DNA from: Kordiimonas marina
Lineage (GTDB): Bacteria; Pseudomonadota; Alphaproteobacteria; Sphingomonadales; Kordiimonadaceae
Length of the DNA: 39,905 nt
Reading direction: 5' to 3'
Assembly (NCBI RefSeq): GCF_023006325.1
Contig: NZ_JAINDF010000009.1
Span: 1 to 39,905, forward strand
Below the pieces are notes generated by a model, which saw only the letters and a list, made by a program, of their open reading frames with translations, did not search any database and was not told the origin of the DNA. Shown here piece by piece: positions 1-39,905 of the stretch (the first letter of the stretch is position 1; each line of letters opens with the position of its first letter). The position numbers and the translations under genes were made by a program.

Positions 1-45
1 CTGCGGCCGAACACAGCTTCATTCACCGTCCCCTCGCAACAAGTT

Positions 46-80
46 AAAAGCCCCTGCCACACGAGGTGACAGGGGCTTTT
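46..80 (-). terminator. Hairpin terminator beside the left tRNA remnant
   Basis: An 11-bp perfect stem (AAAAGCCCCTG at 46-56 with its complement at 70-80) encloses a 13-nt loop. On the minus strand it follows the tRNA-like 3' end at 83-95 and ends in a T-run, as expected for an intrinsic terminator of the former tRNA gene. Hairpins in the same position follow the tRNA copies at 32378 and 39783. The symmetry means it could also act on the plus strand. Confidence 0.7.
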
Positions 81-82
81 AA

Positions 83-104
83 TGGTTGCGGGGGCTCGAT
101 TTGG
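83..104 (-). other. Degenerate 3'-end remnant of a tRNA (probable island boundary)
   Basis: TGGTTGCGGGGGC at 83-95 is the reverse complement of a tRNA 3' acceptor end including CCA. It is identical over 13 bases to the partial tRNA-fMet copy at 32378-32390, and GATTTG at 98-103 extends the similarity. After that the sequence diverges, so no functional tRNA is encoded. With the hairpin next to it, it is best read as the left boundary of the large island. The region 105-190 contains nothing recognisable. Confidence 0.55.
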
Positions 105-190
105 GCTTCACTTGGAATACCACAATATTGGTATCCTTTCGCCTTACGTACAACTCACAGCCAGAGACCTTCATACTACGTCTAAATAAT

Positions 191-610
191 TCAAATAACC
201 TCTTGTATTTTCTTTACAACGGCTTCCAAGGACAGATCTGGAGACTTCTCGAGTTCACACTCCCAAATTCGGATGACATTCCATCCATGCTCTTGCAGTT
301 GCTTGGTCTGACGGAGGTCTCGCTCAATATTCTCCTGAAACTTGTTCTCCCAAAATGACCGACGCGTCTTAGGCATGGAGGCCTTCTTACAACCTTCATG
401 GCGATGCCAAAAACACCCATCTACAAAGATTACAGTTCGATATTTTTTTAGGACGATATCAGGCTTGCCCGGAATCCCTGCTACATTGACGCGGAATCTG
501 TAGCCAGTTCGATGCAGCATCGAACGCAACATTTTTTCTGGTTTCGTATTTTCACATCGAACCCGCGACATATTCCAGCTTCGATGTTCCTTAGAAAGTC
601 GATCCGCCAA
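191..610 (-). CDS. vsr: Very short patch repair endonuclease Vsr
   Basis: This 139-residue protein has the family's usual length and motifs: NMSRVRCENTKPE near residues 13-25, PGKPDIVL with the metal-binding catalytic Asp at about residue 51, and FVDGCFWHRHEGC at about 62-74 supplying the His/Cys residues. Vsr nicks beside T:G mismatches that arise when 5-methylcytosine deaminates, starting repair to C:G. It is the last gene of a minus-strand operon, 42 bp after its neighbour. The C5-methyltransferase encoded upstream in the same operon is the obvious source of the lesions it would repair, an arrangement well known for dcm-type loci. The family call is firm; the recognised sequence cannot be read from the protein. 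Confidence 0.95.
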   Translation of the reverse strand: MADRLSKEHRSWNMSRVRCENTKPEKMLRSMLHRTGYRFRVNVAGIPGKPDIVLKKYRTVIFVDGCFWHRHEGCKKASMPKTRRSFWENKFQENIERDLRQTKQLQEHGWNVIRIWECELEKSPDLSLEAVVKKIQEVI

Positions 611-652
611 AACCTTCTCTTTCGGGGCAAAATACCCATTTCATTGTATGTG

Positions 653-1753
653 CTAGCTCTTCTTTTCTTTCTTCGTCACATTAATTGTAGCAGCCGCAAC
701 ACCCGCAGCAAAAAGTGTTGCTCCTGGACCTGAGTTTATCTCGATTGTGTTGCCAGTAATAGATTCCATTATCTGCAAACATGCAAGGCCGCCCAGCATA
801 CGCACACCATACAGGCTAACGCCCGCAATCATAAGTTGGCCATGTTTGATAGTTGGGCGCAGAGCCTCTTTGGCCGTTTCCGTAAAGCTTTGTAATCGCT
901 TGGCCGTTATAGCTTCAGGCCTCACCTGTCCCAAATTGATTAATTCGCCCAGTTCGTTGTGCAAGGCCTTTAATTGTTCCAGCAAGTTCTCTGGCATGCC
1001 GTCAGGCGGATTGGGGTCATTGCGTTCGTGTTCATAGTAATGCACCCAAGCGGCCAGTTGCTCCAAAGCAGCCGGACCCAGGACAGTTAATTTCTTCGCT
1101 ACTTCCTGAACTGACCGTTGGCCCGTCCAAGAGCTGGCTGCAATTGTAGGCACTCCGTATTCGTCTTGGTCTTCAGCGAAACTCAGATCGCCGTCTTCTC
1201 CCAAATCCATGACATGTTGACGATTATCCAGGATGATGCGGATCGCAGACACCAGGCCACGAAGCTTGTCATCCTTAGACTGCAGCAGAGCTGACAGGTT
1301 AATTTTGCGGATTGATTGCTGTGTTGAGGTGTTTGAGAAATATGGATTCAAGAGCTGCCAGGCCACAGGGTTGTCTAGCTTCTGAAAATTACTTTTATAG
1401 TAGACTGTATATTTTTTTACTGGTCGGTGGTCGACGTGTGGTTCAGCAAAGAAATGCTTGTTCTCACAGGCCCATTTGGGAGAGGCCTTTTTTCGATCTC
1501 TAATCTTTCGTGAGCCACATTCAGGACACGATTTTAGCGGCTTGAAATCGTCCTGCTCTTCTTTTCGGTCTACAATGGATACGCCGCTGATGTCATCGTC
1601 TTCCCGAATGACGACTATATCATCCGCGCTAATGGCCTTATGGTTCTGAACGAAATTGTCAAAAACATAACGTTCGGAAGGAACATTCTCGTATCCATCG
1701 TTACCGGAATAACGTTGTGACGATACGATCAAAAGTGTCCATGCGTTAGTCAT
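653..1753 (-). CDS. Zinc-ribbon protein with probable EVE-like N-terminal domain, hydrophobic C-terminus
   Basis: This 366-residue protein has no certain family name. Residues about 25-62 (YVFDNFVQNHKAISADDIVVIR, then SGVSIVD) resemble the EVE/PUA-like fold found at the N-terminus of some HNH restriction enzymes, where it is likewise followed by a zinc ribbon. Here the ribbon is C76-x2-C79 with C96 and possibly H100. No HNH nuclease follows. Instead there is a charged alpha-helical middle and two hydrophobic stretches near 312-330 and 345-360 that could contact a membrane. EVE domains bind modified bases, so a reader of the methylation made by the operon's C5-methyltransferase is plausible, but this is an inference from remembered family patterns. 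The gene lies 18 bp after the receiver-domain gene and 42 bp before vsr, implying one transcript. Confidence 0.6.
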   Translation of the reverse strand: MTNAWTLLIVSSQRYSGNDGYENVPSERYVFDNFVQNHKAISADDIVVIREDDDISGVSIVDRKEEQDDFKPLKSCPECGSRKIRDRKKASPKWACENKHFFAEPHVDHRPVKKYTVYYKSNFQKLDNPVAWQLLNPYFSNTSTQQSIRKINLSALLQSKDDKLRGLVSAIRIILDNRQHVMDLGEDGDLSFAEDQDEYGVPTIAASSWTGQRSVQEVAKKLTVLGPAALEQLAAWVHYYEHERNDPNPPDGMPENLLEQLKALHNELGELINLGQVRPEAITAKRLQSFTETAKEALRPTIKHGQLMIAGVSLYGVRMLGGLACLQIMESITGNTIEINSGPGATLFAAGVAAATINVTKKEKKS

Positions 1754-1771
1754 ATCAATTTGGCCGCGAGA

Positions 1772-3385
1772 TTAAAATCCGCGTCGCAACCATTCAAATT
1801 CGTCTACGCCAATACGAGTTAACTTTGTATTTGCTTCGGCCGCGATACGGTGGGCATGCATAGGGTCGACATCGGCAATCCAAATATACTCAGCATCATC
1901 CGTTGTTCTAAAAACATATTGGCCAGTTTCTTTCTTAAGGACTCCCAACACTCGTTGATGTTTTGGATTGGCCAGAAATTTTTCGTATTGATTATGCTCT
2001 GCTCCAACACTCAATTTTAACTTCAGACTTTCGTCGCCATCTTTCAGGTATATGCGGAATGCATTTGTATTTCCGCCCGTACACGCTTCCAATCTCAAAA
2101 GGGGGAAATATCTACTCCCCGTAATGCGCACGGCATCACATACCGGCATTGCACAAAAATAATAGTTCCCTCTGGATTTGACGACCGACCCCATCGACAG
2201 CGTCGGGCGCCAACCTTGGGGCAAACTGTGAAATCCATCAGCTTCTCGGCTCAACTTTGATAAACGCCCAAGAATATTGGTCGTGCTTTCTTCTTTTGCT
2301 GTATCCTCATCAAACAGCCGTTTATGGGCCTGCCGCGGGAATATCCCCTTACTCACATTATGTTTAGCGTTATACTTCTGCCGAACTTCGTCTAGGCCCT
2401 CGCTCAAGCCTTTACGGACAAGTTCCAAAGGGACTACTCCCTTAAGAGCCCCCTCTTCACCGAGTGTCCCATATTTAGTATCAAACCAAGCTGTAAAGCG
2501 TTCCTCTGACAAACAGGCATGGTGTATTCGATCAGTCGCCAGAATGGCTCTAAGCTGTTGTGTCAGTACATCAAACCCGAACCCCATCACATCATCACTG
2601 TCGTCAAGCAGAAGCCTATGCCCCACGAGGGCGGGATCGAGCGAGTTTTTAAAGACAGAGAGAAGGTGGTGTGTATTTTTCCTGAGGGAATTGACGGCAC
2701 TAAGCGCAAGTGTAGGCATTAGGCCCCGTGTCAGCTTAACAAATTCCTTTACAGTTTCGGCAGGAAGGGCTGCTTCACTTATTGGTGCCGGCCCAAGAGA
2801 CCCTTGCTTGTTGAAGAATTTGACCCGAACACCGTCTCCCATCAGTGAATAAGGATCTCCTTCTTCATCCTCTAACCCGTAAGCCTCAAGTGCCTCTTTA
2901 GTTGCATTGACGCATTCAGCCAGCTTAGGGTTATCGGTATAAATAATAACTGACCTTAGCCGACCATTTTGCGCTTGGTCTAACTCGAATATTTTTTCCA
3001 ATAACTTAAGAATTAGCGTCTCGTCATTTGGCTTCAAAAACCAATCCAAAATAACAATATCCGCATTCACGACAGCGTCGGTCGTTTCCTCAATCAGCTT
3101 CTCAGGTGAAATATCTTCAGGAGGCTGAAACACCCCACACATAATACCCAGTTTTAAGTATGCGCCGACCACGGCCTGGACATCTAAGTTGCCGTCAGTA
3201 ACATCGCGTGGCCCAGCCCCCTCAACAGGAATAACTTCCAGAGGTTCATCTTCGTCCACAAGCTCCATACCGGCTTCCTGTAGATCGTCCACCACTTCAG
3301 CCACAGAAGACATTGCCGCTTTATCATCAATGATAACGGCTGTCCGTAAGAACTCTGTTGCAATTTTTTCTTCTAGATCAGCCAT
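1772..3385 (-). CDS. Receiver-domain protein of the modification/defence operon
   Basis: The N-terminus reads as a two-component receiver: paired acidic residues in VIIDD (about 20-21), a phospho-acceptor Asp in VILDW (about 114), a Thr in VIIYT (about 150) and a Lys in FFNK (about 193). That is the full catalytic set, with a larger than usual insertion between the first and third strands. The remaining 330 residues are not recognised and contain no DNA-binding motif that I can see. I chose the ATG at 3385 because GGGGGGA lies just upstream; an in-frame ATG at 3397 would add four residues but overlaps that ribosome site. It begins 20 bp after the stop of the GHKL/histidine-kinase-like protein, its likely phosphodonor, and is co-transcribed with it. 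Other names for this type of domain are response receiver or Response_reg_2-like; the match is by eye. Confidence 0.7.
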   Translation of the reverse strand: MADLEEKIATEFLRTAVIIDDKAAMSSVAEVVDDLQEAGMELVDEDEPLEVIPVEGAGPRDVTDGNLDVQAVVGAYLKLGIMCGVFQPPEDISPEKLIEETTDAVVNADIVILDWFLKPNDETLILKLLEKIFELDQAQNGRLRSVIIYTDNPKLAECVNATKEALEAYGLEDEEGDPYSLMGDGVRVKFFNKQGSLGPAPISEAALPAETVKEFVKLTRGLMPTLALSAVNSLRKNTHHLLSVFKNSLDPALVGHRLLLDDSDDVMGFGFDVLTQQLRAILATDRIHHACLSEERFTAWFDTKYGTLGEEGALKGVVPLELVRKGLSEGLDEVRQKYNAKHNVSKGIFPRQAHKRLFDEDTAKEESTTNILGRLSKLSREADGFHSLPQGWRPTLSMGSVVKSRGNYYFCAMPVCDAVRITGSRYFPLLRLEACTGGNTNAFRIYLKDGDESLKLKLSVGAEHNQYEKFLANPKHQRVLGVLKKETGQYVFRTTDDAEYIWIADVDPMHAHRIAAEANTKLTRIGVDEFEWLRRGF

Positions 3386-3405
3386 ACATCCCCCCAATAT
3401 TTGAT

Positions 3406-6360
3406 TTATAATTGTTTGCTGATCACAAAGGTGGGGGCGTTCTGTACTCCCACATTCTCCAGTGAAATATTCATGTCGATCTGATTCAAAATTTCCCTGG
3501 AAACAGCCATGCCAATCCCTGTCCCATTTGGCTTCGTAGAAAAACCAAACTCAAAGATGTCTTCAACGTCCGCAACGTCGATCCCTGGTCCCGAGTTAGT
3601 TACCCGGATGTCATCCTTGCGCACATCGAAGACAATAGTACGTTTCCCCGCATCAGAACGCGTTAGCCAATATATTGCGTTGTCCACCAAATTAACGAAA
3701 ACAGGGAGGATGCAGGATGGGTAAGAGTTAATTTTATATTTCTGGAATGCCGGTGTAATTACCAACGAAATATCATTCCCGGCCAGTTGATCCCCAAAGA
3801 TGGCTCTTACAAATTTTTCGATGTCATAACCGGAAATATCAATAGCCGACCGCTGCATCCGTCGATCCATTGGAAGGAATAGCTGCAGATAGCTCTCCAG
3901 ATGCTGAAAGCTTGTAACCAACTCATTATATATCTCTGTAAGGCCTTCACTCTGTTTAGCCCAAGGCTTTAAACGTTGTAATCCGCGATATAGATTGCGC
4001 GAATGGCCGCTAAATTCATGCTGTACAACGCCCAGCGCCATACCCACTTGCGCCCACTCCGAGAATTTCTCGAGCTTCTCCATTAATTCGATATTATGGC
4101 CCTCTAAAGCCTCGACAACAGATAGGTGGCTAGTTTCGATGTCGCCACTTAGATCCAGCGCTTCAAGTTGTTGATAGACGTCTTCCAATCTTGTAGTGAC
4201 GTCCTCATGTATAGCCCGCACTCGGTCAAGGGAAGTGTTCCGAACACTGACCAAAACATCCTCATTTGCCAGGTTCTGAACCGTCTTATGTGTATCGACT
4301 TTGACTTCCTCAAGTTGTTTACTAACAGCCAACACAATACCATTAACATTCTCTCTGGTCTTTTCCTGGAGGCCTTCCAGGGATGCCCTAATACGATTGC
4401 GCAATTTGTTCGCGGCAGAAAGCGCTTCGTCAGCCCTTTCATATACGGGCGCTAAATATCGGTCCGTAGAGGAAAATTCCACCAGTCCTTGATCAACCAA
4501 CTCTTCCAGCACTTCACCAATTGTGGCCTCCAGCGGCTTGAGGACGTTCTCTATGAACTCAGATTTCGCGGCTTCAAGGCGGACGTATGCCTTATTATCT
4601 ACTTTTGATGGCTGAAACCCCCTCGGCTTAGGCACTTCCATTTTCTTAGTGAGAGCCTCCACCTGGGTTCTTGCCGTATTCTCAACGGCTACAGCCTCCT
4701 TTCCGGCTTCAAGCGGATTCTTGATAGCTCGAATACGTCCTTGAGCAGCGTTAAACTGCTCTATTATGGCAGAGGCTACTTCATGGAAAAGCCCATTATC
4801 CAGATCTTCCTTGACAACACTGATTGCTTCTTTGAAGTCTTTTCTTTTCTTTCTGGTTCTTTCGTCATGCTTCTTCCGTATTTCCGCAGCGCGCTGTCTT
4901 TCTGTCCTCAATTCGTGATGAACGGTTGAAACTTTAGCGTCATCGCCCCGAAAATAGTCGATAGCTAGTTGCTGCAAAAGATTCTCTAGAAGCGACCTCA
5001 ACTGGCGATAAGCGAGGTTCTCACGAAACCCTTCCCGCCCCGCTTTTTCTTTCAACTGTTCATTGTCTGCAGCCGAAATTTCCACACAGCCTGTCATTCG
5101 TCGATATGAAAAGAACCAATCCCTAGCAGACAGCGTTCTTCTATGCTCGATATGAAGCCAGTCGTAATCATTGTTGCCATATGGCAAAATACGAACGCCA
5201 TCCCGGTATATATACACACCTCCGAAAGCATCCAATTTTGAGACAATTTCTTTCCAGTCTTCCTCGTCCATTCTACTTTCAACAAGGCGGCCTTGGACGT
5301 AGGCAATGTTGACTCTAAAAGGACCGCATTTTGTTGTTCCAGTAAACTCCGGCGGTGGCGACAAGGTATATTCATACTCAACCTCATCATAGATTCTTAC
5401 TTTCCCACGAAATACACCGGTTTCATCGAAACCACCTTCAAAATGGTGGTCGGCCTTTTCAAATTCGTCCGGGGTAAAGAAGCTGTGAGGACCGATCAAC
5501 TCCCTAGGCTCACCTCCGCTGTGGTGCCAAAACTCTGCCGTTACGGGAGCGGCTTTAGATCCCTTTCGCATGGTATTACTAAAACCAAGCAAATATTTCT
5601 GAATAGTAGATATAGAGCCAAGCTGGCTTGAGATCATCAGATCTAGATCCAATTCAACATTAGTCGGTTGAATCAAGAAATAGGTACCACCGGTGTCAGA
5701 CGATAAATCTGGGCCTTCAAGATTCGATATCAGATCAAAGACATCCACCTGGTACTGGTCAATTTCCCTTAAAATCCGTTGGTAGGCGGGCTGAGACAAC
5801 TCTGATTTCAACCCCTCAATGCTGCTCTTGAAATAGTCGCGGACCAGCATTAAATCTTCGGGCGCCGGGACCTTTTCATCCAGCTCAAGTATCGGAACAT
5901 CTATGTTATTCAGGTCAAGGCCAGGCTGTTCAAATATCGTCCAGTTTATAAAGCCCAGGACCGTTTTATGGGCTCCGTCTGGCCGTATAGCCCGGGAGAT
6001 GATGAGCACCTGTGGACCAATAGCAGCAATAGCTAACCGGCCAATGCCCTTTGCCCCCAAAATCGCCCGCCTTGGTAAATTCTTGGGGCCAGTCCACACT
6101 GGTCGGGTCAAATCATTTGCGGTCAGTTTGCTTTCCGTTCCAAGGGCAAGCCAGCGGTTTTCGTAGTCATCCAGAGTCATCCCAAAACCATCATCGCGTA
6201 TAGCTAACAGGTTCTTGTCAGGGAAATAATCGATACGGACTTTATCCGCATAGGCATCATGAGCATTTTTGAGTAGTTCATGCAGAGCTGTCGGAACGCC
6301 AGCTATCTGCTGTCGCCCTAACATATCTACTGCTCGTGCTCTGACTTTAAGTTTTGCCAC
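3406..6360 (-). CDS. MORC/MutL-type GHKL ATPase fused to a histidine-kinase-like module
   Basis: This 984-residue protein contains two GHKL ATP-binding modules. The N-terminal one has ELLKNAHDA (about 28-36), DDGFGM (56-61) and GAKGIGRLA (about 101-110), the N, G1 and G2 boxes in the MORC/MutL/Hsp90 style. A long charged coiled-coil region spans about 480-760. The C-terminus looks like a sensor kinase: QHEFSGHSRNL with a candidate phospho-His near 781, N box NLVDNAIYWL near 890, G1 NSGPGI near 922, an F box (FEFGFSTKP) and G2 GTGIGMAV near 945-953. The start is GTG at 6360, preceded by GAGGAG at a normal distance. MORC-like ATPases in restriction-modification operons are established knowledge; the added kinase module beside a receiver gene is the notable point. 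ATP-driven DNA clamping plus phosphotransfer to the neighbour is inferred. Confidence 0.8.
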   Translation of the reverse strand: MAKLKVRARAVDMLGRQQIAGVPTALHELLKNAHDAYADKVRIDYFPDKNLLAIRDDGFGMTLDDYENRWLALGTESKLTANDLTRPVWTGPKNLPRRAILGAKGIGRLAIAAIGPQVLIISRAIRPDGAHKTVLGFINWTIFEQPGLDLNNIDVPILELDEKVPAPEDLMLVRDYFKSSIEGLKSELSQPAYQRILREIDQYQVDVFDLISNLEGPDLSSDTGGTYFLIQPTNVELDLDLMISSQLGSISTIQKYLLGFSNTMRKGSKAAPVTAEFWHHSGGEPRELIGPHSFFTPDEFEKADHHFEGGFDETGVFRGKVRIYDEVEYEYTLSPPPEFTGTTKCGPFRVNIAYVQGRLVESRMDEEDWKEIVSKLDAFGGVYIYRDGVRILPYGNNDYDWLHIEHRRTLSARDWFFSYRRMTGCVEISAADNEQLKEKAGREGFRENLAYRQLRSLLENLLQQLAIDYFRGDDAKVSTVHHELRTERQRAAEIRKKHDERTRKKRKDFKEAISVVKEDLDNGLFHEVASAIIEQFNAAQGRIRAIKNPLEAGKEAVAVENTARTQVEALTKKMEVPKPRGFQPSKVDNKAYVRLEAAKSEFIENVLKPLEATIGEVLEELVDQGLVEFSSTDRYLAPVYERADEALSAANKLRNRIRASLEGLQEKTRENVNGIVLAVSKQLEEVKVDTHKTVQNLANEDVLVSVRNTSLDRVRAIHEDVTTRLEDVYQQLEALDLSGDIETSHLSVVEALEGHNIELMEKLEKFSEWAQVGMALGVVQHEFSGHSRNLYRGLQRLKPWAKQSEGLTEIYNELVTSFQHLESYLQLFLPMDRRMQRSAIDISGYDIEKFVRAIFGDQLAGNDISLVITPAFQKYKINSYPSCILPVFVNLVDNAIYWLTRSDAGKRTIVFDVRKDDIRVTNSGPGIDVADVEDIFEFGFSTKPNGTGIGMAVSREILNQIDMNISLENVGVQNAPTFVISKQL

Positions 6361-6429
6361 GTAGGCTCCTCATGCATTAATAAGTTGCGTAGACTGTCCC
6401 TATCATTGCATCAAGAGAATTCTCACAAT

Positions 6430-7488
6430 CTACTGTATCAGTGCAGCTATTCTCTCAGCGATTTTAGCCATCATTTTGGGAGGAACGGCATTGCCGATTT
6501 GGCATGCGACTTGAGAGGCATTCCCGGAAAATTTATAGCTGTCAGGGAATGTTTGAAGCCTAGCAGCTTCACGTAAAGTAATAGCCCGGTCCTCAACTGG
6601 GTGGCTATATCTGCCCTTCGTAAGATCAGTGCATCCTGTGGTGAGGGTAGGCGCAACATCTTCCCAACACATCCTCCCGTAACTATCAGGATATTGATTG
6701 TCTGCTAGTCCTTTGTGACATTCCAGAACCAAACGATCCGGGAGAGAAATACGGCTTCCGCCATTTTTGGGAATATGCTTGAGACGTTCCAGTGTTATGG
6801 CATGATGTCGGCGAGAAAAATGTAATGGATCTTTCAGATCAGCTTTCTGTCCGATGACAGGACTCACTAGATCTCCGATAGCATCCCGTACTGTCTCTAT
6901 AGCCACAGGGCCGAGCTCTGTGAGCTTTTTCAGATGCTGCTTACGTTTCGCCGCAACAAGAACCATCCGCGGGCGACGCTGAGGTACACCAAGATCCGCA
7001 GCATCAACTGTGTAAGCTTTACCCACATGATATCTTAATTTGCTGAGTTTTCTTGTTAATTCTGCAAAAACTGAGTGGCGTTCAATTCCAGGAACATTTT
7101 CAAAAAATATGGCTTTGGGCTGAAAATATCTGGCAAATTTAACTGCCTCCAAGACAAGCTCTACTCGGTCATCTTCGTCAGACCGCTTCTTGTTTCGGTT
7201 GCTAAAAGGCTGACAAGGTGCACAAACGGCGAGAAGGCCAATTCTCTTGGGTAGATCCGGAAAATCCCTCTCTGGGCGCACTTGAGTAATGTCTTTCAGT
7301 TTAAAGTCGACCTCCGGATGATTGAGCTCATATGTTTTTCCAGCTATCGGGTCTATGTCTACCGACGCCAGAACATCAAATCCCGCCTGCTTTAATCCCA
7401 AGGTTACAGCTCCTGACCCACAAAAAAGATCTATAGCTGTGGGTTTGACCGTCGCATTGCTGTTCTTTGAAGGTGACCGTTTCGTCAT
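6430..7488 (-). CDS. C5-cytosine DNA methyltransferase
   Basis: This 352-residue protein carries the ordered motifs of the family: I DLFCGSGAVTLGL (20-32), IV APCQPFS with catalytic Cys at about 92, VI FFENVPG, VIII PQRRPRM, a variable target-recognition region containing TLTTGCTDL, IX REAARLQTFPDSYKF and X QIGNAVPPKMM. It would transfer methyl groups from SAM to cytosine C5 in double-stranded DNA; the target sequence cannot be deduced. Its ATG overlaps the stop of the upstream XRE gene (ATGA), so the two are translationally coupled. It precedes the MORC/kinase-like gene by 69 bp. No restriction endonuclease of ordinary type is next to it. Family assignment is secure. Confidence 0.96.
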   Translation of the reverse strand: MTKRSPSKNSNATVKPTAIDLFCGSGAVTLGLKQAGFDVLASVDIDPIAGKTYELNHPEVDFKLKDITQVRPERDFPDLPKRIGLLAVCAPCQPFSNRNKKRSDEDDRVELVLEAVKFARYFQPKAIFFENVPGIERHSVFAELTRKLSKLRYHVGKAYTVDAADLGVPQRRPRMVLVAAKRKQHLKKLTELGPVAIETVRDAIGDLVSPVIGQKADLKDPLHFSRRHHAITLERLKHIPKNGGSRISLPDRLVLECHKGLADNQYPDSYGRMCWEDVAPTLTTGCTDLTKGRYSHPVEDRAITLREAARLQTFPDSYKFSGNASQVACQIGNAVPPKMMAKIAERIAALIQ

Positions 7489-7730
7489 TGTTGATTTACA
7501 CCTTCAATTTTAAACACGCCCACTTCGTTTTTGTGCCGCTTGAAGCGTATGCCAGCCCTTTCAAAGGCCCCTTGTACAGCTGCCATTGTGCGTGTGGATG
7601 TTCTGGGAAGCCCTGGTGCTGCTTCAATTCTATGGATTGTGGAAATACCGACTTTTGCGGCCCCAGCAAGGTCAGACACCGACCATTTGAGTGCACTGCG
7701 AGCCATTCTTATTTGGTCACCAGTGAGCAT
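7485..7730 (-). CDS. XRE-family helix-turn-helix controller
   Basis: This 81-residue protein begins LTGDQIRMARSALKWSVSDLA and contains the typical lambda-repressor-like HTH (SVSDLAGAAKVGISTIHRIE, about 17-36). It opens the operon, overlaps the methyltransferase start by four bases and has a strong ribosome site (GGGAGGTAGG) before its ATG. Position and size suggest a C-protein-like regulator that times methyltransferase and effector expression. A candidate operator, GAAC-7 nt-GTTC, lies immediately upstream of the gene. Confidence 0.88.
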   Translation of the reverse strand: MLTGDQIRMARSALKWSVSDLAGAAKVGISTIHRIEAAPGLPRTSTRTMAAVQGAFERAGIRFKRHKNEVGVFKIEGVNQQ

Positions 7731-7748
7731 GCCCTACCTCCCATCTTT

Positions 7749-7802
7749 GAACATTTTTCGTTCATTTTCGAGAAATATCAACCCAACGGCGAAAAAAATC
7801 AA
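7749..7802 (-). promoter_or_regulatory. Probable promoter and operator of the modification operon
   Basis: Reading on the minus strand, TTGATT (7802-7797) and GATATT (7779-7774) are separated by 17 bp, each matching four of six consensus bases. Downstream, GAAC-N7-GTTC at 7763-7749 forms a 15-bp dyad placed to block transcription, and CGAAAATG is nearly repeated beside it. Autoregulation by the XRE protein is inferred. Nothing recognisable was found in 7803-7925. Confidence 0.4.
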
Positions 7803-7925
7803 ATATTATTATTGGCTTAGCTTATCTATTAGGATCACGCGTCCCTTCGGCAACGCTCCAGCACTCATTTTGCACGACCAACGTAATAAGAACATATCAT
7901 GAGCATACAAAGGATACCAAGCCCT

Positions 7926-10481
7926 CTATCGTAAAAGAACGCTTTTTATCTGCTCCTGTCGACATCGACGATCATTCGCATTTGGCGAAACATCAAACGA
8001 TACTTCTACCTCGTACCCGGCAATATATTTGGTGCATTGCTCAGGTACCGCATACTTCCCAATCCACGAAATCACATCATCTACGACGGCGAAAAGCACG
8101 CTCGTCCACTTTGAGGGAGGGAGCCTACGCCGTACAAATTGCTTTAGCCTTTCTTGATGATCAATTTCTGGTGCAACCATCCACACCACATCAAATCCGT
8201 ACGCCAATGCCTTTTCGATATTGGATAGCTCATATGATTCACGGTTAGTTACCGAAACCTCCACAGCAACCCTGAGCCCATGCCCGAACAGTGCTACGTC
8301 AACACGCTTATCGTTAGGGAGCAAATATTCGACTCTCGCAGCAAAGCCATGTTTCTTGGCCTTATTGGCGATCCGCTCCTGGAGGGCGCGATGCCCCGAA
8401 GGAGGGGCTTCTTGCGCTTTCTCGAGCGACACGGGGGCTGCAGTAGCGGGCTCCGCCACTGAGCACGCTTCCTGCACAGACTCCGGTTGTGGCCCACGAG
8501 GTGTCACTTCCGGTACATGGCACACCCGCCCCCAGTTTCGCTCTCGCTGCTCAGCCAATTCCTCAGCGGTCCTGGCCTCCATATCTTCGAGGTATCCTAG
8601 CAGGATATCCACCTTAAGGGCGTAAGGTGTTTGGTTCCGAACGGATATCGCGAACTCGGTATGGCTTGAGCGCTTCTTCATAGAGAGCAGCATGTTTGCC
8701 GTCGTTCGCATATCAGACGCCAGAGCACGAGCATCTTTGTCACTGATACCACCAGCAAATTTGATCGTCGTGTTGGCAGCGAGCACCGCATTCAACCGTG
8801 GGGAAGTCTGCGCCAGATTTTGGTGTGCCATGATGAGGCCGAAGTGCTGCTTGCGGCCCTGAATGAGTAACGCCTCAATGGTCTCGTCGAAATAGTCTTG
8901 TGCTTCATCAACATAGAGGAAGGTCGGTGTCCGTTCATTTTCCTGGAGCGTGGCACGCTCCATGATGGCGTGCTCAATGAGGGACAGAATGAACCGCCCG
9001 AAGATTGCTGCACCATCAGTCTTCAAAAGATCCTTGGCCGTGCTCACCAGCACAACTGAGCCCTCATTCAACACGTCGAAGAAATTGACCTTAGACCTCG
9101 GTGCGGAAAACAGCCGGTCGAAGGTGGGGATGGAGAGTATCGTATAAAGCCGCTGTTTAATCTGCTGCCGAGTAGAATTGAACCCAGACCGGGAGAATTC
9201 ATGCTCAAAGAAACGCTTGGCGGTGGGGTCCAGCTTTTGAATGTATTTCTCAAACGGTTTCACGCTATCCATCAACTCGATCATCGTATGGATAGTTGCA
9301 CCTTTGATGGTGAGCATCAGTCGGGCGATGTAGCGGAACACAGAGCCCTGCTTGGCTGTGAGCTCGGCCCCCAAGAGGGAACCGAAGAAACGGCCATAGA
9401 TGTCCACGAGAGAATTGAACGCCAACTCCCGCTGGTGCGGCGTATAACTCTCCAGCCGGTCCAAGCCAGCATCAAACAGGTTGAGCGCAGGCGGGTGCTC
9501 AATGTCCGCCGGATCAATAATCAGTAGCCGGTCGGCAAGTGGGCCAGTCAACAGCTTCAGGCGCGAGAGCTTCCGTATCAGATCACCTTGGCTATCAATC
9601 ACCACCACTGACTGCTTGTATTCCTCGGCCTCCATAAGGTCATAGTGGATCATGTACTGGAGAAGCTGCGTCTTGCCGTGGCCGGTACCACCGAGAATGT
9701 GGGTATGCTCGAACCGGGTTTGGTCGGAGATAGAGATCGTGAGTTCCTGGTTGAGCAAGCGCCTGAGCGGTGTGCCACCGAGATAGGTGTCGCAGAGTTC
9801 TTCGGGATCTTTGATCTTCGATTGCTCCGGCATCCGCACCGCCCTGTTGGCGTGCTTGGGATTACTTGGATCACCCCCGGAAGCCAGAATGAGGTTGTCA
9901 TCGAGCTGTTCCCGCAGTCTTGTAAACAGCTCGCGCTCCTTCACCTCCTTGCTAAAGAACGCGAGGATCATGCCCTCAAGAACCGCTCCAGCATTCGAAA
10001 GGCCTCCCAACAAGCTCACCGTAAAGGAAAGGCCATCGCGGCTGTTGGGCATCGGCGCGTCATAGAGGGGATAGAGGCACTGTGTCAGTGTGTCCCGAAT
10101 GCAGACATAGGAACCATCAAAATCCTCCAGAGGACTGCGTTGCCGCTTCAGTTCCGCCCGGAGATCAAAATGCTCAGCAATGGTATGTCGCTCATCCCAG
10201 TCGACACGGGGAAGTTGGAACAGACCTTCGTAGTCCAAAAGTTCCAAAACAAGCGCGGCGAGACGTGGTACTTGAGAATGCTCGGCTGGCAGCCCGAACG
10301 CCTCAGCAACATCCAGGGCCAGCCTTGTGGCAAGCGCTGTCCGCCCCTCCTGGTCAGCCAGCCCATTCTCATTAAGTAGCCGTTCGACCTTCGTATAGAG
10401 CCGCCATGTCTCACCCTCTTCCTTGGGGCGGAAAAGACCGTTGACGAACGCATGGAATCGAGCCCCAGCATGGAGTGGCAT
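7926..10481 (-). CDS. VirD4/TraG/HerA-like ATPase with nuclease-like C-terminal domain
   Basis: This 851-residue protein belongs to the conjugative coupling/HerA-FtsK ATPase group: Walker A GGTGHGKT at about 264-271, SVVVIDSQGDLI just after it, Walker B FLYVDEAQDYFD and sensor-like IMAHQNLAQ. It would translocate DNA as a hexamer. It has no clear N-terminal membrane anchor; the preceding 172-residue membrane protein may supply one, its stop overlapping this start by one base (TGATG). The last 150 residues have RVDVALFGHGLRVAVEVS, a pattern like the Asp and Glu strands of PD-(D/E)xK nucleases, but the usual Lys is a Ser, so activity is doubtful. No relaxase gene accompanies it. Confidence 0.8.
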   Translation of the reverse strand: MPLHAGARFHAFVNGLFRPKEEGETWRLYTKVERLLNENGLADQEGRTALATRLALDVAEAFGLPAEHSQVPRLAALVLELLDYEGLFQLPRVDWDERHTIAEHFDLRAELKRQRSPLEDFDGSYVCIRDTLTQCLYPLYDAPMPNSRDGLSFTVSLLGGLSNAGAVLEGMILAFFSKEVKERELFTRLREQLDDNLILASGGDPSNPKHANRAVRMPEQSKIKDPEELCDTYLGGTPLRRLLNQELTISISDQTRFEHTHILGGTGHGKTQLLQYMIHYDLMEAEEYKQSVVVIDSQGDLIRKLSRLKLLTGPLADRLLIIDPADIEHPPALNLFDAGLDRLESYTPHQRELAFNSLVDIYGRFFGSLLGAELTAKQGSVFRYIARLMLTIKGATIHTMIELMDSVKPFEKYIQKLDPTAKRFFEHEFSRSGFNSTRQQIKQRLYTILSIPTFDRLFSAPRSKVNFFDVLNEGSVVLVSTAKDLLKTDGAAIFGRFILSLIEHAIMERATLQENERTPTFLYVDEAQDYFDETIEALLIQGRKQHFGLIMAHQNLAQTSPRLNAVLAANTTIKFAGGISDKDARALASDMRTTANMLLSMKKRSSHTEFAISVRNQTPYALKVDILLGYLEDMEARTAEELAEQRERNWGRVCHVPEVTPRGPQPESVQEACSVAEPATAAPVSLEKAQEAPPSGHRALQERIANKAKKHGFAARVEYLLPNDKRVDVALFGHGLRVAVEVSVTNRESYELSNIEKALAYGFDVVWMVAPEIDHQERLKQFVRRRLPPSKWTSVLFAVVDDVISWIGKYAVPEQCTKYIAGYEVEVSFDVSPNANDRRCRQEQIKSVLLR

Positions 10482-10999
10482 CAGATACCCTTAATGATGA
10501 CCTGCCGGGCTTCATCCTTGGGCAATGCCTCTATAGGATTGCGCACCTCACCATCCCAATGTTTGGCGCTTTCCATCACCTGACGCAGAAAGGCACAAAT
10601 GGTTTCCAACCACGCTTCCTTGCGGGCCAAGTCAACGACGCTATCACAGGTAAAATAGCGGCCATGGATGAGGTCACGAACATAGATAGTCTCTCGGTTC
10701 TGGTGGAAATACCAGAAGCCGTAACCGACACCGACGAGTACCGCCAGTGTGGCGCTTCCCAATGCCGATTTAAACATGAAGAAAAATAGCAACCACCCGA
10801 TCAAGAACACGCCGAAGCCCCGCACGGCGGATTGTTTAATCAGACCTGGCTGGAATGCATAAATAAGAACAGCCTCATCAAACCGATATCGCTCGATGAG
10901 AGCATCCTCCTCTTCGCTAAACTCAGCCTTGCCAAACAGCCTGAATGCAACACGCCCCATAGAGCCTGTTGTCTGCGAGCGCTTGAACAGCAAATCCAT
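10481..10999 (-). CDS. Small membrane protein, likely anchor partner of the coupling ATPase
   Basis: This 172-residue protein has two adjacent hydrophobic segments (about 63-78 and 82-96; GVFLIGWLLFFFMF and ATLAVLVGVGYGFWYF) between basic and acidic soluble parts, so both ends are probably cytoplasmic. No named family was recognised. The stop codon overlaps the start of the large TraG-like ATPase, a strong sign that the products act together. Conjugative coupling proteins normally carry two N-terminal transmembrane helices, which the ATPase lacks, so this may be that module as a separate chain; this is inferred from order and topology only. The region 11000-11074 holds no gene. Confidence 0.65.
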   Translation of the reverse strand: MDLLFKRSQTTGSMGRVAFRLFGKAEFSEEEDALIERYRFDEAVLIYAFQPGLIKQSAVRGFGVFLIGWLLFFFMFKSALGSATLAVLVGVGYGFWYFHQNRETIYVRDLIHGRYFTCDSVVDLARKEAWLETICAFLRQVMESAKHWDGEVRNPIEALPKDEARQVIIKGI

Positions 11000-11074
11000 G
11001 ATTATCCCCCCTCATATGAAATGCCCTCGCGCGAAATACTATCGTAAAAGATGTAACATAACTACCGAAAGAAA

Positions 11075-12265
11075 TTATGCTGCTCGCCTGAAGCCTCCTG
11101 GTGGCAATGTTTCAGCGCTGAAGGGACGGGATGGAGCACCGTCGATCATTAGCTTCAGGGAGATATGATGGTTGGGCAGGTTGACCAAATCCTCCTTTGA
11201 GAACACCGGATGAAACTCCTGAGCTAAGTACGGGGCATCCTTAGCACCGACGCGGAACGATATCAGCGTGCCTACATTACCGAGCACCGCCAGTCGGATA
11301 TTCTCCGGTATCTGATGCAGGTGTTGGTGGGCGAGAACCAGCCCTACCCTCATCTTGCGAAGTTCAGACACCGCGTTTGCAAAGCTTTCGGTGGCGAAGT
11401 TCTGAAACTCGTCTGCATAGATGAAGAACGGTCGCCGTGCCGTTTCTGGCTGGTCCGTGCGGCTGAAGGCAGCATTGGTAAGCATCGTGACAAGAAGACC
11501 ACCAAGAAGGGAAGAGGCATCTTCGCCAACCTGGCCTTTCGCTAGATTAACGATCAGTACCTTGCCCTCGTCCATAATCTTGCGAAATGACAATGGCTGC
11601 TTGGGCTCCACAAGCACCCTATACAACATTGGATCTGCCAGAAAAGCCCCAACCTTGTTCAGCACAGGGCCAAGCGCACTTGGACGATTAAATCCACTTG
11701 CGACAAAATCCCGTTCCCAGAATGCCCGCACTTGTGGGTTTGCGATCTGAGCTATCACGGTGGCCCAAAATTGCTCGTCCGCAAGCAGGCGCGACACATC
11801 CGCCAATGTGGCGTGAGGTATATCGAGAAGCGCCAGCAGAGCATTCCGCAGAATATGCTCCATGTTCACCCCCCAGCTATTTCCACTCCACTGCTTCTTG
11901 AACACGTCCATGACCCCTGAAGCAACGAGAGGGCGTTTCTCAGCGGACACGAACCTGAGTGGATTACAGCCATACGGCTGCCCCAAGTCTGTAGCATTGA
12001 AGTAGATGAAATCGTCGGAACGGGATAGCGGAATGCTCCTCGCCATGCGATCCGCAAGATCGCCATGTGGATCAAGCAACGTGACTCCTCTACCCGCATG
12101 GATATCCTGCATCGATAGATTTTCTAGAAGTGTGGTCTTCCCGGCCCCGGTTTTCCCGATAACATACATATGAGATAGACGATCTTGCTGCCCAACTCCA
12201 AACCGCCGCCTCCTATGCCTTGAGCTGGCGTTGCCGATGTATGAAACTCCTCGAAATTGTGACAT
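11075..12265 (-). CDS. Second TraG/VirD4-like (HerA-type) ATPase
   Basis: This 396-residue protein shows GKTGAGKT (about 37-44), VTLLDPHGDLADRM, Walker B RPFFIYADEFQNF and VLAHQHLHQIPENIR, the DUF87/TraM-recognition pattern of DNA-pumping ATPases. It is much shorter than a complete VirD4 protein and has no membrane segment. It lies in the same operon as the 851-residue ATPase and downstream of the serine recombinase. Two different DNA-translocase ATPases in one element suggest a mixed motor or separate roles in DNA processing and export. The gap 12266-12347 has a small GGGG-ACAA-CCCC hairpin and no gene. Confidence 0.82.
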   Translation of the reverse strand: MSQFRGVSYIGNASSRHRRRRFGVGQQDRLSHMYVIGKTGAGKTTLLENLSMQDIHAGRGVTLLDPHGDLADRMARSIPLSRSDDFIYFNATDLGQPYGCNPLRFVSAEKRPLVASGVMDVFKKQWSGNSWGVNMEHILRNALLALLDIPHATLADVSRLLADEQFWATVIAQIANPQVRAFWERDFVASGFNRPSALGPVLNKVGAFLADPMLYRVLVEPKQPLSFRKIMDEGKVLIVNLAKGQVGEDASSLLGGLLVTMLTNAAFSRTDQPETARRPFFIYADEFQNFATESFANAVSELRKMRVGLVLAHQHLHQIPENIRLAVLGNVGTLISFRVGAKDAPYLAQEFHPVFSKEDLVNLPNHHISLKLMIDGAPSRPFSAETLPPGGFRRAA

Positions 12266-12347
12266 ACGCTCATTGTCTCCACCTCAAGTAACAACCGCTA
12301 GGAGGGGACAACCCCATGCACCCAACAGCGGGAACCGGGGTGGGGTA

Positions 12348-14096
12348 CTAGGATTTCTCTAGCCAGCGCTCGACCTTCCCAATACTTTTCTTAAGCTCTC
12401 CAGGGGGTGAAAGTTCGGACCGCCGCTCTGTGGCCCCGCCCTCTGAGTCAAAACGGCTTTCAAACATTTTGAATCCATTTTGAGCGCTAAAATTCAACGT
12501 ATTTCCCGAGAGCGAAAGTTCGGAAAACACAATTTGGGCGAACGCTGCTTTTTTGAAGGAATTCGTCAAAATATAGCTGGAATGAGCGCTTTTTAGGAGT
12601 TCGGAAAGTTTCTCCAGATCTTTCAAAAATTCCGGCTCCATACCCTCTTCTGCACCCCGCATCTTGTCCTCCATACCCTGTAGCTCGTTATTCAACCTCG
12701 CTTCCTCGGCCACCAAGCTGGCAGCCTCATAGACTCCATTCTTCAATAACGTGAGCTTGTTTTCCTTAAGATATTCCAGATCTTCCCGCAGCTTGCGTTT
12801 TCGGCGTTCATTCTGCTGCTTGTGCCCTTCGAGTTGCTCCTTGAAGGCTGCGTATTCAGTCAAAGTGCGTGCATCCAATTCGGCCAATTCTCTGTCAGAC
12901 GGAATAAGCCGTTCTATAGCGTCTCCAATCTGCTTCTCCAGGGCCTCCAGCCTGTGATTTCTCACGCTATTGGTACAGCCTTCCGCACAGTGAACCATCA
13001 GGTACAGAATGCCCTTGGTTTGGTAAGGCGAATACATGCGTCCACACTGGCTGCACCGTATCATGCCCCTAAAAGGCATCTCTGCCTTTTTACCCTGGCT
13101 AATGTTCCGGCGCTTGCCATGAAGGATCGACTGCACCTGATAGAACAGCCTGTCGCTCACCAGCGGCTTGTGGCTCTTGCTATCCACATAGCCCCCACGA
13201 TTGTCAGGCACTTTGCCGATATAGAATGGATTGGAGAGGATACGTTGCACGGCTCCGCGACAAACAGGAAAAGTCACTTTCGGGGAGCGCGCCACGTCAT
13301 CCTCACTTAGCATCTGTTCCTTTGTCCGGCGTCTACGCATCGGAGGCGTAGTGAGTCCCTCTTCCCGCGCCCAGCGCGTCAAATCTGATATCCCTACATT
13401 GCCCTTAGCATACAGCTTAAACATCTTGCGGATAATCGGTGCGCGGTCGGGATCAAACGGCTTGTCATTTGACTTTCCAATGTTGAGGTAGCCGATTGGT
13501 GCCTTGTGCGTGCAGATGCCCTGCTCCCGCAAATTGAATTGAGCCAGACGCACTTTTTCACTAGTCACCCGGGAGTGGTGCGCTGCGAACATGCCATCAA
13601 TATCCATATGAAGCGCGCCCGCGCTGGAGTTGTCATATTGCGCATAGGCAAACTGGATATCGACGCCGGCACGCATCAATTTGGCGATGATGGCATCGTC
13701 CGCCTTGTTACGGCTGATACGGTCCCATGAGAGGCAGATGACGCCCTTGAAATAGCCTTTGCTCAATACCTGGATCAGCCGCTTAAACTTGGGCCGTGCA
13801 ATGCGGTACTGCACCATACCGGCGCCGTTTACGGCGATATTGTTGTCTTCCTTGAAACCAGAATGTCGCTCGGCAATCACGCCGTCTGTGCAAAAGCCTG
13901 AAAGGGAAATGTGGGCAATAGCAAAACCACTTCGCTCAGCGAATTTAAGATTTTCTTCCCGTTGGTAGGCGAGTGAGTTTTTCTGGTTGTCCGCCTCGTC
14001 GGTACTTTTCCGGTCATAGACAAGATAGTGATCACGAAACTCGCCGTCTCGCACGGCTCGCAGAGTATGGGTTTCTATTCGAGGTTTCGTTTTCAT
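12348..14096 (-). CDS. Large serine recombinase
   Basis: This 582-residue protein has the N-terminal resolvase domain with YDRKSTDEADNQKNSLAYQ (nucleophile Ser about 31), WDRISRNKADD, then EKVRLAQFNLREQG and a recombinase domain around 200-320. A zinc ribbon follows (CSQCGRMYSPY, later HCAEGC), then a charged coiled coil at about 400-500. It matches site-specific large serine integrases, which insert or excise an element between short att sites. It starts inside the preceding 86-residue ORF (65-base overlap), so translational coupling is likely. Its attachment sites were not identified, so which segment it mobilises is open. Confidence 0.93.
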   Translation of the reverse strand: MKTKPRIETHTLRAVRDGEFRDHYLVYDRKSTDEADNQKNSLAYQREENLKFAERSGFAIAHISLSGFCTDGVIAERHSGFKEDNNIAVNGAGMVQYRIARPKFKRLIQVLSKGYFKGVICLSWDRISRNKADDAIIAKLMRAGVDIQFAYAQYDNSSAGALHMDIDGMFAAHHSRVTSEKVRLAQFNLREQGICTHKAPIGYLNIGKSNDKPFDPDRAPIIRKMFKLYAKGNVGISDLTRWAREEGLTTPPMRRRRTKEQMLSEDDVARSPKVTFPVCRGAVQRILSNPFYIGKVPDNRGGYVDSKSHKPLVSDRLFYQVQSILHGKRRNISQGKKAEMPFRGMIRCSQCGRMYSPYQTKGILYLMVHCAEGCTNSVRNHRLEALEKQIGDAIERLIPSDRELAELDARTLTEYAAFKEQLEGHKQQNERRKRKLREDLEYLKENKLTLLKNGVYEAASLVAEEARLNNELQGMEDKMRGAEEGMEPEFLKDLEKLSELLKSAHSSYILTNSFKKAAFAQIVFSELSLSGNTLNFSAQNGFKMFESRFDSEGGATERRSELSPPGELKKSIGKVERWLEKS

Positions 14097-14292
14097 GGTG
14101 GATAGCGGCGTCAGCTTGCTCCAAAGCCTGCTGTACCTTGATCTCGCGAACGAGCATGGCCAGTTCGGTCAGCGCCTCGATTGCCTCTTCGGACAGGACA
14201 TAATCTTTGGGATCGATATGGGGTCGGTTCAAACCACTGCTGGAATGGCTTAATGGCTCATTTCCTCGCTTTTCCGAGGTCTCGCCAATCAT
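14032..14292 (-). CDS. Small hypothetical protein between the P-loop ATPase and recombinase
   Basis: This 86-residue ORF starts within the stop of the upstream ATPase gene (ATGA overlap at 14289-14292) and runs 65 bases into the serine recombinase. The middle (VLSEEAIEALTELAMLVREIKVQQALEQA, split over about 32-60) is a predicted amphipathic helix. No family was recognised. The tight overlaps favour a real gene; a role coupled to the recombinase, such as a directionality or accessory factor, is only a guess. Confidence 0.5.
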   Translation of the reverse strand: MIGETSEKRGNEPLSHSSSGLNRPHIDPKDYVLSEEAIEALTELAMLVREIKVQQALEQADAAIHHENETSNRNPYSASRARRRVS

Positions 14293-15572
14293 AGCTCCCT
14301 ATCATCTAAATTGCGAACCTGACTTGGGATATTGCCCGGTACCCCACTCGGGTTCCCACTATCCCCAGTTTCCTCCGGATCTGCAGGAAAGATAAACTTC
14401 CTGCTGCGATTGTGCGGGTCGCGCTCTTCGATAACAAGCCCGGTTGTTTCCAGCATGGGAAGGATCTGCTTCCTGAGCTGTGTGGCGTCGAGCATGCGGC
14501 CGTAGACATGGAAATGTTCTGATAGCACCTCACCTCGCGTCAACCCCACGACACGACCGCCATAAGCCTTGTTCTTGTCTCGCCACGCCGACAGGATCAC
14601 GTCACGATAGATGGAGTAGATGTAGGGCGGGAGATTGAGCTCCTGACTTACCGACAATTCCTCCCATAAAGCACAAGCCTCGGCAAAGTCATCTGGATGA
14701 ACTGTAATGGTGGAACCATCCCGGTCCCGCCACCAGAGGTTCAGCAACGCAAACGCCTTCATAAGCGAAATGAAGCGCTTTATATCTCGTTGAGACCGCG
14801 GCCGCAGCACCTGCTTATCATCAAGGAACACACGCTGAATTTCCGATCGCAGCTTGGGAGTGATACGGATGTCCGTGATATGGGCGTCCTTGATCATCTG
14901 CAGGCGCTCTTTGAGCTGAGCTCGTCCTACATCCCGTTCCACCTTGGCTTCATATTTCGCCCCACCGCTCTCGCGCTCAATAGCTGCCCCAATGCTTTGG
15001 CGGATTTTGTCCTGGTGTACCTCCGGCGACAGCAGGAAGAAGCGGGTGGCTTCCTGCTCATCCACTCTCAAGCCAGCCGTTGAGAAGATGACGGACGGGA
15101 AGCCCTTCGGCAGCACGTCTTTCGTCCGGAGCCCCTGCTTCTGGCTCTTATCCGTGATCTTGATATTGATCGCCTTGGAATCATGGGAAAGAAGCGGCCT
15201 CAGGCGCGATAGAAGCTCATTGTGGGGCTGATCAAGGAAGATCAGTATCTTACGCGACAGGTCGACTACCACGCGCCCTTTCTTGGCTTTATCCGGCACC
15301 CCCACGTCATGGAAAAAGGCCGTCGGGCTACAATAGCCTATCTGCATCACATCATCGGCGGGGAAGAGTTTAGCAATCTCGATGGGAATGTAGCTTTTCC
15401 CGGTCGACGAAGGCGCATTGTAGGAAACATTGAACTGATCGGCCTCTGTGAATGCCGACAAAGCACACATGAACGTAACCAGCTTGTTGGTTCGGTCGTG
15501 CTTTATGGTGAGATCAAGAATACTGGCGAGGCGATCAGCATTTAGTGGCTCAAAGAGTTGTTGTTTGGACAT
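14289..15572 (-). CDS. P-loop ATPase with C-terminal winged-helix-like region
   Basis: This 427-residue protein has a Walker A-like APSSTGKS (about 52-59), a Walker B-like ILIFLDQPHNELL (about 109-121) and a sensor-like VIFSTAG, resembling helicase or AAA-type ATPases of phages and integrative elements. The C-terminal 100 residues (GEVLSEHFHVYGRMLDATQLRKQI) look like a winged helix followed by a disordered tail. It is the first gene of the long minus-strand operon running to 7926, and its promoter region carries one of two palindromic operators. A part in element replication or target DNA handling is inferred. The precise family is unknown to me. Confidence 0.65.
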   Translation of the reverse strand: MSKQQLFEPLNADRLASILDLTIKHDRTNKLVTFMCALSAFTEADQFNVSYNAPSSTGKSYIPIEIAKLFPADDVMQIGYCSPTAFFHDVGVPDKAKKGRVVVDLSRKILIFLDQPHNELLSRLRPLLSHDSKAINIKITDKSQKQGLRTKDVLPKGFPSVIFSTAGLRVDEQEATRFFLLSPEVHQDKIRQSIGAAIERESGGAKYEAKVERDVGRAQLKERLQMIKDAHITDIRITPKLRSEIQRVFLDDKQVLRPRSQRDIKRFISLMKAFALLNLWWRDRDGSTITVHPDDFAEACALWEELSVSQELNLPPYIYSIYRDVILSAWRDKNKAYGGRVVGLTRGEVLSEHFHVYGRMLDATQLRKQILPMLETTGLVIEERDPHNRSRKFIFPADPEETGDSGNPSGVPGNIPSQVRNLDDREL

Positions 15573-15639
15573 AGGGAATAGCTTTATCGGATATGCCCGT
15601 CAGTCTACGGCACCCTGCGACAACAAAGTAGGAGACGAA

Positions 15640-15659
15640 ACGTGCCGGTTCCGGCACGT
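15640..15659. promoter_or_regulatory. Palindromic operator 1
   Basis: CGTGCCGG-TT-CCGGCACG is an 8-bp perfect inverted repeat around TT (extended by A/T at the ends). It lies about 70 bp upstream of the P-loop ATPase gene in the divergent region between two opposite operons. A near-identical copy lies 102 bp away. Binding by the XRE protein encoded at 15848 is the natural inference. Confidence 0.6.
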
Positions 15660-15743
15660 AGCATCTGTACCTTTCCACAAGCAAACGCCTGAGCTCACGC
15701 AGCAGCATGCTATAAAATGACTGACTGACCCACTGCTACCAAT

Positions 15744-15759
15744 GTGCCGGAACCGGCAC
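15744..15759. promoter_or_regulatory. Palindromic operator 2
   Basis: GTGCCGG-AA-CCGGCAC repeats operator 1 on the complementary strand. It sits 88 bp upstream of the XRE gene. The two centres are 102 bp apart, close to ten helical turns, so looping by one bound repressor is possible. The remaining intergenic sequence (15573-15847) contains no other clear feature. Confidence 0.6.
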
Positions 15760-15847
15760 GTTTCCCCCTCTAGAATGGCCGCTCTCCCCGCCTTATTTTA
15801 TACAGGATGCCGTACCCCAAGTATCCGGTATCGCCTTTCATAGTTCC

Positions 15848-16168
15848 ATGGATCGAAAACCAACAACACTTAGAAGCCACCGCAAACGCCACGGATTCTT
15901 GCAAACCGAGGTCGCGTATCTTCTGGGGGGAATTAGTTGGGCTAAAATTTCACGATATGAGCATGCTCAGAGGACACCGCATTTGCGAACAGCCCTCGCA
16001 TGCGAAATCATCTTCGGTACCCCCATCCATGAACTATTTCCCGGCGTCTTTGACGACGTTGCCACTCACATTAAAAGACGTGCTCGCACGCTCCTGAAAG
16101 AACTGGAAACCAAAGATTGTCCTCAATGCAAGAAGGACCGCCTGATCGCCATCATCGATGCGCTTTGA
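15848..16168 (+). CDS. XRE-family transcriptional regulator
   Basis: This 106-residue protein has a lambda-repressor-type HTH near the N-terminus (LRSHRKRHGFLQTEVAYLLG, then ISWAKISRYEHAQRTPHL, about 8-46). The tail carries a CPQCKKDR motif with only two cysteines. It is transcribed away from the serine-recombinase/ATPase operon, with two matching palindromes in between, which is the layout of an element's master repressor. It precedes the RuvC-like gene by 26 bp. Confidence 0.85.
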   Translation: MDRKPTTLRSHRKRHGFLQTEVAYLLGGISWAKISRYEHAQRTPHLRTALACEIIFGTPIHELFPGVFDDVATHIKRRARTLLKELETKDCPQCKKDRLIAIIDAL

Positions 16169-16194
16169 TGCGCGCGAGATAACCAAATTACCTT

Positions 16195-16704
16195 ATGATC
16201 AAAACCCGTGCCCGGGAGCAGCTTGTTCTTGCTGTGTATCCCAGTCGCATTGGCTTCGGCTATGCGCTCTATAAAGGAAGCACTCTGCAGGAGTGGGGGA
16301 TTAAGTGGGCCGCCAAAGACAAGAACAAAGTATGTGTCCGCAAATTCAAACAGCTCATCGAGCTATCCCGCCCAGACGCACTCGTTCTGGAATATATCCC
16401 CGATGAAATAGCAGAGCGCCGCCCCCGAACCGCCGAACTGAACAATGCCCTTGGCCAAATTGCCCGAATGAACCAGATGAAACTGTATCGCTATTCAAGG
16501 GCAGAGATACGCGACGCCTTTGCCTGCCACGGCGCTCGAACCAAGCACGCAATTGCTAAACATATTGGGGACACAACACCAGAACTGCAGTCACTGGTCC
16601 CACCTCCTCGCCGGCTCTGGGACCCGGAGCCGGATGCCATGACATATTTCTCAGCGACATCCCTGGCCCTGACCTATTTCCACTTCGCAAACCCAGAGAG
16701 ATAA
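16195..16704 (+). CDS. RuvC/RNase H-fold-like protein, first acidic residue altered
   Basis: This 169-residue protein resembles RuvC-type Holliday-junction nucleases in length and strand pattern: LVLAVYPSRIGFGYALYKG corresponds to the first strand, DALVLEYIPD to the second acidic motif, and EPDAMTYFSATSLAL to the last Asp-containing helix. The usual catalytic Asp of strand one is Tyr (AVYPSR), so it may be a non-catalytic relative or use another residue. It follows the XRE gene and ends in a terminator, so the two form a short plus-strand transcript. A role in element DNA processing is inferred. Confidence 0.6.
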   Translation: MIKTRAREQLVLAVYPSRIGFGYALYKGSTLQEWGIKWAAKDKNKVCVRKFKQLIELSRPDALVLEYIPDEIAERRPRTAELNNALGQIARMNQMKLYRYSRAEIRDAFACHGARTKHAIAKHIGDTTPELQSLVPPPRRLWDPEPDAMTYFSATSLALTYFHFANPER

Positions 16705-16712
16705 CTTTCAAG

Positions 16713-16736
16713 CCCCGAGAAACTCCTCGGGGTTTT
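16713..16736 (+). terminator. Intrinsic terminator after the RuvC-like gene
   Basis: CCCCGAG (16713-16719) pairs with CTCGGGG (16726-16732) across a 6-nt loop and is followed by TTTT. It lies 9 bp after the stop codon. The stretch 16737-16959 holds no convincing gene. Confidence 0.8.
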
Positions 16737-16921
16737 ATGTGAAGCAGGAAAACAAAAAGGATGCGTGCCCGGCTTTCTTTTGGGAAGGAAGACCGGGCAC
16801 GCTTGCCCTATCGCGCTGCTCTTCCAGGGAGGGAAGAATCAACGAAAGGACCTCTAGGTGGGGGATAAGCCTCGCCGCCATGCTCAGCGGCTGGATGTCC
16901 ATGTGGACACTTCATTGTCAT

Positions 16922-16984
16922 CCCCTTGAACACTTTTGCCAAAGGGCTGTCGAATCCCCTTGAACAGTTCGGCCATACTGTTCA
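16922..16984. repeat. Left end of a 25-bp inverted repeat pair, plus a CCCCTTGAACA direct repeat
   Basis: The 25-bp unit at 16960-16984 begins TTGAACAGT, has the centre TCGGCCAT and ends ACTGTTCA; its exact reverse complement is at 22113-22137. The unit is itself a dyad with 8-bp arms and an 8-bp centre, the geometry of a tyrosine-recombinase core site. CCCCTTGAACA occurs at 16922-16932 and again at 16956-16966, 34 bp apart. The unit is about 80 bp beyond the stop of the giant membrane protein gene. No gene was found between 16737 and 17065. Confidence 0.7.
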
Positions 16985-17065
16985 GGGGGACTTCATTTGG
17001 AAAAACTGAGGAGTTGTAATAGTAGATTAGCGGTAATGTCGGTTTTGCAAGGGTGGAAACATCGG

Positions 17066-20000
17066 TCACTTTGGCAGATTTTTCTGCCCCCAGAAACGCA
17101 TCACGAACGATAGCGCCGCTGCGGTGGAAGGAATACCTGCCACCAGCAGGTTCATCACATCGCTATAATAGGACGTTACGAAGTAGGCAACGATGGCAAG
17201 CGTAATCAAGAGGGGTATGCGCACATAGAACCAGGCCGAACTCGAAATCTGCTGACGCCAAAGCTTGATCCGTTTCGGACTTTCTGCGCCGCGTATAAAC
17301 AGTGTGAAGCTGTCATTGGCAATTCTCAGCACCGGATCGAACCGGATAAGACCTCGGCGCAACAAATGTCCAGTCGCGGGATGCATAGGGTGAGCGCAGT
17401 CGCCCGTCGCCATGGAGTGCAATAGAACACGCTCGGCAATGGTGCATTCGTCCCATAACCGGCGATAGAATCCCCTGGCTAGGTCCTTAATCTTACTGGT
17501 GATCATGGCCCGATCGGTGATCGGATTTAACGGATCATCCGAAGACCGCCATTTCTTCAGAGCTTCACAGAATCTTATTGTCTCAAAGAAGGCGTTGCAT
17601 TCCCGCTCGATGAAAATATCTGGATTGTACCCCCGGTTCAGCCGTTGGGGGACGAAGGCCGGTGGCTTGCCGTAATATTTCAGGAACTGCTCCAGAACCA
17701 GTATCCAGCGGTGAATTTCATCAGCGGTCGGATCGGTCGAAGGCTCAACTACGCGGCGGGCATAGTTGTCCGGCTGCGTCAGTTTGTAGAGCGGTGAAAC
17801 GGTGACGATTAGGAACAAGATCAAGTCATTGTCACGACTTAGCGTCTCCAGAATTTTAAGCAAAAGCTGGCGGCGTGTCTCATCCTCAAGCGGCGGCTCG
17901 AACCCGGTAATACGGAAGTAATAGCCGCCAGGGTGCCCGCAACGCCAAAGCGGAAACTGACGCAACCAGTCATTCAGGCTATCGGTATCAAGGGATAGGT
18001 CAAGATCTTGACACCGATCATCCGGTATCTCCGCCATCTTGCCCTCAAAGACCCTCCGCACGCCGGGCTTCTTAAGAACCTCCTGAATCGCCTTCTCAAG
18101 CGTTTTTTGGCCGTCTGATTTGGGTTCATCGAGATGGTCAGGCACACGGATCATCATATGATGCCGTCCTGGATCGTTCTGCAAATGCTCCTTGCGTGGA
18201 AGGTCCTGAGGCGCCCCCGCAAGGGATGTTCCAAACAAATACTTGCCTACAACTTGAATGAAATAACCGAGGACACCCATTACGAGCACAGCCATGACAA
18301 GGATCATTACCCATTGCCGTGGCTTCAGCGACCCATCTTCATAAACAGAATTACAATCGTTTTCTGTCTGAGGCGAGGTGGAACAGGGGACCACTCCAGT
18401 GGACACACGATCCATATCACGAATCCGTAGATCGAGATTACTGAGTGCAGGGAACACTTGCCCCTGATAGTCAAACAAGCTGTTTCGCACATAGTCGGCA
18501 GGCCCACGATAAGCCGCGAATTCCTGACCATATGACCCAACCGGCAATAGGCCTCTCGCCAACCTCCCCTGCTGTGTCGTTCTGTCTGCAGTGTTAGGTT
18601 CGTTGATAGTGCAGTCCAAACCTTCCGCTTTTCCGTTGGCAAGAAGACACTGACTGTCCAGCATGTCAAACAAGGCCCTCGTCCGCCTGGTTTGGTCGCC
18701 TACATAAGTCTTGCTGACATAATGTTGATAGCGGTCGACCTGATAGAGCCAGAGGTCGTGAAAGATCAGCAGACCGGGCAAACCAACGAAGCAAAGAACA
18801 AGAACGATGCTCCGCCAATAGTAGCGGCGGGCAACGGCAGGGGCCGCAGTATCGCGCGTACAACCGTTGGGTTTCCAGATGTAGCCTGCCAACCAGAGCC
18901 AACCAAACAGGGTGATGGGAAGAAAGGCCAGCCCCACTAACCACTTTGCGGCATAGGCATCAATCCCCAGCCTGTCGATGTAGGCATGGGCAACGAATAC
19001 GGCCATAATGACGAGCAACCCCAGTAAAACGCCAGCGTCAGAAACCGGCAAGCTGCGAGGCCAGAGAAACGCCCAGGGGTCCAATTTCAACAGATATGCC
19101 AGGGCCTGCCAGCATAGTGCCAGGATCAGGATCCATACTGCATAGAGAGTAAACAGGGAGTATGCCATTGCGCCTGTCTGAATGGTCAGAAGGTCAACCC
19201 GCCCGAGATCATAAAAAACGATGACAGATAATGGGATATGTTTGAACTTCTCAGTAAAGGGTGTGACATAGCCTACATTTTCCGATCCGTCGTAGAAGAA
19301 GCGTGCCTTGCCCTCCCCCCCCGACCTGGCATCCAGAAGAACGGACATGTCCTGTCCATCTTCCATAGCGGCGAAGAAGTTCTCCCGGTCACGGCGATTG
19401 TCGTCGGTATGGAACAGGATGTCCCCGGTTTCACGATTGACAACCATGAAGCGGAACCCATCAGGCAGGACTGCCTTTTCAACCGTTGTCAGATAGAGCG
19501 CCATGGCGACGACTGCCACATCGCGGACAACAGGCCTGCTATCTTTATCCCAAAGTTTGCAGGCGTCTTTTATGTGAACTGGGCGAGATACTTCCGTTTC
19601 AAGTCCATTAGTCGTCAGGGAGCGGATACCATCGACATAGACCACATCTTTCGTGGTCGGTTTCTGCCTCCACGCGCCGCCATAAACGATCTTCCGGAAA
19701 TATTCCCGCCCGCCTAGGTTTAAGCCTGCGGGTACAGCTTGCCTTATCCGGGTGGACAAAATGTTGCCGCAAAGTTTGCCCGTTGGGGAAATGGCAAAAA
19801 TATCAATAGGCTGCAAATAGGCCTCGTTTCCTGCTTTGTTCGGAAGAAGTTTGATAGGAACGAATTTCGAGCATGAATCCGCTGAGCCACATGCCTTCTT
19901 ATTTTCCTCGCCTTTCAGTTGTTTCAGATAGACGGCATACGGGGTGCCGCCCCCAGGAGTTGCCACATTGAGGGAAGCCGACACGGCCAGTTCATCTTCT

Positions 20001-21205
20001 AGCCGGTCCCGAATCTTGCCAGCCATAGATTGGGCCGCGTCGGTGAAACCTTCCTCGGTTTGGAAATGCAGAAAGGTCACGACAACACTCTGTAAGAGCA
20101 AGCCGCTGCCGAGTAGACCGCTTGTCAGAAGGATATAGAGCGTGCCCATGCGGAAGGGCTCGGAAGGCCCTCGGAAGCGTAACTTGATGTAGGGCCATGC
20201 GAACAAGCCAAGCAGCAACACCCCCAAGAAGATATAGCTATAGCCCAGCCGGACTTTCCATTGGGTACGATTGAAATCCCTGGCCTTCACTATGCCGACG
20301 ATCGTCCATGTGTTACCCCACATGGGAGGGCACGGTTTGCGTTCTGGTTTGCAGACTGGTTCGGTAACTGAGGTTTTCAAACGGTATGGCAAGGCGAAGA
20401 TCAGATATTTCATGCTGCCCACATTGATCGGCACAACCAGATTTCCGGCGGCGCTCATAAGTGCGATATCGTTTGTCTTCGGTGTCAGTCCATCAAGCGA
20501 TACTCTTTGTGAACCGATCATCTGGTTCTCGAACTTCAGATGGCTGAAACGCAAGTTCCCCTGTGAGCCCACCTTCGCCCTATCGACCAGCGATGCATTG
20601 CCCGACTGGAAGAATACGGTGCCGTCCTCTCGGGCAATCGCAACGGCCTCAAACTGATCAAGGGCAAGGCTCGGATCGATCAGGTCTTGAAAGGGAATGG
20701 TGATTTGGAGGGCTTTGCCCGTCCCTGACCCTGACTGCGAGCCTCCCGCATCTTTCTGTGTTTTATCGCACTTGTGCCGTTTAGTTTCCCAAATGAAATC
20801 CGAAGATGTTGCGGTCAGTTTTGTTGTGTCCTCCTCTTTTCTTATTGTACCCGAATCTTCAGGCTTGCCCTCAGCACCCTCTGACTTACCATCTTCCGTG
20901 TTCTTGACTTTTTGCGAGTTCCCTTCGGTCTTCTCGCCGAAGTCCGCATTCCGATAAAAAGAAGTCGCTCGCAGTTGCTGTATTCCTGCCGTATCACCCA
21001 GGCACTGCACAGCATTGTAGGGATGCTCGAGATTTGCATCCAATTGCTTAGCAACGTCATTAAGTGCGCGGAAATTGCGTGCCTCGAAATAGGTTTGGCG
21101 CTGTGAGAGTGCGACAAGAAGATAGAGACCGCCGACTAGAAGGACGACGGCAAGCGTCATAACGGCAACCAGCATCCACCGGCCAGATGTATGTTTCTCA
21201 TTCAT
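17066..21205 (-). CDS. Giant multi-pass membrane protein with Cache-like sensor regions
   Basis: About 1379 residues from the ATG at 21205; an in-frame GTG at 21220 would add five. An N-terminal helix near 10-33 is followed by a long extracytoplasmic part, a helix pair (SYIFLGVLLLGLFAWPYI and TLYILLTSGLLGSGLLL), then a second extracytoplasmic region with GGREYFRKI and paired cysteines, which resembles a dCache ligand-binding domain. Four to five further helices occupy about 685-860, another follows near 990-1010, then a cytoplasmic C-terminal region, and two last helices near the end. No Walker motif, kinase, HAMP or methyl-accepting region is visible, so the output is unknown. It shares a 5.2-kb inverted-repeat-bounded unit with a tyrosine recombinase. 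A membrane sensor is the safest description. Confidence 0.65.
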   Translation of the reverse strand: MNEKHTSGRWMLVAVMTLAVVLLVGGLYLLVALSQRQTYFEARNFRALNDVAKQLDANLEHPYNAVQCLGDTAGIQQLRATSFYRNADFGEKTEGNSQKVKNTEDGKSEGAEGKPEDSGTIRKEEDTTKLTATSSDFIWETKRHKCDKTQKDAGGSQSGSGTGKALQITIPFQDLIDPSLALDQFEAVAIAREDGTVFFQSGNASLVDRAKVGSQGNLRFSHLKFENQMIGSQRVSLDGLTPKTNDIALMSAAGNLVVPINVGSMKYLIFALPYRLKTSVTEPVCKPERKPCPPMWGNTWTIVGIVKARDFNRTQWKVRLGYSYIFLGVLLLGLFAWPYIKLRFRGPSEPFRMGTLYILLTSGLLGSGLLLQSVVVTFLHFQTEEGFTDAAQSMAGKIRDRLEDELAVSASLNVATPGGGTPYAVYLKQLKGEENKKACGSADSCSKFVPIKLLPNKAGNEAYLQPIDIFAISPTGKLCGNILSTRIRQAVPAGLNLGGREYFRKIVYGGAWRQKPTTKDVVYVDGIRSLTTNGLETEVSRPVHIKDACKLWDKDSRPVVRDVAVVAMALYLTTVEKAVLPDGFRFMVVNRETGDILFHTDDNRRDRENFFAAMEDGQDMSVLLDARSGGEGKARFFYDGSENVGYVTPFTEKFKHIPLSVIVFYDLGRVDLLTIQTGAMAYSLFTLYAVWILILALCWQALAYLLKLDPWAFLWPRSLPVSDAGVLLGLLVIMAVFVAHAYIDRLGIDAYAAKWLVGLAFLPITLFGWLWLAGYIWKPNGCTRDTAAPAVARRYYWRSIVLVLCFVGLPGLLIFHDLWLYQVDRYQHYVSKTYVGDQTRRTRALFDMLDSQCLLANGKAEGLDCTINEPNTADRTTQQGRLARGLLPVGSYGQEFAAYRGPADYVRNSLFDYQGQVFPALSNLDLRIRDMDRVSTGVVPCSTSPQTENDCNSVYEDGSLKPRQWVMILVMAVLVMGVLGYFIQVVGKYLFGTSLAGAPQDLPRKEHLQNDPGRHHMMIRVPDHLDEPKSDGQKTLEKAIQEVLKKPGVRRVFEGKMAEIPDDRCQDLDLSLDTDSLNDWLRQFPLWRCGHPGGYYFRITGFEPPLEDETRRQLLLKILETLSRDNDLILFLIVTVSPLYKLTQPDNYARRVVEPSTDPTADEIHRWILVLEQFLKYYGKPPAFVPQRLNRGYNPDIFIERECNAFFETIRFCEALKKWRSSDDPLNPITDRAMITSKIKDLARGFYRRLWDECTIAERVLLHSMATGDCAHPMHPATGHLLRRGLIRFDPVLRIANDSFTLFIRGAESPKRIKLWRQQISSSAWFYVRIPLLITLAIVAYFVTSYYSDVMNLLVAGIPSTAAALSFVMRFWGQKNLPK

Positions 21206-21457
21206 CGAGAAACTCGCCACGCAATATTTTGATGAGTTTTCTCAACTATAAATAGTCTAAGTACGCAAAAAAATCAACAAATAAGAGAAAGTTTTGTTCC
21301 ACTGTTGCAATCATAGATTAACGAAAGTGTACGAATGCCATAAAGCCACTTAATTCGAAGGGGCGGTTGCAATGAGAGCCCATCAATAAAAATGCGATGG
21401 AGGCTCGTGCTTTGATTTAATGCCACCTGCAGTAGCTTCATTGCATTATATATCTTG
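21206..21457. other. Intergenic region between the membrane protein and recombinase genes
   Basis: No gene was found in these 252 bases. On the minus strand, GAGCC-TC-CATC pairs with GATGGGCTC around an AT-rich loop (about 21375-21405), a bulged hairpin that might end the recombinase transcript; it has no clean T-run. The AT-rich stretch 21240-21290 probably holds the promoter of the membrane-protein gene. Confidence 0.3.
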
Positions 21458-22066
21458 CTAATCGCCCTTCCCCTCAACAAACCCCCTCCACAACTGGTTG
21501 GCAAATTGTCGTTCTTCCGGCCCCGTCGCATTGGTGTAAATTGCGGTGGTATGCATGTGCGTGTGGCCAAGCCACTTCTGCACCATATTGAGCGGTACAC
21601 CCGCCTGGATCGCAGACACTCCTAAACTATGCCGCAGCCCCCTAGGGCTTGCGTGGATGCCCTCGATACCCGCTAGGTCCATAACACCTTTCACTCGGGA
21701 CCAGCCGGTCGTTCGGCACCATGGCCAAAGAGGTCGATTTACGCCCGGGGCGCTTTGTTGAGCATCTTTAATACCGTGTACCCTATCCAACACCTTCAGC
21801 AGCTCTTCCGGGACTGGCACAGGCCGGTACTGGCCTTTCTGACGCTTTTTCAAACACTCGAAGACAATGGCCTGCCCCTCAAAATCTATGCGCATAGGTG
21901 TAAGGGCCAGAACTTCTGAGATACGAGCTCCCGTATAGGCCAATACTGAACAGAAGGTCATGACTTCCGGTTCAGCCGATGCAGCAACCTCCAGAAATGC
22001 TTGCCGTTCTGAAAGGTTGAGATATTTACGATTGCCGCAAGCATCATAAACAAGAGATGTCGTCAT
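21458..22066 (-). CDS. Compact tyrosine recombinase (catalytic domain only)
   Basis: About 202 residues from the ATG at 22066; GTG codons at 22075 and 22078 are alternatives. All expected catalytic elements are seen: Arg in YTGARISEVLAL (about 48), HASPRGLRHSLG (His-x-x-Arg), and WLGHTHMHTTAIY (His and the Tyr nucleophile). The N-terminal core-binding domain found in most integrases is absent, as in short recombinases seen on plasmids and transposons. The gene starts about 47 bp from the right 25-bp inverted repeat, whose dyad structure fits a core site. It could invert the 5.2-kb segment or resolve multimers. Confidence 0.9.
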   Translation of the reverse strand: MTTSLVYDACGNRKYLNLSERQAFLEVAASAEPEVMTFCSVLAYTGARISEVLALTPMRIDFEGQAIVFECLKKRQKGQYRPVPVPEELLKVLDRVHGIKDAQQSAPGVNRPLWPWCRTTGWSRVKGVMDLAGIEGIHASPRGLRHSLGVSAIQAGVPLNMVQKWLGHTHMHTTAIYTNATGPEERQFANQLWRGFVEGKGD

Positions 22067-22112
22067 GATATCCACCACTCAAAACAAACACAGTTGACAT
22101 CAAACCTGAATA

Positions 22113-22137
22113 TGAACAGTATGGCCGAACTGTTCAA
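22113..22137. repeat. Right end of the 25-bp inverted repeat pair
   Basis: Exact reverse complement of 16960-16984: TGAACAGT, centre ATGGCCGA, then ACTGTTCAA. It sits upstream of the recombinase gene, where it might also act as an operator. A plus-strand TTGACA at 22094-22099 is close by but has no good -10 partner. Confidence 0.75.
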
Positions 22138-22478
22138 AATGGCGCGTTTCTGCGGAAAACTCATTCTTTTCATCATACCATACCCTCGGCGGGGCCGCGC
22201 GGTCGGCCGACCTCCGGATAGGTCTTCCACTTTGTTTTCGCTTTCTAGATGCCTGTGGCGAACGCTGGCTGCAAAATCATTGGCCGCACAACAGATATAG
22301 TCGGTGTCGTGAAGAGTAACAGTATGTCACCCAACAGTGCACAAAAGAGCTACTAAACGCTCCCTCATATAGGGTACGTTCAGGTTCCACTGGCTATTCT
22401 TGCCAGCCAAGGCAAGGGGTTGTCTTATGGGGCAGCTATAATACAATGATGTTATAACAATATGGCACAATAATACTT
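22138..22478 (+). promoter_or_regulatory. Upstream region of the inositol cluster
   Basis: No gene is apparent in these 341 bases. TATAAT at 22437-22442 lies about 37 bp before the ino1 start but lacks a well-spaced -35 box. CTTGCC-AGCCAA-GGCAAG (22399-22416) is a small dyad upstream that could be an activator or repressor site. Base composition changes to AT-rich near 22430, in line with a junction between DNA of different origin. Confidence 0.3.
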
Positions 22479-23555
22479 ATGAAAAACATTCGGATAGCTA
22501 TTGCCGGTATAGGCAACTGTGCAAGTGCTCTGATTCAAGGCGTTGAATACTACAAGAACACAGACGACGAGCCAATTGGCGTCATGCCAGAGCTCGGAGG
22601 ATATACTATTCCCAATCTCGAATTCGTTGTTGGCTTTGATGTACACAAAGACAAGGTAGGCAAGTCTCTTGGCGAATCCATTTTTGTTGCCCCAAACTGT
22701 GTGGAATTTCTGCACAACGCCGATTCACAGACAGGACAAGTGCTAAAGGGTGAGGTGTTAGATGGCTTGGACAGCGCGATCGGAGAATTCGTGCCAACAG
22801 ATCAATCACAGCAACCAGTTGATCTCGAAGAGGTGTTCCGTAAATACGAAATCGATGTATTGATTATATTACTTCCAACAGGATCCCAAAAAGCAGCCGA
22901 GTATTATGCGCGAGCAGCAATTGCAGCGGGCTGCGCTGTCGTAAATGGTATGCCTGCGGCCATCGCGAACAACGAAGAACTGATTAAACAGGCGGAAGAC
23001 AAAAAAGTGCCTATCATTGGGGATGATATTAAATCTCAGATTGGCGCAACCATCACACACCGCGCGCTTACAAACCTCTTCCCAATACGGCATGCAATTG
23101 TGGACCGCACCATCCAACTCGATTGGGGAGGTGATATGGACTTCCGCAACCTCACCAGTAATCAGCGTTACGACACGGGAGGGAAACGCCGTTCGAAGAC
23201 AGAAGCTGTCATTGATGGACTTCCAAATAGGGACACGATCGAAGCCCATGTATCAGCCGTAGACTACATTCCGTTCCTTAAGAACCAGAAAGAAGCATAT
23301 ACACGAATTGAAGGACGAATCTTTGGAGGAAAATCTGTACGGCTCGATCTTATGATTCAGGTACAAGACGCATATAACTCTGCAGGCATTCTGGTAGATG
23401 CGCTACGAGTGGCTATGGTTGGTAAGCAGCGTAGCGTGGGGGGAGTAATTCATTCCGCAGCATCATTATTCAACAAACGTCCGCCGAAACAACTACCAGA
23501 CACGCTTGCAAATGAACGACTACAGAAGTTTCTTAACGGCGAGTTAGACAACTAG
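22479..23555 (+). CDS. ino1: Inositol-3-phosphate synthase
   Basis: This 358-residue protein matches the prokaryotic Ino1/MIPS family: NAD-binding IAIAGIGNCASALIQG at the N-terminus, LIILLPTGSQKAAEYYA, the conserved GDDIKSQIGATITHRAL around residues 186-202, and QVQDAYNSAGILVDALR in the C-terminal part. It converts glucose-6-phosphate to inositol-3-phosphate with bound NAD. Length is normal for the actinobacterial/archaeal type. The next gene, a methyltransferase, begins 2 bp after the stop, so they are co-transcribed. Such a synthase is uncommon as mobile-island cargo. No inositol monophosphatase gene is present locally. Confidence 0.93.
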   Translation: MKNIRIAIAGIGNCASALIQGVEYYKNTDDEPIGVMPELGGYTIPNLEFVVGFDVHKDKVGKSLGESIFVAPNCVEFLHNADSQTGQVLKGEVLDGLDSAIGEFVPTDQSQQPVDLEEVFRKYEIDVLIILLPTGSQKAAEYYARAAIAAGCAVVNGMPAAIANNEELIKQAEDKKVPIIGDDIKSQIGATITHRALTNLFPIRHAIVDRTIQLDWGGDMDFRNLTSNQRYDTGGKRRSKTEAVIDGLPNRDTIEAHVSAVDYIPFLKNQKEAYTRIEGRIFGGKSVRLDLMIQVQDAYNSAGILVDALRVAMVGKQRSVGGVIHSAASLFNKRPPKQLPDTLANERLQKFLNGELDN

Positions 23556-23557
23556 AT

Positions 23558-24439
23558 ATGGAATATCAAGACGTAGTGCGTGATGTGTTGTCACGCTCAG
23601 ATCTCAAAGAGTTTGTTGTAAAAAACTTCAGGGTGTCGATGACCAATCTCGGTTTTACCGAACCACTGCTAAGTGAATTCCTAGACAACATCGACAATCT
23701 TGATCTCGATGCTTTCATCGCGAGGCATAAAGAAGAGCTGGCACGCGTTGAGCTCGGACATTTTTTTGATGAGCTCGTGCCACCATTCTTTGAGAAATAT
23801 ATCCTTCCTGAAGTGCCCAAGGGAGGGAAAGTGCTTGATCTTGGCTGCGGCCGAGGGACACTCATAAAACTTCTCGTCGACCGAGGTATAAACTCTGAAA
23901 TCGTAGGTCTTGATATTATAGAAGCTTCTGAGTGGGAAGATATCTCGCCTGACGATGCTCGTCTTTGTGTAGTACAAGAGGAAGACTTCGTATCGTTCAT
24001 CGAAAAAGAACAGCCTGACGCCGTGGTTGCAACATGGGTATTCCATCATATGGAATACGAACAGCAAGTCAGATACCTGGAGTCCTTGTACAAGGTGCTC
24101 AAGGGCGGTTCAGTCATCGTACTCCTTGAAGACGCATATGCAGACACCATTCCCCCAGAAATGCGCCAAGAGCGACACGATGCCCTCATGCAGTGGAGCA
24201 AGGAAGATCGTCTCAAGATTATGGGTGCATACGATTGGATTGCGAACCGCATCTTTAGCATGAGAACCACCATGCCAGTACCCTTCGCATACCGCACGGT
24301 TGAAGAATGGAATGAAGTGCTTAAGAAGGCAGGTTTCGCTCCAATAAAAGATCGCTATATTGGCTTTCCTGATAACCAAGACGTGCATACACCGCGATCA
24401 GTAATCGTTGCGAGTAGAGCTCTCGATAATATCATTTGA
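23558..24439 (+). CDS. Class I SAM-dependent methyltransferase
   Basis: This 293-residue protein has the glycine-rich SAM motif GGKVLDLGCGRGTLIKLL (about 90-107), an acidic residue after the second strand (IVGLDII), and motif IV-like PDAVVATWVFHHM followed by LKGGSVIVLLED. The first 80 residues form a helical extension. It is placed 2 bp after ino1, so an inositol compound or a derived lipid or phosphate is a reasonable substrate guess, for example O-methylation of an inositol. The sequence alone does not prove this. The downstream gap (24440-24690) has an AT-rich region with T-runs and no gene. Confidence 0.85.
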   Translation: MEYQDVVRDVLSRSDLKEFVVKNFRVSMTNLGFTEPLLSEFLDNIDNLDLDAFIARHKEELARVELGHFFDELVPPFFEKYILPEVPKGGKVLDLGCGRGTLIKLLVDRGINSEIVGLDIIEASEWEDISPDDARLCVVQEEDFVSFIEKEQPDAVVATWVFHHMEYEQQVRYLESLYKVLKGGSVIVLLEDAYADTIPPEMRQERHDALMQWSKEDRLKIMGAYDWIANRIFSMRTTMPVPFAYRTVEEWNEVLKKAGFAPIKDRYIGFPDNQDVHTPRSVIVASRALDNII

Positions 24440-24690
24440 TATATTTTTTGTGTACCCCCGAAACGTGAGTTCGTGCCTGAGCAATGATTGGTCATACGAT
24501 CCATTCCTATGCAGAGATCTCGGCCTAAATCCATCGAGGGCTCGATTTCGCTCAAGCCTCTCAAGTATAATCATTCCCTATATGTCGCCACTCCGCAGGA
24601 TTCTCTACTATATGAATGCTTGTACAATTTACAATTTTAAGCAAAGATCGCAAAAGTAGGAGCTAGGAAATCCCACCAAATAGGTTCGCC

Positions 24691-25755
24691 ATGACGCAAG
24701 AACAGACGCAAGAGCTTGCGACAATTTTGCCTCAAGATAAATTTGAGGCAATCTTTGGCAGCGGCATAGAAATAGAAAAATACATACTTCCATCTGGCAA
24801 TTTTTTTTCCCGATTATATGAAGAACAGAAAGAGTATTTTAAGCAACTAAAGAGCAGACAAGTCGAAACAAGTATCTTTGACCGGATATCGATGTACGCT
24901 GCGACGTTAACCTCTGCTTCCCGCCATATGTTGCTATGGGTTTTCTTATCTATAGCGGTAAGCGTTATAGGAGGCACAGTGGGCAGCTGCGGAGGTCTAC
25001 TATCCTACGGGTGCGGATTTAGTAAGTTTGAACAAACAAAAATTCATCACGCGCTTCATTCCCTGAAACAGCCAAATGAGCTAGCCGGCGGCAATACCTC
25101 AGAAAATACTCCCAATATAACAACTACCCCAAGCGACCAATTGCAGTCCCAAGCCGATGAGATATCTGTGAAAGAACTGAGCGGGCACAAATTCAACGTT
25201 GCCGCATTTCAAGCTCTATTGGTAACATTTGCTTTTATCCTCGCATTCACACGATGGCAAATTGGTAATCGTCAGTCAGGAATGTCAGAGCTATTCGAAC
25301 GTAAAAAGGAGGTAAACCTCCTAATTCTTGGCGGGGACTCAAAACTGAAGCAACTTGTGTCTGGAGCCACGAGCTTCAAACACTCGACCCAAGCTCAAAA
25401 TAACAAAACAATCACCCCAGAAGAGTGTCGTGCATATTTTAATGAAATAACTTACAATAAAAGGAAGGCTTCTGATATAGATTTCGATGAAAAGATGTTT
25501 ACTTTTCTTGAACTAGACAACTTGGAATTCGCTTTTTCGAAATATAAATCCGGTTTACTTGATGCGGAGCAAATGTATAGATCGTGTGAAATATTTGAAT
25601 CGCGATGCCTAAACGAAGACTTCAGATACCTGGCCGCAATGCAAGGGTTTTCCTTTTACACTGAAGACTTTCACCGAGTATTGGGATCCCTACTGGTAAG
25701 AGGGTATTTCTTTAGCCAGAATCAGAAAAACGCCGATGACGAAACAGTTATTTAA
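24691..25755 (+). CDS. Membrane protein of unknown function beside an ABC transporter
   Basis: This 354-residue protein has two clear transmembrane helices, MLLWVFLSIAVSVIGGTVG (about 80-98) and AFQALLVTFAFILAFTRW (about 170-187). Between them is a roughly 70-residue Ser/Thr/Asn-rich segment that is probably periplasmic. The C-terminal 160 residues are soluble, charged and unrecognised. Its end overlaps the start of the ABC ATPase gene by 20 bp, so the products are likely coupled. It may be an accessory or regulatory subunit of the transporter. Confidence 0.65.
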   Translation: MTQEQTQELATILPQDKFEAIFGSGIEIEKYILPSGNFFSRLYEEQKEYFKQLKSRQVETSIFDRISMYAATLTSASRHMLLWVFLSIAVSVIGGTVGSCGGLLSYGCGFSKFEQTKIHHALHSLKQPNELAGGNTSENTPNITTTPSDQLQSQADEISVKELSGHKFNVAAFQALLVTFAFILAFTRWQIGNRQSGMSELFERKKEVNLLILGGDSKLKQLVSGATSFKHSTQAQNNKTITPEECRAYFNEITYNKRKASDIDFDEKMFTFLELDNLEFAFSKYKSGLLDAEQMYRSCEIFESRCLNEDFRYLAAMQGFSFYTEDFHRVLGSLLVRGYFFSQNQKNADDETVI

Positions 25756-26443
25756 TATACAAAACTTTAGCTTCTCCTACTCTTCCCCAAATGATGGGGC
25801 CTGGCAGTTAGATATACCAAATTTTACCATTGGCACACAGGAGCTTTGCCTTGTCAGTGGCGACAATATGTCTGGAAAAACCACATTCTTAAATCTGATT
25901 GGCGGCCTTCTGCCACTGAGCAGTTGTGTTGGGACGATGCATGTATACGATCATATAATTGAGCATCGAGAAGAACTTCTACCTCATTCGATATTGCTTT
26001 CCACCGATGACAAAATGTTTCCTGAGTTATCTGTCTGGGAAAACGTCTATATTGCATTGCCTCATTTCCCGCTCTCTCAGAAAAATAACCTGATAAAAAA
26101 TCTGAATGATTTCTTGCAAGAGAGTGACATCTTCTCCTCTGATATTCTCAACATCGCACTAGGTAATCTGTCCAGTGGGGGAAGAGCCTTGGTAAAACTA
26201 GGAAGAGCTTATGCCTCCAATCAACCGCTAGTAATTATTGATGAAATATCGAGCTTCCTCGATGCTAAAAGAGCATCATATTTTTTAGATAAAGTAATAG
26301 CTCTAAAAGAGACAGGACGATCCGTAATCGTAGTATCTCACAATGAGCGAGACCGTAAGCATCTTCTTAGCCACGATGAGACAAGAGCATATCATATCTC
26401 TCGCAAGCTTGATAAGTCCACACTCATGAAATTGGACGTATGA
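25736..26443 (+). CDS. ABC transporter ATP-binding protein, half-size
   Basis: This 235-residue protein has Walker A SGDNMSGKTT (about 42-51), an unusual Q-loop region (LLSTDDKMFPELSVWENV, no Gln), signature LSSGG, Walker B PLVIIDEISSFLD and H-loop VVSHNERD. ATPases partnering RbsC-type permeases are normally about 500 residues with two nucleotide-binding domains. This single-domain form would have to act as a homodimer. It overlaps its neighbours on both sides (20 bp and 4 bp), fixing it in one operon with the permease. Confidence 0.88.
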   Translation: MTKQLFNIQNFSFSYSSPNDGAWQLDIPNFTIGTQELCLVSGDNMSGKTTFLNLIGGLLPLSSCVGTMHVYDHIIEHREELLPHSILLSTDDKMFPELSVWENVYIALPHFPLSQKNNLIKNLNDFLQESDIFSSDILNIALGNLSSGGRALVKLGRAYASNQPLVIIDEISSFLDAKRASYFLDKVIALKETGRSVIVVSHNERDRKHLLSHDETRAYHISRKLDKSTLMKLDV

Positions 26444-27438
26444 ACATGCATCACGAACTTCAGATCAGACGGTTTGTCTTAGCATCTTGGCTTTTTGGGG
26501 TATTCTCTCTTTCTTTTATCGTCGGCAGTCTTTCAATTCAAATTATTGAAGTCTGGGTAATTAACCTACTGCCGTTACTTTTTTTGTCCCTCGCTGCTGC
26601 TGTCGTCATCTCATGTGGACAGATTGATATATCTACTGGTGGAGTGATGAGCTTGGTGGGAATGACCATATTGTTCGTATATGGATTTCCAGCCAATGGT
26701 TTAGGCAGTGCCTTACTGGCCCACGCTGTCGCCCTGACATTGGTAATACTCTTGTACTGGATATATTCGATCGCGGTTAACAGAGGGGTATCATCTCTTC
26801 TTGTTACGCTAAGTGTCCTTATGCTGTCGAAAGGCGCATCCACGCTTTTGCAAACGTGTATGCAAGGGGCTGGAGAGTTGTGCAGGTCTTCCACTAAATT
26901 CGCTATGGGGAATGCCACATTGCCACAGCAATTTGTCTTGCCCTATATGGACAATGTGTTTTTTGCCACAGGGGTTTTGGCCATAATACTTTTACTGGCA
27001 ACCAGTTGGCGGTTTCATTCTCGCTGGGGTTTGGAGCATATCGCAGTAGGAATGGACCAAACATCCGCTAAGTACTCCCGTATTGCGGTCTCGAAGATAT
27101 ATACGCTCGCATTTTTGACCGCGGGAATACTTGTGTTCATTGCCAGCCTTATCCGGCTCCACGGCCAGGCCAATGGGGGATGGTCGGCTAATGTAGGATG
27201 GGGAGAAGAATTACTCGCAATAGCGGTTGCCGTCATCGGTGGCACTCGTGTCACGGGAGGTCGATTTGACCCCCTTTCTATCATTTTGGCGACAGCAGCT
27301 GTGTATACATCAAGGGACATTGTAACAAACGATTTGGGCGTTCCATCTGAAGTAGCTTCAATGTTCTTTGGGCTCGTGTTGTTCGTTATCGTCTGGCTAG
27401 ATACGCGCGCCCAAAACTTCCGCGCCAAACATACATAA
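26440..27438 (+). CDS. RbsC-like sugar/polyol ABC permease
   Basis: This 332-residue hydrophobic protein has about eight to ten membrane segments and the BPD_transp_2 layout, including the characteristic VISCGQIDISTGGVMSLVGM early on and ELLAIAVAVIGGTRVTGGRFDPL near residues 257-280 (family: GxGxE-xxIAAVVxGGTxxxGG). Such permeases import ribose, inositol and related compounds. The start overlaps the ATPase stop by four bases. With ino1 and the methyltransferase upstream, an inositol-type substrate is suggested but not shown. Confidence 0.9.
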   Translation: MNMHHELQIRRFVLASWLFGVFSLSFIVGSLSIQIIEVWVINLLPLLFLSLAAAVVISCGQIDISTGGVMSLVGMTILFVYGFPANGLGSALLAHAVALTLVILLYWIYSIAVNRGVSSLLVTLSVLMLSKGASTLLQTCMQGAGELCRSSTKFAMGNATLPQQFVLPYMDNVFFATGVLAIILLLATSWRFHSRWGLEHIAVGMDQTSAKYSRIAVSKIYTLAFLTAGILVFIASLIRLHGQANGGWSANVGWGEELLAIAVAVIGGTRVTGGRFDPLSIILATAAVYTSRDIVTNDLGVPSEVASMFFGLVLFVIVWLDTRAQNFRAKHT

Positions 27439-27520
27439 ATTGTCACTATGCGATATCGCGTTTTGGTGCGAATGTTCAGAAAGGAAGGGGGACTCCTGTC
27501 TAGCGGAATACTATGATATA

Positions 27521-27574
27521 CCACTGAAAGATGTGGGGATACCGTCAGTGGCAGAATCCCAAAATTGCTATAAT
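27521..27574 (+). promoter_or_regulatory. Hairpin and extended -10 promoter before the binding-protein gene
   Basis: CCACTGA (27521-27527) pairs with TCAGTGG (27545-27551). TGCTATAAT (27566-27574) is an extended -10 element about 30 bp before the start codon, so the binding protein probably has its own transcript in addition to readthrough. No good -35 box was seen. Confidence 0.4.
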
Positions 27575-27604
27575 TCCTAGCATAAGAAAGTGATGGTACA
27601 GAAC

Positions 27605-28558
27605 ATGCAGAAGAGAACATTTCTTGCAATCATTGCGATTTTAGCTGTGGTGGTTATTTCGGCACTAACCTTTAACCACAAAGGATATGAAAAAAAGCAG
27701 TTGTATGTATTTCTACCTTCCGCCAGCAACCCCTTCTGGATAGAGGTACGGAAAGGCGTCGAAGCCGCAGCCAAGGACTACTCCAAGAAATTTGATGTTA
27801 GAATTCTAACTGCAGGAGATATGGATGCGGCCAATCAGGTCGAACAACTCCAAACTGTTCTGGAGCGAGGCAAAGTCGCAGCAATCGTTCTTGGTGTTGC
27901 GAACAACCGTGCCCCAGCCCCTATCATCGCCCAGTACAATGCTCAAAACATCCCTGTAGTGATGATAGATACTGATCTCGACAAAACTGCAGCCAAAGAG
28001 TCAGGAGCAAAATGGAATGCATTTATCGGCTCCGACAATCGATTTGGGGGAAAATTAGCTGCCACTACAATGATAAAAGCTTTGGCAACGGTTACTGAGC
28101 CCAAAGTTCTGCTGATCAAAGGTAGCTATGTACACCAAAGTGCCATAGACCGGGCTGAAGGTTTTGTTGAAGGAGCTGGCGGCCAACTTCAAGTCATCGA
28201 GCGTGAAGGTGAATGGAGCCGGCAACGAGCCATGGAGTTGACAGCAGGCGTTATGGCCAGAGACAAAGTCGACGGAATTTTTGCCAGCAATGACGACATG
28301 GCCCTAGGCGCGATTGCCGCGTTGGAGAACGCTGGAATACCTAAAGATAAGCGCCCAATTGTTATTGGTTTTGATGCTACAAGCGCGGGGAAACAGGCAA
28401 TTTCTCAGGGTGACATGTATGCGTCAATTGGGCAGCAAGCCGGTGAAATGGGTCGTGCTGGAGCCACAAGTGCGATGAAACTAGCGCAAGGTGAAACCTT
28501 GAAAGAAAATAAGATACTGATACCTGTGTCAGTAGTTTCTAAAGAAAACATTCGCTAG
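27605..28558 (+). CDS. RbsB-like periplasmic sugar/polyol-binding protein
   Basis: About 317 residues from the ATG at 27605, chosen because a signal sequence starts there (MQKRTFLAIIAILAVVVISA); ATG 27593 and GTG 27590 are alternatives. The mature part has the type I periplasmic-binding fold: LYVFLPSASNPFWIEVRKGVE, GDMDAANQVEQLQ, AAIVLGVANN, IPVVMIDTDLD, IGSDNRFGGKLAA, GIFASNDDMALGAIAAL and VIGFDA. It would deliver a ribose- or inositol-like ligand to the RbsC-like permease encoded just upstream. The signal end lacks an obvious lipobox and may instead act as a membrane anchor. Confidence 0.88.
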   Translation: MQKRTFLAIIAILAVVVISALTFNHKGYEKKQLYVFLPSASNPFWIEVRKGVEAAAKDYSKKFDVRILTAGDMDAANQVEQLQTVLERGKVAAIVLGVANNRAPAPIIAQYNAQNIPVVMIDTDLDKTAAKESGAKWNAFIGSDNRFGGKLAATTMIKALATVTEPKVLLIKGSYVHQSAIDRAEGFVEGAGGQLQVIEREGEWSRQRAMELTAGVMARDKVDGIFASNDDMALGAIAALENAGIPKDKRPIVIGFDATSAGKQAISQGDMYASIGQQAGEMGRAGATSAMKLAQGETLKENKILIPVSVVSKENIR

Positions 28559-28609
28559 CAGAAGCCATATATTCCGGATATCAGACACTCGCCATAAGAA
28601 AAGATAGGG

Positions 28610-29251
28610 ATGACCAGCTCCCGAACAGGTCCTACACCATTTGGGTATAAGCGGAAAAGTGGACGCCTTGTCTTCAGTCCAGATGAAGCGCCCGTCCGTT
28701 TGCGCATCTTCGAACTCTTTGCAGAGCACGAACGCCGCCAAGTCGTCTGCACGATTTTAAACGCCGAAGGCTATCGCACACGCAGCGGCGCACTCTTCAC
28801 CTCCACTACCCTCACACGCCTGCTCACCGATGACATCGTCCTCGGCAATGAGGAAGTCGAGGCCCTTGTACCGGAGGAACTCTGGAAGCGCTGCAAAACC
28901 ATCCTTGAGGCCCAAAAGGGGAAGGGAGGCCCTCCGCCACGCAAGGTCGCCAACCTCTTTTCAGGCATTCTTCACTGTGGTTGCGGCTTCAAGATGTATG
29001 TGCCTTCAGGCAGTCGGAAGTATGTCTGCGGGGAATGCCGCACCAAGATTGCCAAGGATGATCTCGAAGACATCTTCCACGCTCAACTGGACAGCTACCC
29101 GCTGCCGGCAGACCTCAAAGCAGGGGGCCAAAGGCTCTCAGAGAAATGGACCTCCTTCTCCTTCGAACAGAAACGAAAGCTTGTCGAGGCCATCACCAAA
29201 CGTATTGAAGTGGCCGACAAGAAGGTCACGTGTTTCTTCTATCTGGTATGA
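28610..29251 (+). pseudogene. Truncated serine recombinase (catalytic domain missing)
   Basis: This 213-residue ORF starts at PTPFGYKRKSGRLVFSPDEA, which in full proteins follows the resolvase domain. The recombinase domain, the DNA-contact helix (LNAEGYRTRSGALFTSTTLT), a zinc ribbon (HCGCGFKMYV, CGECRTK) and a coiled C-terminus are present. The N-terminal 150 residues with the catalytic serine are absent; the binding-protein gene ends 51 bp upstream. It is most likely a remnant left when the inositol cluster joined this DNA, though a stand-alone DNA-binding product is possible. Confidence 0.7.
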
Positions 29252-29318
29252 AAAACCTAGCAAAAGCATAACGAGATTCATGCCGCATCCCGACCACCGG
29301 GAAGCCCCGTGCCCTTCG

Positions 29319-29394
29319 GGCTATCTACGGAAAACCGAGGCTATCTCACTCGTCTCCAGGAAAAGGAGCGACACGTTTCTCAGTTGAGATAGCC
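29319..29394. repeat. GGCTATCTCA inverted repeat with an extra direct copy
   Basis: GGCTATCTCA at 29339-29348 and TGAGATAGCC at 29385-29394 form a perfect 10-bp inverted repeat with a 36-nt centre. GGCTATCTA at 29319-29327 adds a direct copy exactly 20 bp before the first. The region lies between the truncated recombinase and the AlpA-like gene and could be an operator or a recombinase site. Confidence 0.45.
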
Positions 29395-29454
29395 GCACAT
29401 ACCCACAATCCAGCACCGTCTCCTTACCAACTTGAATGGAAAGGAGAATTCAGA

Positions 29455-29694
29455 ATGCATACCCCTCCTAGCGAAAAGCCGGAGATCGGCGAAGATAGGG
29501 AAGTCGGGAGCACCAAGCTCACGACCGCTGAGGCGGCCCGCTACATAGGTGTCGCAAAATCCACCCTCGCTAAATGGCGCATCTACGGCAAAGGCCCGAG
29601 CTTCCTCAAGCTTGGGCATGCAGTCCGCTACCTGCAGCGTGACCTCGACGCCTACCTCGCCTCAAGCACCCAATTGCCCACCCGTAAGCTCTAA
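29455..29694 (+). CDS. AlpA-like/excisionase-type HTH protein
   Basis: This 79-residue protein has the MerR-like winged HTH of the Helix_turn_helix_17/AlpA group: LTTAEAARYIGVAKSTLAKW, then GPSFLKLGHAVRYLQRDLDAYL. A good ribosome site (AAAGGAGAA) precedes the ATG. It is the first gene of a plus-strand set with the adenine methylase and the serine recombinase, so it probably regulates excision. It resembles a second 79-residue protein at 34675 in the neighbouring island. Confidence 0.85.
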   Translation: MHTPPSEKPEIGEDREVGSTKLTTAEAARYIGVAKSTLAKWRIYGKGPSFLKLGHAVRYLQRDLDAYLASSTQLPTRKL

Positions 29695-29705
29695 GGAATT
29701 TCGTC

Positions 29706-30536
29706 ATGACCAATCACACCAATGTCACACCCATCAGGCCTGCAGCCCCATACATCGGCGGCAAGCGCCTGCTCGCAGCCGAGATTATCAAGCGCATCAA
29801 CCAGGTGCCGCACGTCACCTATGCCGAGCCTTTCGTCGGCATGGGCGGTGTCTTCCTGCGCCGGGATCAGGTACCCCAAGCCGAGGTGATCAACGACCTC
29901 TCCGGCGACGTCGCCACCTTCTTCCGCATACTGCAGCGGCACTACGCTCATTTCATGGAGATGCTGAAGTTCCAGCTTACGAGCCGGCGCGAATTCGAAC
30001 GTCTGCGCGCAGCCAACCCCAGCACGCTAACGGATCTCGAACGCGCAGCCCGCTTCCTCTATCTGCAGCGAACTGCATTCGGGGGACAGCGTACCAACCA
30101 AGCTTTCGGTGTCGAGACGAAGCGCCCGGGCCGCTTCAACGTGATCAAACTCGGCCCGCTTCTCGAAGACCTGCATGAACGGCTCGCGGGGGTCATCATC
30201 GAGAACCTGGACTATAGCGCCTTCATCAAGCGCTATGACCGGGAGGCAACCCTCTTCTATCTCGATCCGCCCTACTATGGCGTTGAGGACTATTATGGCC
30301 GTGAGCTCTTCAGCCGGGAAGACTTCGAGAAGCTTGCCACCCAGCTTGCCACGATCAAAGGCAAGTTCATCCTATCGCTCAACGACACGCCTGAGGTGCG
30401 CCATATCTTTCAGGCGTTCGCGATCGAGGAAGTCTCGACCGTCTACACGGCCGCCAGAACCAAAGCCGTCGGAGCCCGTGAGCTCCTCATCTCCAACTGC
30501 TGGGCAGATTTCTGCCCAGCCATCAAAGCCGCGTGA
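29706..30536 (+). CDS. DNA adenine methylase, D12 (Dam) class
   Basis: This 276-residue protein has PYIGGKRLLAAEI (about 15-27), SAM motif AEPFVGMGGVF (about 38-48), the LQRTAFGGQ region and catalytic DPPYYG (about 180-185). It methylates adenine N6 in DNA; the Dam-like layout suggests GATC but target residues were not verified. No paired restriction enzyme is next to it, so it may be an orphan methylase protecting or regulating the element. A strong hairpin within its 3' end (30499-30520, arms GCTGGGCAGA) has no T-run after it. Confidence 0.93.
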   Translation: MTNHTNVTPIRPAAPYIGGKRLLAAEIIKRINQVPHVTYAEPFVGMGGVFLRRDQVPQAEVINDLSGDVATFFRILQRHYAHFMEMLKFQLTSRREFERLRAANPSTLTDLERAARFLYLQRTAFGGQRTNQAFGVETKRPGRFNVIKLGPLLEDLHERLAGVIIENLDYSAFIKRYDREATLFYLDPPYYGVEDYYGRELFSREDFEKLATQLATIKGKFILSLNDTPEVRHIFQAFAIEEVSTVYTAARTKAVGARELLISNCWADFCPAIKAA

Positions 30537-30544
30537 GATGCGCA

Positions 30545-30747
30545 ATGGCTCAGGCAAAAACCAAATCACCTCCAGCTATCACCAAGCTCATTCACGCCCT
30601 CGCCCGTCAGGCCGCGCACGATTATTATCGGGCTGAGCAACAATATACTCAGGCTGCCAACGATAATGCGGAAGATGACGACTATCCCCAGGGTCGACTT
30701 GACTGTCCGGCCAGTCAGAGCGTCAATGACCATGACCCCGGAGATTT

Positions 30748-30751
<4 letters not shown>
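30545..30751 (+). CDS. Small hypothetical protein between adenine methylase and recombinase
   Basis: About 68 residues from the ATG at 30545; a GTG at 30533 overlapping the methylase stop is an alternative. The N-terminal half is helical and basic (ITKLIHALARQAAHDYYRAE); the rest is acidic and probably disordered. The stop overlaps the serine-recombinase start (ATGA at 30748), indicating a real translated gene. No family was recognised; similar small genes often precede recombinases in such elements. Confidence 0.6.
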
Positions 30752-32422
<1,671 letters not shown>

Positions 32423-32554
32423 GTAGCTCTTATTATCTACCCTCAAGTTTCACTGACTACGATGATGATATTTAACCTACTGTTTTTTCTTTCATTCATA
32501 GCCTGTTCATATACGCCTAGATACGGTCTAACCGAACCTGTTTCGCCAATATTT

Positions 32555-32573
32555 GCTTCCATATCGCTTCCAT
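32555..32573. repeat. Left arm-type repeats GCTTCCA x2
   Basis: GCTTCCA at 32555-32561 and again at 32566-32572 (GCTTCCAT at the second), 11 bp apart, lie between the tRNA remnant and the integrase start. An equal pair with the same 11-bp spacing is at the other end of the island (39717 and 39728). This fits arm-type binding sites of a tyrosine integrase. Confidence 0.55.
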
Positions 32574-32582
32574 GGATCGGCT

Positions 32583-33764
32583 ATGACCAAACTCACCAAA
32601 CGCACCGTTGATACTGCCCCGATTAAAGCCACAGACTATTTTGTCTGGGATAGCGAAATAAAGGGCTTCGGCCTGCGCGTCCTGAAGTCAGGGGTTAAAA
32701 GCTATCTGATCCAGTATCGCTCCGGTGGCCGCACCCGTCGCCTAACCCTTGGCAAGCATGGCGTCCTGACACCAGATGAAGCCCGCAAGATGGCTCGAGA
32801 ATATCTGGTTGAGGTAGCCAATGGCGGCAACCCCTCAGAAGATCGCAGGCGCTATTCGATCGCCCCGACCCTGAGCGCCCTGTGCTCGCGCTTCATGGAC
32901 GAGCATGTCAAAGCCAAATGCAAGCCCAGCACCACCAAGGAATACCAGCGCAATATAGACCTTTTTATCAAGCCCACACTCGGCAACCACAAGATACAAG
33001 ACATTACCCGCCAGGACATAGCTAAGCTGCACCATGCCAACAGACATATTCCCTATCAGGCCAACCGCACGTTAGGCGTTCTCTCCAAGCTGTTTAACCT
33101 CGCTGAGGAATGGGGGCTAAGGCCGGATGGCTCGAACCCTACCCGCCATGTAAAGAAATACCATGAGGAGAAGCGAGAACGCTATCTGAGCGCCGAGGAG
33201 CTAAAAGCTCTCGGCAAGGCCCTGCAAGCCAGCCGGGATGATGGCAGCGAAAGCCCCTATATGGTCGCAGCCATCAAACTGCTGATCTTAACCGGATGCC
33301 GCCTCGGGGAAATCCAGACCCTCAAATGGGATTATATCCGGGGCAACGCCCTATTCCTGCCTGATAGCAAGACTGGCGCAAAGAAGGTCTATCTAGGTCA
33401 ACCCGCCCTCGATGTACTAGCCGATATAGAACGCCTAGAGGGCAACCCCTACGTCATTTGTGGCAAAAAGCCAGACCACTATCTAACCGACTTCCAAAAG
33501 CCGTGGCGGCGTATCAGGGAACGAGCAAAGCTACCTGATCTACGTATCCATGACCTGCGACACAGCTTTGCATCAGGAGCGGTGTCGATGGGCGAAAGCC
33601 TGCCCATGATTGGAAAGCTACTAGGCCACAGCCAGGTACAGACCACAGCGCGTTATGCCCACTTAGCGGATGCCCCGATGCACGAAGCTGCGGATAGGGT
33701 GTCTGAGGCTATCAGCGCGGCATTGGCCGGTAACATTGACACGGACGAAACAGAGGCAGAGTAG
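32583..33764 (+). CDS. P4-type tyrosine integrase
   Basis: About 393 residues from the ATG at 32583 (MTKLTKRTVDTAPI). An upstream in-frame TTG lies inside the arm repeats and was rejected. The N-terminus has the DUF4102-like arm-binding pattern (FVWDSEIKGFGLRVLKSGVK, then RRLTLGKHG), followed by a core-binding SAM-like domain and a catalytic domain with TGCRLGEIQTLKW (Arg), HDLRHSFAS (His-x-x-Arg) and LLGHSQVQTTARY (His, Tyr nucleophile). It sits directly beside the tRNA-fMet attachment half-site, so it is the enzyme that inserts and excises the small island. Confidence 0.95.
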   Translation: MTKLTKRTVDTAPIKATDYFVWDSEIKGFGLRVLKSGVKSYLIQYRSGGRTRRLTLGKHGVLTPDEARKMAREYLVEVANGGNPSEDRRRYSIAPTLSALCSRFMDEHVKAKCKPSTTKEYQRNIDLFIKPTLGNHKIQDITRQDIAKLHHANRHIPYQANRTLGVLSKLFNLAEEWGLRPDGSNPTRHVKKYHEEKRERYLSAEELKALGKALQASRDDGSESPYMVAAIKLLILTGCRLGEIQTLKWDYIRGNALFLPDSKTGAKKVYLGQPALDVLADIERLEGNPYVICGKKPDHYLTDFQKPWRRIRERAKLPDLRIHDLRHSFASGAVSMGESLPMIGKLLGHSQVQTTARYAHLADAPMHEAADRVSEAISAALAGNIDTDETEAE

Positions 33765-33769
33765 CGAGC

Positions 33770-33818
33770 TACATTACCTATATGTAGGCCGCGCCCCTGC
33801 CTACGTATAGCTAATGTA
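33770..33818. repeat. Large imperfect palindrome after the integrase
   Basis: TACATTACCTATATGTAGGC (33770-33789) matches the reverse complement of 33799-33818 at 18 of 20 positions, around a 9-nt centre. A further TAGCTACGTTAGCTA follows. There is no T-run, so a protein-binding site or structured att/origin element is likelier than a terminator. It lies just after the integrase stop and ends 31 bp before the next gene. Confidence 0.5.
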
Positions 33819-33849
33819 AGGGTAGCTACGTTAGCTAGAGAGGTCCTCC

Positions 33850-34560
33850 ATGGATCAATCCAACAAATTAGACGAAGACCTGCGCTATGTAACGCGAGAG
33901 CGATCTGACGCTATTGCTCTCAAATATGAGATACCCGACCTAGACGCCCTCTATCGACGGCTCAACTCGTTTGCAGAAATCTACTTCGATAACCGGCGCT
34001 TTGGTGAGGATACTCCATCGCGACAGCGAACCAAAAAGGCGCTGAAAGGCGTTAGAGATACGGCCCGCAAGCTGACGCAAAAGATTGACGGCTTAAATGA
34101 CTTCGAAGATCGCTGGCTCTGGATGGCTCATAGGGACGTAAGGTCCGCGCCACGCCCTGACCCATTACCGGCCGAGGGGCACACGTCCGAAAGCATCATT
34201 CATGGCTGTAAGACCATATATCTGGGCACTCAGAATGGGGCTGCGATAATGAGGTGGGAGATTGAAGACCTGGTAAATGCAGTCAATGCAATAGAGCAAA
34301 TGGCAACACATGGCATTGAGCATATGCCGACAGGCCGCGACGGCAGGAAGCGGAAGCATGGCCTTTATATGCTGGTCAGCAACCTTCAAATCCTTTGGCG
34401 CGACACGCTAGGGCATGCCTTCACATTTGATGGGCACAAAGGCCAAGGCGTTACCCAGGCCTATCACTTCTGTGTCGATGTAGTCGCGATCATTGACCCT
34501 AGCGTTACCGGCACGGAAATCGGCTCGCAAATGCGCAAGGTCATCAAGCGGAATAAGTGA
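33850..34560 (+). CDS. Hypothetical protein of the integrase island
   Basis: This 236-residue soluble protein is rich in charged helices. No motif of a named family was recognised; it has no membrane segment or signal peptide. The middle carries RWEIEDLVNAVNAIEQM and the C-terminus an aromatic, histidine-containing region (GHAFTFDGHKGQGVTQAYHF). It begins 31 bp after the imperfect palindrome and about 85 bp after the integrase gene, and precedes the AlpA-like regulator. Its position suggests island maintenance or cargo. Confidence 0.6.
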   Translation: MDQSNKLDEDLRYVTRERSDAIALKYEIPDLDALYRRLNSFAEIYFDNRRFGEDTPSRQRTKKALKGVRDTARKLTQKIDGLNDFEDRWLWMAHRDVRSAPRPDPLPAEGHTSESIIHGCKTIYLGTQNGAAIMRWEIEDLVNAVNAIEQMATHGIEHMPTGRDGRKRKHGLYMLVSNLQILWRDTLGHAFTFDGHKGQGVTQAYHFCVDVVAIIDPSVTGTEIGSQMRKVIKRNK

Positions 34561-34612
34561 CCCGCAAAAACCTAGTCATTTTTTGAACCAAGTTATTGCC
34601 AGCGGTTTGGCG

Positions 34613-34665
34613 CGACTGAGAGTCAGTCGTGCGTATATATGGTGACCATCACTTAACTCAAAGGA
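34613..34665 (+). promoter_or_regulatory. Dyad and -10-like box before the AlpA-like gene
   Basis: CGACTGA-GAG-TCAGTCG (34613-34629) is a perfect 7-bp dyad. GTATATAT (34632-34639) follows as a possible -10 box, and AAGGA at 34661-34665 is the ribosome site for the ATG at 34675. Overlap of dyad and promoter suggests an operator. Confidence 0.4.
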
Positions 34666-34674
34666 TGGGAACCA

Positions 34675-34914
34675 ATGATACAGAACCCCAACGCACTTAG
34701 TGCATCTGACCACCAAACCCGGCTTATCAATGAAAAGGAAGCGGCGGCCTATGTCGGCCACACCGTGCGCTGCCTCCAAAACTGGCGGCTCCGGGGTGGC
34801 GGTCCCCGCTTCGTAAAAGTCTCCGCCCGATCGGTCCGCTATCGCCGCCGCGACCTGGAAGACTGGATCGAAAGCAAGCTGGTCTCCTCCACGTCGGAGG
34901 CAACCAATGACTAA
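34675..34914 (+). CDS. AlpA-like/excisionase-type HTH protein
   Basis: This 79-residue protein has the Helix_turn_helix_17 pattern LINEKEAAAYVGHTVRCLQNW followed by GPRFVKVSARSVRYRRRDLEDWI, with the usual winged-helix spacing. It probably represses the integrase or promotes excision of the small island. It shares the motif with the protein at 29455 but is clearly different in sequence. It ends a few bases before the repeat-rich region upstream of rep. Confidence 0.85.
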   Translation: MIQNPNALSASDHQTRLINEKEAAAYVGHTVRCLQNWRLRGGGPRFVKVSARSVRYRRRDLEDWIESKLVSSTSEATND

Positions 34915-34932
34915 ATCCTCACATCGCCAGAA

Positions 34933-35125
34933 CCAGAAATTCCGGCTCCCTCCGGTCCATGCCGGAACCACCCGGCAACATTGCCGCGCTGCTCCGGTGC
35001 GGTCCGGGCACATCCGAGGCAATCTGCCGGACAGGTCCAGGCGACAGCGCCCGGAAATCTTGGAAGCGTCCAGGCTTCAATTCCGGCGGTCTCCAGAAAT
35101 TCCGGTTTCTCAATCCGGAACCACC
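34933..35125. repeat. CCGG-dense region with paired direct repeats (candidate origin)
   Basis: CCAGAAATTCCGG occurs at 34933-34945 and 35093-35105, and CCGGAACCACC at 34962-34972 and 35115-35125. Eleven CCGG tetramers occur in about 185 bp. No convincing gene fits the stretch, and it lies between the AlpA-like gene and a small ORF, upstream of the Rep gene. It may hold Rep-binding repeats or an origin. Confidence 0.4.
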
Positions 35126-35150
35126 TCCACCCTAATAGGGGAGGTATGAT

Positions 35151-35441
35151 ATGGCTTTCCCTGCACCTGGTCGCGGATTGTCCTATAGGGAAGTCTATGA
35201 CGCGAACGACCAACTGCTTGATGCCTGGTACGAAGAAGACGGCCAACGCCTCACCGAGTTTGACGGCCTGTCGCCGGAGGTAGCCTTTGCCCTATACGGC
35301 TGCCGACAGAAGCGCCGCCCCTATAGGGACACGCTGCTTTCTTCGGCCTCGCCGCTGGCACCGGTCTTTCAAGCGTCAAGGTCGCTCGCGGGGAACCGCG
35401 CGCAGGGGCGCAGCCCCGAGCGTGGGCGGAGCGCACCTTGA
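35151..35441 (+). CDS. Small hypothetical protein upstream of Rep
   Basis: This 96-residue ORF has a good ribosome site (GGGGAGGT) before its ATG. The N-terminal 60 residues (LSYREVYDANDQLLDAWYEED, FDGLSPEVAFALYG) look like a folded domain. The last 35 residues are Arg/Ser/Pro-rich and run into GC-rich DNA, so the true protein may be shorter or frameshifted. No family was recognised. It lies upstream of the Rep gene and may belong to the replication module. Confidence 0.5.
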   Translation: MAFPAPGRGLSYREVYDANDQLLDAWYEEDGQRLTEFDGLSPEVAFALYGCRQKRRPYRDTLLSSASPLAPVFQASRSLAGNRAQGRSPERGRSAP

Positions 35442-35598
35442 TCGCCGCACCAAGGGCGCATTCCCCGCTGAAGGCGGGGGCGCAGCCCCCAAGGGCTGCA
35501 CCCCCTGCCCAGCGGCGAGCGCCCTTCTTCTCTTTTCTTCCCTTCAATAAGGGGGGTCTTTGTAACACCCCCCTCCACGATTACAGGGGTGCGATATA
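35442..35598. other. Structured GC-rich region with G6/C6 hairpin before rep
   Basis: GGGGGG (35551-35556) pairs with CCCCCC (35568-35573) around an 11-nt loop (TCTTTGTAACA). Further GC-rich inverted motifs (GGGGGCGCAGCCCCC, near 35477) precede it. Such a hairpin just before a rolling-circle-type Rep gene is a candidate double-strand origin with a nick site in the loop. The proposal rests on position and shape only. Confidence 0.4.
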
Positions 35599-36777
35599 AT
35601 GGCCCTACCCACGCTTCTTTACTCAGGTATTGATACTCTCGATATCGCCCTTCAAGGGGCCTTGTCCGAGGAGGTGTTGGAACAGCTTGCCCAAGCCCGC
35701 GACGAGGCCCAGCAAAGCCAGCGCGAGGTTCTATTGACCTTCGGCCCGGACAATATGCCTTTCCATGTCTTTGAGAGCGGTAAGCGCGGCGGCTATCGCT
35801 ACCGCCTGAGCAGCGGGCCGACGGGTGCTAACTATTATTTCAAGCACAATAGCGCGGCCCAGAACTGGAATATCTTTGTATCCCCTGCCGCCTCAACCCT
35901 CGCAAGCCGGGGAATGGATGGCACCCTTGCCCATATCAAGGCCGAGCTGGCGGCCCTGGGCGCAACCATTATTGACGAGAGCGTCAACCGGGTAGACTTC
36001 GCCATGGACTTTCTGATGCACGAAGACTTCACCCTCAGGCCGGAACAGTTTGTGGCGCATCCTCATTGTAAGGTCAGCCGCCATTATGGCAACAGGGGCG
36101 AGGATGATTGCCCGGTTAACCCGGATGACGATCTTGTGCCCCAGGTGGTCACGCAAGGTCGGAAGGTGCGCACGGTTACTATAGGAAAAATGCCAGGCCG
36201 CCAGGTCCAGGTCTATGACAAGCGCCGCGCGTCTATAGACCAACAGAAAAACTGGTGGTTTGAGGTTTGGGATATCGACCGGGCCGACAAGAGCAAGCAA
36301 GTCTATAGGGTGGAGGTGCGGGCAGGAAAGCGGCACCTGAAGGACGATTGGGAGATTTCTTCTATAGAAGATTTGCGCGCGAGCCTGGGCGATGTGGTCA
36401 AGCTGGCGTTGGAGAAAGTGCGCTATGTGGATGATGACCAGCTATACCACACGGCCAATGTGACGCGGGCTAAATTGCATCCATTGTGGCAAGCGGCGAG
36501 CGAACGAGCCCACTTCGCTCTTAGGGACAATACCTCAGGCCTTTTGCCTAGCCGGATGCGGGAGATCATTCTGCACGAGAAGAAAGAGCTTTATAGGAAG
36601 CTCATGATCTCAAATTCTATAGGCATGTGTGTGGCTGATGGGATGAATATAGAACAAATTGAGCATGACCTAGGCGCGACAGCCCGAGCTACGATCAACG
36701 GCCATATCCGCCACAATTCCAGTCAGTTTGACGTACAAGTTCAAACATGCAGGGAACGTCTAAAAATTTTGATCTAA
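35599..36777 (+). CDS. Replication initiation factor (Rep_trans-like)
   Basis: This 392-residue protein starts LLYSGIDTLDIALQG, has SVNRVDFAMDFLM (about 128-140) and VYRVEVRAGKR (about 236-246), the conserved blocks of the Rep_trans replication initiation factors of rolling-circle plasmids and filamentous phages. These nick the origin through a Tyr and start leading-strand synthesis. VQVYDKRRASID near 204-215 offers a candidate Tyr, not certain. On an integrated island it implies that the excised circle can replicate. It is well separated from the downstream minus-strand genes (36778-36865 empty). Confidence 0.82.
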   Translation: MALPTLLYSGIDTLDIALQGALSEEVLEQLAQARDEAQQSQREVLLTFGPDNMPFHVFESGKRGGYRYRLSSGPTGANYYFKHNSAAQNWNIFVSPAASTLASRGMDGTLAHIKAELAALGATIIDESVNRVDFAMDFLMHEDFTLRPEQFVAHPHCKVSRHYGNRGEDDCPVNPDDDLVPQVVTQGRKVRTVTIGKMPGRQVQVYDKRRASIDQQKNWWFEVWDIDRADKSKQVYRVEVRAGKRHLKDDWEISSIEDLRASLGDVVKLALEKVRYVDDDQLYHTANVTRAKLHPLWQAASERAHFALRDNTSGLLPSRMREIILHEKKELYRKLMISNSIGMCVADGMNIEQIEHDLGATARATINGHIRHNSSQFDVQVQTCRERLKILI

Positions 36778-36865
36778 AAAGGTTCCTTCATTGCCTGATT
36801 TTCAGAGAACAGCTCAAGTTTCCTAAATGGCAGCTGTTGTAAATCTCAAAAAGAGGCTTCTGGAA

Positions 36866-37231
36866 CTATTTACAAAATGGCGCGTAAGGAAAAACCTCTT
36901 TCAACTGCCTCTTCCTTTTTTCCAGATCTACAGATGCCAGATATTTTTCCAGCGTTGCGAAACCACTGTCAAAGTCCCCAACCGGAGCAGATAAGAACTC
37001 TAAATAAGCAGGTATATCATCCTGAACTAACAAGTTCATATCCAGCATATCCAAATGCGCCAAGACTTCATTAGTTACGGAAACCCCGTCCTCGCTTTCC
37101 CAGTCTGCACAATCATACTTTTCAGTAGCGTACCGCTCACAAGCCCAGTTTTGTACGGCCTCTGCTGAAACTTTTCCTTGATTCCAGCTCTGGAGAATTT
37201 GCTTCACGTCTTTTCGAGTTATTGTTTTCAT
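36866..37231 (-). CDS. Small acidic protein, immunity-protein-like
   Basis: About 121 residues from the ATG at 37231 (a GTG at 37234 is possible). The sequence ITRKDVKQILQSWNQGKVSA, NWACERYA, DWESEDGVSVTNEVLAHLDMLDMN and DIPAYLEFL resembles a widespread family of small acidic proteins often annotated as hypothetical or immunity-like. The match is from memory of the pattern and no function is established. It follows the HEPN-motif gene at 32 bp on the same strand, so an antitoxin or immunity role is possible. Confidence 0.6.
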   Translation of the reverse strand: MKTITRKDVKQILQSWNQGKVSAEAVQNWACERYATEKYDCADWESEDGVSVTNEVLAHLDMLDMNLLVQDDIPAYLEFLSAPVGDFDSGFATLEKYLASVDLEKRKRQLKEVFPYAPFCK

Positions 37232-37265
37232 CACTCACCCAACTGGCCGTTTATTGGGAATTGAA

Positions 37266-37802
37266 CTATCCGGTAACGGGGTCATTAAACAAATCGGGGC
37301 ACCAACTTATTATTTGCAAGAATGCGAAATTCATAGCAGTTGCGAGGCCAGAAACCTTTTCTAAAATTTCTTCGCAATTTTCATCCGTCATAGAGATTGT
37401 TTTATCTCTTAAGCCGTCCGCTGCCGCCTTTTTATAGAAACAGATAACCGGACCACCAAGCTTTGCAGCGGTATAATCATATGTACCATGTACGAGGTGA
37501 TTGCGCTGCTGCGCTTCATCAGCAACCTTATTCATCAAAGCGTTGAAACCCTGAAGCCAGTCCTGCTTGAATTTGTCCTCTGTCTCGGACAGCGCACTAT
37601 TCAGAATGGATCTAACAATCCTGATTTTTGAGGAATTGCTTAGTTCCGTAAGAATTATCTGCGTGAAGTGCCAACTCCCTTCTCCCATAGCCATTTGCAG
37701 GATCTGATTTAACTTACTCTCTATATGCTGAAATATGACGATGTAATTTCCCAAAAACATTGCATTCTTTTCTGAAGCAATCTGTTCTGCATCTTTTGTC
37801 AT
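37266..37802 (-). CDS. Hypothetical protein with HEPN-type motif
   Basis: This 178-residue, mostly helical protein contains QQRNHLVHGTYDY near 100-112. RNHLVH is the R-x4-H signature of HEPN domains, many of which are RNases in toxin-antitoxin and abortive-infection systems. The surrounding helices (IVIFQHIESKLNQILQMA, IRIVRSILNSAL) fit the fold. The motif is short and HEPN assignment is a hypothesis. It is encoded just upstream of the small acidic protein, a toxin-then-partner order that needs functional evidence. Confidence 0.6.
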   Translation of the reverse strand: MTKDAEQIASEKNAMFLGNYIVIFQHIESKLNQILQMAMGEGSWHFTQIILTELSNSSKIRIVRSILNSALSETEDKFKQDWLQGFNALMNKVADEAQQRNHLVHGTYDYTAAKLGGPVICFYKKAAADGLRDKTISMTDENCEEILEKVSGLATAMNFAFLQIISWCPDLFNDPVTG

Positions 37803-38141
37803 TTTTCCCCCAAGTCTGGTCGGTTATTGGAATTAGAGCCGAGCCGTTGTCGGGTCCGACGGTATAGCTGTTACCTAACCGTTAGATTGCGCCGCCTTGG
37901 CCGGTAGGAAAATCGGCTGCAAAAATTTTTGAGAGCTTTTGCAGTCGTCCAACTGGGGCCAATAATGACGGCACCGCGCCGAACAGTTTCGATGTCCAGG
38001 TCGATATGGATCTCCCCCGTCTCTTGCCTCGATCGCTACGCCGCCATCGTCATTCTGCTGGTGCCCAACATTCAGCCACTTTACCACGTTCAAGCAATAG
38101 TTGTAATATGACCTCCTAAGACATTTACAGAGGGGGGCCGC
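37803..38141. other. Intergenic region, no gene supported
   Basis: These 339 bases separate the minus-strand HEPN-like gene from the plus-strand membrane gene. Short ORFs exist on both strands but have no supporting start site, motif or ribosome site. GAGGGGGG at about 38130-38137 is the ribosome site of the gene at 38142. Promoters for both genes must lie here, but none was identified with confidence. Confidence 0.4.
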
Positions 38142-38831
38142 ATGTCAAACAACAAAAAATCAACAAAAAAAGTCAGCTCAGACCAGCAACGGGTATATAT
38201 CGAGTTTTGGTCAAAGGTTGTTGAGACGCAAATGCATTTCAATGAAATGTCAGTCAAATCACGACAGTTGGGACTGACCTTCGTTGCTGCTGCTCTGGGT
38301 GTCGCCGTGGTTCTGATCGGCAAACAAGAAGACTTCTTCATAAACATTCCGCTCCCTTGTTCCGACAATGTGCTTCACTTGCATGTCGCAGGAATCATCA
38401 TGGTTGCCGCCGCTGGCGCGCTATGGATGGTGAGAACCTTAGACTTGCATGTTTATCATCGAATGCTTCGTGGAGCAGTCGCGTTTGGGGAGGACTTTGA
38501 AGAAAACTATATGAAGAAATATGTCTATGATCTCGAAAAAGGAATGACCCAAGCGATCTCACATTTTAGCCGCCACGACAACGCTAAAGCGGAGGTTAAC
38601 GGAACGAAAACTATATATGAAGGCAGTGACAAGAAGTCCGCAGAAACCAAGATCCGAAAATTTTATACGTACACCATGATTGGAATGGTGATCGTAGGAA
38701 TTGTTATTTTTTTGAGTAACAAGCCGATTTCAAGTAAGAACGAAATGAGTACAATTAACCAGCCGAAAATAAGTCAGACCGAAAGACAGACAGACGTTGA
38801 ACAGCCCCCAAAAGTCACTCCTCATAACTGA
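38142..38831 (+). CDS. Three-helix membrane protein of unknown function
   Basis: This 229-residue protein has helices at about 43-63 (LGLTFVAAALGVAVVLIG), 78-96 (HVAGIIMVAAAGALWMV) and 186-203 (MIGMVIVGIVIFLS), with charged loops in between. No family was recognised. Its last 35 bases overlap the start of the HAD gene in another frame, so the two are probably translated together. The pairing is a candidate defence or signalling unit within the island's cargo, but nothing in the sequence shows this. Confidence 0.6.
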   Translation: MSNNKKSTKKVSSDQQRVYIEFWSKVVETQMHFNEMSVKSRQLGLTFVAAALGVAVVLIGKQEDFFINIPLPCSDNVLHLHVAGIIMVAAAGALWMVRTLDLHVYHRMLRGAVAFGEDFEENYMKKYVYDLEKGMTQAISHFSRHDNAKAEVNGTKTIYEGSDKKSAETKIRKFYTYTMIGMVIVGIVIFLSNKPISSKNEMSTINQPKISQTERQTDVEQPPKVTPHN

Positions 38832-39660
38832 CCTAGACAACACGCTGTATGATTGGGTTTCTTATTTTGTACCCAGTATTTATCGACTGATTGACACCGC
38901 AAAGGACATACTGGGCTGCGACCAAGAACGATTGATCAATGACCTGCAGAAGGTCCATAAAATCCACCATGACTCTGAGCACCCATTTGCTCTGTTAGAG
39001 GCCGACGTTGTGAAGCATACGTATGCAGGATTGCCTAGAACGGAGATCAAACGGAGGTTAGATTCTGCATTCCACGCTTTCAATTCCGAACGCAGAAGCC
39101 GCCTGCGACTATATGAGGGGGTTGAACCTACCCTCGACCAGCTAAAATCGCGGGGAATAAAAGTGGTGGCCTATACTGAAAGTAAGTTTTTTGGTGTTGT
39201 AGATAGAATTCGCAGGCTCGGCTTAGAAGCGCATATTGACAAAGTGTATTGTAGGGAGAGGTCTGAAACCGTTCATCCAGATGAGAAACCCGTTTCGGAA
39301 TGGCTGGCAGATTTTCCCGCTCATAAGGTTGTTGAGCAGTGCGTCCATTCTTTAAAGCCAAACCCAGAAGTGTTGCTGGAAATATGTGCCTCTGAGGGTG
39401 TGGCCCCAGAGCACGCCGTATATGTCGGTGATAGCCTCCCAAAAGATATTTATATGGCTAAACAGGCCGGCATTACTTCTGTTTGGGCAAAATATGGATC
39501 GATGGTAGACCTGGATCTTTATGACAAGCTAATACGAATTTCCCATTGGACGACTGCGGACATTGAAAGGGAAAAGAAGTTCAAGCTATTAGCCCAGGGT
39601 ATGCAGGTTGACCTTATCGCTGAAGAAAAATTCAGCGAAGTACTGAAAGCCTTCAGCTAG
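38797..39660 (+). CDS. HAD-superfamily hydrolase
   Basis: This 287-residue protein has motif I LLITDLDNTLYD (nucleophile and acid Asp about 12 and 14), motif II VVAYTES, motif III in HSLKPNPEVLLEIC, and motif IV YVGDSLPKDIYMAK. A helical cap lies between I and II. It is a probable phosphatase or related phosphotransferase. The start is a TTG at 38797; no ATG or GTG lies before motif I in this frame. It overlaps the membrane protein gene and is the last gene before the tRNA-proximal end of the small island. Confidence 0.85.
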   Translation: MNSPQKSLLITDLDNTLYDWVSYFVPSIYRLIDTAKDILGCDQERLINDLQKVHKIHHDSEHPFALLEADVVKHTYAGLPRTEIKRRLDSAFHAFNSERRSRLRLYEGVEPTLDQLKSRGIKVVAYTESKFFGVVDRIRRLGLEAHIDKVYCRERSETVHPDEKPVSEWLADFPAHKVVEQCVHSLKPNPEVLLEICASEGVAPEHAVYVGDSLPKDIYMAKQAGITSVWAKYGSMVDLDLYDKLIRISHWTTADIEREKKFKLLAQGMQVDLIAEEKFSEVLKAFS

Positions 39661-39716
39661 TTCGCGCCGTCAACGGGCCTGGCGTTCAGGTAATAGAACT
39701 AACACAATCCGCTGAT

Positions 39717-39734
39717 GCTTCCACCTTGCTTCCA
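39717..39734. repeat. Right arm-type repeats GCTTCCA x2
   Basis: GCTTCCA at 39717-39723 and 39728-39734 are 11 bp apart, the same spacing as the left pair at 32555 and 32566. They lie between the last cargo gene and the tRNA, as expected for arm sites of the island's integrase. Confidence 0.55.
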
Positions 39735-39741
39735 TGCAAAG

Positions 39742-39774
39742 AAAAACGGCTTAGACATTTCTGTCTAAGCCGTT
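39742..39774 (-). terminator. Intrinsic terminator of tRNA-fMet
   Basis: A perfect 13-bp stem (AACGGCTTAGACA at 39745-39757 with 39762-39774) around TTTC is followed on the minus strand by a run of T. It lies 9 bp beyond the tRNA CCA end. Confidence 0.85.
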
Positions 39775-39782
39775 GTTTTTGT

Positions 39783-39859
<77 letters not shown>

Positions 39860-39889
39860 TCAATTTCATATCCGCGGGGTGTTGGTGCG

Positions 39890-39905
39890 GCACGCTTTCG
39901 CGTGC
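39890..39905. other. Hairpin at the window edge
   Basis: GCACGC-TTTC-GCGTGC forms a perfect 6-bp stem with a 4-nt loop. It is at the very end of the window, so its role (terminator of a neighbouring gene, or tRNA leader) cannot be judged. Confidence 0.35.

What the first reader, a model, noticed from the sequence alone, without database searches (positions are those of the whole stretch)
191..7802. Modification/defence operon with two-component-like parts (MORC ATPase-kinase, receiver, EVE-like protein, Vsr)
One tight minus-strand operon joins an XRE controller, C5-methyltransferase, a double-GHKL protein with histidine-kinase features, a receiver-domain protein with complete D/D/T/K residues, a zinc-ribbon EVE-like protein and Vsr, but no conventional restriction enzyme. 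MORC-like ATPases in restriction-modification operons are known in the literature; the explicit kinase-receiver pairing here suggests phosphosignalling that senses or responds to foreign DNA.
Basis: partly seen in the sequence, partly recalled or inferred. Interest (0 to 1): 0.85.

Follow-up and report, generated by a model that had tools for sequence, protein, structure and literature searches.

The report
Restriction-like operon wired with phosphosignalling
A bacterial DNA-marking operon that would normally carry a DNA-cutting enzyme instead carries a kinase and its receiver, a pairing already described in 2021 but, as far as our searches show, not yet tested in the laboratory, and the unexplained end of the receiver is predicted to fold like a bacterial toxin.

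Summary
The operon is real: XRE regulator, C5 methyltransferase, double-GHKL kinase, receiver protein, zinc-ribbon protein and Vsr. No restriction enzyme was recognised. The core is not new: kinase and receiver hit HEF_HK (PF19191) and Response_reg_2 (PF19192), defined in a 2021 paper that already proposed a two-component system tied to restriction-modification. In 80 loci chosen by the kinase alone, the receiver is near in 79, a C5 methyltransferase in 77, Vsr in 45; the three loci lacking core genes are cut by contig ends. Kinase His781 is kept in 80 of 80 and receiver Asp118 in 77 of 77 aligned sequences. The zinc-ribbon gene is peculiar to this window: no homologue in 86 distinct relatives. 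Its front half matches HNH nucleases, the nuclease half is replaced, and 'EVE-like' was not confirmed. New here: the receiver's output domain, modelled confidently, resembles MazF/CcdB toxins in fold, without significant E-values or sequence support. Likely role: a methylation-guarded alarm against unmarked DNA. Phosphotransfer and phage defence remain untested.

The parts
7485..7730 (-). XRE-type HTH regulator, 81 aa, probable controller
   Evidence: HTH_31 26.9 bits (cut-off 27), weaker HTH_19 and HTH_3; no homologue in 80 loci by phmmer or 86 distinct loci by tblastn
6430..7488 (-). C5-cytosine DNA methyltransferase, 352 aa (PCQ, ENV, QRRPR and GNAVPP motifs visible; motif names recalled)
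   Evidence: PF00145 7e-61; TIGR00675 162.8 bits, cut-off 100.65
3406..6360 (-). MORC-like ATPase / histidine kinase, 984 aa: N-terminal GHKL (HATPase_c_3, 24-125), middle part with conserved Lys439, long variable region ~480-740, HEF_HK His domain 771-837, C-terminal HATPase_c 887-968
4018..4020 (-). codon of His781, predicted phospho-donor (HEF motif)
   Evidence: H in 80 of 80, E782 in 80 of 80 aligned kinases
1772..3397 (-). receiver (response-regulator-like) protein, 541 aa as called from TTG; the in-frame ATG at 3385 behind a GGGGGG stretch is the likelier start
   Evidence: PF19192 2.7e-29; AlphaFold2 model pLDDT 90.5; sequence
3044..3046 (-). codon of Asp118, predicted phospho-acceptor at the end of strand beta-3
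   Evidence: D in 77 of 77 aligned receivers; strand 114-117 in the model
1772..2242 (-). receiver residues 386-541: output domain, beta barrel plus helix, motif C415-x4-C420-D421-x2-R424 and C-terminal E-W-L-R
   Evidence: model pLDDT 91.8; MazF/CcdB rows in Foldseek; residue counts
653..1753 (-). zinc-ribbon protein, 366 aa: residues ~3-165 shared with HNH_2 nucleases, residues ~166-366 an orphan part in place of the HNH domain
191..610 (-). Vsr (very short patch repair) endonuclease, 139 aa, TTG start
   Evidence: TIGR00632 150.6 bits vs 97.85; PF03852 1.1e-29
44..82 (-). strong 17-pair stem-loop after Vsr, possible transcription terminator
   Evidence: not listed by the scan, which wants a T run after the stem, whereas here the T run lies inside the stem

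Best explanation
A restriction-modification-like guard system whose restriction subunit has been replaced by phosphosignalling. The C5 methyltransferase marks the cell's own DNA. The 984-aa protein joins an N-terminal MORC/MutL-type GHKL ATPase, which probably clamps DNA, to a soluble histidine kinase. When it meets DNA without the mark, ATP-driven closing of the N-terminal half turns on the C-terminal kinase, His781 is phosphorylated and the phosphate passes to Asp118 of the receiver. This frees or activates the receiver's conserved output domain, which acts as the executor. Vsr is an accessory, probably for repair of deaminated 5-methylcytosine, and the zinc-ribbon protein a local DNA-reading add-on. 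Shown: gene content, domain assignments, near-universal MTase-kinase-receiver linkage in the loci sampled, invariant active residues, a predicted output fold. Inferred: DNA sensing, phosphotransfer, what the output domain does, and the defence role.
For: Obligate trio: receiver in 79 and MTase in 77 of 80 kinase-selected loci, the exceptions (L027, L071, L101) being at contig ends; in the receiver-selected sample MTase in 10 of 10, four of them repeats. Of 48 loci with at least 4.5 kb on both sides of the kinase, 19 have no Vsr, so the trio must suffice there or use other executors. Active residues: H781 80/80, E782 80/80, N890/D893/N894 80/80 in the C-terminal ATPase, E28 80/80 in the N-terminal one; D24 77/77, D118 77/77, T154 74/77 (3 Ser), K197 76/77 (1 gap). 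Partner signal: in 73 loci plus the window, REC distances follow the kinase's DHp best (rho 0.61), better than the receiver's own helical (0.52) or output (0.45) parts; partial Mantel DHp-REC 0.21, P 0.001, against CA-REC -0.03, P 0.77; DHp x REC gives 22 of the top 100 inter-protein pairs, expected 6.1. The N-terminal GHKL resembles BbrUII/HgiDII restriction enzymes (1.4e-15), HtpG and MutL (1e-4 to 9e-4). Nine of 20 loci found in contigs classed as viral have a near-full-length kinase, each with receiver and MTase (two of the nine are 99.9% alike).
Against: No experiment. PADLOC-DB 2.0.0 gave only weak type II REase hits, to the kinase's N-terminus (2.9e-9, 8.3e-5) and to receiver residues 489-529 (0.017), and no model of its own for either. 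No direct evidence that the kinase binds DNA; MTase target-recognition distances do not follow the N-terminal GHKL (partial -0.08, P 0.94), only weakly the middle part and the CA domain (0.11 and 0.10, P 0.022 each), and follow DHp most (0.22, P 0.001), which this model does not predict. Co-variation rests on 74 sequences (weighted 50) without full removal of phylogeny, the top pairs are not obvious contacts, and other region pairs are mildly enriched too (CA x output 12 vs 7.3, DHp x output 10 vs 5.7, DHp x helical 10 vs 5.5). The C-terminal ATPase has N instead of D at the start of its G1 box in 46 of 80 sequences.
Confidence: 0.45

Rival explanations
1. Signalling without killing: the kinase-receiver pair reads DNA methylation or stress and regulates gene expression, perhaps that of the restriction-modification genes, with the output barrel as a nucleic-acid or protein binder. 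This is close to the 2021 authors' suggestion.
For: Two-component pairs usually regulate transcription (general knowledge); the 2021 paper started from genes induced in Pectobacterium on potato and speculates on signalling that controls R-M systems.
Against: No DNA-binding family found in the receiver (Pfam, NCBIfam, PHROGs); linkage to a methyltransferase in 77 of 80 loci and presence on contigs classed as viral fit conflict systems better.
Confidence: 0.2
2. A MutL/MORC-style restriction machine: kinase and receiver form a DNA-bound complex that recruits a nuclease (Vsr, HNH or OLD-type where present, host nucleases elsewhere); phosphate is at most a conformational switch.
For: Vsr in 45 of 80 loci; HNH, OLD-like and one EcoRII-C neighbour in some; the literature links MutL with Vsr and MORC genes with Vsr genes (PMC2292703, passages); L162 and L164 hold a single-GHKL ATPase with Vsr and MTase, L161 a double one, all without receiver.
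Against: 19 of 48 loci with full context lack Vsr; strict conservation of the full phosphotransfer set is unexpected if phosphate is not used.
Confidence: 0.2
3. Methyltransferase plus Vsr as an orphan modification/repair pair, with kinase and receiver as unrelated passengers.
For: Vsr genes accompany C5 methyltransferases as V genes (PMC8011034).
Against: MTase-kinase-receiver linkage in all but three of 80 loci, those three being cut by contig ends.
Confidence: 0.03

Closest known systems
HEF_HK / Response_reg_2 two-component-like system (Bellieny-Rabelo et al. 2021, PMC8011034)
   Same: Same two Pfam domains over cut-off, adjacent genes, C5 methyltransferase upstream, Vsr nearby, soluble kinase with two ATPase domains, complete His and Asp sites.
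   Different: The window adds a zinc-ribbon gene between receiver and Vsr, and an XRE gene. The paper reports no other known domain in the receivers and its main text does not contain zinc, EVE or PUA; its search was limited to bacteria. We add the output-domain fold, the co-variation and four records titled as archaeal MAGs (L047, L065, L076, L083).
MORC / paraMORC GHKL ATPases of R-M operons (Iyer et al. 2008, PMC2292703)
   Same: N-terminal GHKL ATPase in a C5-MTase/Vsr operon.
   Different: C-terminal kinase half (HEF_HK + HATPase_c) instead of nuclease or helicase partners; the word 'receiver' does not occur in the paper's text.
BbrUII/HgiDII-type restriction enzymes with N-terminal ATPase domain
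   Same: Residues 3-123 match NF050001 (1.4e-15); the gene sits where a restriction gene would.
   Different: Match far below the family cut-off (56.9 vs 550 bits); no nuclease part recognised.
EVE-HNH modification-dependent nucleases such as VcaM4I (PMC7897488, abstract and passages)
   Same: The zinc-ribbon protein shares its front half with HNH_2 nucleases found near restriction genes: McrBC (L107), C5 MTase plus type II REase (L109), Vsr, MTase and an NgoMIV-type gene (L110), a restriction endonuclease (L108).
   Different: HNH part missing; EVE identity not supported.
MazF/CcdB toxin fold
   Same: Output-domain model: 9 of the 50 PDB rows shown are MazF or CcdB, target-normalised TM 0.48-0.62; the other 41 rows reach at most 0.25.
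   Different: No E-value at or below 0.001; no sequence-profile support; conserved residues are C415/C420/D421/R424, not an obvious MazF active site (MazF residues recalled; no structural superposition was available).
Detocs (phage-defence system with histidine kinase and receiver; recalled, no record compared here)
   Same: Kinase-receiver relay used for defence.
   Different: No methyltransferase or MORC-like ATPase in it as recalled; not tested.

Membership tests
HEF_HK/Response_reg_2 system (PMC8011034) | HEF_HK domain over cut-off with invariant His-Glu | tested here: met
   79.4 bits vs 24.1; H781, E782 80/80
HEF_HK/Response_reg_2 system (PMC8011034) | Response_reg_2 over cut-off with D/D, D, T, K | tested here: met
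   103 bits vs 27; counts
HEF_HK/Response_reg_2 system (PMC8011034) | Genes adjacent, C5 methyltransferase nearby | tested here: met
   relatives
HEF_HK/Response_reg_2 system (PMC8011034) | His-to-Asp phosphotransfer | not testable with these tools
   only conservation and co-variation; no such experiment in parts 1-5 of 7 of the 2021 paper
Type II restriction-modification | DNA methyltransferase | tested here: met
Type II restriction-modification | cognate restriction endonuclease | tested here: not met
   no REase family over a curated cut-off in the operon; PADLOC gives weak REase_II hits to kinase and receiver only; sequence beyond position 1 not available
MORC/paraMORC ATPases | N-terminal GHKL ATPase with intact motifs | tested here: met
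   PF13589 51.6 bits vs 25; E28, N32, D35, D56, G58, G60, G102, K104, G105, G107 in 80/80, partly by construction because the search patterns include some of them
MORC/paraMORC ATPases | S5 domain after the GHKL domain | tested here: inconclusive
   K439, G441, R442 invariant, but no S5 fold test was run
Canonical two-component system | HisKA-type DHp (PF00512 and kin) and REC PF00072 | tested here: not met
   neither listed at E up to 1; [quoted passage not shown]
Vsr endonuclease | TIGR00632 over cut-off | tested here: met
   150.6 vs 97.85 bits
EVE domain protein | PF01878 or profile match to EVE | tested here: not met
   no Pfam hit; hhalign probability 0.4%, E 0.14; a small profile of 6 sequences, so a remote relation is not excluded
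Modification-dependent HNH nuclease | HNH catalytic domain | tested here: not met
   HNH_2 hit in 3 of 3 relatives scanned (L106, L107, L110), absent in the window protein
MazF/PemK toxin | sequence family PF02452 | tested here: not met
   no Pfam hit; hhalign no match, with only 3 MazF sequences
MazF/PemK toxin | MazF/CcdB barrel fold | tested here: inconclusive
   TM 0.48-0.62 by target, probability 0.54-0.97, E 0.08 and up; PemK/MazF also in BFVD, TM 0.57, E 0.23

The most novel reading that the evidence does not exclude
A methylation-guarded phosphorelay toxin: unmarked DNA caught by a MORC-like clamp triggers a histidine kinase, and the receiver's MazF/CcdB-fold output domain, a barrel with its own C-x4-CD-x2-R site, stops the infected cell by attacking RNA, topoisomerase or another target. 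It would be a restriction-modification system in which the cutter is replaced by a two-component switch on a suicide effector.
Probability: 0.2. Interest if true: 0.88.

Novelty: new variant of a known kind. Interest (0 to 1): 0.55.

Why it matters
The trio MTase-kinase-receiver turns up in records from many bacterial phyla and a few archaea, yet the rows our literature searches listed show no functional test. If it works as inferred, it links two-component signalling to DNA self/non-self recognition, and the output fold gives a first guess at what the receiver does. Loci with only the three core genes make the question testable in one laboratory strain with two point changes, H781 and D118.

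Tried and rejected
Vsr as the indispensable nuclease: rejected, since 35 of 80 loci lack it nearby, 19 of them among the 48 with at least 4.5 kb on both sides of the kinase. Zinc-ribbon protein as a conserved component: rejected; no homologue by phmmer in 80 loci, by blastp against a reduced ORF set of 10 loci, or by tblastn in 86 distinct loci plus nine viral-contig loci. Elsewhere it matched 2 of 398 genomes beside its own and 6 plasmids, none over more than 60% of its length. EVE identity: not supported. Orphan C-terminal part of that protein: 17 weak hits at E 0.006-0.084 in 289 genomes, no more than chance gives; one moderately hydrophobic stretch at about 307-326, no conclusion. Its relatives in viral contigs: none confirmed. 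Full-length receiver fold search: the top rows are GPCRs and other mismatches; among the 50 shown, 4dad is the clear receiver-like match (TM by target 0.66). MazF homology at sequence level: none; most 'MazF' sequences were wrongly extracted, so that comparison is void, and one search used only 3. In the viral library the best row by E-value (1.4e-3, a Clandestinovirus protein) is not MazF, but its TM by target is 0.15. Output domain in other contexts: 10 of 396 genomes match; nine are genomes with receivers known, and one (L177) is a 376-aa frame, with a stop inside, that starts near a contig start and was not examined; two receivers (G287, G382) were too divergent to match. Residue contacts from co-variation: not resolved. 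My notebook names Asp113 as the acceptor; the strand position shows it is Asp118, and the report uses that. Rows left out of alignments: receivers under 450 aa (L029, L063, L071) and L101, which has no receiver.
Full report
What is there. Pfam and NCBIfam assign the XRE gene (just under cut-off), the C5 methyltransferase, the kinase (HATPase_c_3, HEF_HK, HATPase_c), the receiver (Response_reg_2) and Vsr; the 366-aa zinc-ribbon protein has no family over a cut-off. No restriction endonuclease family is over a curated cut-off in the operon. PADLOC gives weak type II REase hits to the kinase's N-terminal ATPase (2.9e-9, 8.3e-5) and to receiver residues 489-529 (0.017), and nothing of its own for either protein. 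After Vsr a strong stem-loop at 44-82 may end the operon, 43 bases before the contig edge.

It is already a described kind. PF19191 and PF19192 come from Bellieny-Rabelo et al. 2021 (PMC8011034; parts 1-5 of 7 of the text read, plus a term search). They report 91.6% linkage of the two genes in 644 regions, enrichment of C5 methyltransferases, Vsr genes in 20 genera, and a relation to paraMORC ATPases, and they propose a two-component-like system. The MORC link to R-M operons goes back to Iyer et al. 2008 (PMC2292703, passages).

Neighbourhood test. With the kinase alignment, 80 named loci were taken, the best of 548 relatives, so the sample leans towards close relatives, and some N-terminal ATPase motifs are selected by the search patterns. 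The order MTase-kinase-receiver dominates. By profile, within about 4.5 kb, the receiver is near the kinase in 79 of 80, a C5 methyltransferase in 77, Vsr in 45; the loci lacking MTase or receiver (L027, L071, L101) are cut by contig ends. Of the 48 loci with at least 4.5 kb on both sides, 19 have no Vsr. A second sample came from searching 398 genomes of the same phylum for Response_reg_2: 11 matched, the window's own and ten others. An MTase is near in 10 of those 10 and Vsr in 6 (the receiver profile missed L021, which Pfam had found); four of the ten are the same records as four of the 80, so six are new. Four of the 80 records are archaeal by title, all MAGs, where mis-binning is possible. 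In contigs classed as viral, 20 loci were returned; nine carry a near-full-length kinase, each with receiver and methyltransferase; two of the nine are 99.9% alike and one (L152) has the receiver in two frames.

The zinc-ribbon and XRE genes are not conserved parts: tblastn finds neither in 86 distinct loci or the nine viral-contig loci. Residues 3-165 of the zinc-ribbon protein match the front half of HNH_2 nucleases in two genomes (L106, L107) and of proteins on six actinobacterial plasmids, also phrog_21425. Those examined lie beside McrBC genes (L107), beside a C5 methyltransferase and type II restriction gene (Paenarthrobacter), beside a restriction endonuclease (Rhodococcus sp. PD04), or two genes from Vsr, methyltransferase and NgoMIV-type genes (R. 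antarcticus); for L106 I saw no such neighbour by eye in the ORFs listed, which were not scanned. In the window the HNH half is replaced by an orphan part. A DNA-reading role is therefore likely, but the EVE label failed its test: probability 0.4%, although the single weak alignment falls on a plausible motif.

Other accessories vary. Of 108 flanking genes inside or within 300 bases of the cassettes, the 66 on the kinase's strand were scanned: five have OLD-like AAA_15 domains, two HNH, one EcoRII-C, among 59 families of which 25 were shown. A recurring cluster of six genes was sampled twice and is HNH-type (L064, L078). The 25 PADLOC families shown for these flanks are mostly ATPases.

Kinase and receiver residues. 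In 80 kinases (window plus 79) His781 and Glu782 never vary; the C-terminal ATPase keeps N890, D893 and N894, though its G1 box starts with N in 46 and D in 33. In 77 receivers (window plus 76) D24, D118, G403, C415 and C420 never vary, D25 is D in 65 and N in 12, T154 is T in 74 and S in 3, K197 is K in 76 with one gap, D421 is D in 74 and E in 3, R424 is R in 76. Among the 11 aligned from the receiver-selected sample, C420 and D421 are kept in 11 of 11, C415 is lost in one, and R424 is not at that column in five.

Do kinase and receiver evolve as partners? In 74 sets with all three genes (73 loci and the window), pairwise distances of the REC part correlate best with the kinase's DHp part (rho 0.61), and so do those of the output domain (0.60). 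With all other regions held constant, DHp-REC is 0.21 and DHp-output 0.32, both P 0.001 by permutation, while CA-REC is -0.03 (P 0.77). Ten of 55 region pairs were put to the permutation test, without correction. In a residue-level scan of kinase residues 480-975 against the receiver, DHp x REC holds 22 of the top 100 inter-protein pairs against 6.1 expected; other pairs with DHp or CA are up to about 1.8 times enriched, and preDHp x REC has 3 against 1.2. This supports partnership; it does not prove phosphotransfer, and phylogeny is not fully removed. Unexpectedly, the methyltransferase's target region also follows DHp (0.22, P 0.001) and not the N-terminal ATPase (-0.08, P 0.94).

The receiver's output. 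AlphaFold2 with 77 sequences gives a confident model (pLDDT 90.5): receiver domain, helical middle 210-381, beta domain 404-510 with a last helix 512-526. The whole model finds no convincing relative beyond a receiver-like domain in the 50 rows shown. The beta domain alone (residues 386-541, pLDDT 91.8) ranks MazF first in the PDB; nine of the 50 rows shown are MazF or CcdB with TM 0.48-0.62 by target, the other 41 at most 0.25, but no E-value reaches 0.001 (best 0.08). In the viral library the only two of 50 rows above 0.35 are an 'Endoribonuclease' (0.36) and a PemK/MazF toxin (0.57), although the first row by E-value is a protein with TM 0.15. Sequence profiles give no support. So the fold resemblance is suggestive; membership is not claimed. 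The conserved C415-x4-C420-D421-x2-R424 and the tail E-W-L-R (E535 73, W536 59, L537 59, R538 74 of 77) do not look like the MazF catalytic pair as I recall it. In 396 genomes the domain was seen only in genomes with receivers and in one unexamined frame near a contig start.

Mechanism. The most economical reading is a guard system: methylation marks self, the MORC-like ATPase senses unmarked DNA, a His-Asp relay passes the alarm, and the receiver's output domain acts. Steps shown: gene content, linkage, residues, predicted folds. Steps inferred: sensing, phosphotransfer, effector action, phage defence. Loci with full context and no Vsr argue that the executor is the receiver, a host protein or a varying accessory. 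The bold version, a toxin-fold executor, is kept as the novel case at 0.2.

Verdict. The window is a variant with an unusual zinc-ribbon gene. The interest lies in a widespread, apparently untested system with a newly suggested effector fold.

Noticed in passing
window 7926-22078: Mobile-element genes beside the operon: two TraD/HerA-like ATPases (7926-10481, 11075-12265), a large serine recombinase (12348-14096) and a tyrosine integrase (21458-22078).
   Followed up: partly
window 17066-21220: A 1384-aa ORF with no Pfam match at E up to 0.01 and no PHROGs match at E up to 0.001, inside the same mobile stretch.
   Followed up: no
window 22479-28558: Lower-GC block (about 0.42-0.48) with a myo-inositol-1-phosphate synthase-like gene, a methyltransferase and an ABC transporter with a periplasmic binding protein.
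   Followed up: no
window 28610-39859: A recombinase fragment, a second serine recombinase (30748-32421), a second integrase (32553-33764) and a tRNA-Met at 39783-39859.
   Followed up: no
L107 2966-8479: McrBC genes next to the zinc-ribbon/HNH_2 relative and a 300-aa glycine-rich, possibly membrane-associated protein.
   Followed up: partly
L161 7493-10220, L163 7590-9980: Proteins on viral-class contigs with two GHKL ATPase domains but no HEF_HK match; L161 has Vsr adjacent. They may be intermediates between paraMORC and the kinase.
   Followed up: no
L033, L035, L049, L073, L077, L092: A recurring OLD-like AAA ATPase gene just downstream of the receiver, in six loci whose titles all name Bacteroidota groups; on the opposite strand in L092; two full-length copies and a short one were scanned.
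   Followed up: partly
window 1772-3397, receiver residues ~28-70: A long low-confidence stretch between strand 1 and helix 1 of the receiver domain, next to the acidic pocket.
   Followed up: no
L165 767-2536: GHKL ATPase on a viral-class contig with a weak Shedu (SduA_C) C-terminal match, below cut-off.
   Followed up: no
window 653-1753, residues 39-100: Weak NCBIfam match of the zinc-ribbon region to NAD-dependent DNA ligase LigA (E 0.0022, 16.6 vs 369 bits), probably only a shared zinc-finger pattern.
   Followed up: no
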